DNA of 35,824 nucleotides from a virus, in IMG/VR virus record IMGVR_UViG_3300022562_001114, positions 1 to 35,824 of that record. The stretch is one strand, 5' to 3'. The notes below the pieces were generated by a model that saw only the letters and a list, made by a program, of their open reading frames with translations, did no database searches and had not been told where the DNA came from. Shown here piece after piece: positions 1 through 35,824 of the stretch (positions within the stretch are counted from its first letter, which is position 1; each line of letters opens with the position of its first letter). A program made the position numbers and the translations under genes.

Positions 1-190
1 CATCGCCAGGAATGGCGCCCGGGTACTGACGAGCCATCTCCTGGTGCGCCCGCTCCTCAAACGCCAAGCGGACCTCAGGGAACGAGCACGCTTCCGGTGA
101 CGCGAGGACCTGCACGTAGCACTCGTCCTCACCGAGACGCCCGGATAGGACGTACCTCCGCAACAAGATGGGAGCAGCGTCCTCGCTCAC
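1..190 (-). CDS. Hypothetical protein, partial (cut by left window edge)
   Basis: Reads from a GTG at 190 leftward off the window with no stop, 63 codons visible. The GTG overlaps the stop of the upstream gene in a GTGA arrangement, with a GGAGG about 8 bases before it, which supports this start. The visible protein begins VSEDAAPILLRRYVLSG and has an acidic and aromatic mix without a motif I recognise. It is the most downstream visible member of a chain of very small minus-strand genes. Function unknown. Confidence 0.65.
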   Translation of the reverse strand, partial: MSEDAAPILLRRYVLSGRLGEDECYVQVLASPEACSFPEVRLAFEERAHQEMARQYPGAIPGD

Positions 191-306
191 TTCGCGTCCT
201 CCGTTCCGGGGAGCGGGCCGGCGTCCTGCTCGTCATGCATCTGACGGATGGTGTCCAGGATCTCCTCGACCGGCTGCGGCTCGTGGTCCGCCTTCCTCCA
301 GCCCAT
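187..306 (-). CDS. Small hypothetical protein, 39 aa
   Basis: ATG at 306, TGA overlapping the next start. The product starts MGWRKADHEPQPVEEILDTI and is acidic towards the C-terminus. A GGGAAG lies a few bases upstream, overlapping the end of the previous gene. Evidence that it is real is tight packing: 2 bases from the previous stop and a 4-base overlap with the next start. No recognisable domain; one short amphipathic helix (residues about 13-26) is plausible. Function unknown. Confidence 0.55.
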   Translation of the reverse strand: MGWRKADHEPQPVEEILDTIRQMHDEQDAGPLPGTEDAK

Positions 307-308
307 AA

Positions 309-401
309 CTACTTCCCGCCCTTCTGCGTCTCGTGCCGCTTCTGCTCGCTCTTCAGGTAGTCGCGGAGTTCGCGTTCCGCCTGGTCGCTGGTGTCGCCCA
401 T
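309..401 (-). CDS. Small hypothetical protein, 30 aa
   Basis: ATG at 401 preceded by GAGGAG inside the end of the previous gene. The protein is highly charged (begins MGDTSDQAERELRDYLKSEQ) and would form a single helix rich in Glu, Lys and Arg. It lies 2 bases after the preceding stop and 2 bases before the following start. Too short for a family call. Function unknown. Confidence 0.5.
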   Translation of the reverse strand: MGDTSDQAERELRDYLKSEQKRHETQKGGK

Positions 402-403
402 GG

Positions 404-526
404 TCAGTGCTCCTCGTGGCTGTCAGCAGGCTGAGTCGTGCCCGCGGATCCGTCGCTGTCGCCAGCGTCGTTGGTCATGTGATCGGAGTGGTTGTAGTTC
501 CGGTGGTCGTCGTGTTCACGCGCCAT
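404..526 (-). CDS. Small His/Asp-rich protein, 40 aa
   Basis: ATG at 526 overlaps the preceding TGA by one base (TGATG), and a strong AAGGAGGA lies about 8 bases upstream, so this start is well supported. The protein is unusually rich in His, Asp, Asn and Ser (starts MAREHDDHRNYNHSDHMTND) and nearly without hydrophobic residues, so it is probably disordered, possibly metal-binding. That function is a guess from composition only. Longer reading upstream in the same frame gives an Arg/Pro-rich shadow of the neighbouring gene and was discarded. Confidence 0.6.
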   Translation of the reverse strand: MAREHDDHRNYNHSDHMTNDAGDSDGSAGTTQPADSHEEH

Positions 527-666
527 CACGCGTCCTCCTTCTTGGGCGTTCCCGGGACCGGCTTGGGGTCCTGCTTGACCCAGCCGCCATGGGAGCCGCA
601 GTAGTCGGTCTCGTGACCCTTCAGCCGCGGGTCGCCTGGCGTCGGGCGGGGCTGCTTCAGCACCAT
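526..666 (-). CDS. Small hypothetical protein, 46 aa
   Basis: ATG at 666 overlaps the preceding stop by one base and its own TGA overlaps the next ATG by one base: translational coupling on both sides. The protein begins MVLKQPRPTPGDPRLKGHET, is rich in Pro, Lys and Gly, and contains a short DYCGSHGGW stretch. No family recognised. The tight couplings in the chain argue for a co-translated operon. Confidence 0.6.
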   Translation of the reverse strand: MVLKQPRPTPGDPRLKGHETDYCGSHGGWVKQDPKPVPGTPKKEDA

Positions 667-746
667 CAGACCGCACCCCCACACTCGGTGCAGCGCCACG
701 TGCCGTCAGCGTCCTGCCGGATCATCGGGTGGTCACAGGAGCTCAT
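666..746 (-). CDS. Zinc-knuckle mini-protein, 26 aa
   Basis: ATG at 746 overlaps the preceding stop in an ATGA arrangement; GGGGAG lies about 8 bases upstream. The product has a CxH pair near the N-terminus (CDH, residues 4-6) and a CxxC pair (CTEC, residues 19-22), a minimal four-ligand zinc-binding layout of the kind found in tiny actinophage proteins. The metal binding is inferred from the ligand pattern. It could bind nucleic acid or a host protein; nothing in the context decides. Confidence 0.6.
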   Translation of the reverse strand: MSSCDHPMIRQDADGTWRCTECGGAV

Positions 747-988
747 ACGGCGGTCTCCCCGTGGGCACGGTGTCGGCACTCTCGGACTGCTGCGGTGATG
801 CGGCGGACCTGCTCGCGGTTGATGCCGGTCGTCTTGACGATGTCGACCTGGAGGACGCCGGCTTCGAGGTCGGCGACGATCGCGTGGTCGCGTTCCTTGC
901 GGGCGGCGTGGAGGGCGGCTTCGACGTTGCGGAGGTTGGTGACGGCGATGATGAGTCGTTCGGATGGGGGTTGTCTCATACCACTCAT
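743..988 (-). CDS. Helix-turn-helix protein, 81 aa, first gene of the minus-strand cassette
   Basis: The protein has a helical N-terminal half and, at residues about 38-70, a segment (DLEAGVLQVDIVKTTGINRE) that fits a helix-turn-helix of the sigma-region-4 / Trp-repressor type: alternation of hydrophobic residues, TGI turn, then a basic recognition helix (REQVRRITAAVRE). It is the promoter-proximal gene of the minus-strand chain, so a regulatory role for this cassette or the divergent one is reasonable but inferred. Start at 988 is chosen over a methionine three codons later; neither has a clear ribosome binding site. Its stop overlaps the next gene in ATGA. Confidence 0.65.
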   Translation of the reverse strand: MSGMRQPPSERLIIAVTNLRNVEAALHAARKERDHAIVADLEAGVLQVDIVKTTGINREQVRRITAAVRECRHRAHGETAV

Positions 989-1032
989 GGTCGCATGCTG
1001 GGGGGTGCCGAGTCTAGTCGGCCGACCGATGG

Positions 1033-1062
1033 TTGACATGCATCCCGGAGGTGGCATACAGT
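1033..1062 (+). promoter_or_regulatory. Candidate sigma70-type promoter
   Basis: TTGACA at 1033-1038, 18 bases, TACAGT at 1057-1062. It sits in the divergent gap between the minus-strand cassette (start 988) and the plus-strand cassette (start 1096), giving a leader of roughly 25 bases that holds a GAAGGA ribosome binding site. The -35 matches consensus exactly; the -10 matches at the key T, A and T positions. Confidence 0.65.
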
Positions 1063-1095
1063 GGTCTCAACGGAACGCCACCGAAGGAACCCAAC

Positions 1096-1455
1096 ATGAT
1101 CCACGCCAACCGCACCCGCCGCGCCACCCTCAAGACCCGCGCCAACCAGAACCGCGCCACCCGCAAGGCCACCCGCGCCGTCAACACCGGCCGCCCCCAG
1201 ACCGCCCGCACCCACCTCACCGCCGCCGGCCTCACCGACACCACCGCCCGCCGCTACGCCCCCGCCTTCAGCCGCGGCCTCACCGCCGACGACGTCACCA
1301 CCACCCGCATCAAGCTCAAGGGCCGCGCCCGCAAGACCGTCCAGGCCAAGCTCTACACCCTCACCACTTTCACGGCCCGCCTCGCCACCTACCGCCCCAA
1401 GGACAAGACCGCCGCCGCCCTCTTCGCCCGCGCCGCCCACACCCTCGCCGCCTAG
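1096..1455 (+). CDS. Very basic hypothetical protein, 119 aa
   Basis: ATG at 1096 follows GAAGGAA by about 9 bases and lies just after the candidate promoter. The first 60 residues are full of Arg, Lys, Thr, Asn and Ala (starts MIHANRTRRATLKTRANQNR); the second half has a short helical domain ending in ARAAHTLAA. The charge suggests nucleic-acid binding, but no fold is recognised. Almost every codon ends in C, more extreme than in the structural genes, which is compatible with strong expression. First gene of a five-gene plus-strand operon. Upstream extension of the frame to 1033 would run through the promoter and was rejected. Confidence 0.7.
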   Translation: MIHANRTRRATLKTRANQNRATRKATRAVNTGRPQTARTHLTAAGLTDTTARRYAPAFSRGLTADDVTTTRIKLKGRARKTVQAKLYTLTTFTARLATYRPKDKTAAALFARAAHTLAA

Positions 1456-1463
1456 GAGAAGCC

Positions 1464-1643
1464 ATGGCCCGCATGATCGGACGTACCTGCCCCACCGGCC
1501 CCGGCGGACGCGACTGCAACTGCTGCGGCCAGCCCCCCGGCCACGACCGCAAGACCTACCGACGCCGCGCCAAGCGCTCCGAGCGCCAGCAGTGGAAGCG
1601 CACCACCAACACCTACATCGTCACCGTCTACCCCAACGCCTAA
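1464..1643 (+). CDS. Small Cys-rich basic protein, 59 aa
   Basis: ATG at 1464 with AGGAG overlapping the previous stop codon. Cysteines cluster at residues 9 and 18-21 (TCP and CNCCGQP), a possible metal site, followed by a strongly basic stretch (KTYRRRAKRSERQQWKR) and a short beta-like tail. Could be a nucleic-acid-binding protein; not recognised. A much longer reading of this frame from 729 gives Pro/His/Arg low-complexity sequence antisense to or shadowing other genes and was discarded. Confidence 0.65.
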   Translation: MARMIGRTCPTGPGGRDCNCCGQPPGHDRKTYRRRAKRSERQQWKRTTNTYIVTVYPNA

Positions 1644-1652
1644 GGAGCCACC

Positions 1653-1859
1653 ATGACCTTCAACATGGACCAGCGCGTCCGCACCACCGTCAACGTCGAA
1701 AGCATGTGGCCCAACGGCCAGGACGTCCCCGCCGGCTCTCTCGGCACCGTCGTCGCACTGCCCGTCGGTCTCGAATCCACCACCTACGGCATCCTCATCG
1801 ACACCGACCGCGACCAGATGCCCATGACCTACGACGCCAACGAGATCACCCCCGCCTAG
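1653..1859 (+). CDS. Small beta-rich protein, 68 aa, paralogue of the gene at 2310
   Basis: ATG at 1653 with AAGGAG about 6 bases upstream. The protein reads as a compact SH3-like barrel: QRVRTTVNV near residue 7, PAGSLGTVVAL in the middle, TYGILIDTDRDQMP later, and NEITPA at the end. The same order (QRVTIT, PAGTPGTITA, TYGVVLDTDPKHLP, EDITPA) recurs in the gene at 2310, so the two are duplicates separated by one gene. This layout resembles small barrels that read nucleic acid or bind proteins, but function is unknown. Confidence 0.75.
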   Translation: MTFNMDQRVRTTVNVESMWPNGQDVPAGSLGTVVALPVGLESTTYGILIDTDRDQMPMTYDANEITPA

Positions 1860-1867
1860 GAGCAGCC

Positions 1868-2299
1868 ATGACCATCCGGCCTCCGGCACCCCACCCCTGC
1901 GCATCCTGTCCCTACCGGCGCGACGTCACCTCCGGTATCTGGGACGCCAGTGAGTACGCCAAGCTGCCGGCCTATGACCTGCCGACCTACGCCCAACCAC
2001 CGCGCCTGTTCCTGTGTCACCAACACGACCGCGACGACGACCGCACGCGGGTGTGCGCGGGCTGGTCTGGATGCCACGACGGAGACCACCTGCTTGCGCT
2101 GCGCGTAGCGGTGTCGTCGAGGCATATCACGGTGGAGACAGCCAACAGCATCCGCGAGTACGTTTCGCCATCCCCGCTGTTCGCCTCCGGCGCCGAGGCT
2201 GCCGAGCACGGGATACGGGAGATCTGTGCCCCGTCCCCGAACGCCCACGCGGCTATCAGCAAGATCACACGCAACCGCAGCGACATCACTCCCAACTAA
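1868..2299 (+). CDS. DUF6283-like Cys/His protein, 143 aa
   Basis: ATG at 1868 with AGGAG overlapping the previous stop. The N-terminus PCASCPYRRDVTSGIWDASE and later conserved LFLCHQ and RVCAGW/CHDGDH segments match my memory of actinophage proteins in the DUF6283 family (name given with moderate confidence). Visible possible metal ligands: C12, C15, then CHQH near residue 57 and C/H at about 67-74. The role is not known. It lies between the two paralogous barrel genes. The C-terminal third is helical and less conserved looking. Confidence 0.7.
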   Translation: MTIRPPAPHPCASCPYRRDVTSGIWDASEYAKLPAYDLPTYAQPPRLFLCHQHDRDDDRTRVCAGWSGCHDGDHLLALRVAVSSRHITVETANSIREYVSPSPLFASGAEAAEHGIREICAPSPNAHAAISKITRNRSDITPN

Positions 2300-2309
2300 G
2301 GAGCTCACC

Positions 2310-2519
2310 ATGACCTACCACCCCGGCCAGCGCGTCACCATCACCCGCGACATCAGCTTCCCTGAAGACGGCTACTCCGCCCCCGCGGGCACCCCCGGCA
2401 CGATCACCGCCCACAACACCTACCCGGCCGAGAGCGCGGGCACCTACGGCGTCGTCCTCGACACCGACCCCAAGCACCTCCCCACCCTCTGCTGGCCCGA
2501 AGACATCACCCCTGCCTGA
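2310..2519 (+). CDS. Small beta-rich protein, 69 aa, paralogue of the gene at 1653
   Basis: ATG at 2310 with AAGGAG about 7 bases upstream, overlapping the preceding stop. Residue order and spacing follow the 68-residue protein encoded at 1653 (QRVTIT near residue 8, PAGTPGTITA, TYGVVLDTD, EDITPA at the C-terminus), so this is a duplicated SH3-like small barrel. Last gene of the cassette, followed directly by a GC-rich hairpin. Function unknown. Confidence 0.75.
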   Translation: MTYHPGQRVTITRDISFPEDGYSAPAGTPGTITAHNTYPAESAGTYGVVLDTDPKHLPTLCWPEDITPA

Positions 2520-2542
2520 CGCCTCAGCCTTCCCGCAGCCCC

Positions 2543-2564
2543 GCCCCGGACACCGGAGCGGGGC
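2543..2564 (+). terminator. Hairpin, probable terminator
   Basis: GCCCCG at 2543-2548 pairs with CGGGGC at 2559-2564 across a 10-base loop, 24 bases after the stop at 2519. There is no T-run, which is common in high-GC actinobacterial terminators. It would separate the small-gene cassette from the packaging genes. Confidence 0.5.
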
Positions 2565-2579
2565 GCACCCATGTCCCGG

Positions 2580-2585
2580 CACAAT
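2580..2585 (+). promoter_or_regulatory. -10-like element of a possible leaderless promoter
   Basis: CACAAT at 2580-2585 lies 6 bases before the ATG at 2592, with no Shine-Dalgarno sequence between. The same spacing recurs at 20796, 26368, 30638 and 35669. No good -35 is seen, so this one is weaker. Confidence 0.35.
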
Positions 2586-2591
2586 CGGATC

Positions 2592-3143
2592 ATGCCCACC
2601 TACCCGCCACGCTGCCCCGCCACCAACCTCAACGGCCGGCCCTGCTCCCAACCCGCCGGCTCCCGCACCAACCACCGCGGATACGGCCACTGCGCATGGC
2701 ACAAAGGCGCACAGAAGAACATCGAGGAGACATGGGCCATGGCACAAGAACTCGCAGCCGAGAAGGGCATCACCCCGCAGGAAGTCCTACTCGACCTCGT
2801 CCGCGCCGCCGCACGCCGCGCCGCCTGGACAGAGACCATCGTCATCGACGGCATGCGCTCCCACATCGAGGCCGGTGGCGACCCCATGAAGCCACCCACC
2901 TCCCTCGACCGCTGGCTGAAGCAATCCCGCGAAGAACGAGCACTCGCAGCCAAGACCGCCAAGACCGCCGTAGACGCCGGCGTCATGGCAGCACTCGAAC
3001 GCCGCCTCGACATTGAGGGCGAGCTCGTCGCCACCGTCATCGGCGGAGTCCTCGACTCCCTCGGCCTCGACCAGGATCAGCGACTTACCGCGATGACGAC
3101 AGCACAGAAACTCCTACTCGAAGCGGGCGGCACGCCAGAATGA
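2592..3143 (+). CDS. Probable terminase small subunit with N-terminal zinc finger
   Basis: The 183-residue protein begins with a Cys/His cluster (RCPATNLNGRPC, then a Cys and His about 20 residues on), a zinc-finger layout I associate with small terminase subunits of actinophages, followed by a helical domain with a coiled-coil-like stretch (EERALAAKTAKTAVDAGVMA). Small terminases recognise the packaging site and stimulate the large ATPase. The call rests on this layout and position at the head of the packaging genes. Start: ATG 2592 is preferred because of the -10-like element; an ATG at 2571 would add 7 residues and also lacks a good ribosome binding site. Its end overlaps the next gene in ATGA. 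Confidence 0.65.
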   Translation: MPTYPPRCPATNLNGRPCSQPAGSRTNHRGYGHCAWHKGAQKNIEETWAMAQELAAEKGITPQEVLLDLVRAAARRAAWTETIVIDGMRSHIEAGGDPMKPPTSLDRWLKQSREERALAAKTAKTAVDAGVMAALERRLDIEGELVATVIGGVLDSLGLDQDQRLTAMTTAQKLLLEAGGTPE

Positions 3144-3832
3144 GCCACATGACCACCCCCAGCCCCTACCGCGTGGCTGTGATCCCCACACGCGACCGGC
3201 ATGCCATGCTCCACGACTGCATTCGGTCCGTCGTGAAACAGGTCGACCACGTCATCATCGTCGACAACCAGTCCGAGCCGCCGATCCTCAACGAGGACCT
3301 GCCGTGGGGCTGCTCCGTCGTCACCGCACCGATGGACCCCCCGAACATCAGCGCACTGTGGAACATCGGCTTGCAGCTGGCCGACGCGCTCGCCCTGCAG
3401 AACTTCGCCCCGCACTGGGACATCGCTGTCCTCAACTCCGACGTGATCGTCCCCGACGGGTGGGTCAACACGCTGTCGACCGCGATGCGGTCCACCACCG
3501 CGGTGCTCGCCTACCCCGACCAGTGCGGCGGGAAGGCACAGATCCTCCATACCCAGGCTGGCCCCATCGACCTGCGGCAAAGGATCACCGGCTACGCGTA
3601 CATGCTCCGCGGCGAGACCGGCCTCCGCCTCGACGAGACCATGGCCTGGTGGTTCGGAGACGACGACATCGACTGGGAAGCCCGCCAGCGAGGCGGCGCG
3701 CTCCTCGTCCCCGGCATCCCCGTCGAGCACCGCGAACCCAACGTGTCCACCAACGCCCGCCCCGAACTCGCCGAACAAACCGGCCGAGACCGAGCCACCT
3801 TCCAACGCAAGTGGGGACGCACCCCATGGTGA
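3140..3832 (+). CDS. Glycosyltransferase, GT2-like (GT-A fold)
   Basis: 230 residues. The N-terminus VAVIPTRDRHAMLHDCIRSV with VIIVDNQSEPP is the standard nucleotide-sugar-binding start of GT2 enzymes; WDIAVLNSDVIVPDGW (about 93-108) carries the NSD version of the metal-binding DxD; WWFGDDDIDW (about 165-175) is the acceptor-side/catalytic acidic motif typical of rhamnosyltransferase-like GT2 proteins. Expected to transfer a sugar from a nucleotide donor in the cytoplasm; donor and acceptor unknown. Start overlaps the previous stop by 4 bases. First gene of the sugar block between the two terminase genes. Confidence 0.85.
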   Translation: MSHMTTPSPYRVAVIPTRDRHAMLHDCIRSVVKQVDHVIIVDNQSEPPILNEDLPWGCSVVTAPMDPPNISALWNIGLQLADALALQNFAPHWDIAVLNSDVIVPDGWVNTLSTAMRSTTAVLAYPDQCGGKAQILHTQAGPIDLRQRITGYAYMLRGETGLRLDETMAWWFGDDDIDWEARQRGGALLVPGIPVEHREPNVSTNARPELAEQTGRDRATFQRKWGRTPW

Positions 3833-3840
3833 GGAGCAGC

Positions 3841-4656
3841 ATGAGAATCGCAATCACTGGTGGCTTCGGCTTCCTCGGCCACGCAGCGATGCACGCCGGC
3901 CAGAACGAAGGACACGACGTGTTCTCCTTCGACCGGGCCCACGGCAACGACGTCCTCGGCGACCTCACCGCCCTGGAAGGCGCAGACGCGGTCATCCACC
4001 TCGCCGGCATGCTCGGCACCAGCGAGCTGTTCGACACCCCCGAAGCAGCCGTACACGCCAACGTCATCGGCACCCTGAGGATCCTGCAGTGGTGCCGGGC
4101 CAACAACGCCGCCTACGTCGGCATCACCATGCCCCCCGTCTTCCCGTCGGTGTACACCGCGACGAAGGTGTGCGCCGACCGCCTCGCCACCGCATGGCAC
4201 CACGCCTACGGCGTCCGCGTCTCCCACGTCCGCGCGTTCAACGCCTACGGCCCCGGACAGAAATGGGGCCCCGGCCACCCACAGAAGATCCTCCCCACGT
4301 TCGCTCGCGCCGCATGGGAGAACCGCCCCCTCCCCATCTGGGGCGACGGATCCCAGACGATGGACCTCGTCCACGCCGACGACGTCGGCCGCATGCTCAT
4401 CGAGGCCACCAAGCACGGCGACGACGTCACCTTCGACGCCGGCACCGGCACCGCCATCACCGTCAACGACTTCGCCAAGTACGTCCTCGGACTGACGAAC
4501 TCCACGGGCGGCGTCGAACGCATGCCGATGCGCCCGGGAGAGAAGCCCACACAGATCGTCGCGCAGGGCGAAGGCTGGGACCGCCTCGACTGGAAGCCCG
4601 AACACCACTGGGGCCGGATCGCCGAAGCCATCGAGTGGTACCGCAACCCCTCATGA
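3841..4656 (+). CDS. NAD-dependent nucleotide-sugar epimerase/dehydratase (extended SDR)
   Basis: 271 residues. ITGGFGFLG at the N-terminus is the GxxGxxG NAD-binding loop; AVIHLAGM is the usual second Rossmann signature; VYTATK holds the YxxxK catalytic pair; RAFNAYGPGQ and the later DLVHADDVGRM are typical substrate-side and late motifs of the GalE/RmlB-type extended SDR family. The stretch between the catalytic Ser/Thr position and the Tyr is short (about 10 residues rather than about 25), so it belongs to a compact subclass. It probably makes or interconverts the sugar used by the adjacent transferases. ATG 3841 has GAGGAG 8 bases upstream. Confidence 0.85.
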   Translation: MRIAITGGFGFLGHAAMHAGQNEGHDVFSFDRAHGNDVLGDLTALEGADAVIHLAGMLGTSELFDTPEAAVHANVIGTLRILQWCRANNAAYVGITMPPVFPSVYTATKVCADRLATAWHHAYGVRVSHVRAFNAYGPGQKWGPGHPQKILPTFARAAWENRPLPIWGDGSQTMDLVHADDVGRMLIEATKHGDDVTFDAGTGTAITVNDFAKYVLGLTNSTGGVERMPMRPGEKPTQIVAQGEGWDRLDWKPEHHWGRIAEAIEWYRNPS

Positions 4657-5321
4657 CCCGCATCACAATCCTGTCCGCGTGCTATGACCGGTACGACACC
4701 ATCAAGCCGGTCATGCCGCAGCACGGCGCCGACGTCGACTGGATCCTCATCCACGACGACATGCACCTAGACGAGGCTGACGCCCCCGGCTGGCGCCTCG
4801 TCTACGAGCCGCGCCCCGGTGTCCACCCCAACCGCGCTGCCAAGCACCCCAAGTACGAGCCGTGGAACTACACCGACACCGACCTGTCCATCTGGGTCGA
4901 CGCCTCATTCCGCGTCGTTTCCCCATACTTCGCCGTCCAAGCCACGGAACAACTGACCGACGAGCAGCCCATCGCCCAGTTCGTCCACCCGTGGCGCACC
5001 TGCATCTACACCGAAGCCACCGCGTCGGCGCCGATCCCGAAGTACGCCAGCGAACCGGTACTGGAACAGGCTGCTGCGTACCGCAAGCACGGCCACCCCG
5101 AGGACTGGGGACTCTGGGCAACCGGCGTCATCGCCCGTCGGCACACCGAACCCGTCCGCAAGATGGGCTCGTTCTGGCTCGTCGAAACCTACCGCTGGTC
5201 GTACCAAGACCAGATCTCCCACCCCTACGCCCTGCGCGAGCACCAGCTCCGCCCGCAGGCACTCCCCGGCATGCACCTGGCGAACAGCTGGCTGCAGTAC
5301 GAAGGAAGCGAACGACACTGA
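4653..5321 (+). CDS. DUF616-like glycosyltransferase
   Basis: 222 residues, start overlapping the previous stop in ATGA. ILSACYDRYDTIKPV, DWILIHDD, then a PNRAAKHPKYEPWNY segment and LSIWVDASFRV are the ordered motifs I associate with the DUF616 (TOD1/MUCI70-like) glycosyltransferases: an N-terminal nucleotide-sugar fold, a conserved R-x-K-H-P region and a W-x-D in place of DxD. Family placement is from memory; donor and acceptor unknown. Its position between an epimerase and a methyltransferase suggests a shared glycan product. Confidence 0.7.
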   Translation: MTRITILSACYDRYDTIKPVMPQHGADVDWILIHDDMHLDEADAPGWRLVYEPRPGVHPNRAAKHPKYEPWNYTDTDLSIWVDASFRVVSPYFAVQATEQLTDEQPIAQFVHPWRTCIYTEATASAPIPKYASEPVLEQAAAYRKHGHPEDWGLWATGVIARRHTEPVRKMGSFWLVETYRWSYQDQISHPYALREHQLRPQALPGMHLANSWLQYEGSERH

Positions 5322-5761
5322 TGACCAGCCTCGAAATCGGCGGTGGCCACCTCACCCAGCCCGGGTGGATCAACATCGACCCCACCCACGGCATCGGCGA
5401 ATGGAAGCGCCCCGCCCAGGCAACCCCCTGGCCTACGCCAACCGACAGCATCGACGCCATCCGCGCATCCCACGTCATGGAGCACATCCCCGCAGGACAG
5501 CCCCGCATCGACGTCATGAACGAGGCGCACCGCGTCCTCAAGCCCGGCGGCATCTTCGAGATCCGCGTGCCCAACGCCCTGTCCGGAACCTGGCACGCCT
5601 TCGCCGACCCGACACACGTCAGCTTCTGGTGCCTCGCCTCGTTCCACTACTTCGACGGCTCCTTCGCCGCCAACGCCGACTACGGCATTCGGTACTGGAC
5701 CACCCTGGAACTCCTCATCCAGGGCGACAACGAGATCCTCTGGAAGGGAACTCCGCGATGA
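5321..5761 (+). CDS. SAM-dependent methyltransferase (class I, type-11-like)
   Basis: 146 residues, ATG overlapping the previous TGA by one base. LEIGGGHLTQPGWINIDPTH is motif I plus the acidic end of beta-2; IRASHVMEHIP is the motif with His commonly seen in sugar- and lipid-modifying members; HRVLKPGGIFEIRVPN is motif III. The C-terminal part is shorter than usual but the Rossmann core is complete. It may methylate a sugar or nucleotide-sugar made by this block; the substrate is inferred only from context. Confidence 0.8.
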   Translation: MTSLEIGGGHLTQPGWINIDPTHGIGEWKRPAQATPWPTPTDSIDAIRASHVMEHIPAGQPRIDVMNEAHRVLKPGGIFEIRVPNALSGTWHAFADPTHVSFWCLASFHYFDGSFAANADYGIRYWTTLELLIQGDNEILWKGTPR

Positions 5762-6015
5762 GCAGACCTGGTTATGGCGAAGAGCCACTGATCCATTCGG
5801 CGATCACTGACGTGCTCCCCGAAGACCATCCGCTAGCGCACGAGAACACCGGCTGTGATAAGCCGGGATGCTCAGAGCTGCTGCATTACTGCATCAACGA
5901 GAACATGCAGACCTGGGTGGAAGCTCACAACGGCAACTACTGCCTTCCCTGTTTCGCTGCACTGGATGACGCGGAAGGAATCATCGGATGGTCGGGGTCA
6001 CGAGACCAGGCGTGA
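5758..6015 (+). CDS. Small Cys-rich protein, 85 aa
   Basis: ATG 5758 overlaps the previous stop (ATGA). Visible possible zinc ligands: CDKPGCSELLHYC (residues about 33-45) and CLPCF (about 62-66), an actinophage-style small zinc-binding layout. No catalytic motif. It sits between a methyltransferase and a glycosyltransferase gene, with overlaps on both sides, so it is co-expressed with the sugar block. Its last 28 bases overlap the next gene. Function unknown. Confidence 0.7.
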   Translation: MSRPGYGEEPLIHSAITDVLPEDHPLAHENTGCDKPGCSELLHYCINENMQTWVEAHNGNYCLPCFAALDDAEGIIGWSGSRDQA

Positions 6016-6611
6016 CCGTGGTGACGCCCTTCCATGAGGCACGCCGCCGCAACGGCATGCTCGACCGGGCCGTCGCTTCCGTCCGCGCCCAGACCGTGCC
6101 CGTCGAGCACATCCTCGCCGAGGACGTGCACCGCATGGGCGCAGCCATCACCCGGCATCACGGGCTGCACCTCGTCGAGACGGAGTGGACAGCGTTCCTC
6201 GACTCCGACGACGAGATGGACCCCGACCACATCGAGCAGCTCCTCGCCTGCGCGAAGGACACCGGCGCCGACTACGTCTACCCGTGGTTCCGCGTCGTCG
6301 GCGGCACCGACCCATTTCCCATGTTCTTCGGACGGCCCTTCGACCCCGACTGCCCGAACAGCACGACGATCACCATCCTGGTGCGCACGGGCATCGCGAA
6401 GCAGGTCGGGTTCTACCGCGACCCCACCACACAGGTAAGCGGAGAGGACTACGCGTTCACCCTCGGCTGCATCAAGCTCGGCGCGCAGATCGTGCACCAC
6501 CCGGCACGAACCTGGACCTGGCACCACCACGGACACAACTCCGCCGGCCGACCAGACTGGGGCGACGCCGCAATAGGAACGACCGGAAGGAACCACCGTC
6601 GTCACCGATGA
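5988..6611 (+). CDS. Glycosyltransferase, GT2 family
   Basis: 207 residues. VTVVTPFHEARRRNGMLDRA is a GT2 N-terminus, WTAFLDSDDEMDPDHI holds the DxD metal/nucleotide-binding motif (D72-D75), and SGEDYAFTLGC gives the later acidic ED motif. Length is short but the GT-A core is complete. ATG 5988 follows GGAAGGAA by a good distance; a GTG at 6012 (GTGA overlap with the previous stop) is the alternative start and would only trim 8 residues. Last gene of the sugar block, ending 10 bases before the large terminase. Confidence 0.85.
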   Translation: MVGVTRPGVTVVTPFHEARRRNGMLDRAVASVRAQTVPVEHILAEDVHRMGAAITRHHGLHLVETEWTAFLDSDDEMDPDHIEQLLACAKDTGADYVYPWFRVVGGTDPFPMFFGRPFDPDCPNSTTITILVRTGIAKQVGFYRDPTTQVSGEDYAFTLGCIKLGAQIVHHPARTWTWHHHGHNSAGRPDWGDAAIGTTGRNHRRHR

Positions 6612-6621
6612 CAATCGGAAG

Positions 6622-8856
6622 ATGACCACAGCAGACAGGGCAGCAGTCGCCGCACGCGCCGCTGCCCTGCTCTCTGCCCAACTCCAACCACGCTGGCGAC
6701 CACTCCCACACCAGACGCCACCACCAGGAGACTGGTACGGATGGCTACTGCTCGCCGGCCGCGGCGCCGGAAAGACGGACGCATGTGCGGAGTACATCGC
6801 CCGCCACGTGGCAGGCCCGCCGTGTCTACCTGGCCCTGTGCCGCATTGGATCGGCATCATCGCCCCCACCCAAGGCGACGCCGTCACCGCATGCGTCTCC
6901 GGCCCATCAGGCATCAAAGCCCACGACCCCACCGCTGTCGGACCGATCACCACCGCAGGCGGCACCGTAGTCCGATGGCCCAACGGATCACAGGCCAAGC
7001 TCTACGGCGCCAACAACCCCGAGGACGTCGAACGCCTCCGAGCCGGCGGAAACACCTGTGTTGCCGAAGGCACCCTCGTGCGCACCGAGCATGGCCCTCA
7101 ACCTGTTGAGTCCATCGAGATCGGCGATCGCGTGTGGACCCGGAATGGGCTGCGTCGGGTGCTGCGTGTCTGGGACAACGGAATCAAGGAGGTTCGACGG
7201 TACGAGCACGAAGCAGGGCACGTATGGCTGACCCCCGACCATGAGATCTGGACCACAAGAGGCTGGATTCAAGCTCGCTTCGTTAAGCCAATTGATACAG
7301 TTACTACATGGAATCACCTGCAAAGTTCGTCATATACGACGGTGTCCGATGGTACGAGCGAGAGAGCGGCTACTACTCGAACAGTAGAAGAGGGCTGCTC
7401 CACCGATGGGTGTGGAGGCTGGAGCGAGGGGACATTCCGAACGAGATGCAGGTGCACCACCTCAACCATGACCGAGGCGACAACAGGATCGAGAATCTGG
7501 ATCTCGTCAGCAGAACCGAGCACTTGCGCATCCATGCCAGAGACTCTGAGTGGCATCGAAAGGGGGCTCAGGCCGCGTGGGCCAATGCAGAGTGGCGCGA
7601 GTTCACATGCCAACGATGCGGCGGGGTTGGACGCACGCGCGCTCCCCGGGAAGCCAAGTACTGCTCAGCCGCCTGCCGGGACCATGCGTCACGAGCACGG
7701 GAGCAACGGGTGTGTAGCGTGTGCGGCGCTAAGTTCGAGTGCCCCTCCAGAAATCCAACCCGCACCTGTTCGCGCCGGTGCACTTCGGTCTACGCCTACC
7801 AGCAGCGCGGCAAGGGTGTACGACCTGACAGTTGAGCACGACCACGAGTTCTTCGCTGGCGATCTCCTCGTGTCCAACTGCGTTGCGTGGCTTGAGGAGT
7901 TCGCCGCATGGCGGTACATGCAGGAGTCCTACGACCAGCTCCGCTTCGGCCTGCGCTCCGGGCCGCGCCCGCACTGGGTTGCATCGACCACGCCGAAGCC
8001 CAAGCACCTGCTGAAACGGTTCACGCAGGGCGACTTTCCCAACGTGACTGTGACCACGGCCACCATGTACGACAACCCGCACCTCCCTGCCCACATCAGG
8101 GAGATGCTTGAAGACGCCTATGCCGGAACCGACCTCGGCGAGCAGGAGTTGTACGGTCGGCTGCTCGACGAGATGAAGAACGCCCTGTGGCGGCGCAAGA
8201 ATCTTGCGGCCGGGCGGATCCCCGCCATGGATCTTCCGGACCTGATGCGTACCACAGTGGGTGTCGACCCGTCCGGCGGCGCCGGGGAACAGGGCATCGT
8301 CGTCACCTCGAAGACTGGACTGCTGCTGCCCGGTGTGCTTCCCGGTCCGGAGTTGGACGACGAGGAACGTACCGCGGTGAAGGTACTGCGGCCGCAGCCT
8401 CATGGCATCGTCCTCGATGACCGCTCCTGCCAGCTGTCTCCTGAGGGGTGGGGGGAACGCGCTGTGCGGGCCGCTATCGACTGGGAAGCAGATGACATCT
8501 GCGTGGAGGTCAACTACGGGGGGGACCAGGCCATTGCCGTCATCCGCACGGCTATGGAGAAGATCGGCGTCGACATCCCAGTTCGCAAGGTGCGGGCTAC
8601 ACAGGGCAAGGCGATCCGGGCGCAGCCGGTCGCTGCATTGTCGGCGCAGGGACGGTGGCATCACGCTGGCACGTTTCCCGAGCTGGAGGAACAGATGTGC
8701 ACCTGGTATCCGGAGCTTGGGTGGTCGCCTGACCGGCTGGACGGCATGGTGTGGGGGCCGTGGCATATGAAGCTGGTGGGCACGGTGACGGGCGGCCGTG
8801 GGTCGATGGGCTCGGCGATGGCTGGAAGACCGATCACTGGCGGGCGCGTACGGTGA
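6622..8856 (+). CDS. Terminase large subunit, interrupted in frame by an intein
   Basis: 744 residues translated; removing the intein (residues 146-419) leaves about 470, the normal size. LLLAGRGAGKT (about 45-55) is Walker A. The intein sits right before CVAWLEEFAAW, the Walker B/catalytic Glu segment. ASTTPKP is the coupling motif. The C-terminal RNase-H-like nuclease shows TVGVDPSGG, GIVLDDRS and VEVNYGGDQA acidic positions. It is the motor that packages and cuts phage DNA at the portal. ATG 6622 is used although GGAAG lies only a base or so upstream; no better in-frame start exists after the previous gene. Protein splicing is required for function. Confidence 0.92.
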   Translation: MTTADRAAVAARAAALLSAQLQPRWRPLPHQTPPPGDWYGWLLLAGRGAGKTDACAEYIARHVAGPPCLPGPVPHWIGIIAPTQGDAVTACVSGPSGIKAHDPTAVGPITTAGGTVVRWPNGSQAKLYGANNPEDVERLRAGGNTCVAEGTLVRTEHGPQPVESIEIGDRVWTRNGLRRVLRVWDNGIKEVRRYEHEAGHVWLTPDHEIWTTRGWIQARFVKPIDTVTTWNHLQSSSYTTVSDGTSERAATTRTVEEGCSTDGCGGWSEGTFRTRCRCTTSTMTEATTGSRIWISSAEPSTCASMPETLSGIERGLRPRGPMQSGASSHANDAAGLDARALPGKPSTAQPPAGTMRHEHGSNGCVACAALSSSAPPEIQPAPVRAGALRSTPTSSAARVYDLTVEHDHEFFAGDLLVSNCVAWLEEFAAWRYMQESYDQLRFGLRSGPRPHWVASTTPKPKHLLKRFTQGDFPNVTVTTATMYDNPHLPAHIREMLEDAYAGTDLGEQELYGRLLDEMKNALWRRKNLAAGRIPAMDLPDLMRTTVGVDPSGGAGEQGIVVTSKTGLLLPGVLPGPELDDEERTAVKVLRPQPHGIVLDDRSCQLSPEGWGERAVRAAIDWEADDICVEVNYGGDQAIAVIRTAMEKIGVDIPVRKVRATQGKAIRAQPVAALSAQGRWHHAGTFPELEEQMCTWYPELGWSPDRLDGMVWGPWHMKLVGTVTGGRGSMGSAMAGRPITGGRVR
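7057..7878 (+). other. Intein within the large terminase (274 aa)
   Basis: Starts with Cys (TGT at 7057) and ends with Asn (AAC at 7876-7878) followed by Cys+1. Block A: CVAEGTLVRTEHGPQPVESI and GDRVWTRNG. Block B: GHVWLTPDHEIWT with the TxxH motif. Blocks F/G: VYDLTVEHDHEFFAGDLLVSN. The residue before the terminal Asn is Ser rather than the usual His. The roughly 170 residues between blocks B and F (about 229-400) are Ser/Thr/Arg/Gly-rich and look like an out-of-frame reading of the HNH gene in the same stretch. Insertion point is the conserved ATPase core next to Walker B, a typical intein site. Confidence 0.9.
7308..7835 (+). CDS. HNH homing endonuclease nested out of frame inside the intein
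   Basis: 175 residues, one base back (-1) from the terminase/intein frame. The HNH core is complete: LHRWVWRLERGDIPNEMQ, VHHLNHDRGDNRIENLDLV, then RTEHLRIHA. Two zinc ribbons follow: CQRCGG with CSAAC, and CSVCGAKFEC with CSRRC. This is the usual layout of free-standing phage HNH enzymes. A TGA at 7293-7295 closes the frame just upstream, so ATG 7308 is the first start. No Shine-Dalgarno sequence; TACAGT lies 6 bases before the ATG. Codon use (AGA, ATA, CGA) is less GC-biased than that of the surrounding gene, indicating separate acquisition. Its last 30 bases overlap intein block F. Confidence 0.85.
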   Translation: MESPAKFVIYDGVRWYERESGYYSNSRRGLLHRWVWRLERGDIPNEMQVHHLNHDRGDNRIENLDLVSRTEHLRIHARDSEWHRKGAQAAWANAEWREFTCQRCGGVGRTRAPREAKYCSAACRDHASRAREQRVCSVCGAKFECPSRNPTRTCSRRCTSVYAYQQRGKGVRPDS

Positions 8857-9296
8857 TCGTCATGGATTTGTGGCTGCTGCTCGTGCTGATGTCGCTCGCT
8901 GTGTACCGGCTGACGCGGCTGCTCGTCGACGATACGTTCCCTCCTGTCCTGTGGGCGAGGGACCGCATCGTCGGTGGCTGGCGCCCGCTCACACTGAAGG
9001 AGCAGGGCAGCCATACTGCGATGCCCGAGGCCGAGGGCGAGCGAACGCATCACATCGCGTTGGGTCACCTGATGCTGGTGGACGGCGTAGTCAGTCGGTA
9101 TGTGAAGCGAGCTCCGTGGATCCCGCTGTTCTTCGCTGGGCTGTTGTCGTGTCCGTACTGCGCCTCTGGCTGGCTGGCGCTCGCCGTGACCGTCGGGGTG
9201 TGGTGGTGGCTGCCGCTCGCGACGCCGCTGCTCGTGCTGCTGTGGCTCGGCTCGTGGGCGTTGGGCGGGATGCTGGCGGCGCAGGAGTGGTCCTAA
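8853..9296 (+). CDS. DUF1360-like membrane protein
   Basis: 147 residues from GTG 8853, which overlaps the terminase stop in GTGA; ATG 8862 is the alternative. Membrane segments: LLLVLMSLAVYRLTRLL at the N-terminus and two hydrophobic segments at the C-terminus (LALAVTVGVWWWLPLA and PLLVLLWLGSWALGGML). The YRLTRLLVDDTF start, WARDRI and the LLSCPYCASGW Cys pair are the pattern of DUF1360 proteins. In Bacillus the family is linked to sporulation/cell-wall contexts; the phage role is unknown. It ends just before a strong terminator. Confidence 0.75.
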   Translation: MIVMDLWLLLVLMSLAVYRLTRLLVDDTFPPVLWARDRIVGGWRPLTLKEQGSHTAMPEAEGERTHHIALGHLMLVDGVVSRYVKRAPWIPLFFAGLLSCPYCASGWLALAVTVGVWWWLPLATPLLVLLWLGSWALGGMLAAQEWS

Positions 9297-9303
9297 TGCA
9301 CGA

Positions 9304-9330
9304 AACCCCACCGGTGTGTGCGGTGGGGTT
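9304..9330 (+). terminator. Strong terminator hairpin
   Basis: AACCCCACCG (9304-9313) and CGGTGGGGTT (9321-9330) form a perfect 10-bp stem with a 7-base loop, 7 bases after the stop of the membrane-protein gene. Confidence 0.85.
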
Positions 9331-9451
9331 CTAGAGAGGCGCCCTCAGTTCCTCCGTGGGCGAGCGGTCCCGCCTCAGAGCATGTGGTCAGTGTAGCTGT
9401 GGTGTGGAAAGCTGTGCGTAGACGACCGGGATGGCGTACCGGTTGGGTGGA

Positions 9452-9486
9452 GAGGGCCGCTCGCGCTGAATACGCGAGCGGCCCTC
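9452..9486 (+). terminator. Second strong hairpin in the same gap
   Basis: A perfect 14-bp stem: GAGGGCCGCTCGCG (9452-9465) with its complement at 9473-9486, loop of 7, then GGGTCTTTCC. It lies 121 bases after the first terminator and 79 before the portal start. The stretch 9331-9451 between them has no convincing ORF or promoter; a small RNA ending here is possible but unsupported. A further short stem (CGGTA/TACCG) occurs near 9511-9526. Confidence 0.75.
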
Positions 9487-9564
9487 GGGTCTTTCCGGAA
9501 CGATCTTTCCCGGTAGGCGCTTACCGTTCCCGCAGACCAACCCCACGACCTGCGGAGGGCACCC

Positions 9565-11358
9565 GTGGCCTGGTACCACGCATTCACCCGGCGCGGCATG
9601 AACATTCCCGCCATGTCACCTGAGCCCGCCATCACAGCAGCCGCAGCCCCCGTAGCCACCCCCCGCACCGAGCTCATTCGCACTCCCGACACCTGGCAGG
9701 AAGAAGCCTGGGGCTACTACGCCGACCTCGGCGAGTTCCGCTACGCAGTTGACTGGAAGAGCGCCATGCTCTCCCGCGTCCGCCTCTACGCCGCAAAGAT
9801 CGAAACCGGTAGCGATGAACCCGTACGCGGCGACGCCGGCACAGCAGTCGACCTCATGAGCGAGTTCGCCGGCGGACCACCTGGCCAGGCGAAGATCATG
9901 GCTGGACTAGCGACCCAGCTTGACGTACCTGGCGAGGGCTATATCACCATCGAGAACATCGATGGCATCGAACGGTGGGCCGTACGCAGCCTCGACGAAA
10001 TCCGTGTGGCCCGCGAACGGTTCGAGGTCCTCGACGAGAACAACCCGAGAACTGGCACTGCCGGATGGCGTCCCCTCGCGCCGGACTCCATGCGGCCGCT
10101 GCGCGTATGGCGTCCGAACCAGCGTTACCACCACATCGCCGACAGTCCCGCTCGCGCCGCCCGGCAGACGATGCGTGAGCTGGAACTCGTCAACCGGCAC
10201 ATTACCGCCCAGTACCTGTCACGCCTCGCCAGCGCCGGTGTGGTCCTCTTCCCGGATGAGGTGACGTTTCCGGTACGGGAGGAGTTCGCTGACGCTCCGG
10301 ATCCGTTCCTGGAGGAGTGGATCGAGACGGCGCGTACGGCGATCGCTACACCGGGCACGGCCGCGGCTACAGTTCCGATGCCGATGAAGATGCCGGGCGA
10401 GTGGATCGACAAGGTGAAGCACATCGACTTCACCATGCGCATCGATGACAAGATCATTGAGAAGCGTGAGTCGGCTATCAAGCGCCTCGCGTCCCAGCTG
10501 AACATTCCCGCCGAAGTCCTCCTCGGCATGGCCGACCTCAACCACTGGGGCATCTGGGGCGTTGAGGAAGGGGCTCTCAAAAGCAACATTGCCCCCGACG
10601 CCGAACTGATCTGCGACGCACTCACCGTCGGATACCTCCAGCCACGACTTCGCGCATCCAGAGTCGAAGACTGGAACAAGTGGGTCGTCTGGTACGACCT
10701 GTCCGAACTCGCCCTGCGCCCAGACCGGTCCAAGGACGCCATCCAGCTCTACGACCGCCTGGAGATTGACGGCGACGCACTGCGCCGCGAGACCGGCTTC
10801 AACGAGGACGACAAGCCCGAGAACGACGAGCTGCGCATCCAGTCGCTCATGTACCTCCTGCGCAACAACCCCACAGCTGCTCTCACCGCCCTAGAACTCC
10901 TCACCAACACCAAAACCCCACAAGAGATCACCGACACGCCACAGACATCCAGCCAGCCGGCCCAGCAGCCTGTTCCTGTCGAAGACCAGACGATGCCGAA
11001 CACAAGAGACGCTCAACCACCCGCCGAATCAGGCCAGGCCGCACAATCACGCGATGAGCGCATGGCCCAACAGATCCGGGCCCCCCACGCTGTCCGGTTC
11101 AGCATCAGCCAGCCGCCGGAGATCCTCCACCCCCAGGTATGCGCCAGTCATGCGCACAGCTGCCCCTACACGCATGCCGCACGCCGCATGGGGGACATGC
11201 CCCGGCCCGGAGCGACTGGCGTGTATGAGGCGCAGCTCGGTACGTTCGGACAGTTCCAGGTGGGAACGCCGACGCCTCACCTGGACACAGCGGGCATGAT
11301 CTCGACGCTCTCAGCCCCTCCGGGGAAGGTGAACGGCCATGTCCGAAGCAGCCACTGA
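9565..11358 (+). CDS. Portal protein
   Basis: 597 residues, GTG 9565 with GCGGAGGG about 9 bases upstream. The order after terminase and before the head protease, the size, and motifs such as FRYAVDWKSAMLSRVRLYAA (N-terminal wing), GEGYITIENI, and IDDKIIEKRESAIKRLA followed by NIPAEVLLGMADLNHWGIW (stem/clip region of actinophage portals) support the call. Forms the dodecameric DNA channel at one capsid vertex and docks the terminase. The last 150 residues are Pro/Gln/Thr-rich and probably disordered. Its 3' end overlaps the next gene by 20 bases. Confidence 0.9.
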   Translation: MAWYHAFTRRGMNIPAMSPEPAITAAAAPVATPRTELIRTPDTWQEEAWGYYADLGEFRYAVDWKSAMLSRVRLYAAKIETGSDEPVRGDAGTAVDLMSEFAGGPPGQAKIMAGLATQLDVPGEGYITIENIDGIERWAVRSLDEIRVARERFEVLDENNPRTGTAGWRPLAPDSMRPLRVWRPNQRYHHIADSPARAARQTMRELELVNRHITAQYLSRLASAGVVLFPDEVTFPVREEFADAPDPFLEEWIETARTAIATPGTAAATVPMPMKMPGEWIDKVKHIDFTMRIDDKIIEKRESAIKRLASQLNIPAEVLLGMADLNHWGIWGVEEGALKSNIAPDAELICDALTVGYLQPRLRASRVEDWNKWVVWYDLSELALRPDRSKDAIQLYDRLEIDGDALRRETGFNEDDKPENDELRIQSLMYLLRNNPTAALTALELLTNTKTPQEITDTPQTSSQPAQQPVPVEDQTMPNTRDAQPPAESGQAAQSRDERMAQQIRAPHAVRFSISQPPEILHPQVCASHAHSCPYTHAARRMGDMPRPGATGVYEAQLGTFGQFQVGTPTPHLDTAGMISTLSAPPGKVNGHVRSSH

Positions 11359-14059
11359 CAGTCCACTGCGACGCCAGCCCACCGAGCTGGAGCTGGCGTC
11401 CCACTGCGACTTCGCCGACATGAACAGCGCGTGGCAGCAGGCCGTCGATAGCACCATTGCCCAGTGGGAGCCGATCCAGGAAGCATGGCGCCAGCAGATC
11501 ACCACCGCCATCGCTGAAGCCGTCGACTCCGAGGACATCGACCAGCTCACCTCCATCACCGTCGATAGCACCGCGGCCGCGAATCTGCTCTTCGGCCGCA
11601 TGCAGCAGTACGCCATGGAAGCCGGCGCGGCGCAGCAACGGGAGGCCGAGGCACAAGGGATCAGTGTTCCGGAGTGGTCGTTGGACGATGAGGCGCTCAC
11701 TGCGGCTGCGATCCGGGACCGGTTGCGGCAGATTGCCACGACCACGGCGCGGCTCCTCGGCTTGGGCATGGTGCAGTCTGCTGTGCGCCGTGCGGTGCAG
11801 CTGTTCGGGTCGGGGACGGGCGCAGAGATTGCCGCTCAGGTTGATGAGCACTTGGCTGGCCTGTCGGATGCGCAGCTTCGGGAACAGGTCGGGGCTGCGA
11901 TGACGACGGCGCAGAACGATGGCCGGGTGGCGGTGCTGAACGTGGCGCCGCAGGCGACGTATGTGAGTACGGAGATCCTCGATGGGTCGACGTGTGCGCC
12001 GTGCCGGGCGGTGGACGGGACGACGTATGACTCGCTGGGAGCCGTGCGGGCCGCGTATCCAGCGGGTGGCTACACCGGCTGCTTGGGCGGGTCGAGGTGC
12101 CGTGGGACGGTGGTGGCGGTGTGGCCGCAGCAGGGCGGGCAGGCCACTGCCGGAATGATCTTGGCTGCGTCCGGGGCCACAATGCAGCCGACCGACCAAG
12201 GAGGAGGCGGCAGCATGCCGTACGACGTCGTGCAAGACCATCCTGACTGTGCGGCTGACATGCCATGGGCTGTCGTCAAGCAGGGGACTGGCGAGCTCAT
12301 GGGCTGCCACATGAGCGAGGACGATGCGCTCCAGCAGCAGGCAGCCCTATACGCCACCGAGGGTGACATGGCGCGGCGCCGGAAGGACACCCGCGGCGAC
12401 GAGCATGGCGCGCCGGAGAGGAGCGCTGCCGAGACCTACTCGATGGACTACGAGGGCAGCACTGCGCCGTGGGAGGGTGTCCTCGCCGTCGAGGGGATTG
12501 TCACTGGTGACGGGCGTGAGTTCGCCGAGGGTGCGCTGACGTGGACCGATCTCCCGGTTCCTCTCCGGTGGAACATCGAGGATTCGCACGGTGGCGATGC
12601 TCATACCGTCGCGGTGAACGTGGGCCGTATCGACAACGTGTGGCGCGACGGCAACAAGATCATGGGATCGGGTGTCCTCGACCTCGGCGACGAGCAGGGC
12701 CAGCGGGCCTACAACAAGATCAAGGGTGGATTCCTCCGCGGCGTGTCCATCGATGCCGACTCCATCGGTGACGCCGATATCGAGATGGTATGGCCCGAGA
12801 ACGTCAACGAGGGCATGGAGGAGGACGGCGACATCTTCGAGATGCTGTTCGCCCAGCCCGAAAAGATGATCTTCCATTCTGGCCGGATCCGCGCCGCCAC
12901 CCTCGTCGACATTCCCGCCTTCGCTGAAGCCTACGTCGCCCTCCTCGACAACGCCGGCGCCATCATCGCCGGAGGCCAGCCCGTCGGAGAAGCCGCGGTC
13001 CTCCAGCAGTTCGGGGCCGTCGCCTCACACAGCACTGCCACGAGCGACGCAAGCTGGGACGGAGGAGCAAACGAACAGCGCCTTCCCTCCCCGATGAGCG
13101 TCACCACCGCACGCGACGCTTATGCCTGGATCGATACCGACCGCATCGAGAACGACCAGATCATCAAGGACGCCTGCCGGTTCATCCACCACGAAGTCAG
13201 CGCCGATGGACGTCCAGGCGCAGCCAACCTGACAGCGTGTTCCACCGGAATCGGCATCCTCAACGGAGGCCGCGGCGGAACGAACATCCCCACATCCGAC
13301 CGGCAGGGTGTCTACGACCACCTCGCCCGTCACCTCCGCGACGCCGGCCGTGTCCCGCCCGAACTTCAGGCCGAAGCCCACGTCATCACCGCCTCCGCCG
13401 GCTTCACCAAGCCGCCCGCAGCCTGGTTCGCCGACCCGAAGCTGTCGCTCCCCACCCCCATCACGGTCACCGACGAAGGCCGCATCTACGGCCACGCTGC
13501 ACAGTGGGGGTCCTGCCACATCGGACAGGAAGGCGCCTGCATCCAGCCACCCCACGAGGACTCCCACCCGTACTACTGCACTGGCGAAGTGATCTGCGAT
13601 GACGGCACCCGCATGGCCGTCGGGCAGATCACCGTAGGAACCGGACATGCCCCGCTCCACCTCGGCGCGTCTCCGGCCGCCGAGCACTACGACAACACCG
13701 GCGCCGCCGTCGCTGATGTCGCCGTCGGTAACGACGCTCATGGCATCTGGGTGGCCGGCCACATCCGCCCTGGCGCGGACCCGCTGCGCGTGTACGAGCT
13801 GCAGGCCGCAGGGCAGGTGTCGGGTGACTGGCGCCGGATCGGCGGTCAGCTGCGTCTCGTCGGGCTGCTCGCGGTGAACGTGCCCGGTTTCCCCGTGCCG
13901 AAGATGCGTGCCCGTGTGGCGTCCGGCCAGCCGCAGGCCCTAGTGGCAGCCGGCCGTCCGACGGTGGCGTACGGCATGTCTCAGACTGAGTTGGAGCGTT
14001 GGGCGATGCGCGTGGTCATGCGCAAGCTCAGCCGTGAAGTACATCCCGGGGGGAGGTGA
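11339..14059 (+). CDS. MuF-like minor head protein fused to capsid maturation protease
   Basis: 906 residues. Region 1-265 is MuF-like: helical, ending in TYVSTEILDGSTCAPCRAVD and GGSRCRGTVVAV, the Cys-containing MuF tail. Residues about 295-345 are a small PWAVVKQGTGELMGCH domain. Residues about 355-540 resemble the prohead protease fold: PLRWNIEDSHGG (possible catalytic His), NVGRIDNVW, then GFLRGVSID with Ser about 470 as nucleophile candidate, and ATLVDIPAFAEA. The remainder has a helical module and a beta module with paired Cys (GSCHIGQEGAC). It should cleave scaffold/capsid during maturation. Start ATG 11339 follows GGGGAAGG. Catalytic assignment is inferred. Confidence 0.85.
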   Translation: MSEAATDSPLRRQPTELELASHCDFADMNSAWQQAVDSTIAQWEPIQEAWRQQITTAIAEAVDSEDIDQLTSITVDSTAAANLLFGRMQQYAMEAGAAQQREAEAQGISVPEWSLDDEALTAAAIRDRLRQIATTTARLLGLGMVQSAVRRAVQLFGSGTGAEIAAQVDEHLAGLSDAQLREQVGAAMTTAQNDGRVAVLNVAPQATYVSTEILDGSTCAPCRAVDGTTYDSLGAVRAAYPAGGYTGCLGGSRCRGTVVAVWPQQGGQATAGMILAASGATMQPTDQGGGGSMPYDVVQDHPDCAADMPWAVVKQGTGELMGCHMSEDDALQQQAALYATEGDMARRRKDTRGDEHGAPERSAAETYSMDYEGSTAPWEGVLAVEGIVTGDGREFAEGALTWTDLPVPLRWNIEDSHGGDAHTVAVNVGRIDNVWRDGNKIMGSGVLDLGDEQGQRAYNKIKGGFLRGVSIDADSIGDADIEMVWPENVNEGMEEDGDIFEMLFAQPEKMIFHSGRIRAATLVDIPAFAEAYVALLDNAGAIIAGGQPVGEAAVLQQFGAVASHSTATSDASWDGGANEQRLPSPMSVTTARDAYAWIDTDRIENDQIIKDACRFIHHEVSADGRPGAANLTACSTGIGILNGGRGGTNIPTSDRQGVYDHLARHLRDAGRVPPELQAEAHVITASAGFTKPPAAWFADPKLSLPTPITVTDEGRIYGHAAQWGSCHIGQEGACIQPPHEDSHPYYCTGEVICDDGTRMAVGQITVGTGHAPLHLGASPAAEHYDNTGAAVADVAVGNDAHGIWVAGHIRPGADPLRVYELQAAGQVSGDWRRIGGQLRLVGLLAVNVPGFPVPKMRARVASGQPQALVAAGRPTVAYGMSQTELERWAMRVVMRKLSREVHPGGR

Positions 14060-14064
14060 CAAGT

Positions 14065-14130
14065 ATGTGTAACTGCCGGAAGAACCGGGGGATCAAGCCG
14101 CCTCCGCCGCCCCCGCCGCCCGCTTCCTGA
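14065..14130 (+). CDS. Tiny Cys/poly-Pro protein, 21 aa
   Basis: ATG 14065 has a strong GGGGGGAGG about 8 bases upstream. The product is MCNCRKNRG followed by IK, eight prolines and AS. Very small MCxC-start proteins at this place in actinophage head operons are familiar to me, though no role is known. The poly-Pro run could stall ribosomes or serve as a binding peptide. Confidence 0.6.
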   Translation: MCNCRKNRGIKPPPPPPPPAS

Positions 14131-14135
14131 AGCGA

Positions 14136-14153
14136 TCAAGGCTCTGACCTTGA
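14136..14153 (+). terminator. Short hairpin, possible weak terminator
   Basis: TCAAGG (14136-14141) pairs with CCTTGA (14148-14153), 6-base loop, 6 bases after the previous stop and about 30 bases before the capsid promoter. No T-run. Confidence 0.35.
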
Positions 14154-14184
14154 GGTTTACCGGCCCGGTTGATCAAATGGACGA

Positions 14185-14213
14185 TTGCCGGTCCATGTGC
14201 TAGGCGCTACTCT
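14185..14213 (+). promoter_or_regulatory. Candidate promoter of the capsid operon
   Basis: TTGCCG at 14185-14190, 17 bases, TACTCT at 14208-14213. Expected transcription start is near 14219-14221, giving a leader of about 82 bases before the capsid GTG. An 8-base palindrome TTGATCAA lies at 14169-14176, just upstream of the -35. Confidence 0.6.
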
Positions 14214-14222
14214 TCGCTATGA

Positions 14223-14266
14223 GGCGCGCCGGATGCTGCCCGCTACCGGCGCGCCCCATAGCGGGC
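14223..14266 (+). promoter_or_regulatory. Structured 5' leader of the capsid mRNA (stem-loop, possible pseudoknot)
   Basis: GGCGCGCCGG (14223-14232) and CCGGCGCGCC (14246-14255) form a perfect 10-bp stem with a 13-base loop. Within that loop GCCCGCT (14238-14244) is perfectly complementary to AGCGGGC (14260-14266) downstream. The two stems either compete or combine as an H-type pseudoknot. The structure would begin 2-4 bases from the predicted mRNA 5' end and finish 24 bases before the GGAGG of the capsid gene. Confidence 0.6.
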
Positions 14267-14301
14267 ACGCCATCTTCCCCTCCCACAAATCGGAGGCCGC
14301 C

Positions 14302-16065
14302 GTGCCCGCAGAGGAACTCTTCAGCGCCCCCGCTGACCTCACCCTGTCCACCGACGACGCACTTCGTGCACTCGAAGCCGCCGGCGTCGCCGAGTTCGAC
14401 CGAGTCAGCAGCCTCACCGACGTCGATCCGCAGACCCTGACCTACGCCATGCAGGTCAGCGAGGACGTCAAGCGCGTCCGAGCCGAACTCCGCGTCCGCG
14501 ATGTCCGCGCCAAGGAACAGGCAACGCTCCAGCAGAACCAGGTCGCGCAGAAGCTCGCAGCAGCCCGCGCCGACATCCACGGCACCACCACCGAGGTCAA
14601 CGCAGAGCAGGCTTCCGCCATCGACGCTGACGCCATCGCCGCCGCTGCGGCCCGCGGTGCGACCAGCGCGCTCGCCACCATGCTCATGGACCGCCGCGGT
14701 GGATCCGTCCGGCCCGAGGAAGTCGCCCGCCGCGCCACCGCCTCGCTCGCCGAGACCGCGCAGCACGCACCCGCCTCTCAGGTTCCGGAGAAGCGCCTCG
14801 CGATCACCGCCAGCGTCGACATCCCCGGCGTCGCGCACGGTGACGGCATCACGAGCCTCCGATCCCTGTCCGAGGTCGTGCAGCGCAAGGCCAAGGCCAC
14901 GCCCGTCACCCACGACGGCGCCGGCAACATGCAGCTCGTCGCCACGATCAAGAACGAGTTCTCCCACAGCCTCGACGACCGGTCCAAGCCGTCCGACGTC
15001 GAGGAGCTGTTCCGGTTCCTCACCCGCCAGGACGGCCTCACCGCTGACTCCCTCGTCGCGGCCGGCGGTTGGTGCGCTCCGTCGGAGATCCGCTACGACT
15101 TCTTCAACATCGCCTGCTCGTCCGGCATGATCGACCTGCCGACGTTCGGCGTCACCCGCGGTGGAATCCAGTTCCCGACGTCGCCGTCCCTCGCCGACGC
15201 CATCGGGAGCACCGCGTTCGCGCCGTTCGCTGTCGCCTTCGACAACACCTCGCAGCCGTGGCTGTGGACCGAGGCCGACGACGTCGCCGCCGCCACCGGT
15301 TCCCCGACGAAGCCGTGCATCCGCGTCCCCTGCCCGGACTTCTCCGAGGAGCGGCTGGAGTGCTACGGCATCTGCCTGACCGCTGGGAACCTCGCCAACG
15401 ACGCGTACCCCGAGGCCACCGCGAACATGCTGCGGCTGCTGATGGCCGCGCACGACCACGCAACGAACGCCCGTCTCATCGCCCTCATGGTCGCCCGCTC
15501 CACCGCCGCGATCACCATCACCGGCGGCGCCGCAACCGATGCGGCTGCGCCTCGCATCTTCAACGCCGCCGGCCTGGCTGCCACGGACTACCGCGAGCGG
15601 CACGGCATGTGCATCGAGGACGTCCTGGAGATCGTGTTCCCGTCGTGGGTGCGTGAGGTGCTGCGCGCCGACCTGGCGTGGAAGGCCGGCGTGGAGATGT
15701 ACGAGGTCACCAACGCCCAGATCGACATGTACTTCACCGCCAGGAACGTACGCCCGCAGTGGGTCGACGACTGGCAGGTTCGCGGCGCCAGCCAGTTCGG
15801 CAACGCGACCGCGATGACCGCATGGCCGACCACGGTCGACTTCCTCATCTACGCCGCGGGCACCTTCGTCCACGGCAACGGTCTCAGCCTCGACCTCGGT
15901 GTCGTCCGGGACTCCGTCCTCAACGAGACCAACGACCACACCGCAGCGTGGTCGGAGGAGTGCCACCTGATCGCGAAGGTCGGCCACGAGTCCCGCCGCT
16001 ACACGGTCCCGTTCAACGTCAACGGTTCCACGTCGGCGCTGCTCACCGGAACCGTCCGCGTCTGA
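14302..16065 (+). CDS. Major capsid protein with N-terminal scaffold-like domain
   Basis: 587 residues from GTG 14302, chosen because GGAGG lies 6 bases upstream and the longer frame from 14185 would read through the promoter. Residues 1-200 are helical, Ala/Glu/Arg-rich with a coiled-coil-like stretch, resembling a delta/scaffold domain removed by the head protease. The rest looks like an HK97-type capsid: DGLTADSLVAAGGWCAPSEI, TRGGIQFPTSP, GMCIEDVLEIVFPSWVREV and the final beta strands ending LTGTVRV. It builds the capsid shell, probably the hexamers. Position after portal and protease supports this. Confidence 0.85.
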   Translation: MPAEELFSAPADLTLSTDDALRALEAAGVAEFDRVSSLTDVDPQTLTYAMQVSEDVKRVRAELRVRDVRAKEQATLQQNQVAQKLAAARADIHGTTTEVNAEQASAIDADAIAAAAARGATSALATMLMDRRGGSVRPEEVARRATASLAETAQHAPASQVPEKRLAITASVDIPGVAHGDGITSLRSLSEVVQRKAKATPVTHDGAGNMQLVATIKNEFSHSLDDRSKPSDVEELFRFLTRQDGLTADSLVAAGGWCAPSEIRYDFFNIACSSGMIDLPTFGVTRGGIQFPTSPSLADAIGSTAFAPFAVAFDNTSQPWLWTEADDVAAATGSPTKPCIRVPCPDFSEERLECYGICLTAGNLANDAYPEATANMLRLLMAAHDHATNARLIALMVARSTAAITITGGAATDAAAPRIFNAAGLAATDYRERHGMCIEDVLEIVFPSWVREVLRADLAWKAGVEMYEVTNAQIDMYFTARNVRPQWVDDWQVRGASQFGNATAMTAWPTTVDFLIYAAGTFVHGNGLSLDLGVVRDSVLNETNDHTAAWSEECHLIAKVGHESRRYTVPFNVNGSTSALLTGTVRV

Positions 16066-16099
16066 TCCTGGCCCATCGAGCAGAGAGAGGTGAGCGCCG

Positions 16100-16981
16100 G
16101 TGGCCGGAGCACGCCAGATCGTCGACCCGCCGGCGTTCACCCTGCTGCCCTACGGGCTGTGGGATGCCGTCGAGCAGCGGAATCCCAGCGACACGCACTG
16201 GCAGCAGGGCGTCACGTGGGTGGAGCGCTGTCCGCAGGGCGGTACCACCTACGACGAGTGCCTGTCGGTCACCGGTACCGGAGCGCCGCCAGAACCGCCC
16301 GCGAAGGCCGACAACGTCGACCAGACATTTCGTGGCGCAACACCGTTCACGGTGATGGCGGAGTTCGACTGCTCACCTGTCGGTATCGGGAACGCGGCTA
16401 CAGCTGCTCAGGATGCACTAGAGCGAATTGAGCAGCAGCAGGTTGAGGCGGCATTCTGGACTGGAACAGCAGGCGGGCAGACGGTGGGATTCCCACATCT
16501 GGCCGCCAATGCCCAGGTCCTCGATGTTCAGGACATTGTGCTCCAGCCGGCCGCGAGCGTGTGCGTGACTGGTGTGGATGCCGCGCATGCTCTGGGAGCG
16601 CTGGAAGGCTGTCTGGCGGACTGCTACGCCGGTCAGGGCGTCATCCACGTGCCCAGGACTGCGCAGGCCACACTAGACGCGTGGGGCCTCCTCCATGAGC
16701 GGGATGGCGCCCTGTACACGTCCGCTGGAAACAGGGTCGTGGTCGGCGGCGGCTATACCGGAAGTGCTCCCGATGGCACCGCACCAGCCGCTGGGACGGT
16801 GTGGCTGTATGCGACGGGCGCCCTGTTCGGGTACCGCGGGGATGTGCAGTTCGGCACTCCACACGACTCAATCGACCGCTCGTCGAACACCATGAAGATG
16901 ATCGCTGAGCGTAGCTACGTCCTCGGATTCGAGTGCTGCCTGCTGGCCGTTCAGCTCAACCTTGGCGTGCCCACCACCTGA
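16100..16981 (+). CDS. Second capsid-type structural protein (possible pentamer protein)
   Basis: 293 residues, GTG 16100 with GAGAGG upstream. The protein begins with a Pro-rich arm, then FTVMAEFDCSP, a helical ALERIEQQQVEAAFW stretch, DVQDIVLQPAASVCVTG, GVIHVPRTAQATLDAWG and GYRGDVQFG, an encapsulin/HK97-like order of strands and helices. In some Streptomyces phages the genes after the main capsid gene are labelled hexamer and pentamer capsid proteins; this one fits the second. That label is from memory, so a minor capsid or head-associated protein is the alternative. Several paired Cys are present. Confidence 0.55.
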   Translation: MAGARQIVDPPAFTLLPYGLWDAVEQRNPSDTHWQQGVTWVERCPQGGTTYDECLSVTGTGAPPEPPAKADNVDQTFRGATPFTVMAEFDCSPVGIGNAATAAQDALERIEQQQVEAAFWTGTAGGQTVGFPHLAANAQVLDVQDIVLQPAASVCVTGVDAAHALGALEGCLADCYAGQGVIHVPRTAQATLDAWGLLHERDGALYTSAGNRVVVGGGYTGSAPDGTAPAAGTVWLYATGALFGYRGDVQFGTPHDSIDRSSNTMKMIAERSYVLGFECCLLAVQLNLGVPTT

Positions 16982-16994
16982 TAGGGGAGACACG

Positions 16995-17666
16995 ATGGCT
17001 GTCACTTCCACCTGCGTCGTCCCGATCAAGGGCACGCATTTCCGAATCGTCGCCCTCGACGCGTGTGGCGTACCTGTCACTGGCGCATCGGGGCTGGTGT
17101 CCGTCACGGATTCGTTCGTCTCTGTCGAGCACGCGCCGGAGTACGAGGACGGCGAGGAGTTCTTCGAACGCACCGCGTCTGGGGCCCCGTGCGTCAACCA
17201 GAAGGACGACCCGACGCTGAAGCGGGTCGTGCTGACGATGATGCTGTGTGAGATCAACGTGACGATGGTCTCGTACCTGTTGTCGGCACGTGAGCTGACC
17301 ACGGGATCTCCGACGACTGGCACCGGCTTCGCGCTCGCCGAAGGCAACCCGACGAACAGGTTCAGCCTGGAAGTGTGGCAGGAAGTCGCCGGTGCTGGCG
17401 CCTGCGACGCGTCCGGTCAGCAGCGGTACGTGTACAACGCGTGGCCGAACGTCGGCGCCACCCAGCAGCAGTCGTACACTGCCGAGCTCGCCAAGTCGTC
17501 GTTTGAGGCGACGGCCGAGACTCGGGGAGCGTCGTCGCTGTGGGCTTCGCTGGTCGGGTCTTCGTGGCTTCCGGCCGGTGAGACGGTGAACACGGACGAG
17601 CACTGGGTGTGGAACGTAACCACGACGCCGCCGCCGGCTGCTACGTGTGATCCGTCGACGCTGTAA
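16995..17666 (+). CDS. Probable major tail (tube) protein
   Basis: 223 residues, ATG 16995 preceded by GGGGAGA. Beta-rich and Thr/Ser-rich with tube-protein-like segments: VTDSFVSVEHAPEYEDGEEF, then VLTMMLCEINVTMVSYLL, FSLEVWQEVAG, YVYNAWPNVGATQQQSYTA, and FEATAETRGASSLWASL. No other candidate for the tube protein lies in its usual place just before the tail chaperones, which supports the call by elimination. Four Cys lie in the first half and two in the second. It would polymerise around the tape measure protein. Confidence 0.6.
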   Translation: MAVTSTCVVPIKGTHFRIVALDACGVPVTGASGLVSVTDSFVSVEHAPEYEDGEEFFERTASGAPCVNQKDDPTLKRVVLTMMLCEINVTMVSYLLSARELTTGSPTTGTGFALAEGNPTNRFSLEVWQEVAGAGACDASGQQRYVYNAWPNVGATQQQSYTAELAKSSFEATAETRGASSLWASLVGSSWLPAGETVNTDEHWVWNVTTTPPPAATCDPSTL

Positions 17667-17825
17667 GTGACTGTCTTGCCGCGGGCGTCGAACTTGCTTG
17701 CTCCGATCTCTACGGATCAGGCGGGGACGACGCCTGCGGCTGCTGTGTGGCTGGTTGCGTGTGGGCCCGTGGTGAAGCCGTCGGTGGAAGCCAGTCGTGT
17801 AAGTGAAACCACCAGCACGGCTTGA
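17667..17825 (+). CDS. Small hypothetical protein, 52 aa
   Basis: GTG 17667 directly follows the stop of the previous gene (TAAGTG), so translation is probably by reinitiation; there is no separate ribosome binding site. The product begins VTVLPRASNLLAPISTDQAG and continues AAAVWLVACGPVVKPSVEA, a short beta-like protein. It fills an otherwise empty 173-base gap between two structural genes, which is the main argument for it being real. Function unknown. Confidence 0.55.
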   Translation: MTVLPRASNLLAPISTDQAGTTPAAAVWLVACGPVVKPSVEASRVSETTSTA

Positions 17826-17839
17826 TTGCGGAGGTATCT

Positions 17840-19015
17840 GTGACGCTGCAGCAGTACAGCAAGCAGTTTTGGTTTCCGAATGGCTCGCCTGCTGTGAACA
17901 TCGAAGCGCAGGTGTTTCTTGAGGATTCCAGCGGGTTTGCGTCGCTGTACACGGACGCGACAGGTACAACACCGCTTGCGAATCCGACGGCCACGGATGG
18001 TAGTGGAACGCTGACGTTCTGGACCGAGTCAGGGCAGTACTGGCTTCACCTGGATTCCGAGTCGTTCCTCATCAATGTGGGCATGTCGGAGACCCAGGCC
18101 ACGTTGTCGACGGGCATCGCTTCAGGCGGACGGATCACCGTCAATGCAGGCAACCCGCTTGCTGTCGATATCAGCGCGGTAGACGGATACGTAGTCGACT
18201 ACCTGGCGGACACGCAAGCACAGCCGGTCATCATTCGAGTCAAGACGGCAGCTCAGACCGTTCCGCTGGATGCTGCGGCACTGTTGCGCACGGCTACATG
18301 GTTCCTGGTGGACTCCACTGGCACGGTCATCCAGCAGGCGTTCCCGCCGGACAACATCCAGCGGCGCACCCATATCGCGATCGGCGCCGCAGCGCAGAAC
18401 GGGGCGCAGATCTTCAGCATCACCCCGAACGCAACGATCCTGGCTCAGCCAGTGAACCAGCTGGCCGACCTGATGGACGGCCTGGGCCCATTCGTGACCA
18501 ACACTCTCGTGGTCACGCCCAATGCCAACCTCACGTTCAACACGAGCTCCACGACCCTCTTCGGCCGTTCGCTCAACCGGTACAGCGGAGGTTCGCTCAC
18601 GAACAACCCGCACAACGTGACGGCCCCGGCCGCTGCCCCGGCGCAGTTCCGGTACATCACGCGGAACGCCACCACGTTCGGTCCGCTGCGCACCACGATC
18701 GATGTGGCGAACTACGACGTAGGCGGTGTGATCACGCCGATTGGCGGAGGAGCGAACACGACCTCCATTCACCGGCTGTGGCTGGCCGGCACTGGCAGCG
18801 CTTCGGATCAGTTCGCTTTCCAGTACGGGCAGAACACCTATTCCAGCCTGTCGGATGCCGTGAACCGTATCGGGCAGGGTGGCTTCACGGTAAACCCCAT
18901 CCTGGCTGGCGCCACAGCGCTTGTGGCATGGATCGCGGTCACCCGGACCGCAACGAATCTGAGCGATCCGGCACAGGCTGCGATCATCTCCGCAGGAAAG
19001 TTCGCGGCCCCGTAG
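17840..19015 (+). CDS. Fibre-like structural protein
   Basis: 391 residues, GTG 17840 with GCGGAGG 7 bases upstream. The first 80 residues follow a pattern common in phage fibres and appendages: short strands, LYTDATGTTPLANPTATDGS, then GTLTFWTESGQYWLHLD. The middle is Ala/Thr/Asn-rich with beta-strand spacing; there are no enzymatic motifs. Placed between tube and neck genes, it may be a head or tail decoration or fibre protein binding host sugars. The precise location in the virion cannot be told from sequence. Confidence 0.65.
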   Translation: MTLQQYSKQFWFPNGSPAVNIEAQVFLEDSSGFASLYTDATGTTPLANPTATDGSGTLTFWTESGQYWLHLDSESFLINVGMSETQATLSTGIASGGRITVNAGNPLAVDISAVDGYVVDYLADTQAQPVIIRVKTAAQTVPLDAAALLRTATWFLVDSTGTVIQQAFPPDNIQRRTHIAIGAAAQNGAQIFSITPNATILAQPVNQLADLMDGLGPFVTNTLVVTPNANLTFNTSSTTLFGRSLNRYSGGSLTNNPHNVTAPAAAPAQFRYITRNATTFGPLRTTIDVANYDVGGVITPIGGGANTTSIHRLWLAGTGSASDQFAFQYGQNTYSSLSDAVNRIGQGGFTVNPILAGATALVAWIAVTRTATNLSDPAQAAIISAGKFAAP

Positions 19016-19024
19016 GAGGACGAC

Positions 19025-19861
19025 ATGCCTGTCATCAATCCCACCGCCCAGACCACTCCGGGTAATGGCGGGAGTATTTCGGGACCGTGCGCGAACTGGC
19101 CGGTCACGTGGGCATGCGACACGTCGACGCTGAATCCTGCCGTGACAGGAACCGCGGTGTCGATGGCGACGGAGTTCCTGTGGGCTGCCTCCGGGATGCG
19201 ATTCGGAGTGTGTGAAGTCACGCTTCGCCCATGTCGACGCGACTGTCAGACCGGCGGGTTCTACGACGACTTCGGTCCACCGTGGACCGCGCAGTACTAT
19301 CCGCAGCCTGCGCTTGTCGGTGGCCTGTGGTTCAACCTGACGTGCGGCTCGTGCACGGGTTCGTGCTCGTGTGGTCTGGTGTCGGAGGTTCAGCTACCGG
19401 CACCGGTCAACACGATCGTCGAGGTACTGATCGATGGCACACCGCTGGTGTCGGGTGCGTACCGGGTCGACAACAACCGGCTGTTGGTGCGGACGGATGG
19501 TAGCCAGTGGCCGTTGTGCAATGACTTGTCCCTCGACGACACGGAGGTAGGAACATGGTCGGTTCGCGCCACCTACGGTGAGGCTCTTCCGGAGGGTACG
19601 GCGCTGGCGATGGGCCAGCTGGCGTGTGAGATCGCGAAGGCTGCGGATGGTGGTGACTGCCGGCTTCCGGCTGGTGTGCAGCAGTTGGTGCGGCAGGGTG
19701 TGACGATCTCCTATCCGGATGTGGGGGAGTTGTTCCGGCAGGGACGCACTGGCCTCTACCTGGTGGACATGTTCCTGTCGACGTGGAATCCGTACAACAT
19801 GAGACAGCGGTCGAGGGTGTACAACGTCGACCGGCCAAGTGTGCGGAGGGCTGGTACGTGA
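19025..19861 (+). CDS. Head-to-tail adaptor
   Basis: 278 residues, ATG 19025 with TAGGAGGACG upstream. Features match actinophage head-tail adaptors: FLWAASGMRFGVCEVTLRPC, a Cys cluster CGSCTGSCSCG, then LACEIAKAADGGDCRLP, LVRQGVTISYPDVG and the end FLSTWNPYNMRQRSRVYNVD. The LxxGVxxLxRQGV-type segment and NP...RVY end are what I recognise. It would bind below the portal to begin the neck. The end overlaps the next gene in GTGA. Confidence 0.75.
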   Translation: MPVINPTAQTTPGNGGSISGPCANWPVTWACDTSTLNPAVTGTAVSMATEFLWAASGMRFGVCEVTLRPCRRDCQTGGFYDDFGPPWTAQYYPQPALVGGLWFNLTCGSCTGSCSCGLVSEVQLPAPVNTIVEVLIDGTPLVSGAYRVDNNRLLVRTDGSQWPLCNDLSLDDTEVGTWSVRATYGEALPEGTALAMGQLACEIAKAADGGDCRLPAGVQQLVRQGVTISYPDVGELFRQGRTGLYLVDMFLSTWNPYNMRQRSRVYNVDRPSVRRAGT

Positions 19862-20352
19862 TCACGGGATCGCTGAAGTGGTACACGGTCGCTTCCACGC
19901 TGGAACAGGCCGTATATGCCGGACTCACGGCCAAGCCGGCGCGTCATTCGGTGGTGCCGGGCACGATCGCTGACGACGACTGTGGCCGTGGCCTGCTGGC
20001 TGTGTCGGTGGCGGGGATCTTCTTGTCGGAGTCGTTTCCGGATCAGCAGACGAGACGTGTCGGATGCGATGCCCCGTACGAGGTGGGGGAGATCGTGATC
20101 CGGCTGATGCGGTGTGCTCCGAGTCCGGATGGGCAGTTGCTGGCACCGTCGACCGTGGATTTGGATGCGTCGGCGCAGGAGGTATTGCGAGACGCGTACG
20201 AGGTGCTGAAGGCCGTGTCGGAGAAGCTGTGTCAGATGGACAAGGCCAGGGACATCTCCAGTTTCATGCTGCGTCCGCTGACGGCTGCGGGTCCGTCGGG
20301 GAGCTGTGTGGGGAATGAGCTGCGGGTGTTCGTTGCGCTGATGCGGAACTGA
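19858..20352 (+). CDS. Neck / tail-terminator-like protein
   Basis: 164 residues, GTG 19858 in a GTGA overlap with the adaptor. It has an alpha-beta layout: helix near residues 10-22, strands VAGIFLSESFPDQ and EVGEIVIRLMRC, then a long helix (AQEVLRDAYEVLKAVSEKLC) and a final strand LRVFVALMRN. This fold order and place in the operon fit a head-tail stopper or tail terminator. Which of the two cannot be settled without a profile search. Confidence 0.6.
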   Translation: MITGSLKWYTVASTLEQAVYAGLTAKPARHSVVPGTIADDDCGRGLLAVSVAGIFLSESFPDQQTRRVGCDAPYEVGEIVIRLMRCAPSPDGQLLAPSTVDLDASAQEVLRDAYEVLKAVSEKLCQMDKARDISSFMLRPLTAAGPSGSCVGNELRVFVALMRN

Positions 20353-20370
20353 ACGGGTGGGGTGGTTGGC

Positions 20371-20766
20371 GTGGTGTTCTCGGTGTCGACGAGCTTCGAC
20401 TTGAGCCGTACTCGGATTGAGCGGATGCTGCGGCTTCCGACTGGTCTGGTGTACCGGAACATGGAGCGTCGGGTGCGGCGTGTGGAGGATGCGGCAATCC
20501 GGTTGGCTCCGGGAAGTATGGGTTCGGGGATCAGGGTGTCGATCTCACGGACCGCATCGGGTGACTTCCGCGGGGTGATTCGGTCGACGCATCCGGCGTC
20601 GATCTATGTGTTGAACGGGACTCGCCCACATCGGATCTTTCCTCGGAATCCTGGTGGTGTGCTGCGGTTCATGGTTGACGGGAAAGTCGTGTATGCACGG
20701 TATGTGAATCATCCGGGGACGCAGGCGAACGACTTTCTACTGCGTGCTTTGCGGACTGCTCTCTGA
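20371..20766 (+). CDS. HK97 gp10-like neck/tail completion protein
   Basis: 131 residues from GTG 20371 (other GTGs at 20362, 20374 and 20383 are possible; GGTGGGG favours 20371). It has a helical N-terminal part (VYRNMERRVRRVEDAAIRLAP) followed by strands and the hallmark STHPASIYVLNGTRPHRIFP segment, then VNHPGTQANDFLLRAL at the C-terminus. The H-P-G-T-x-x-x-x-F ending is characteristic of HK97 gp10-type proteins. Function: joining or completing the tail. Confidence 0.75.
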   Translation: MVFSVSTSFDLSRTRIERMLRLPTGLVYRNMERRVRRVEDAAIRLAPGSMGSGIRVSISRTASGDFRGVIRSTHPASIYVLNGTRPHRIFPRNPGGVLRFMVDGKVVYARYVNHPGTQANDFLLRALRTAL

Positions 20767-20770
20767 CCCC

Positions 20771-20801
20771 GGAATGATCATGACTGTGGGTTGCCTACCG
20801 T
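20771..20801 (+). promoter_or_regulatory. Candidate leaderless promoter before the tail chaperones
   Basis: TACCGT at 20796-20801 lies 6 bases before ATG 20808 with no Shine-Dalgarno sequence. The 40 bases from 20771 to the ATG match those from 26343 to the ATG at 26380 at 27 positions without gaps, including GGAAnGATC at the left and TACnGTC at the -10. The -35 region (AATGAT) is not consensus, so an activator or phage-specific factor may be involved. Confidence 0.5.
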
Positions 20802-20807
20802 CCTCGC

Positions 20808-21242
20808 ATGACCACACCCACAACCCGTGACTTCACCCGCAAGCACGAACGCCTCGTCTTCACCATCGACAACGACACCTTCGAAGCGACGCCGGCCATC
20901 CCGGGAGCACGCCTCGCCGAGTTCGCCAACCGCTACACCAACATCGGCCATGCCGAAGTCACCGACCAGCTCAACGCGCTCACCAGCGCTCTCGAACTCG
21001 TTCTCCTTCCCGACTCCCACCGCCTCTTCACCGAGCGTCTCAAGAGCCTGGAGAACCCGATCGAGCTGGAGCAGGCGGCTGACGTCATCCAGTGGCTCAT
21101 GGAGGTGTACGGGAAGCGCCCTACCAAGCCGTCCTCGCACTCTGCCAGTACGCCGGACAGCCCGGCACTTGGCACGAGCTCGACGGACGTGCAGCTTCCG
21201 CAGGAATCGATCCCGACGAACTCCCTGCCCATCGCTGGCTGA
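20808..21242 (+). CDS. Tail assembly chaperone, short form (gpG-like)
   Basis: 144 residues. Helical, acidic protein with LVLLPDSHRLFTERLKSLEN and ELEQAADVIQWLMEVYG, followed by a Ser/Thr/Pro-rich tail (KRPTKPSSHSASTPDSPALG). A GRPTxPSS-type tail is the usual unshifted ending of actinophage gpG proteins. It sits directly upstream of the tape measure gene, as expected. The chaperone binds the tape measure during tail assembly and is not kept in the virion. Made without frameshift from ATG 20808. Confidence 0.85.
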   Translation: MTTPTTRDFTRKHERLVFTIDNDTFEATPAIPGARLAEFANRYTNIGHAEVTDQLNALTSALELVLLPDSHRLFTERLKSLENPIELEQAADVIQWLMEVYGKRPTKPSSHSASTPDSPALGTSSTDVQLPQESIPTNSLPIAG

Positions 21243-21481
21243 ACTGGGTCTACGCCGACATGCTCCCCCGTCTGATCGTCCGCGAACACGAGAAACCCGA
21301 GACCGCACGGCGCCGGTTCGACGGACAACTCACCGTTCGCAGGTGGGAGACGCCTGGCGTACAACTTCCCGAGGAAACCCCGCAGGAGAAGAACGCACCG
21401 TGGTGGTGGAGCAAAGCGGAAGCTGAAGCCAGCACGCGGGAGTTCATGGCCATGGCACGGGCAAAGGGGATGATCGAGTGA
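20808..21481 (+). CDS. Tail assembly chaperone, long form by -1 frameshift (gpGT-like)
   Basis: The frame one base back (-1) is open past the end of gpG to 21481 and encodes a helical domain with HRWLNWVYADMLPRLIV and WWWSKAEAEASTREFMAMA. Shifting -1 within 21111-21122 fuses the two parts to about 224 residues, reading MEVYGKRP then YQAVLALCQYAG, the normal pattern of gpGT proteins. The most plausible slip is tRNA-Pro moving from CCT (21120-21122) back to CCC (21119-21121). No classic XXXYYYZ heptamer is seen. The stop overlaps the tape measure start in GTGA. Confidence 0.8.
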
Positions 21482-24075
21482 CGACGCCGTCCGAGAACAT
21501 CGGCGAAGCAACGATCGAAGTCGATGCCGACACCGATCCGGCAAGCCGTGCCCTACGCGAGTTCTCCCGTGATGTGAACGGCCGACTGCACGACATTCGC
21601 GGACGGTTCGCCTCCGAGTCTGCGCTCATCGGCCGGTCACTCACAGATGCTGCCGATGGTGGTGGCGAGCTCGGCAACAGTGTGGACAGGCTGACGCACC
21701 GGTCTGGCCGGCTCGGCAGCATCCTCGGATCAGTATCTGGCGCACTAGGTGGTCTTGGCGCGTCACTCGCGCGCGTTGGTGCAGCAGCCGGTTCCGCGGC
21801 TCCGGCACTGGCAAGCGTCGTCGCTACCACGCAGGCACTAGCGCCGGCTAGCGCCACGGCAGTGACGGCGTTCGTGGCTGTGAAGCAAGCTGGACTTGCA
21901 CTTCAGCTCGGCATGATGGGCGTTGAGGATTCCGTCACTGCGGCGTTCGACACGAGCGAAGAGGGCGCCAAGGCGTTCCAGGAGTCTTTGGAGAACCTGT
22001 CTCCGGAGGCGACGAACTTCGCGAAGAAGGTGCGCGAGTTGGCGCCTGCCTTCACGAAGGTCCAGCAGTCCATCCAGAACGCATTGTTCAAGGATCTTGA
22101 CGACACGCTGGGCAAACTTTCACGAGTCACGCTCGGAGTGTTCCAAGGCAACCTGGAAGAGTCAGCCAGCCTGCTCAACAAGATGGCCAAGAGCGCTGCC
22201 GAGTCTGCCATCAACCTGGCTGACGACGGCACTCTCGGTCAGGCCCTCTCCGGAGCCAACAAGGGACTTGCCCACTTCATCGACCTCCCTGGTATGGCAG
22301 TGACCGCGATCGGCCAGCTCGCGGCGGCAGCAGCACCAGCATTCGACCGGCTGGCCAGCGTTGCCTCTGACTCTTTCGGCGCGGCCGCAGTGAACCTGGG
22401 TAAGGCATTCGAGTCAGGCGCACTGACGGAATCGATTGATACAGCAGTCAATCTGCTGTTCCAGTTGGGCTCTGTGCTTGGCAACGTGGGTGCCATCGCA
22501 AAGAACGTCTTCGGTCCCATCCAGGCTTCTGGCGGTGGTCTGATCGGCATTCTGGAGCAGATCACGTCTGCGCTGAAGGAAGCGACAGCTTCCAAGGGTT
22601 TCCAGGACGCCATCCTTGCGCTTGCCGGTGTGATGGGAACCGTCGCCCAAACCGTCGGCCCGCTGATTACGCAGGCGCTCGCTGCTCTCGGCCCGATCTT
22701 CGCGACGTTGGGACCGCCGGTCCAGCAGCTCGTCAAGGATCTCGGTTCGGCGCTGCAGCCCATCATCGCAGCGCTCGGTCCGGTCCTGGCGTCGATTGCA
22801 AGAGCCTTCGGGGCACTGGTTTCCGCGGTGTCGCCGCTGCTCCCTGTCATCGGGTCGCTGGTGGCTTCGGTGCTTCCGCTCGTCATTCCGATCTTCGATG
22901 CGCTGAAGACCGTCATCGATGCATTGGCACCCGTGATCGCCCAGCTGGTGTTCACGCTGTCAGCTGCCCTGGCACCGATCATCCAGGCACTGGCTCCGAT
23001 TGTGGCTCAGCTTGCCGCGACGATCGGGAATCAGTTGGCATCGGTGGTTGGCATCCTGGCCGAGCTCATCCTTGAGCTGTCGCCCACGCTTATCAAGCTG
23101 GGTGAGATCTTCGGAGAGTTGATCACAGCGCTTGGTCCTCTGATCCAGGTGGTTGCTGATCTGGCTGTCAAGCTCCTGAACGACCTGATGCCGTTCATCG
23201 AGCCGCTGATCCAACTCGTCGGAGAACTCGCTGCGATCTTCGCCGATGAGCTGGCTGCCATCATCCGCACAGTAGTCATCCCAGCCATCCAGCTGATCGT
23301 GGCACTCCTGCAGGGAGACTTCAGCGGTGCTCTTGAAGCTGCGAAGCGGCTTGTCAGAGGCATCATTGATACGTTTGTCCGCTGGTTCAGCGAACTCCCG
23401 GGGAGGATCTGGGGGGCACTTTCCTCTCTGGCTGAGCGGCTTTCTTCCCGTATGAGGGAAGCAGGACAGCGTCTTGCTGCTGCCACCGCACAGAAGATTG
23501 CAGAGACTGTCACCCAGGTGAAGCAGCTCCCTGGCAAGGCTGCTGCGGCGTTGGGCGACCTCGGGTCGAGGCTGTACAAGTCGGGTCAGTCGCTGGTCCG
23601 CGGGTTCATCAGTGGCATCAAGTCGATGCTTGGTGCTGTGGGCGACGCCGCCAGCTCTGTTGCCAAGAGGGCGCGGGACTTCTTCCCGTTCTCGCCGGCG
23701 AAGGAGGGCCCGTTCTCGGGCCGTGGATGGACGCTGTATTCGGGACAGGCGGTGGGTGACTCCCTGGCCGATGGCCTGATGCAGCGTGCTGAGGTGGTGG
23801 GGCGTGCTGCCAGGTCTGTGGCTGCTACCGCTCAGGGAGCGATCGCGGCAACGGTGGAGTCTTCTGCCGTTGCTGGTCCTGCCGCGGCGGTGGGCGGCCT
23901 GGTGGGGCCGACGGTAGTTTCCCCGGCTACGGCTCCAGTGGTTCAGGTTACGCTGAGTCTGACGAATCAGGGTGTGATTGGGTCGCAGTTCGAGTTGGAG
24001 AACTGGCTGGTCAAGGCGTTGGAGAATGTGGATCGGATGGGGCGTCTTCCTCGTTCACTGACGGCGGTGAGGTGA
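21478..24075 (+). CDS. Tape measure protein
   Basis: 865 residues, largest tail gene; GTG 21478 in a GTGA overlap with the chaperone. N-terminus is Ala/Gly-rich and helical; residues about 330-620 repeat short hydrophobic helical units with LGPxxxxL and LAPxIxxL patterns, giving membrane-like segments typical of tape measure proteins; a basic amphipathic region follows, then FFPFSPAKEGPFSGRGW and SGQAVGDSLADGL, which are hallmark C-terminal motifs. It sets tail length and probably helps DNA enter the cell. At about 0.15 nm per residue (general rule) the tail would be near 130 nm. Confidence 0.92.
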   Translation: MTTPSENIGEATIEVDADTDPASRALREFSRDVNGRLHDIRGRFASESALIGRSLTDAADGGGELGNSVDRLTHRSGRLGSILGSVSGALGGLGASLARVGAAAGSAAPALASVVATTQALAPASATAVTAFVAVKQAGLALQLGMMGVEDSVTAAFDTSEEGAKAFQESLENLSPEATNFAKKVRELAPAFTKVQQSIQNALFKDLDDTLGKLSRVTLGVFQGNLEESASLLNKMAKSAAESAINLADDGTLGQALSGANKGLAHFIDLPGMAVTAIGQLAAAAAPAFDRLASVASDSFGAAAVNLGKAFESGALTESIDTAVNLLFQLGSVLGNVGAIAKNVFGPIQASGGGLIGILEQITSALKEATASKGFQDAILALAGVMGTVAQTVGPLITQALAALGPIFATLGPPVQQLVKDLGSALQPIIAALGPVLASIARAFGALVSAVSPLLPVIGSLVASVLPLVIPIFDALKTVIDALAPVIAQLVFTLSAALAPIIQALAPIVAQLAATIGNQLASVVGILAELILELSPTLIKLGEIFGELITALGPLIQVVADLAVKLLNDLMPFIEPLIQLVGELAAIFADELAAIIRTVVIPAIQLIVALLQGDFSGALEAAKRLVRGIIDTFVRWFSELPGRIWGALSSLAERLSSRMREAGQRLAAATAQKIAETVTQVKQLPGKAAAALGDLGSRLYKSGQSLVRGFISGIKSMLGAVGDAASSVAKRARDFFPFSPAKEGPFSGRGWTLYSGQAVGDSLADGLMQRAEVVGRAARSVAATAQGAIAATVESSAVAGPAAAVGGLVGPTVVSPATAPVVQVTLSLTNQGVIGSQFELENWLVKALENVDRMGRLPRSLTAVR

Positions 24076-24076
24076 C

Positions 24077-25438
24077 ATGGCTGACGGGTACTTCGTCGGG
24101 ATCAACTGGAACAACGACGGCGGCGAGTTCGGTGGAGACTTCACTGACGTCGGCGAGGACGTCACAGCTGATGTGCTGCAGAAAGACCCAGTGACGTTCC
24201 AGTACGGGCGTGACCAGAGTCGTTCCCTGTCTCCTCCGCGGGTTGGCTCAATCGGGTTTGGACTGTGCAATCCGAACGGCTTGTACTCCCCGGAGAATCC
24301 GTTGAGTCCGATCGCTTCTGATGTGGCTCCAGCTGCTCAGATCAAGGTGACGGAGACCATCGGTGGCGTTGAGTACCCGCTGATGCGTGGTCGAATCGAC
24401 AGTTTCATGATGAGCACTAGTCGGCGTGACCAGACGGTTCAGATCACGGGCCTCGATGATTTGGCGCTCCTGCGCGGTAACAAGATCACCACGCAGCTCT
24501 ATCAGGCTCGGCGTACTGGAGACTTGATCATTGCGATTCTCGATGCGCTCAATTGGAGTGGTCCGCGGAACATCGATGTCGGAGCGTCGTTCCTGCCTTA
24601 CTGGTGGGCCTCCAACGACGATGCTTTTGACCTGGTGACAGCCTTGCTGCGCGCCGAGGGACCGCCCTCCGTGGCGTATGTGGCGCCAGATGGAGCGTTC
24701 ACTTTCCGGGACAGGCATCACCGTCTCCTCAGTCTTCCCTCGCTGGTCCCACAGGTCATCCTGTCGGATCGCCCAACTGTTCCCCTGTACGACTCATTCA
24801 CGCGGACCGTTGCCAACGGATGGGGGACCGCAGACACGGGACAGACCTGGACGACAGATGGAGGTGCGTTGGCGAACTACAGCGTCAACGGCACCACAGG
24901 CCAGCACGTTCACAGTGTGATCGGGACCTCGATGAACACACTGATCCCGTCGCCTGGCGCTGACGTAACCGTTCAGGCGAACGTGTCTGTCGACTCGGTC
25001 CCGACCGGGAATGCCTACCTCATCTTCCTCCTCGTGCGGGCAGCTAGCGCAGACGACGCCTTCCAGGCCAGGCTCCGGATCGCTCCTACCAGCGGAGACA
25101 TGGTGCTGACCATCCGAAAGCGAGTAGCTGGGGTAGAGACACAGCTCTCGACGTACAGCACCGGGTTCACTTACGTGGCGAACACGGTGTACCGGATGAA
25201 ATTCCAGGTCGATGGATCCAACCTGCGGGCGAAGATCTGGCCGGCCTCGGCCTATGAGCCGAGTACATGGCAGACGACTGTTGTCGATACGACGTTTGTC
25301 TCGGCTGACAATGTTGGTGTGCGGTCTACGCCTTTCACCGGGGTGACGAACACGCCTCCCATTACCTTCAGCTTCGATGACTTCCAGGCGACTACTCCCG
25401 ACGATGCGGCCAATGCTGCAGCTTCGGCCACTTGTTAG
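24077..25438 (+). CDS. Minor tail protein: hub N-part plus lectin-like domain
   Basis: 453 residues, ATG 24077 with GAGG upstream, one base after the tape measure stop. Residues 1-235 are hub-like: FQYGRDQSRSLSPPRVGSIGF, LMRGRIDSFMMSTS, VQITGLDDLALLRG and GAFTFRDRHHRLLS. Residues about 240-440 form a separate concanavalin/laminin-G-type domain starting LYDSFTRTVANGWGTADTG and ending FSFDDFQATTP, a fold often used for carbohydrate binding in Streptomyces phages. It is part of the tail tip and likely involved in host-wall recognition. Ends with a short Ala-rich tail. Confidence 0.75.
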   Translation: MADGYFVGINWNNDGGEFGGDFTDVGEDVTADVLQKDPVTFQYGRDQSRSLSPPRVGSIGFGLCNPNGLYSPENPLSPIASDVAPAAQIKVTETIGGVEYPLMRGRIDSFMMSTSRRDQTVQITGLDDLALLRGNKITTQLYQARRTGDLIIAILDALNWSGPRNIDVGASFLPYWWASNDDAFDLVTALLRAEGPPSVAYVAPDGAFTFRDRHHRLLSLPSLVPQVILSDRPTVPLYDSFTRTVANGWGTADTGQTWTTDGGALANYSVNGTTGQHVHSVIGTSMNTLIPSPGADVTVQANVSVDSVPTGNAYLIFLLVRAASADDAFQARLRIAPTSGDMVLTIRKRVAGVETQLSTYSTGFTYVANTVYRMKFQVDGSNLRAKIWPASAYEPSTWQTTVVDTTFVSADNVGVRSTPFTGVTNTPPITFSFDDFQATTPDDAANAAASATC

Positions 25439-25446
25439 GAACTGTC

Positions 25447-26337
25447 ATGCCTTCCGAGTTCGAGTACATCGACCCTTTCGTCTACGAGATCGGCTGGCGT
25501 GACATCATCAACGATGTTCAGATCTCGGTGACGGAGCGGGTGCCGGATTCTGTCTTCACGACGGTGTGGGAGAGCGATGACACGCTCGTGTTCTCATCGG
25601 GTGAGTCGAAGCTCGTCGTGATGGAAGCGCAGGATCCTTTCTTGCAGGCGCAGCCTGTCACGGCAGCTGATGGCGACATCGTCTTCACTGGGCCTGGTAC
25701 TCCGTCGGTTGCGCTGAGCCGGCTCTCTGGCACGACGACGACCGCGACGATCACAGCTGTCAGTGGCGCGATGACCATCTCGTACCTCAGGCTGCGCGCC
25801 AGGTCTGTTCCGGTGGCACGCACGGTGCAGGTCGTCCAGACAGATTCAACTTCGATCTTGAAGCACGGTAACCGCACTTATCCGAACGACGTTCCATTTA
25901 TCGGTCAGCATGATGCTTTGGCTGTGGCCCTGCTTCTGCTCTCCCAGTATGCGCAGCGCCGTCCCACAGTGTCCGTTCCGATTGTGTCGGCGAACCTTCC
26001 AGAACACCTGCAGGAAGTCAGCCGAACAATCTCTGACATGATCACGGTGCGGAATTCTTCTATCGGTCTGGACTCTGACTTCTACATCGAGAACATTCAG
26101 CACGCGCTACGCCGCATGGTGGCAGTAGAGGATTGTCCAGGGCCGGTGCACTATACGACGTTCGGGTGCGAACAGGCTGGTTCTTTGGTGTCGGTCAACC
26201 CGTTCACTTTCGACAAGACGGGTGCCGGCTTCGATGATGGCGCCTTCGGGTCGAGCGTGGCGGACGATCCTACGACGATTTTCATCTTCGACCACCCGAC
26301 GCAGGGGAAGTTCGATGTGGGCAGGTTCGCCACCTGA
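25447..26337 (+). CDS. Minor tail protein: hub C-part
   Basis: 296 residues, ATG 25447 with TAGGAA upstream. The beginning (FVYEIGWRDIINDVQISVTE) looks like the continuation of the hub domain that the preceding gene starts, with SGESKLVVMEAQDPF and a beta-sandwich stretch, then LKHGNRTYPNDVPFIGQHDA and ALLLLSQYAQRRPTVSVPI. The C-terminal region ends in FIFDHPTQGKFDVGRF. Together the two genes appear to be a hub divided at the lectin domain. Frame differs from the preceding gene and 8 bases separate them. Confidence 0.7.
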   Translation: MPSEFEYIDPFVYEIGWRDIINDVQISVTERVPDSVFTTVWESDDTLVFSSGESKLVVMEAQDPFLQAQPVTAADGDIVFTGPGTPSVALSRLSGTTTTATITAVSGAMTISYLRLRARSVPVARTVQVVQTDSTSILKHGNRTYPNDVPFIGQHDALAVALLLLSQYAQRRPTVSVPIVSANLPEHLQEVSRTISDMITVRNSSIGLDSDFYIENIQHALRRMVAVEDCPGPVHYTTFGCEQAGSLVSVNPFTFDKTGAGFDDGAFGSSVADDPTTIFIFDHPTQGKFDVGRFAT

Positions 26338-26342
26338 CCAAC

Positions 26343-26373
26343 GGAACGATCTTGATGCGGGTACGCATACTGT
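26343..26373 (+). promoter_or_regulatory. Candidate leaderless promoter, copy of the one at 20771
   Basis: TACTGT at 26368-26373 is 6 bases before ATG 26380, no Shine-Dalgarno sequence. Aligned on the ATG it shares 27 of 40 positions with the site at 20771. -35 region is AACGAT, against AATGAT there. Confidence 0.5.
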
Positions 26374-26379
26374 CTTCCC

Positions 26380-26715
26380 ATGGCCAAGACCAGTAGCGCC
26401 TACGTCCGGGCACGCATGAACCACGGCAGGTGGATCGCTGACTGTCCACGCCCCTACTGCACCAACGCGATGCGGCTCACTCTCGGCCAGATCACTTTCC
26501 ACTGCGCCGGCGAAGGCGGATGTGGCATGCATGCGGCTGTCGCATGGCCTGACAGTGCCGAACTGATTCAGGCAGTCCTTGAGCAGCGTCCGGTTCCAGG
26601 AACCCGGAACTGGTATCCAGCTGGTCATCCCGAGGCTGTCAGGCTTGGCCTGCCGCATGGTCAGTCGGTATCCGATCTGCGCGAAGAAACGCGACAGCAT
26701 GAGGGAGTGCTCTAG
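26380..26715 (+). CDS. Small Cys-rich protein of the tail region, 111 aa
   Basis: Begins MAKTSSAYVRARMNHGRWIA, then DCPRPYCTNAMRL and FHCAGEGGCGMHAAVAWP: two C-pairs (CPRPYC and CAGEGGC) that look like a zinc ribbon. The C-terminal half (RNWYPAGHPEAVRLGLPHGQ) is conserved-looking but unrecognised. Placed between hub and fibre-like genes yet with its own promoter-like element, so it may not be a structural protein. Stop overlaps the next GTG by one base. Confidence 0.7.
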   Translation: MAKTSSAYVRARMNHGRWIADCPRPYCTNAMRLTLGQITFHCAGEGGCGMHAAVAWPDSAELIQAVLEQRPVPGTRNWYPAGHPEAVRLGLPHGQSVSDLREETRQHEGVL

Positions 26716-27242
26716 TGGCTTGGTCGGCGCCGATGACGGCGGTAAGCAATACGGTCTTTACCGCGGCACAGTTCAACGCGTTCGTGCGTGACAACCTGAA
26801 CGAGACGGCTCCTGCGAAGGCAACCACGGCAGGTGGCTACTTCGTCACCACATCGCTGAACGCGATTGCTGAGCGTGTTCCGGATGAGGACATCGTGGCA
26901 ACGTCGCAGACGACTACCTCGACCTCCTACACCGATCTCGCGACGGCTGGGCCGGCGGTCACAGTTGTGACGGGAACGACGGCCGTGGTGGGGCTCTACA
27001 ACAGCAACGTCAACACCGGATCAACTTCGGCGCTGATGTCGTTCGAGGTGTCGGGCGCCAGCACCATCGCCGCGAACGACAACATGGCTATCGGCATCTC
27101 GGGAACGAATGCGACCCGTGAGGGCGCCACGTTCCTGGTGACTGGGCTGACTGCTGGATCTAACACTTTCACCTGCAAGTATCGCGTTGGTGCCGGCACG
27201 GGAACTTACGTCGACCGCCGGATCTTCGTTCTTCCCCTGTGA
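26715..27242 (+). CDS. Minor tail / fibre-like protein
   Basis: 175 residues, GTG 26715 sharing one base with the previous TAG. The N-terminus (AWSAPMTAVSNTVFTAAQFN then FVRDNLNETAPAKATTAG) is a segment found at the start of many actinophage tail proteins. The rest is Thr/Ser/Gly-rich beta sequence (VTVVTGTTAVVGLYNSNV, FEVSGASTIAANDNMAIGIS, YVDRRIFVLPL) that reads as a trimeric or jelly-roll tip domain. Probable distal tail component; receptor unknown. Confidence 0.7.
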   Translation: MAWSAPMTAVSNTVFTAAQFNAFVRDNLNETAPAKATTAGGYFVTTSLNAIAERVPDEDIVATSQTTTSTSYTDLATAGPAVTVVTGTTAVVGLYNSNVNTGSTSALMSFEVSGASTIAANDNMAIGISGTNATREGATFLVTGLTAGSNTFTCKYRVGAGTGTYVDRRIFVLPL

Positions 27243-27252
27243 GGCTTGACCG

Positions 27253-28170
27253 ATGACAACGACTCCCCTTTCTCCTGACCGTCTCCTGGAAGTGCTGCGT
27301 GCCGAGGGCCTGAAGGTCGTCGAACATTCCGGGTGGCGCACCCACAACCGGGCTGGACACGGACCGTGGGGCCCAGTCAACGGCGTGATGATCCACCACA
27401 CCGTCAGCACCGGCACCGCCAACTCCGTCCGCATCTGCTACGACGGCTACGACAGTCTGCCCGGGCCGCTGTGTCACGGCGTCATCGCCAAGGACGGCAC
27501 TGTCCACCTCACCAGCGCTGGTCGCGCCAACCACGCGGGCGGCGGCGACCCGAACGTTCTACAGGCCGTCATTGACGAGCGGTACAACAGTGCGCCTCCG
27601 GCACCCCACCAGCACCAGGGCAGCATCGGCGCCGTCGACGGCAACGCGCACTTCTACGGGTTCGAGTGCGTCAACCTCGGCGACGGGAAGGATCCGTGGC
27701 CCGCGGAACAGGTGACCGCTATCACGAAAGTGTCGGCGGCGATCTGCCGGGCGCATGGCTGGTCGGCGAAATCGGTGATCGGCCACAGCGAGTGGTCGGA
27801 CTGGAAGAACGATCCGAAGGGTCCAGGGATGCCGTCTATGCCTTCGCTGCGCACGGAGGTACAGGCTCGGCTAGCGCGTCCGGCGCCGGCCGGTAAGGAG
27901 GAGAGTATGCCCCTGTCGGACGAAGACGTACGGCGCATCGCTACGGCGGTCTGGGAGCACGAGATCAGCAACCGGTTCCGTCCGGATGCGTCGGGTAAGC
28001 CGCGGTCGATTCCGGCGCACTACTACCTGGAGTGGGGCGACCAGCACTTCGATGCGCTGGCGGAGGCGGTCGGGAAGGTGCCTTCGGCCACGGTCGCGAT
28101 CACCGATGAGCAGATGAGGCAACTGGCTGAGAAGGTTGCTGACCTCCTTTCGGAGAGGCTGGCGGACTGA
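27253..28170 (+). CDS. Endolysin: N-acetylmuramoyl-L-alanine amidase
   Basis: 305 residues. Residues about 20-200 are an amidase_2/PGRP-type Zn enzyme: VNGVMIHHTVS (first Zn His), then LCHGVIAKDGTVHL, NHAGGG, NAHFYGFECVNLGDG and the distal VIGHSEWSDWKNDPKGPG with Zn His and catalytic-side Lys. It cuts the amide bond between MurNAc and the stem peptide at the end of infection. A linker rich in Pro/Ala (ARLARPAPAGKEES) leads to an 87-residue C-terminal domain that has its own internal start. Followed at once by the holin candidate, forming the lysis cassette. Confidence 0.92.
   Translation: MTTTPLSPDRLLEVLRAEGLKVVEHSGWRTHNRAGHGPWGPVNGVMIHHTVSTGTANSVRICYDGYDSLPGPLCHGVIAKDGTVHLTSAGRANHAGGGDPNVLQAVIDERYNSAPPAPHQHQGSIGAVDGNAHFYGFECVNLGDGKDPWPAEQVTAITKVSAAICRAHGWSAKSVIGHSEWSDWKNDPKGPGMPSMPSLRTEVQARLARPAPAGKEESMPLSDEDVRRIATAVWEHEISNRFRPDASGKPRSIPAHYYLEWGDQHFDALAEAVGKVPSATVAITDEQMRQLAEKVADLLSERLAD
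27895..28170 (+). CDS. Internal in-frame start producing the endolysin C-terminal domain
   Basis: AAGGAGGAG at 27895-27903 lies 3 bases before ATG 27907, a near-perfect Shine-Dalgarno sequence inside the endolysin gene and in frame with it. Translation from here gives 87 residues beginning MPLSDEDVRRIATAVWEHEI and ending LAEKVADLLSERLAD: helical, likely wall-binding or multimerising. Some clostridial and enterococcal phage endolysins use such an internal start to make a two-part enzyme; whether this one does is inference from the sequence. Confidence 0.6.
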   Translation, partial: KEESMPLSDEDVRRIATAVWEHEISNRFRPDASGKPRSIPAHYYLEWGDQHFDALAEAVGKVPSATVAITDEQMRQLAEKVADLLSERLAD

Positions 28171-28367
28171 TGCGGGTGTCGAAGTACTGGAAGGCTGTGG
28201 TGGCTGCTGTTGCGGCTGGTGGTGCAGCTTTGTCGACGGCGGTGCAGGATGGTCAGGTCACGGCCAGTGAGTGGTGGGCGGTGATCGGCGCGGTCGTGAT
28301 GGCTGCCGGAGCAACGTGGGCAGTACCCAACCGGGGTGTCAAGGACGGAGAGGACGGAACGCTGTGA
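28170..28367 (+). CDS. Holin candidate, 65 aa
   Basis: ATG 28170 overlaps the endolysin TGA. Two hydrophobic segments: KAVVAAVAAGGAALSTAV (about 8-25) and WAVIGAVVMAAGATWAV (about 36-52), separated by a short polar turn (QDGQVTASEW), then a charged C-terminus (NRGVKDGEDG). This two-helix layout and place right after the endolysin fit a class II holin, which permeabilises the membrane to release or activate the endolysin. Confidence 0.8.
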   Translation: MRVSKYWKAVVAAVAAGGAALSTAVQDGQVTASEWWAVIGAVVMAAGATWAVPNRGVKDGEDGTL

Positions 28368-28597
28368 CAAGTCCACTGGATGCGCGGATGCGTGTGGCTG
28401 CAGAGAAGGTCGTGGCCGAGCTCGGCGGCATGGGCAGCGTGGATGTGTCGGGTCTTCAGCAGCAGATCACCGACCTGCACGAGCACCTGCATGCGGCGAC
28501 CACTGCAACCGCTGCGCTGACGTCTCGTGTCGAGGCGCTAGAGGCCGCGGCGAAGGTTCCGGTGCGGGGTGTGCGGCGGAAGACCGACAGCGAGTGA
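28364..28597 (+). CDS. Small coiled-coil protein of the lysis cassette, 77 aa
   Basis: GTG 28364 in a GTGA overlap with the holin gene. Helical throughout; VDVSGLQQQITDLHEHLHAA and ALTSRVEALEAAAK show heptad spacing of Leu/Val, so a coiled coil is likely. No signal peptide or membrane segment, which argues against a spanin. The C-terminus is basic (RGVRRKTDSE). Might be a lysis regulator or a tail-associated protein. Function unknown. Confidence 0.7.
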   Translation: MTSPLDARMRVAAEKVVAELGGMGSVDVSGLQQQITDLHEHLHAATTATAALTSRVEALEAAAKVPVRGVRRKTDSE

Positions 28598-29646
28598 AGG
28601 TCCTTGTCTACCCGTCGGACAGCTTCGGGTGCGGAAGTTTCCGCGCGATCTGGCCCGGTGGGTTGTGCGCGGCGGCCGGGCACGATGTCGAGGTAGTTCG
28701 GTCGCAGGACCGCCGTGTGCGTCTTGTACTTGAGAACGAGGTCGTGAAGGACGTTCTCGTCGAGGCGGATGTGGTGGTACTGCAGCGCGTCACGCACTTC
28801 CGGATGGCGCAGGCTGTGTCCGTCATGCGGGCAAAGGGCGTTGCGGTTGTGGTTGATGTGGATGATGACCTGTCGTCGATCCATCCATCGAACCCCGCAT
28901 GGTCACTGCATCGTCCTGGTCATGGTCCGCATTCGTGGCACAACCTGGCGCAGGCATGTCGAGATGCGACGTTGGTTACGGTGTCAACTCCAGCGCTTCT
29001 TGATGTGTACGCAAAGCATGGCCGCGGGCATGTGCTGCCGAACTACTTGCCGGACATGTACTACGAGCAGTCCCGGCAGGACTCGGATGTCATCGGCTGG
29101 CCTGGTTCGTTTCATTCACATCCGAATGATCCCGAGGCCGTGGGTGGCGCGGTAGCACGGCTCGTGGACGAGGGTGCCACGTTCGTCATGCGTGGTGATC
29201 CGACGGGCGCTGGGAGGGCTTTCGGGCTGGCTGAGGACCCAGTGGGCGGTGGCGTGGCGATCGAGGAATGGCCAGCGTCTGTGGCGTCGCTGGGGGTTGG
29301 GATCGCGCCATTGGCTGATACCAGGTTCAACGCGTGCAAGTCGTGGCTCAAGCCGCTGGAGATGTCCGCGACGGGGGTGCCGTGGGTGGCGTCTCCTCGA
29401 GCGGAGTACAAGCGGCTGCACCGTATGGGCGCCGGCCTGTTGGCCGAACGCCCTCGGGCTTGGTACCGGGAGCTCAAGCGGCTGCGTGAGTCTGCTGCGC
29501 TGCGGCTTGAGCTGAGTGAGGCGGGTCGGGAAGTTTCCGAGCAGCTCAGGTTGGCTGACAACGCATGGCGGTGGATCGATGCCTGGGGCCGCGCGTTCGA
29601 GCTTGAGCGTGCTATGCCGCGGTCTGGGGTAGTAGCTGGGCGTTGA
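28594..29646 (+). CDS. Glycosyltransferase, GT4-like (GT-B fold)
   Basis: 350 residues, GTG 28594 in a GTGA overlap. VLVYPSDSFGCGSFRAIWPG is a GT-B N-terminal strand-loop; VVVDVDDDLSSIHPSNPAW and TLVTVSTPALLDVYAKHG are typical of phage-type GT4 relatives; the C-terminal lobe has GVGIAPLADTRFNACKSWLK with the PLxDTxFNxxKS sugar-nucleotide binding motif and GVPWVASPRAEYKRL. Longer reading of the frame upstream shadows the previous gene and was rejected. Substrate unknown. It adds a fourth transferase to the phage, away from the other three, and its 3' end overlaps the convergent WhiB gene by 35 bases. Confidence 0.8.
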   Translation: MKVLVYPSDSFGCGSFRAIWPGGLCAAAGHDVEVVRSQDRRVRLVLENEVVKDVLVEADVVVLQRVTHFRMAQAVSVMRAKGVAVVVDVDDDLSSIHPSNPAWSLHRPGHGPHSWHNLAQACRDATLVTVSTPALLDVYAKHGRGHVLPNYLPDMYYEQSRQDSDVIGWPGSFHSHPNDPEAVGGAVARLVDEGATFVMRGDPTGAGRAFGLAEDPVGGGVAIEEWPASVASLGVGIAPLADTRFNACKSWLKPLEMSATGVPWVASPRAEYKRLHRMGAGLLAERPRAWYRELKRLRESAALRLELSEAGREVSEQLRLADNAWRWIDAWGRAFELERAMPRSGVVAGR

Positions 29647-29992
29647 TGGGGGATTCGCGTACGTCTCGGACCCATGAGGTGCCGCAGGCGAGGCACAGCT
29701 CGTAGGGGTTGGTGTAGACGAGCGTGGTGGATAGGCAGAGAGGGCATTTGGCGCGGGTGCGGACGCGGCGGAGTTGGTTTCGCTGGTAGGTGGTGGTTCC
29801 GGCCCAGTAGCCCTCGGCGCTGTGGAGCATGGCCCAGGCGAGGCATTGGGGGCGGACGGGGCATGTGCGGCACCAGTGCTGGGCTTGTTCGGCTCCGGTG
29901 TCGGTTTCGATGTCGGGGATGAAGTCGAAGTCTGCGTTGTTGCAGGTGGCGGCTTGTTGCCAGCTGGTGTTGTCGGCTGGGAAGACGTTCAT
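29612..29992 (-). CDS. WhiB-like Fe-S regulator fused to a zinc ribbon, 126 aa
   Basis: Cys at 17, 41, 44 and 50 (CRTCPVRPQC) give the C-x23-C-xx-C-x5-C pattern of [4Fe-4S] WhiB proteins, followed by EGYWAGTT in the place of the usual GxWGG turn and a basic stretch (RNQLRRVRTR). After it, C83-xx-C86 and C100-xx-C103 form a zinc ribbon not present in standard WhiB proteins. WhiB proteins act with the principal sigma factor; phage members can change host transcription. Minus-strand, second gene after the HTH protein (6 bases apart), convergent with the glycosyltransferase. Confidence 0.85.
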   Translation of the reverse strand: MNVFPADNTSWQQAATCNNADFDFIPDIETDTGAEQAQHWCRTCPVRPQCLAWAMLHSAEGYWAGTTTYQRNQLRRVRTRAKCPLCLSTTLVYTNPYELCLACGTSWVRDVRESPINAQLLPQTAA

Positions 29993-29998
29993 GGGGTG

Positions 29999-30220
29999 TC
30001 AGGTGGTGGTCCAGATGACGTGGCCGTTGGTGCCAAGTTGCTGGTGGATGCGGCCGGCTTTCTGGAGTCTCTTACAGGAGAGGTAGGCCGCGTCTCGGGT
30101 GCAGTTGGCTGCGGTGGCCAGGGCGCTGCGGCTGTTGATGCCTTGGGTGATGAGGTTGTAGATGGCGTTGTCGCGGGCGGTGACTGCGGGGTTGGTGGGG
30201 CGTCCGGGGGGGTTGGGCAT
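29999..30220 (-). CDS. Winged-helix DNA-binding protein, 73 aa
   Basis: ATG 30220 with AAGGAG about 7 bases upstream. NAIYNLITQGINSRSALATA, CTRDAAYLSCKRLQKAG and a short wing (RIHQQLGTNGHVIW) read as a winged helix-turn-helix like MarR/ArsR-type small regulators. First gene of the minus-strand pair with the WhiB gene, and divergent from the gene at 30338, so it could control either direction. Confidence 0.7.
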   Translation of the reverse strand: MPNPPGRPTNPAVTARDNAIYNLITQGINSRSALATAANCTRDAAYLSCKRLQKAGRIHQQLGTNGHVIWTTT

Positions 30221-30307
30221 GGGAGCTCCTTAGGTTGGGTGGGCCGCTGGTTCATTATGTGGGTTTGTTGGTCGGAATGTGTGGCGTGGATCTTCGTGTC
30301 ATATTGA

Positions 30308-30315
30308 TTGATCAA
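30308..30315 (+). promoter_or_regulatory. 8-base palindrome in a divergent control region
   Basis: TTGATCAA at 30308-30315 in the 117-base gap between divergent genes (starts 30220 minus and 30338 plus). The same palindrome occurs at 14169-14176 just upstream of the capsid promoter. No clear -35/-10 pair was found in this gap. Operator role is a guess. Confidence 0.3.
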
Positions 30316-30337
30316 CAATTCCGCATGTGGAGGTCCC

Positions 30338-30589
30338 ATGGATGTGATCGTTTTCCTGGGGGGCGGCGCCGGCGCGTTGGTGGCGATAGGCGCTTTGCTG
30401 CGGGGGGTGTGGGCATTGAACCGTCGTCTGGTAGCGATTGTGGATGCGGTTCATGATTTGGTGCCCGATGGGGGCGAGGCGCTGCCTGAGGCGGTGGCTC
30501 GTATCGAGGTGAAGCTCGACGAGGTTTCGCGTCGGGTGAAGCGGTTGGAGCGCAAGTTGGATGAGCATCTGCTGACTGCTCGGTTCTGA
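30338..30589 (+). CDS. Membrane-anchored coiled-coil protein, 83 aa
   Basis: ATG 30338 with TGGAGG about 5 bases upstream. One N-terminal membrane segment (VIVFLGGGAGALVAIGALL, about 3-21) followed by a helical, heptad-patterned tail (EAVARIEVKLDEVSRRVKRL and ERKLDEHLL). This layout fits small phage membrane proteins such as superinfection or lysis accessory factors; nothing decides between them. Confidence 0.7.
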   Translation: MDVIVFLGGGAGALVAIGALLRGVWALNRRLVAIVDAVHDLVPDGGEALPEAVARIEVKLDEVSRRVKRLERKLDEHLLTARF

Positions 30590-30614
30590 GGTGCGGCTTA
30601 CGGGGGGCGCTCCC

Positions 30615-30643
30615 TTGACACGATGTAACACGTGTTTCATACT
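30615..30643 (+). promoter_or_regulatory. Promoter with leaderless geometry
   Basis: TTGACA at 30615-30620, 17 bases, CATACT at 30638-30643, then 6 bases to ATG 30650. The -35 is perfect consensus. No Shine-Dalgarno sequence lies between -10 and ATG, so the mRNA should begin at or next to the start codon. Confidence 0.7.
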
Positions 30644-30649
30644 GGTTCC

Positions 30650-30859
30650 ATGAACGAGCGAGAGCGATCTCCCACGGCTGAACTGTGGGACAAACGCAAG
30701 GCTGCCGACTACCTCGGCATACGCCCGAACAGCGTCCGCGTCTTCACTTTCCGGCGTGGCATCCCTGTCGTCGCGCGCTATACCGACGAGCAGGGCAGAT
30801 CCCACGCTCTCTACCTCGCCGACGACATCCGCGCTCACCGGCCCACAGTGGCCGGGTAG
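30650..30859 (+). CDS. Excisionase-like / MerR-type HTH protein, 69 aa
   Basis: DKRKAADYLGIRPNSVRVFT followed by FRRGIPVVARYTDEQGRSHA and LYLADDIRAHR is the HTH_17/excisionase-type winged helix: ADYLGI turn, recognition helix, then strand-turn-strand. Such proteins bend DNA for excision or repress transcription. No integrase is in the window, so a repressor/activator role is equally possible. ATG 30650 is chosen from the promoter; a start 18 bases upstream would lie inside the -10/-35 spacer. Confidence 0.75.
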   Translation: MNERERSPTAELWDKRKAADYLGIRPNSVRVFTFRRGIPVVARYTDEQGRSHALYLADDIRAHRPTVAG

Positions 30860-30869
30860 AGAAAAGCCA

Positions 30870-30902
30870 AAGGACCGCCCAACTCCCCAGCCAGCGGTCC
30901 TT
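30870..30902 (+). terminator. Terminator hairpin
   Basis: AAGGACCGC (30870-30878) and GCGGTCCTT (30894-30902) form a perfect 9-bp stem with a 15-base loop, 10 bases after the stop at 30859. Confidence 0.65.
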
Positions 30903-30934
30903 GACACGGCAACCTCCACCAGAAAGAGATCACC

Positions 30935-31249
30935 ATGAACATGAAGCATAACCCTGTTCTCGGATCAGCGATGGCGCTGGTCGAACTCGTAACAGAACAC
31001 CCCGAGCTTCCGGTCCCGACATGGAGTCACGGCACCATCTCCACGTCTCTGCACGGTCACCTGCACGGCGCCGGCTTCGACGAGCTGAACGCGTACGCCG
31101 AAGTCCTCGGTGGCAGCATCGCCCCGGGACGTGACTACGAATTCAACGGTCAGATGATGCGTCCGCACTACCTGAATGCGGTGTGGCGTGACGTTCAGGT
31201 GACCGTGGTAGTGGTTCTTCCGGCGCCGGTCGCGGTGGTGACGGCATGA
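30935..31249 (+). CDS. Hypothetical protein, 104 aa
   Basis: ATG 30935 preceded by AAAGAGA. Beginning MNMKHNPVLGSAMALVELVT, it has a helical first part, PTWSHGTISTSLHGHLHGAG with several His, and ends in a hydrophobic strand (VWRDVQVTVVVVLPAPVAVV). No family recognised. The end overlaps the next gene in ATGA. First gene after the terminator, opening the early gene run that continues to 33630. Confidence 0.65.
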   Translation: MNMKHNPVLGSAMALVELVTEHPELPVPTWSHGTISTSLHGHLHGAGFDELNAYAEVLGGSIAPGRDYEFNGQMMRPHYLNAVWRDVQVTVVVVLPAPVAVVTA

Positions 31250-32085
31250 GCGCGGACCGTGTAAGCCCCAAGCTGGTGGCTGCTGCGGCGAAGGTACTGG
31301 CTGCCGCGATGGGGCAGGGGAACCGGGAGCCGTATTCGCTGGCGTTCGTGCTGGACTCGGCGTGCCTGCTGCAGTCCCCGGAGACGGCGGACGAGGCGCG
31401 GCAGCTGCGGGACGACGTGGCCGGCGCGTGTCTGGCCCGGTGGGAGGAAGAGCAGGAGAACGCGCGGCTGCGGCTGGCGTGGCGCTCGGCTCGGGAGCGG
31501 GCGCAGGCGTACGGCGAGGGCATCCTGCGCGTGGTCGCCGACCGCGAGGCGTACCAGGGCTGGCTGAAGCAGGAGCAGGCCGTGACCCAGCAGCTGCGGG
31601 CCCGGGTGGCGAAGCTGGAGGCGGAGCGGCACACCACGAACGAGGCGCTGTCCGATGCGGCCGAGGCCCTGCGGGTGCAGCGCGACCGGATCGCCGAGCT
31701 GGAGACCGCACCGTCCCGAACCGCAGTGCTGCGTGAGGCCGCCGAGGTGGCCCGTGTCGAGGGCGAGCGCCTGTACGACGAGGCCGACGTAGAGGAGGCG
31801 AAGGCCGCCTGGGGCGTGGGCATTCTGCTCGACCGCATGGCCGACGAGCACGACCCGCTGCATCACCCCACGGCTGGCGAGCTGGCGGAGCAGCGGCACC
31901 TCGTCGACCCGCTCGACCACGCCCTCGAAGCCCTCGCCCCGCGCACCGAGGAGGTGCCGGAGCTGGCAACCCAGCAGTGCGGATACGACGACTACCACGA
32001 CCCCCACCCCTGGCACGACCGGCCGCACTTCTGGTGTCCCGGCCACAGCTACGAGACCACCACCGACGCCGGGAGCGCTCTGTGA
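31246..32085 (+). CDS. Coiled-coil protein with C-terminal Cys/His motif, 279 aa
   Basis: ATG 31246 in an ATGA overlap. Long helical region from about 60 to 170 with heptads (EEEQENARLRLAWRSARERA; QQLRARVAKLEAERHTTNEA). The C-terminus CGYDDYHDPHPWHDRPHFWC then PGHS is rich in His, Trp and Cys and could bind zinc. GC content is higher than that of neighbours, resembling Streptomyces chromosomal coiled-coil proteins, which may reflect recent acquisition. Function unknown. Confidence 0.7.
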   Translation: MSADRVSPKLVAAAAKVLAAAMGQGNREPYSLAFVLDSACLLQSPETADEARQLRDDVAGACLARWEEEQENARLRLAWRSARERAQAYGEGILRVVADREAYQGWLKQEQAVTQQLRARVAKLEAERHTTNEALSDAAEALRVQRDRIAELETAPSRTAVLREAAEVARVEGERLYDEADVEEAKAAWGVGILLDRMADEHDPLHHPTAGELAEQRHLVDPLDHALEALAPRTEEVPELATQQCGYDDYHDPHPWHDRPHFWCPGHSYETTTDAGSAL

Positions 32086-32468
32086 GTAACGAGTCGACGA
32101 ACCCCCAGCTGTCCTTCTACTCCCGCTCGGACTGGCTTGCCGGCTTCCTGCGCGCCGACCGGATCCGTCTGGACACGCTCGTACAACTGGTCGCCGGATG
32201 GGAAGACGAGGACACCCGCGACACCGTGATTGCCACCCTCGACGCGCTCGCCGAGATCGTGCAGGCGCCACATGACGGTCCCGCCCTGGACGCTGCGGTC
32301 GAGGCTGTCGAGGACGCATCCGGGATGGACACGGCACAGGTGCCCATCGACAAGACGCATGCGCTGCGGTTGCACGCTGAACTGTTCACCGTTGTCGAGC
32401 GCCTGACCCGCTTTGGGCCGGCGAGTGCGGTTCGTGTTCCGAAGCAGATGGCCTGGAAGGACATGTGA
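32082..32468 (+). CDS. Hypothetical helical protein, 128 aa
   Basis: GTG 32082 in a GTGA overlap. FYSRSDWLAGFLRADRIRLD, then acidic helices (ALDAAVEAVEDASGMDTAQV) and a short basic tail (PASAVRVPKQMAWKDM). No recognised domain. Overlaps at both ends place it in the same transcript as its neighbours and the Rad52-like gene, hinting at DNA metabolism, but this is only context. Confidence 0.65.
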   Translation: MSNESTNPQLSFYSRSDWLAGFLRADRIRLDTLVQLVAGWEDEDTRDTVIATLDALAEIVQAPHDGPALDAAVEAVEDASGMDTAQVPIDKTHALRLHAELFTVVERLTRFGPASAVRVPKQMAWKDM

Positions 32469-32728
32469 TGCCGCGTCTTGCAGGTCGGGCGAGGAAGGTT
32501 CCGCAGGCTGATCACGAGGCTCGTGCGGAGGAGATGCGTCAGCATCCGCGGATGTGGATCCAGGTAGGGGAGTACGGCAGCCGGTCTTCCGTTCTGGGAA
32601 TGATCAAGTTCGCGCGGGATGGCGAACGGATCAAGTCCTATCAGCCGGCTTCGGCGTATGAACTGCGGATCGAGCTGACCGAGTTTCGGTTCGCGGTGTA
32701 TGGCCGGTATGTGGGAGGTGCGAAGTGA
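32468..32728 (+). CDS. Hypothetical protein, 86 aa
   Basis: ATG 32468 shares one base with the previous TGA (TGATG). The protein begins MPRLAGRARKVPQADHEARA (basic), then a beta-like stretch with WIQVGEYGSRSSVLGMIKFA and YELRIELTEFRFAVYGRYVG. The alternation suggests a small alpha-beta protein in a DNA-metabolism operon. Unrecognised. Overlaps the next GTG by 4 bases. Confidence 0.65.
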   Translation: MPRLAGRARKVPQADHEARAEEMRQHPRMWIQVGEYGSRSSVLGMIKFARDGERIKSYQPASAYELRIELTEFRFAVYGRYVGGAK

Positions 32729-33630
32729 CTGACGCTGTGCTGGCTAGTGCTGAGAGTCATGCTGATGTGGTTGCGAGACTTGCTCAGCTTCGTGAGCCGT
32801 TTCGTCCCGAGGAGATCCGTTATCTGCCGCGGGTGTGGTGTGGTGCTTGCCGGGACTCCAAGGCGGGTTGCAGGCAGCATGAGGTGCGGCGGTGTTCGAA
32901 GTGCCGCAACAAGATCACTGATGCGCACATCGACCTGCCCTACGTCGGGCATGCGGAGGCGACGAACCGGCTGCTGAACGTGGACCCGGAGTGGTCGTGG
33001 GAGCCGGTCGCATTCGACGGGAACGGGCTGCCACAGTACGACCAGAACGGTGGGCTGTGGATCCGGCTGACGGTGTGCGGCGTGACACGGCTCGGGTACG
33101 GCAACGCTGAGGGCAAGCGCGGTGGAGACGCGGTGAAGGAGATCATCGGCGACGCGATCCGGAACGCAGGCATGCGGTTCGGAATGGCACTGGATCTGTG
33201 GACGTCGTCCGATCTGGAGATCACAGGCAACGGATCGCACGATGAGGAGCAGGCTATTCCGTCTCCTCGGAAGAAGCCAAAGCCTGCCCCGTCGCAGCGT
33301 GACTTCGTGGCTGAGGCCGAGCAGTGCGCGACTGCGGATTGCGCCGCGTCGGTATACCGCGATGCGCAAGCCGCAGGGTCTGGTGAAAACGTGCTGTCGA
33401 AGATCAAGGCGATCGGGATCCATCTGCGCAAGGTCGAACAGGCCGGAGCGGGTGAGGAGTCACAGGACGAGCATGCTGCCGCCGTTGCGGCCCTCCGTTC
33501 GTTCGCCGCCGAGCAGCACATCAGCAACGCCGACCTCGACATGCAGGCCCACACCGCGCTCGGTGCCTCCCTTGACGACGTCTCAGCCGAGGCGATCTGG
33601 GGCCTGCTCAACCAGCTCACCACCACCTGA
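32725..33630 (+). CDS. Rad52-superfamily ssDNA-annealing protein (probable)
   Basis: 301 residues, GTG 32725 in GTGA overlap. Residues about 35-65 contain Cys pairs (VWCGACRDSKAGCRQHEV and CSKCRNKI). The following YVGHAEATNRLLNVDPEWSW, then GGLWIRLTVCGVTRLGYGN and GDAVKEIIGDAIRNAGMRFG, ALDLW, form the Rad52/Sak-type core as I remember it from actinophages: a strand-helix domain ending in the ALRNAxxRFG helix. The C-terminal half is linker and helical domain. It would anneal single strands in phage recombination or replication. Family placement from memory. Confidence 0.65.
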   Translation: MTDAVLASAESHADVVARLAQLREPFRPEEIRYLPRVWCGACRDSKAGCRQHEVRRCSKCRNKITDAHIDLPYVGHAEATNRLLNVDPEWSWEPVAFDGNGLPQYDQNGGLWIRLTVCGVTRLGYGNAEGKRGGDAVKEIIGDAIRNAGMRFGMALDLWTSSDLEITGNGSHDEEQAIPSPRKKPKPAPSQRDFVAEAEQCATADCAASVYRDAQAAGSGENVLSKIKAIGIHLRKVEQAGAGEESQDEHAAAVAALRSFAAEQHISNADLDMQAHTALGASLDDVSAEAIWGLLNQLTTT

Positions 33631-33644
33631 CCTACTGCACCACG

Positions 33645-33676
33645 GGGCCGCCCCGCCGCTATCGGGGCGGCCCTTT
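33645..33676 (+). terminator. Strong terminator with T-run
   Basis: Perfect 11-bp stem GGGCCGCCCCG (33645-33655) / CGGGGCGGCCC (33663-33673), 7-base loop, then TTT. It ends the transcript of the Rad52-like gene 15 bases after its stop. Confidence 0.85.
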
Positions 33677-33689
33677 CCCAGGAGAACAC

Positions 33690-34265
33690 ATGGATATGCA
33701 GCAGCTCGCCCTCGAAGAGGCGGCACTCAAGACCCTCGCTGACGCCATCACCGACCGGCTGAAGGACGTCAAGGCCCAGATGCAGGAGGCCCTCGACACC
33801 ACCGGCGCCAGCCGCGTCGAGGCCAGGCTTCCCGACGGCACGAAGGTCGCCACGATCTCGATCGTGTCGCCGAAGCCGGCCGCGGTCGTTACCGACCCCG
33901 ATGCGTTCCTCGGCTGGGTGCGACAGAACTCGCCCGCGAACGTCGTGTCCCGGATCGTGACCGAGGTCCGGCCCGCATACACCACGGCGCTGCTCTCCGA
34001 GATGACTGCGGCAGGCGTTGCGGAGGTCGCGGACAAAGAGACGGGCGTCGTTGAGGCGGTGCCCGGGGTGGAGATCCGGGCGGCTCGGTCCCGCACGCAC
34101 TCGGTGTGGACCGTCGACGGCGGTCGCGATGCGATTGCCAAGGCGTGGCGGTCCGGAGCGCTGGCCCATCTTGCGCTTCCGCAGCTCGACGCCACCGGCC
34201 ACAACGCCGAACCCCTTCCCGCCGCCCATACCGTGCTCGGCCTCGACAAGGAGGACCCGAAGTGA
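33690..34265 (+). CDS. Hypothetical protein, 191 aa
   Basis: ATG 33690 with AGGAG 5-9 bases upstream. N-terminal helix with coiled-coil look (EEAALKTLADAITDRLKDVK), then a beta part (GTKVATISIVSPKPAAVVTD), helical VRQNSPANVVSRIVTEVRPA and a tail ending AAHTVLGLDKEDPK. The helix-then-strands start recalls Gam-like or other phage nuclease-inhibitor proteins, but the resemblance is too weak to call. Overlaps the next gene by 4 bases. Confidence 0.65.
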   Translation: MDMQQLALEEAALKTLADAITDRLKDVKAQMQEALDTTGASRVEARLPDGTKVATISIVSPKPAAVVTDPDAFLGWVRQNSPANVVSRIVTEVRPAYTTALLSEMTAAGVAEVADKETGVVEAVPGVEIRAARSRTHSVWTVDGGRDAIAKAWRSGALAHLALPQLDATGHNAEPLPAAHTVLGLDKEDPK

Positions 34266-35530
34266 CGTCCTCCGCCCAGACCCCCGCGGCCGGGATGCCC
34301 CGCCTCCCGGCCGCGGGCGCTAAGCCCCTTCCCCCCCACGGCAGTCTTCGCCGTGTCAAGGGCTACGGATGCAAGTGCGATGCCTGCCGCAAGACCAGCC
34401 GCGACTACACCAACAACCGAGTCCGGCTCATCGCCTACGGCCGCTGGCAGCCCTACGTTGATGCTGAACCCGTCCGCGCCCACATCCGCATGCTCGCTAC
34501 CTACGGCATCGGCATCCAGCGGACCAGGGTCCTGGCCGGCATGTCCAACGGCTGTATGTCTCGTCTGCTGTACGGGCGGGGCGAGCAGCGTGGACCGTCG
34601 AAGCGGATCCGTACCGAGACCGCCGATCGCGTCCTTGCAATCCGGCCGTCGCTCGATCTCGCGGCCCCGTCCGCGCTCGTCGACGGAACCGGGACCCGTC
34701 GCCGCCTACAGGGCCTCGTGGCGGTTGGATGGCCGCAGATCGACCTTGCCCGCCGTAGTGGCATCGACAGGATGACGGTTAACAGCCAGCTCCATCTCAA
34801 TACTCCCGTTCGGGCCGCTACCGCCCGTACCGTACGCGACCTGTACGAGCAGCTGTGGAACGTCGACCCATGTACCTGCGGCGTCGGAGAGCGCTGGGCG
34901 AAGGAGGCCCACGAGCTTGCCACCTTGAAGGGATGGGTTCCGCCGGCCGCGTGGGATGACGACTACATCGACAGCCCTGCGGCCACGCCTGACGTGGGTG
35001 AGGATGTCGCCCGGTATGCGGCGATTACCGAGGATGCCATGTGGCTGGAGCAGGAGCAGGGCTACACGCGAGCGCAGGCGGCTCACCGGCTCGGTATGCG
35101 GAACGAGGCGCTGTGCTGCGGAGCCGACCCTGAGGTGTTTCTCGCTGATGGTGGGCCAGACGCCGCATACGCTCGAGCCACGTGCGCCAACTGTCCGGTG
35201 GCCGAAGCCTGCCTAGAGGATGCGATGGCGTCGGAGTCAGGCGACCACACCCATCGTGCCGGGATTCGGGGTGGTCTCACTCCGCGGCAGCGTTCTGGGC
35301 TTGCGTGTCGGCGGCGTGCTGCTGGACGAAAGGGTGAGGTGGGTTCGGTTCCGCGTACGGGTGGTAAGCCGCTTTCTCCGTGTGGTACTGCGGCCGCGTA
35401 CGACCGGCATGTTCGACACGGGGAGCGTGTTGATGATGCTTGTCGTGATGCGCATAACGCGAAGAACCGGGCGTGGCGTGCTGCTGCTCGGGAGGTGGCT
35501 GAGGCGTTGGATGCTGCTGGTCGTTTGTGA
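34262..35530 (+). CDS. Multi-domain WhiB-like regulator, 422 aa
   Basis: GTG 34262 in GTGA overlap. N-terminal short Cys domain (HGSLRRVKGYGCKCDACRKT, about 27-46), two HTH-like helical parts (ATYGIGIQRTRVLAGMSNGC; VGWPQIDLARRSGIDRMTVN), then a WhiB core: C286, C308-xx-C311-x5-C317 and RAGIRGGLTPRQR. A second copy of the N-terminal short domain follows near 375-405 (PCGTAAAYDRHVRHGERVDD then ACRDAHNAKN). Standard WhiB proteins are about 80-130 residues, so this is a large fusion able to bind DNA itself. Likely a phage transcription regulator; its targets are unknown. Confidence 0.75.
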   Translation: MTSSAQTPAAGMPRLPAAGAKPLPPHGSLRRVKGYGCKCDACRKTSRDYTNNRVRLIAYGRWQPYVDAEPVRAHIRMLATYGIGIQRTRVLAGMSNGCMSRLLYGRGEQRGPSKRIRTETADRVLAIRPSLDLAAPSALVDGTGTRRRLQGLVAVGWPQIDLARRSGIDRMTVNSQLHLNTPVRAATARTVRDLYEQLWNVDPCTCGVGERWAKEAHELATLKGWVPPAAWDDDYIDSPAATPDVGEDVARYAAITEDAMWLEQEQGYTRAQAAHRLGMRNEALCCGADPEVFLADGGPDAAYARATCANCPVAEACLEDAMASESGDHTHRAGIRGGLTPRQRSGLACRRRAAGRKGEVGSVPRTGGKPLSPCGTAAAYDRHVRHGERVDDACRDAHNAKNRAWRAAAREVAEALDAAGRL

Positions 35531-35596
35531 CTGGTAGTGGGGTTGCTGGTGGTGGCGTCGTGTGTGGTGTGCGCTGCGGCCGGCGTCGTGACAGAG

Positions 35597-35629
35597 GGTG
35601 GGTGGTGGCTTCGGCTGCCGCCCACCTTT
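35597..35629 (+). terminator. Terminator with UUCG tetraloop
   Basis: GGTGGGTGGTGGC (35597-35609), loop TTCG, GCTGCCGCCCACC (35614-35626): a 13-bp stem with three G-U pairs closing a UUCG loop, followed by TTT. It lies 67 bases after the WhiB gene; the bases between hold no ORF. Confidence 0.85.
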
Positions 35630-35645
35630 CTGTATGCGCAACACC

Positions 35646-35674
35646 TTGCACCATGGACATACGTTGGCTAAGCT
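35646..35674 (+). promoter_or_regulatory. Promoter with leaderless geometry
   Basis: TTGCAC at 35646-35651, 17 bases, TAAGCT at 35669-35674, then 6 bases to ATG 35681, no Shine-Dalgarno sequence. Same geometry as the site at 30615. Confidence 0.65.
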
Positions 35675-35680
35675 ATGGTC

Positions 35681-35824
35681 ATGAAGGAAGAAGCGCCCAA
35701 GTACATGACTCGCGTGGAAGCAGCCGACTATGCCGGCGTCCACCCCCGCACCACCACCCGCTGGATCACCGAGGGGCACCTCTCCAAGAGGCCCGGACGC
35801 CGCGGCCGCAAGCTCGTCACGCTC
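35681..35824 (+). CDS. Excisionase-like HTH protein, partial (cut by right window edge)
   Basis: 48 codons visible from ATG 35681. MTRVEAADYAGVHPRTTTRW then ITEGHLSKRPGRRGRK is an HTH_17/excisionase-type winged helix: EAADYAGV turn and a TTTRWI recognition helix. Similar in kind to the protein at 30650 (KAADYLGI) but not a close copy. It follows a terminator and its own promoter, so it is separately controlled. The C-terminus lies outside the window. Confidence 0.7.
   Translation, partial: MKEEAPKYMTRVEAADYAGVHPRTTTRWITEGHLSKRPGRRGRKLVTL

Follow-up and report, generated by a model that had tools for sequence, protein, structure and literature searches.

The window, by which the whole analysed stretch of 35,824 nucleotides is meant, is a virus record (IMGVR_UViG_3300022562_001114) related to prophage-like elements of Streptomyces. 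Like most of its relatives, it is a possibly incomplete metagenome contig, and among named phages near DNA matches to its positions 1-12000 are confined to 146 bases of KimJongPhill, present as two records. Six open reading frames, at positions matching an earlier list, are located between the small and large terminase genes (terS and terL), and a distal gene is described with them:

2571..3143, + strand: terS-like gene, 5' border of the block, named by position and size with weak family support
3140..3832, + strand: GT2a, family-2 glycosyltransferase, 230 aa (PF00535, 2.3e-6)
3841..4656, + strand: epi, short extended SDR resembling NDP-sugar epimerases, 271 aa (PF01370, 5e-34)
4653..5321, + strand: TOD1/MUCI70 (DUF616) putative glycosyltransferase, 222 aa (PF04765, 7.6e-9), predicted GT-A fold near GT6
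5321..5761, + strand: MT, small protein resembling SAM-dependent methyltransferases, 146 aa (Methyltransf_23/11, 1.4e-7 and 6.1e-7)
5758..6015, + strand: small Cys-containing ORF, no family, judged outside the conserved module
5988..6611 (or from GTG 6012), + strand: GT2b, family-2 glycosyltransferase, 207 aa, DSDD motif present (PF00535, 1.1e-11; phrog_14775, 1.6e-45)
6622..8856, + strand: terL, 3' border of the block (Terminase_6N, 2e-19; Terminase_6C, 1.2e-6)
28594..29646 (about), + strand: GT4-like glycosyltransferase, distal module member (phrog_7162, 5e-31; no Pfam match)

The terS-like protein displays a weak match to phrog_3678 (PHROG, function unknown; 8.5e-7), and its homologues occupy the same place in the relatives. 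From the 5' border onwards, the genes are joined by a 4-base overlap (terS/GT2a, from the sequence), an 8-base gap (GT2a/epi) and overlaps of 4 (epi/TOD1), 1 (TOD1/MT) and 4 bases (MT/Cys ORF); the Cys ORF overlaps GT2b by 28 bases with the ATG start at 5988 or by 4 bases with the GTG start at 6012, and a 10-base gap separates GT2b from terL. The claim of the earlier note that all junctions overlap except the 8-base gap is correct within the block but omitted the gap before terL. Neither a promoter-like site nor a + strand terminator-like site was detected in 2200-9600 (weak evidence, as shuffles give 0.8 and 3.1), and the sugar module between terS and terL looks co-transcribed.

The families assigned earlier (two GT2 enzymes, an epimerase, a DUF616-like protein and a methyltransferase) are borne out by the Pfam and PHROG matches; no module protein matched NCBIfam above the cut-off. 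Many residues of the module proteins are invariant among relatives, motif residues included. In GT2a, which is divergent in some relatives and falls into three groups, Asn99 and Asp101 (NSD) are invariant in the alignment, while MT displays 65-88% identity to 13 aligned relatives. The GxxGxxG (G7, G10, G13) and YxxxK (Y105, K109) motifs of the epimerase-like protein are invariant in 17 alignment rows; at position 96, the candidate for the third catalytic Ser/Thr, 15 of these rows have Thr or Ser, whereas L015 has Gly and L020 Leu. The active-site motif of dTDP-glucose 4,6-dehydratase, TDE, is absent from epi in the alignment, so that the protein does not fit this enzyme; TDE is present in a separate RmlB-like protein of L015. 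The AF2 model of epi (pLDDT 90.6) gave VIA Z scores of 30.8 to 6pmh and 30.7 to 7ys8 and 4zrn, among many tied rows.

The TOD1 protein scores 35.7 bits against PF04765, whose curated cut-off is 21.4. Since no sequence relative was found in the PDB up to E 1, the fold had to be predicted: the AF2 model (pLDDT 90.9) yields a VIA Z of 13.5 to BoGT6a (195 residues superposed with an rmsd of 3.7) and points to a GT-A fold near GT6, with putative glycosyltransferase activity. The GT6 enzymes (BoGT6a, ABO transferases), which are retaining, share this fold at a VIA Z of about 13, but their identity to TOD1 is 8-15%. Searched against BFVD, the model matches an Indivirus TOD1/MUCI70 protein with a TM of 0.85, both structures being predicted. 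The window protein resembles the TOD1/MUCI70 proteins of plants and viruses in its Pfam match over the cut-off and in its predicted fold, although it is 19-22% identical in sequence to the top four viral proteins matched by structure. The combination with DUF616 in a phage had been presented as undescribed; no paper on the combination was found in the literature searched, but DUF616 as such is not new in phages. A structure match was obtained in Cellulophaga phage phi18:2 and a distant sequence match in Synechococcus phage S-SCSM1, and distant relatives (31-39% identity) make up 63 of the 80 viral loci retained. In contrast to TOD1 of the window, which is tied to GT2 and SDR genes, the ten distant loci listed (L024-L033) contain no other module gene.

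The small Cys ORF has no family match in Pfam or PHROG, no homologue in the S. caniscabiei stretch and, among the loci tabulated, homologues in L109 and L126 only. Its GC is 0.57 and its GC3 0.66, against a GC3 of 0.87-0.90 for the sugar genes. Because of this poor conservation and deviant base composition it looks like an insertion outside the module, and its product can no longer be counted as a block member. The GT4-like gene, for which a GTG start at 28594 was inferred, sits behind an amidase gene far from the terS-terL block. It is present in 26 of 29 related records, the remaining 3 ending before the place expected from the window spacing, and lies inside the block's own locus in 14 other loci; judged from these sequences, it belongs to the sugar module. 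The six-gene sugar block acting as a unit, as first described, is therefore revised: five enzymes are conserved and kept together, whereas the Cys ORF lacks such conservation and the GT4 gene, conserved but far away, had been overlooked.

The search for the same gene order in other phages, suggested in the earlier note, was carried out. The order terS...GT2a-epi-TOD1-MT-GT2b...terL was found in 34 of the 82 loci examined, which include several near-duplicate contigs; two of the 34 are in Streptomyces assemblies, and in 4 more loci the core stands beside terL with no terS found. Among the loci from the epimerase scans, one of which retained the best 80 of 450, L005, L092-L096 and L163-L175 are not in the 82-locus set. 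Given this recurrence and the many invariant residues, the sequences indicate that the gene order is not due to chance. In 68 of 80 assessable loci, TOD1 and epi are no more than 1.2 kb apart, as counted on the + strand only with an epimerase score of at least 150; the figure comprises 64 loci plus L124, L134, L137 and L138, whose overlapping epi and TOD1 genes were missed by the rule, and L151 is cut off. The 12 loci without TOD1 near epi are L092-L096, L155 and L162-L167.

That unrelated sugar genes were merely gathered at a tolerant site as moron cargo, with no joint function, would agree with the HNH-like genes and small ORFs also held by the terS-terL site, with the three groups of GT2a, with the lack of epimerase in L205 and L210 (a methyltransferase-like ORF takes its place in L205), and with L240 and L241, where the methyltransferase occurs without other module genes. 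We nevertheless find this explanation hard to credit in view of the frequent epi-TOD1 proximity and of the recurrence of the GT4-GT2a-epi-TOD1-GT2b set at other genome places in 14 loci, from phages in which the neighbouring genes have few counterparts in the window. Spearman coefficients of module genes among themselves (0.42-0.72) exceed those against terL (0.17-0.44), an argument weakened by the values against the next gene, DUF1360 (0.37-0.75); all these figures, calculated for the window together with 27 chosen loci, come from related, non-independent pairs and are indicative only.

Sugar supply differs among the loci. An RmlB-like gene is present in 22 of 38 terminase-linked loci and an RmlA-like one in 9. 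The window, searched up to E 1, yielded neither, epi alone being recovered as a distant RmlB match, and its phage would thus need host NDP-sugars; the epimerase is its only NDP-sugar-making enzyme. The suggestion that the set makes a modified sugar is supported as far as the epimerase-like SDR goes, but the pathway is incomplete, nucleotidyltransferase and 4,6-dehydratase genes being present only in relatives. Methylation of the sugar by MT was inferred.

The reading that we favour, with a probability of roughly 0.6, is that of a late-expressed phage module adding a glycan to a virion protein, both acceptor and sugar being putative. During assembly, the epimerase-like SDR would convert a host NDP-sugar to the needed form in the cytoplasm; in relatives, the substrate might be a dTDP-4-keto-6-deoxy sugar from the phage RmlA/RmlB-like enzymes. 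On a side chain of some abundant virion protein, with capsid, tail tube or fibre as candidates, GT2a, TOD1, GT2b and GT4 would then add sugars in turn, yielding a short oligosaccharide that the methyltransferase may cap or decorate. The glycan could shield the particle or alter adsorption. Assigned by sequence family, glycosyltransferases are encoded by the phage itself, and precedents for capsid and tail-tube glycans are cited in PMC12619734 and PMC11256854.

Virion proteins had already been named as the most plausible target, and they remain so on account of the late-operon position, the lack of a likely membrane segment and the lack of a thymidylate-synthase-type gene in 19 relatives. The best 19-residue hydropathy in the module proteins and GT4 is 1.25, while the DUF1360 protein encoded downstream of terL contains a hydrophobic segment of 2.24. 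Thymidylate-synthase-family genes were found in 0 of 19 related records of at least 56 kb, a set that did not include the window, and in 9 of 14 control genomes. This speaks against glycosylated hydroxymethyl bases and sets the module apart from the T4-type glucosylated-DNA system, which uses a hydroxymethylase of this family. A glycan placed on a modified base as a protection against restriction has precedents, in DNA-acting phage glycosyltransferases (PMC12619734) and the arabinosylation of RB69 (PMC6024577). The thymidylate-synthase search, which covered this base-modifying route alone, and the location of the module among structural genes, or behind tail genes in other phages (partly identified by inspection), make DNA hypermodification rather improbable.

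The enzymes might also act on the host, changing a polymer of its wall or a glycan of its surface in lysogens or at a late stage of infection, and thereby block superinfection or free released particles. The element is indeed found in Streptomyces assemblies, and according to PMC12619734 temperate phages can change the serotype of their host by means of glycosyltransferases. From their position in contigs of 446 and 290 kb, the Streptomyces elements may be prophages, or else large plasmids. In Streptomyces sp. 549, TOD1 (C56:11040) shares its contig with tyrosine-integrase matches (C56:3929-4447 and 71462-71962); no such match was found on S. caniscabiei contig C2. Serotype conversion of the Gtr type employs a membrane flippase and a polytopic transferase in one operon, and no likely membrane segment is present in the module proteins or GT4, nor was a flippase-type partner seen in the block. 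The genes moreover belong to the late series, on the same strand with short overlaps and no promoter-like site of their own (a weak point), and a host-surface role is consequently considered unlikely. A free, exopolysaccharide-like glycan layer, or modification of a host small molecule, would leave protein, DNA and wall untouched. Several glycosyltransferases combined with an NDP-sugar enzyme and a methyltransferase are reminiscent of polysaccharide or natural-product tailoring sets, and two Actinomadura epimerase relatives lie outside any phage block seen; this possibility would offer no obvious explanation for the tight linkage to packaging genes in 34 loci and appears very unlikely.

Several observations count against the virion-glycan reading. 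No shared acceptor was identified when the late proteins of the window were compared with 36 non-terminase module loci (about 8 kb on each side, so that further shared proteins may exist); the tape measure was matched in part in 8 loci and the 24077-25438 protein in part in 6, a portal match turned up once, and WhiB-like hits were obtained in 3 loci. The 17822-19015 protein was matched in 1 of 19 records, KimJongPhill. The absence of epimerase from L205 and L210, the abundance of distant DUF616 proteins in viral contigs devoid of the module, the lack of an NDP-sugar-making enzyme beyond the epimerase in the window and the scant resemblance of its enzymes to those of Che8 weigh in the same direction.

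Virion glycosylation in mycobacteriophage Che8 and its relatives was reportedly described by Freeman et al. in 2023. Like the window phage, the Che8-type phages are actinobacteriophages with several phage-encoded glycosyltransferases; they carry a capsid/tail glycan, whereas in the window phage one is proposed. The three annotated glycosyltransferase genes of Che8 (gp108-110) are situated at the right genome end, terS and terL adjoin, and no gene is annotated as SDR or DUF616. Among the window proteins, only GT2b gave a match in this 10-kb end, and a weak one (30.5% over 59 residues, 7e-6), so that homologous transferases were not found. Closer enzymes occur in Zuko and KimJongPhill, isolated Streptomyces phages (Zukovirus) displaying 61-63% identity for GT2a and 57-60% for GT2b. 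Their sugar genes are split into two blocks: one, away from the terminase genes, has a methyltransferase between GT2b and GT2a and, beside GT2a, an extra gene that we take by its motif to encode a 2-oxoglutarate oxygenase; the other, just 5' of the terminase genes, holds a 'UDP-glucose dehydrogenase' (weak epimerase-profile match) and a GT4-like gene. The terS-terL interval of KimJongPhill is free of sugar genes, the right-end 16 kb gave no TOD1, epimerase or MT profile match, and the TOD1 search of the phage collection matched neither.

More tentatively, and with doubt prevailing, the loci could represent a glycan-coat cassette that is portable among actinobacterial phages and in which a near-fixed epimerase-TOD1 pair is combined with exchangeable parts to produce lineage-specific capsid or tail glycans. 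The parts that vary are GT2a (three groups), RmlA/RmlB (present or not), the epimerase (sometimes replaced), the methyltransferases (which differ) and GT4 (near or far). Such a cassette, if real, would be the viral counterpart of bacterial serotype loci. To our knowledge, few phages have been shown to bear glycosylated particle proteins. The pathway found here in uncultured phages and Streptomyces assemblies, with Zuko and KimJongPhill as cultured distant relatives, is larger, conserved and, it appears, portable. It raises the questions of which sugar is used, on which acceptor and for what purpose, and may offer a simple bacterial system for the DUF616 reaction.

As a separate observation, terL of the window contains an intein at 7057-7878 with an out-of-frame HNH gene. 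Mini-inteins considered in L007 and L016 were ruled out, terL being free of any insert there.

The window, 35,824 bases long, is an entire virus record. Six plus-strand ORFs are located between its terS-like gene and its terL gene. Searches of Pfam and PHROGs identified two GT2 glycosyltransferases (GT2a and GT2b), an SDR epimerase (epi), a TOD1/MUCI70 (DUF616) protein (TOD1) and a methyltransferase (MT), while the small Cys-containing ORF is devoid of matches in either collection. The relevant features are as follows:

2571-3143, plus strand, terS-like gene
3140-3832, plus strand, GT2a
3841-4656, plus strand, epi
4653-5321, plus strand, TOD1
5321-5761, plus strand, MT
5758-6015, plus strand, Cys ORF
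5988-6611, plus strand, GT2b
6622-8856, plus strand, terL
7057-7878, terL intein
7308-7835, HNH ORF inside the intein, in a different frame, both frames being open
28594, GTG start of a GT4-like glycosyltransferase gene (GT4), 3' of the lysin (phrog_7162, 5e-31)

The GT4-like protein was not matched in the Pfam search, and we infer that its gene starts at the GTG listed. Elsewhere, the window encodes head and tail proteins of the usual kind, namely a portal, a head maturation protease, a major head protein and a major tail protein; the tape measure and amidase were named by inspection.

The presence of sugar genes between terS and terL, claimed in the earlier note, is confirmed and was understated, as the module recurs in relatives. 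The order terS...GT2a-epi-TOD1-MT-GT2b-terL was first seen in 13 distinct IMG/VR contigs by comparing the window proteins to the fetched loci (L-numbers) using TBLASTN. The search for the same gene order in other phages, suggested in that note, was then found to retrieve it in 34 of 82 loci, with 4 more where the core adjoins terL and terS is cut off or not found. These 82 loci comprise L097-L162 (drawn from an epimerase scan of viral contigs, of whose 450 loci the best 80 were retained), the bacterial L089-L091 and 13 chosen from other scans; L107, L108 and L127 are near-duplicates by identity, as are L112 and L113, and a single contig holds both L126 and L203, so that independent cases are fewer. 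The terS-terL sugar block is a glycan module that recurs among actinobacterial phages, and a literature search, mostly by listing, retrieved no description of it. Among the 38 terminase-linked loci, an RmlB-like (4,6-dehydratase-type) gene occurs in 22, an RmlA-like (nucleotidyltransferase) gene in 9 and neither in 12. In L015, the RmlB-like protein is similar to dTDP-glucose 4,6-dehydratases (PDB 1bxk, 6.5e-39) and retains TDE and YSASK; in L007, the RmlA-like protein is similar to glucose-1-phosphate thymidylyltransferase (3hl3, 3.3e-54). Both proteins miss the NCBI cut-offs (201 vs 365 and 177 vs 361 bits, respectively). Of the 29 terminase-linked records, 26 carry GT4 (61-83% identity), and the three lacking it (L100, L107 and L110) stop 3.7-13.1 kb before its site, as computed assuming the window spacing. 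In the record of L114 (G020:C1:49025-51226), the GT4 gene is split by about 1.1 kb, possibly an intron, an intein or another insertion, and its second part contains a TAG.

The module also occurs at other sites. Considering the searched genes only, between which other ORFs may intervene, 14 other loci display the order GT4-GT2a-epi-TOD1-GT2b, and L141 and L146 the order GT2a-epi-TOD1-GT2b-GT4; L142 and L160 are apparent duplicates. ORF clustering of 29 loci without terminase link revealed a different methyltransferase-like ORF common to 10 of them, the one tested member matching Methyltransf_24 (4.6e-11). In loci of this type the block is preceded by same-strand tail-like ORFs, as determined partly by inspection. 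The C-terminal part of the window protein 24077-25438 (residues about 178-436) is common to six non-terminase module loci at 28-35% identity and is possibly a common virion surface domain.

The pairing of epi and TOD1 was observed in 68 of 80 assessable loci, an automatic count to which four loci with overlapping epi and TOD1 genes were added by hand; the tie is strong, not absolute. The epimerase is absent between GT2a and TOD1 in L205 and L210, and a methyltransferase-like ORF (L205:4541-5046) occupies its place in the former by our reading, which we also read as a cassette exchange. The distribution of DUF616 is wider than the module: of 88 relatives, 80 were retained, and 63 of these show 31-39% identity, and no other module gene was matched in ten inspected loci of these 63. 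An epimerase of the same subfamily (54-55%) was seen by inspection beside a HAD-like ORF in two Actinomadura loci (L092 and L093, 8001-8825), outside any phage block recognized there.

Using the epimerase profile, the block was found in Streptomyces caniscabiei and Streptomyces sp. 549 assemblies, in Micromonospora sp. CPCC 205371 without terminase link, and the epimerase alone in five further loci. In S. caniscabiei, the terS-to-GT4 series lies within one 31-kb stretch (C2:235633-266942), with identities to the window of 71% for the major head protein, 65% for TOD1 and 77% for GT4; neither the Cys ORF nor the window protein 17822-19015 was matched there. PF04765 occurs once per genome, at the block, in these three named organisms and in 0/14 control genomes; TOD1 is therefore not a usual host gene there. 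Since the block is found in such assemblies and PF04765 only at the block, the window host is probably Streptomyces or a near relative.

Within the block, the six-gene unit of the earlier note stands for GT2a, epi, TOD1, MT and GT2b, which are conserved; the Cys ORF is probably an insertion between module genes, given its composition (GC 0.57, GC3 0.66) and its absence from S. caniscabiei. HNH-like genes are also among the insertions at sugar-gene junctions of relatives, the following free-standing ORFs being recognized by inspection:

L003:3663-4307
L007:4656-5192
L011:3751-4446
L013:8055-8636
L015:4366-4950

In the window and 27 chosen loci having all genes, GT2a forms three groups at 55% identity (22, 4 and 2 members), and epi, TOD1, MT and GT2b one group each. 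Spearman correlations of pairwise identities are 0.42-0.72 among module genes and 0.17-0.44 between these and terL. The DUF1360 gene 3' of terL correlates with module genes at 0.37-0.75 (GT2a 0.75, TOD1 0.60), which counts against a clean separation of the module from its neighbours. In the window this gene (8751-9296) overlaps the terL end and encodes one strong hydrophobic segment.

The AlphaFold2 model of TOD1 (mean pLDDT 90.9) is nearest to GT6 glycosyltransferases using Foldseek and VIA-align (BoGT6a, Z 13.5, rmsd 3.7 over 195 residues). In a viral library, its neighbours are an Indivirus TOD1/MUCI70 protein (TM 0.85) and, from Cellulophaga phage phi18:2, a putative glycosyltransferase (TM 0.81). 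Residues D83, R115, D186 and Q187 are invariant in the alignment and could be catalytic; D186-Q187 may be likened to retaining GT-A enzymes. The epi model (pLDDT 90.6) matches epimerases over its full length (Z 30.8 to 6pmh, 30.7 to Rv3634c and TM0509, many rows being tied), fold matches that do not define its substrate. The protein is about 40 residues or more shorter than the matched chains, and the dehydratase motif is absent from its sequence.

On sequence grounds, it is plausible that the module acts on a virion protein, a mechanism that is testable. The module genes overlap or almost abut terS and terL. No promoter-like and no plus-strand terminator-like sites were detected in 2200-9600, a weak absence as shuffles give 0.8 and 3.1. 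Membrane segments, for which the usual hydropathy threshold is near 1.6, are not likely in any module protein or GT4 (maximum 1.25). A thymidylate-synthase-family gene was found in 0/19 related records at least 56 kb long, which speaks against T4-like base glycosylation, that chemistry alone. As a known precedent, mycobacteriophage capsid and tail-tube subunits bear glycans (PMC12619734, PMC11256854, PMC13313380). The window module may be analogous to this system in its mode of action. Unlike the window, Che8 has adjoining terS and terL and three glycosyltransferases at its right end, where a single weak match to window proteins was obtained. In the Streptomyces phages Zuko and KimJongPhill, the terminase genes are immediately preceded by an SDR gene that matches weakly and by a GT4-like gene. 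The tail-fibre-like protein 17822-19015 is without match in Zuko, and its residues 81-397 are 47% identical to a KimJongPhill protein of the gp15 region, 3' of the capsid gene.

An insert occupies the intein site of terL in 3 of 48 loci (L011 and L098, which are one contig, and L089), and the site is empty in the remaining 45, several of the 48 sharing contigs. Along the HNH stretch, identities read in the HNH frame (71, 54 and 55%) exceed those read in the terL frame (61, 40 and 45%), the latter containing zero stops. In the window, L011 and L089, the terL frame stays open in 6.6, 4.4 and 12.9% of controls with own synonymous codons shuffled and in 23.6, 15.2 and 17.5% upon resampling by phage codon usage. 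No single case is significant because these controls often keep the frame open; the repetition over cases suggests that the terL frame is maintained. The nearest report describes a methylase insertion of ShiLan whose HNH is out of frame and which is stated there not to be an intein (PMC11855218), and a further literature search, by listing, found no intein with an out-of-frame HNH. The same layout is present in L112 and L113 at a second terL site.

Follow-up and report, generated by a model that had tools for sequence, protein, structure and literature searches.

An HNH endonuclease gene nested out of frame within a viral terminase intein, and its relatives in phages and archaeal viruses

Canonical inteins (PI-SceI; LAGLIDADG) carry their endonuclease between the two halves of a Hint splicing domain and in frame with it. 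The intein described here likewise has a Hint domain with an endonuclease in that same place, but its HNH enzyme is encoded out of frame. Fractured genes, reportedly described by Dassa et al. in 2009, are said to combine split inteins with a free-standing endonuclease between the halves. They resemble our locus in having an independent endonuclease gene between intein halves, and differ from it in that our intein is unsplit and its endonuclease gene overlaps an uninterrupted intein frame. The HNH fold is shared with I-HmuI, a homing endonuclease from a group I intron in a phage. I-HmuI lies in an RNA intron, and translation through the intron is unnecessary. A 2025 preprint by Gosselin et al. 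(bioRxiv 10.1101/2025.01.02.630785), which according to its title concerns actinobacteriophage inteins with non-canonical architecture, is cited for overlapping reading frames. Judged by its title and this citation, it may deal with actinophage inteins whose endonucleases are out of frame, and may anticipate part of the present work; its title is limited to actinobacteriophages.

Out-of-frame HNH genes have also been described in phage DNA methylases as the ShiLan domain or Pacc40 insertion (Arsenault, Gosselin, Gogarten 2025, PMC11855218). The likenesses are an HNH gene out of frame in an open host gene, a proposal of leaderless initiation and a disjunct distribution (PMC11855218). No splicing domain was found there, and the insertion is thought to be retained in the protein (PMC11855218), whereas here the shadow frame belongs to a complete intein with its splicing domains present, and the locus does not qualify as a ShiLan-type insertion. 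In the text consulted, nested inteins are not surveyed over different hosts, nor is evidence given for a -10 element (PMC11855218). Our literature search, from which most subscription papers were absent, found no description of HNH genes nested in inteins in either sense or antisense orientation.

The terminase intein and the gene within it

The window, a 35,824-nt stretch of viral DNA (IMG/VR record IMGVR_UViG_3300022562_001114), contains a terminase large subunit (TerL) gene interrupted by an intein, with an HNH gene inside the intein (Table 1). The window TerL is one open ORF and does not meet the definition of a fractured gene with a split intein. The insertion point is the Walker B site of TerL, between GGNT and CVAWLEEF. 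A position-1 nucleophile (C1), block B (TPDH, T59..H62), the C-terminal residues (VYDLTVEHDHEFFAGDLLVSN followed by C; S273 N274, then C) and a Hint fold together fulfil the definition of an intein. In the TerL frame, Pfam/NCBIfam profiles recovered Hint_2 at the N end and TIGR01443, the intein C-terminal splicing region, above its cut-off. AlphaFold gave the last 30 residues a pLDDT of 94-98 and placed them in a Hint fold with residues 1-80, while secondary structure was almost absent from the shadow middle (residues about 90-230). The model matched the splicing domain of the Mtu RecA intein and also the DnaB mini-intein. The empty-site relative L004 has the same TerL flanks and no insert; no clear co-conversion tract was found in it, identity being only mildly higher close to the insertion site. 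A nucleotide search among phages returned matches to the TerL exteins only.

Table 1. Positions of the features discussed in the text (window positions unless a relative is named)
Feature	Position	Strand	Remarks
terL, terminase large subunit gene, intein-interrupted	6622..8856	+	single open ORF; Terminase_6N E 2e-19, Terminase_6C E 1e-6
Intein, 274 codons, TerL frame	7057..7878	+	C1, TxxH, terminal SN then C
Hint splicing domain, N-terminal half, residues 1-88	7057..7320	+	AlphaFold pLDDT 92-98 (residues 1-80); Hint_2
TGA stop in the HNH frame	7293..7295	+	shortly before the HNH start; speaks against simple frameshift fusion
Candidate -10 hexamer TACAGT	7296..7301	+	gap of exactly 6 nt to the HNH ATG; inferred leaderless promoter
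Nested HNH_3 homing endonuclease gene (homing inferred), 175 codons, -1 frame	7308..7835	+	Pfam HNH_3 E 4e-17
Shadow stretch, intein frame, residues 90-230	7324..7746	+	predicted disordered, pLDDT about 40-52
HNH motif, HNH_3 residues 31-74	7398..7529	+	H50 H51 N59 N63 H72 invariant in 40-43 nested relatives
First zinc ribbon, C101 C104 C119 C123	7608..7676	+	columns invariant or nearly so
Second zinc ribbon, C136 C139 C154 C158	7713..7781	+	at least 90% conserved
Hint domain, C-terminal half, residues 235-274, F and G blocks	7759..7878	+	pLDDT 82-98; TIGR01443
HNH stop TGA	7833..7835	+	falls within the F-block codons of the intein (Val-Glu)
Allele pair of inteins	L083:2501-2896; L093:3501-4535		near-identical archaeal virus TerL genes
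Free-standing HNH genes	L082:2495-3136; L088:2408-3025; L040:1992-2609; L184:2414-3031		beside terL/terminase genes
Free-standing HNH genes	L185:1967-2590; L186:2408-2998; L189:2459-2899		beside terL/terminase genes
Intein of L031	L031:3076-4113	+
HNH gene of L031	L031:3278-3991	-

A preliminary description of this DNA had placed a complete HNH and zinc-ribbon ORF wholly within the intein and shifted back by one base relative to an intein frame that stays open through it and resumes with good F and G blocks. Its coordinates and frame (here offset 2 of the intein frame), its HNH assignment (here to HNH_3) and the intact C-terminal half are all confirmed. The HNH protein was modeled with a pLDDT of 91.7 and fulfils the requirements for PF13392 (HNH_3), namely a profile match and the HNH catalytic residues. 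Its profile matches I-HmuI (1u3e) modestly (E 0.0024), and I-HmuI is also the top Foldseek match for the model, although a weak one (E 0.1). It cannot be classed as a canonical in-frame endonuclease: it lies at -1 in the window, and so does the HNH of each of the 110 distinct inteins with the offset-2 arrangement.

The two overlapping frames evolve differently. In the HNH frame, substitutions reach 0.37 at third codon positions, compared with 0.20 and 0.17 at the other two, and 4-fold sites have diverged by 0.41, compared with 0.48-0.53 in the exteins and 0.52 in the intein-N domain. The third-position bias, together with 4-fold divergence near that of the flanks, points to purifying selection on the HNH and to only weak constraint on the amino acids of the shadow. 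The somewhat lower 4-fold divergence could also be taken to mean that the shadow stretch is a functional protein domain selected for its amino acids. This is highly implausible in view of its predicted disorder and of its mean identity of 0.19, which is below that of intein-N (0.35) and of the HNH (0.32).

Relatives and the open intein frame

TerL homologues in IMG/VR include some with an empty site and others with the same intein; in L002, L003, L018 and L029 the HNH gene lies at offset 2, as in the window. Offset 2 is likewise the position of the HNH gene in another intein, which occupies the TerL nuclease motif (L008, L021-L024). Searches with the HNH and with the intein N domain, and a search of named phages, widened the collection, which includes many IMG/VR contigs. 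Nested HNH genes were also found in Tetrasphaera phage TJE1, Rhodobacteraceae phage LS06 and Acinetobacter phage Highwayman; in the named phage records TerL is the sole annotation at the nested locus. Carriers span actinobacterial, proteobacterial and archaeal viruses, and the GC content of the dual-coding relatives ranges from about 0.30 to 0.68. When a scan was guided by the HNH instead of the intein, 66 of 80 loci had the gene nested at offset 2 in a complete intein without an intein-frame stop; nine of the remainder were free-standing and five read as split genes. These shares are not population frequencies, since the scan retains the 80 loci that best resemble its nested queries. Genome contigs scanned with the intein-N alignment A4 yielded no complete nested HNH intein. 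L103 carries a second HNH gene of the same family (L103:3545-3943) close to the nested one.

The preliminary description would have been refuted by a relative whose HNH and splicing domains share one frame. None with a fused in-frame HNH was found among 110 distinct related inteins, while in related inteins bearing LAGLIDADG or DUF559/Vsr-like enzymes these enzymes are in frame. L239, flagged at offset 0 as an in-frame fusion, was rejected as such; it is a split gene with stops between its parts.

Taken alone, the window is only weakly surprising: the intein frame would be open over the HNH by chance with P 0.067 when synonymous codons are shuffled and P 0.024 when codons are permuted, so that relatives were needed to decide. 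Stops were therein counted and never applied as a filter in choosing inteins. Set 1 comprised 57 distinct inteins, among them L168 (L168:3501-4493), whose HNH-like match is the sole one in that set at offset 1 and is weak and short (70 codons, E 2.6e-6). Its intein frames contain no stop over the HNH region, where 118 were expected under synonymous shuffling and 190 under codon permutation; the third frame, as an internal control, has 785 against 817 expected. Set 2, of 54 further inteins, repeats this with no intein-frame stop (117 expected) and 933 third-frame stops (985 expected). Both sets together thus give 0 stops against 235 expected in 111 inteins. The P values overstate the evidence because related sequences were treated as independent.

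Free-standing homologues serve for comparison. Those of the first set have 60 stops in the corresponding frame, and the single one without any, L164, was set aside as itself nested without a detected intein C end. Nine more have 49 stops in 1674 codons. With L164 excluded, the corresponding frame is open in no free-standing HNH relative. The openness of the intein frame across relatives is far beyond chance, and there is selection against stops in it.

The preliminary description had allowed for a decayed intein kept open by chance, or for two sequencing indels that mimic a nested frame. The window's own P values are all that speaks for these alternatives, and they can practically be dismissed: the stop counts exclude the first, and the second is ruled out because independent assemblies, as well as the isolate genomes of TJE1, LS06 and Highwayman, show this architecture in the same phase. 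The reading that the preliminary description had preferred, an independent HNH gene inside an intein that tolerates a long shadow, remains the best supported.

The start of the HNH gene and its putative expression

Start codons of HNH genes were assigned by rule. Expected numbers of TANNNT hexamers were obtained by synonymous resampling of the intein codons. The motif stands exactly 6 nt ahead of the HNH start in 15 of 55 members of the first set (4.1 expected) and in 15 of 53 of the second (4.9 expected), or 30 of 108 against about 9 when pooled, while other gaps give 0-9 and 0-5 cases, respectively. Shine-Dalgarno (SD)-like 5-mers are present in 16/55 (8.1 expected) and 12/53 (8.0 expected), many of these cases being non-actinobacterial or lower-GC members. 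The HNH start of the window has the hexamer TACAGT and no SD. The codons at this hexamer (GAT, ACA and GTT) are minority choices in this TerL, where GAT accounts for 3 of 26 Asp codons, ACA for 3 of 31 Thr codons and GTT for 3 of the 30 GTT/GTC/GTG codons counted. Under these strict criteria, roughly half of the members show no clear SD and no TANNNT. L002/L043 and L047, the nearest Walker-B relatives, do not have T or TA in the first hexamer positions, and no clear -35 element was seen on inspection by eye. The evidence suggests an internal leaderless transcript for the HNH. Given starts assigned by rule, related sequences that are not independent and the many members without either signal, it supports such a transcript as a hypothesis only.

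The preliminary description had also named frameshifting as an alternative. Under programmed -1 frameshifting the intein N half would be joined to the HNH, which would then be no independent gene. The nearly constant -1 position (56 of 57 in set 1, and the 66 complete nested loci of the HNH-led scan, split gene excepted) speaks for this, as do a few relatives whose HNH frame stays open a long way ahead of the gene. We nevertheless regard it as very unlikely. In 105 of 108 members a stop within the intein closes the HNH frame ahead of its start, the median distance being 4 codons (the open stretch begins at 7296 in the window), and only 7 of the 108 have a canonical slippery heptamer within the open stretch. 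SD or -10 signals at HNH starts exceed expectation, and free-standing and split relatives use a start of their own. The frame preference is explained more simply: about 2 intrinsic stops per HNH are expected in the intein frame and about 14 in the other, and because the frame has so few, nesting fixed at -1 needs no special mechanism.

Mobility, related arrangements and significance

The archaeal virus vir335 (L083) and L093 have TerL exteins that are 99.5-100% identical. Their inteins are nearly alike over the first 147 and the last roughly 66 nt; the middle is 176 nt without an HNH in one and 815 nt with a nested HNH in the other. These HNH-less alleles and the empty-site relatives (L004 and others) are no more than consistent with homing, and there are no data on cleavage. 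In L239, L246, L254, L255 and L263, TerL is split into TerL-N with intein-N, an HNH gene of the same family, and intein-C with TerL-C, the intein-C ORF overlapping the end of the HNH; these relatives do qualify as fractured genes with a split intein. The nested HNH of Highwayman is 51% identical to a free-standing one adjoining the terminase genes of Acinetobacter phage BP10. Co-inheritance of HNH and intein-N was measured by a Mantel correlation (r 0.56 overall; weak, 0.22, for distant pairs), and free-standing forms are scattered over the HNH tree with low support (6 changes).

The free-standing HNH relatives whose surroundings are annotated adjoin terL or terminase genes, and HNH proteins are known as packaging components (Kala 2014, cited in PMC12613952). 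The HNH could on these grounds be a DNA-packaging accessory similar to HK97 gp74 and not a homing enzyme. We consider this unlikely, as HNH_3 with zinc ribbons resembles I-HmuI, and presence or absence in near-identical viruses, together with residence in an intein, fits homing.

A further arrangement came from L031, a TerL relative with a P-loop intein and an HTH+HNH_3 gene on the opposite strand (Table 1). Two further scans (L270-L286; L289-L361) found antisense nesting at the P-loop site (immediately before SGKT/S), always in one frame. Intein-frame stops numbered 0 in the 9 distinct inteins of the first scan (44 expected) and 0 in the 48 of the second (239 expected), where the other two antisense frames had 583 against 529 expected; many contigs are shared between the scans. 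Pfam confirmed both the intein and the HNH in one antisense example. L361:466-3549 (-) holds an antisense-nested HNH intein whose host resembles, by eye, a non-terminase P-loop ATPase.

Given the architecture and its conservation, the selection against intein-frame stops, the conservation of the HNH at the protein level and the predicted folds, all of which the analysis shows, the locus is very probably a mobile intein composed of a splicing module and an independent homing gene on shared DNA; splicing, expression, leaderless initiation, cleavage and homing are inferred. In this model frame 0 would yield a TerL precursor, in which the Hint halves (residues 1-88 and 235-274) would fold together and excise the intein from TerL, with the roughly 140 shadow residues between them tolerated as a disordered loop. 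Starting independently at 7308, the -1 frame would yield a distinct HNH protein that resembles I-HmuI and bears two zinc ribbons. Its transcript would most likely be short and leaderless, driven by a -10 element within the intein; many non-actinobacterial relatives may use an internal Shine-Dalgarno instead. The HNH would be expected to cleave intein-less terL alleles, upon which repair would copy the whole insert.

HNH-bearing phage inteins probably form an obligate two-gene class in which the HNH is never fused. It would lie at sense -1 in Walker-B and nuclease-motif TerL inteins or in one antisense frame in P-loop inteins, with signals of its own (a leaderless -10, an SD or an antisense transcript), and splicing and homing functions would be expressed separately. 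Beyond what the preliminary description had noted, the arrangement occurs widely, likely involves a leaderless promoter, and exists in split and antisense forms as well.

The inteins assembled here form a large and phylogenetically broad collection of long overlapping genes, with the third frame as an internal control. They show that a splicing element can carry its mobility gene without being fused to it, and suggest that inteins annotated as endonuclease-free deserve to be re-read in all six frames. The tolerance of the intein for a long arbitrary loop is relevant to protein engineering. Finally, the series of free-standing, nested, split and HNH-less forms allows a direct test of how endonuclease-bearing inteins arose.
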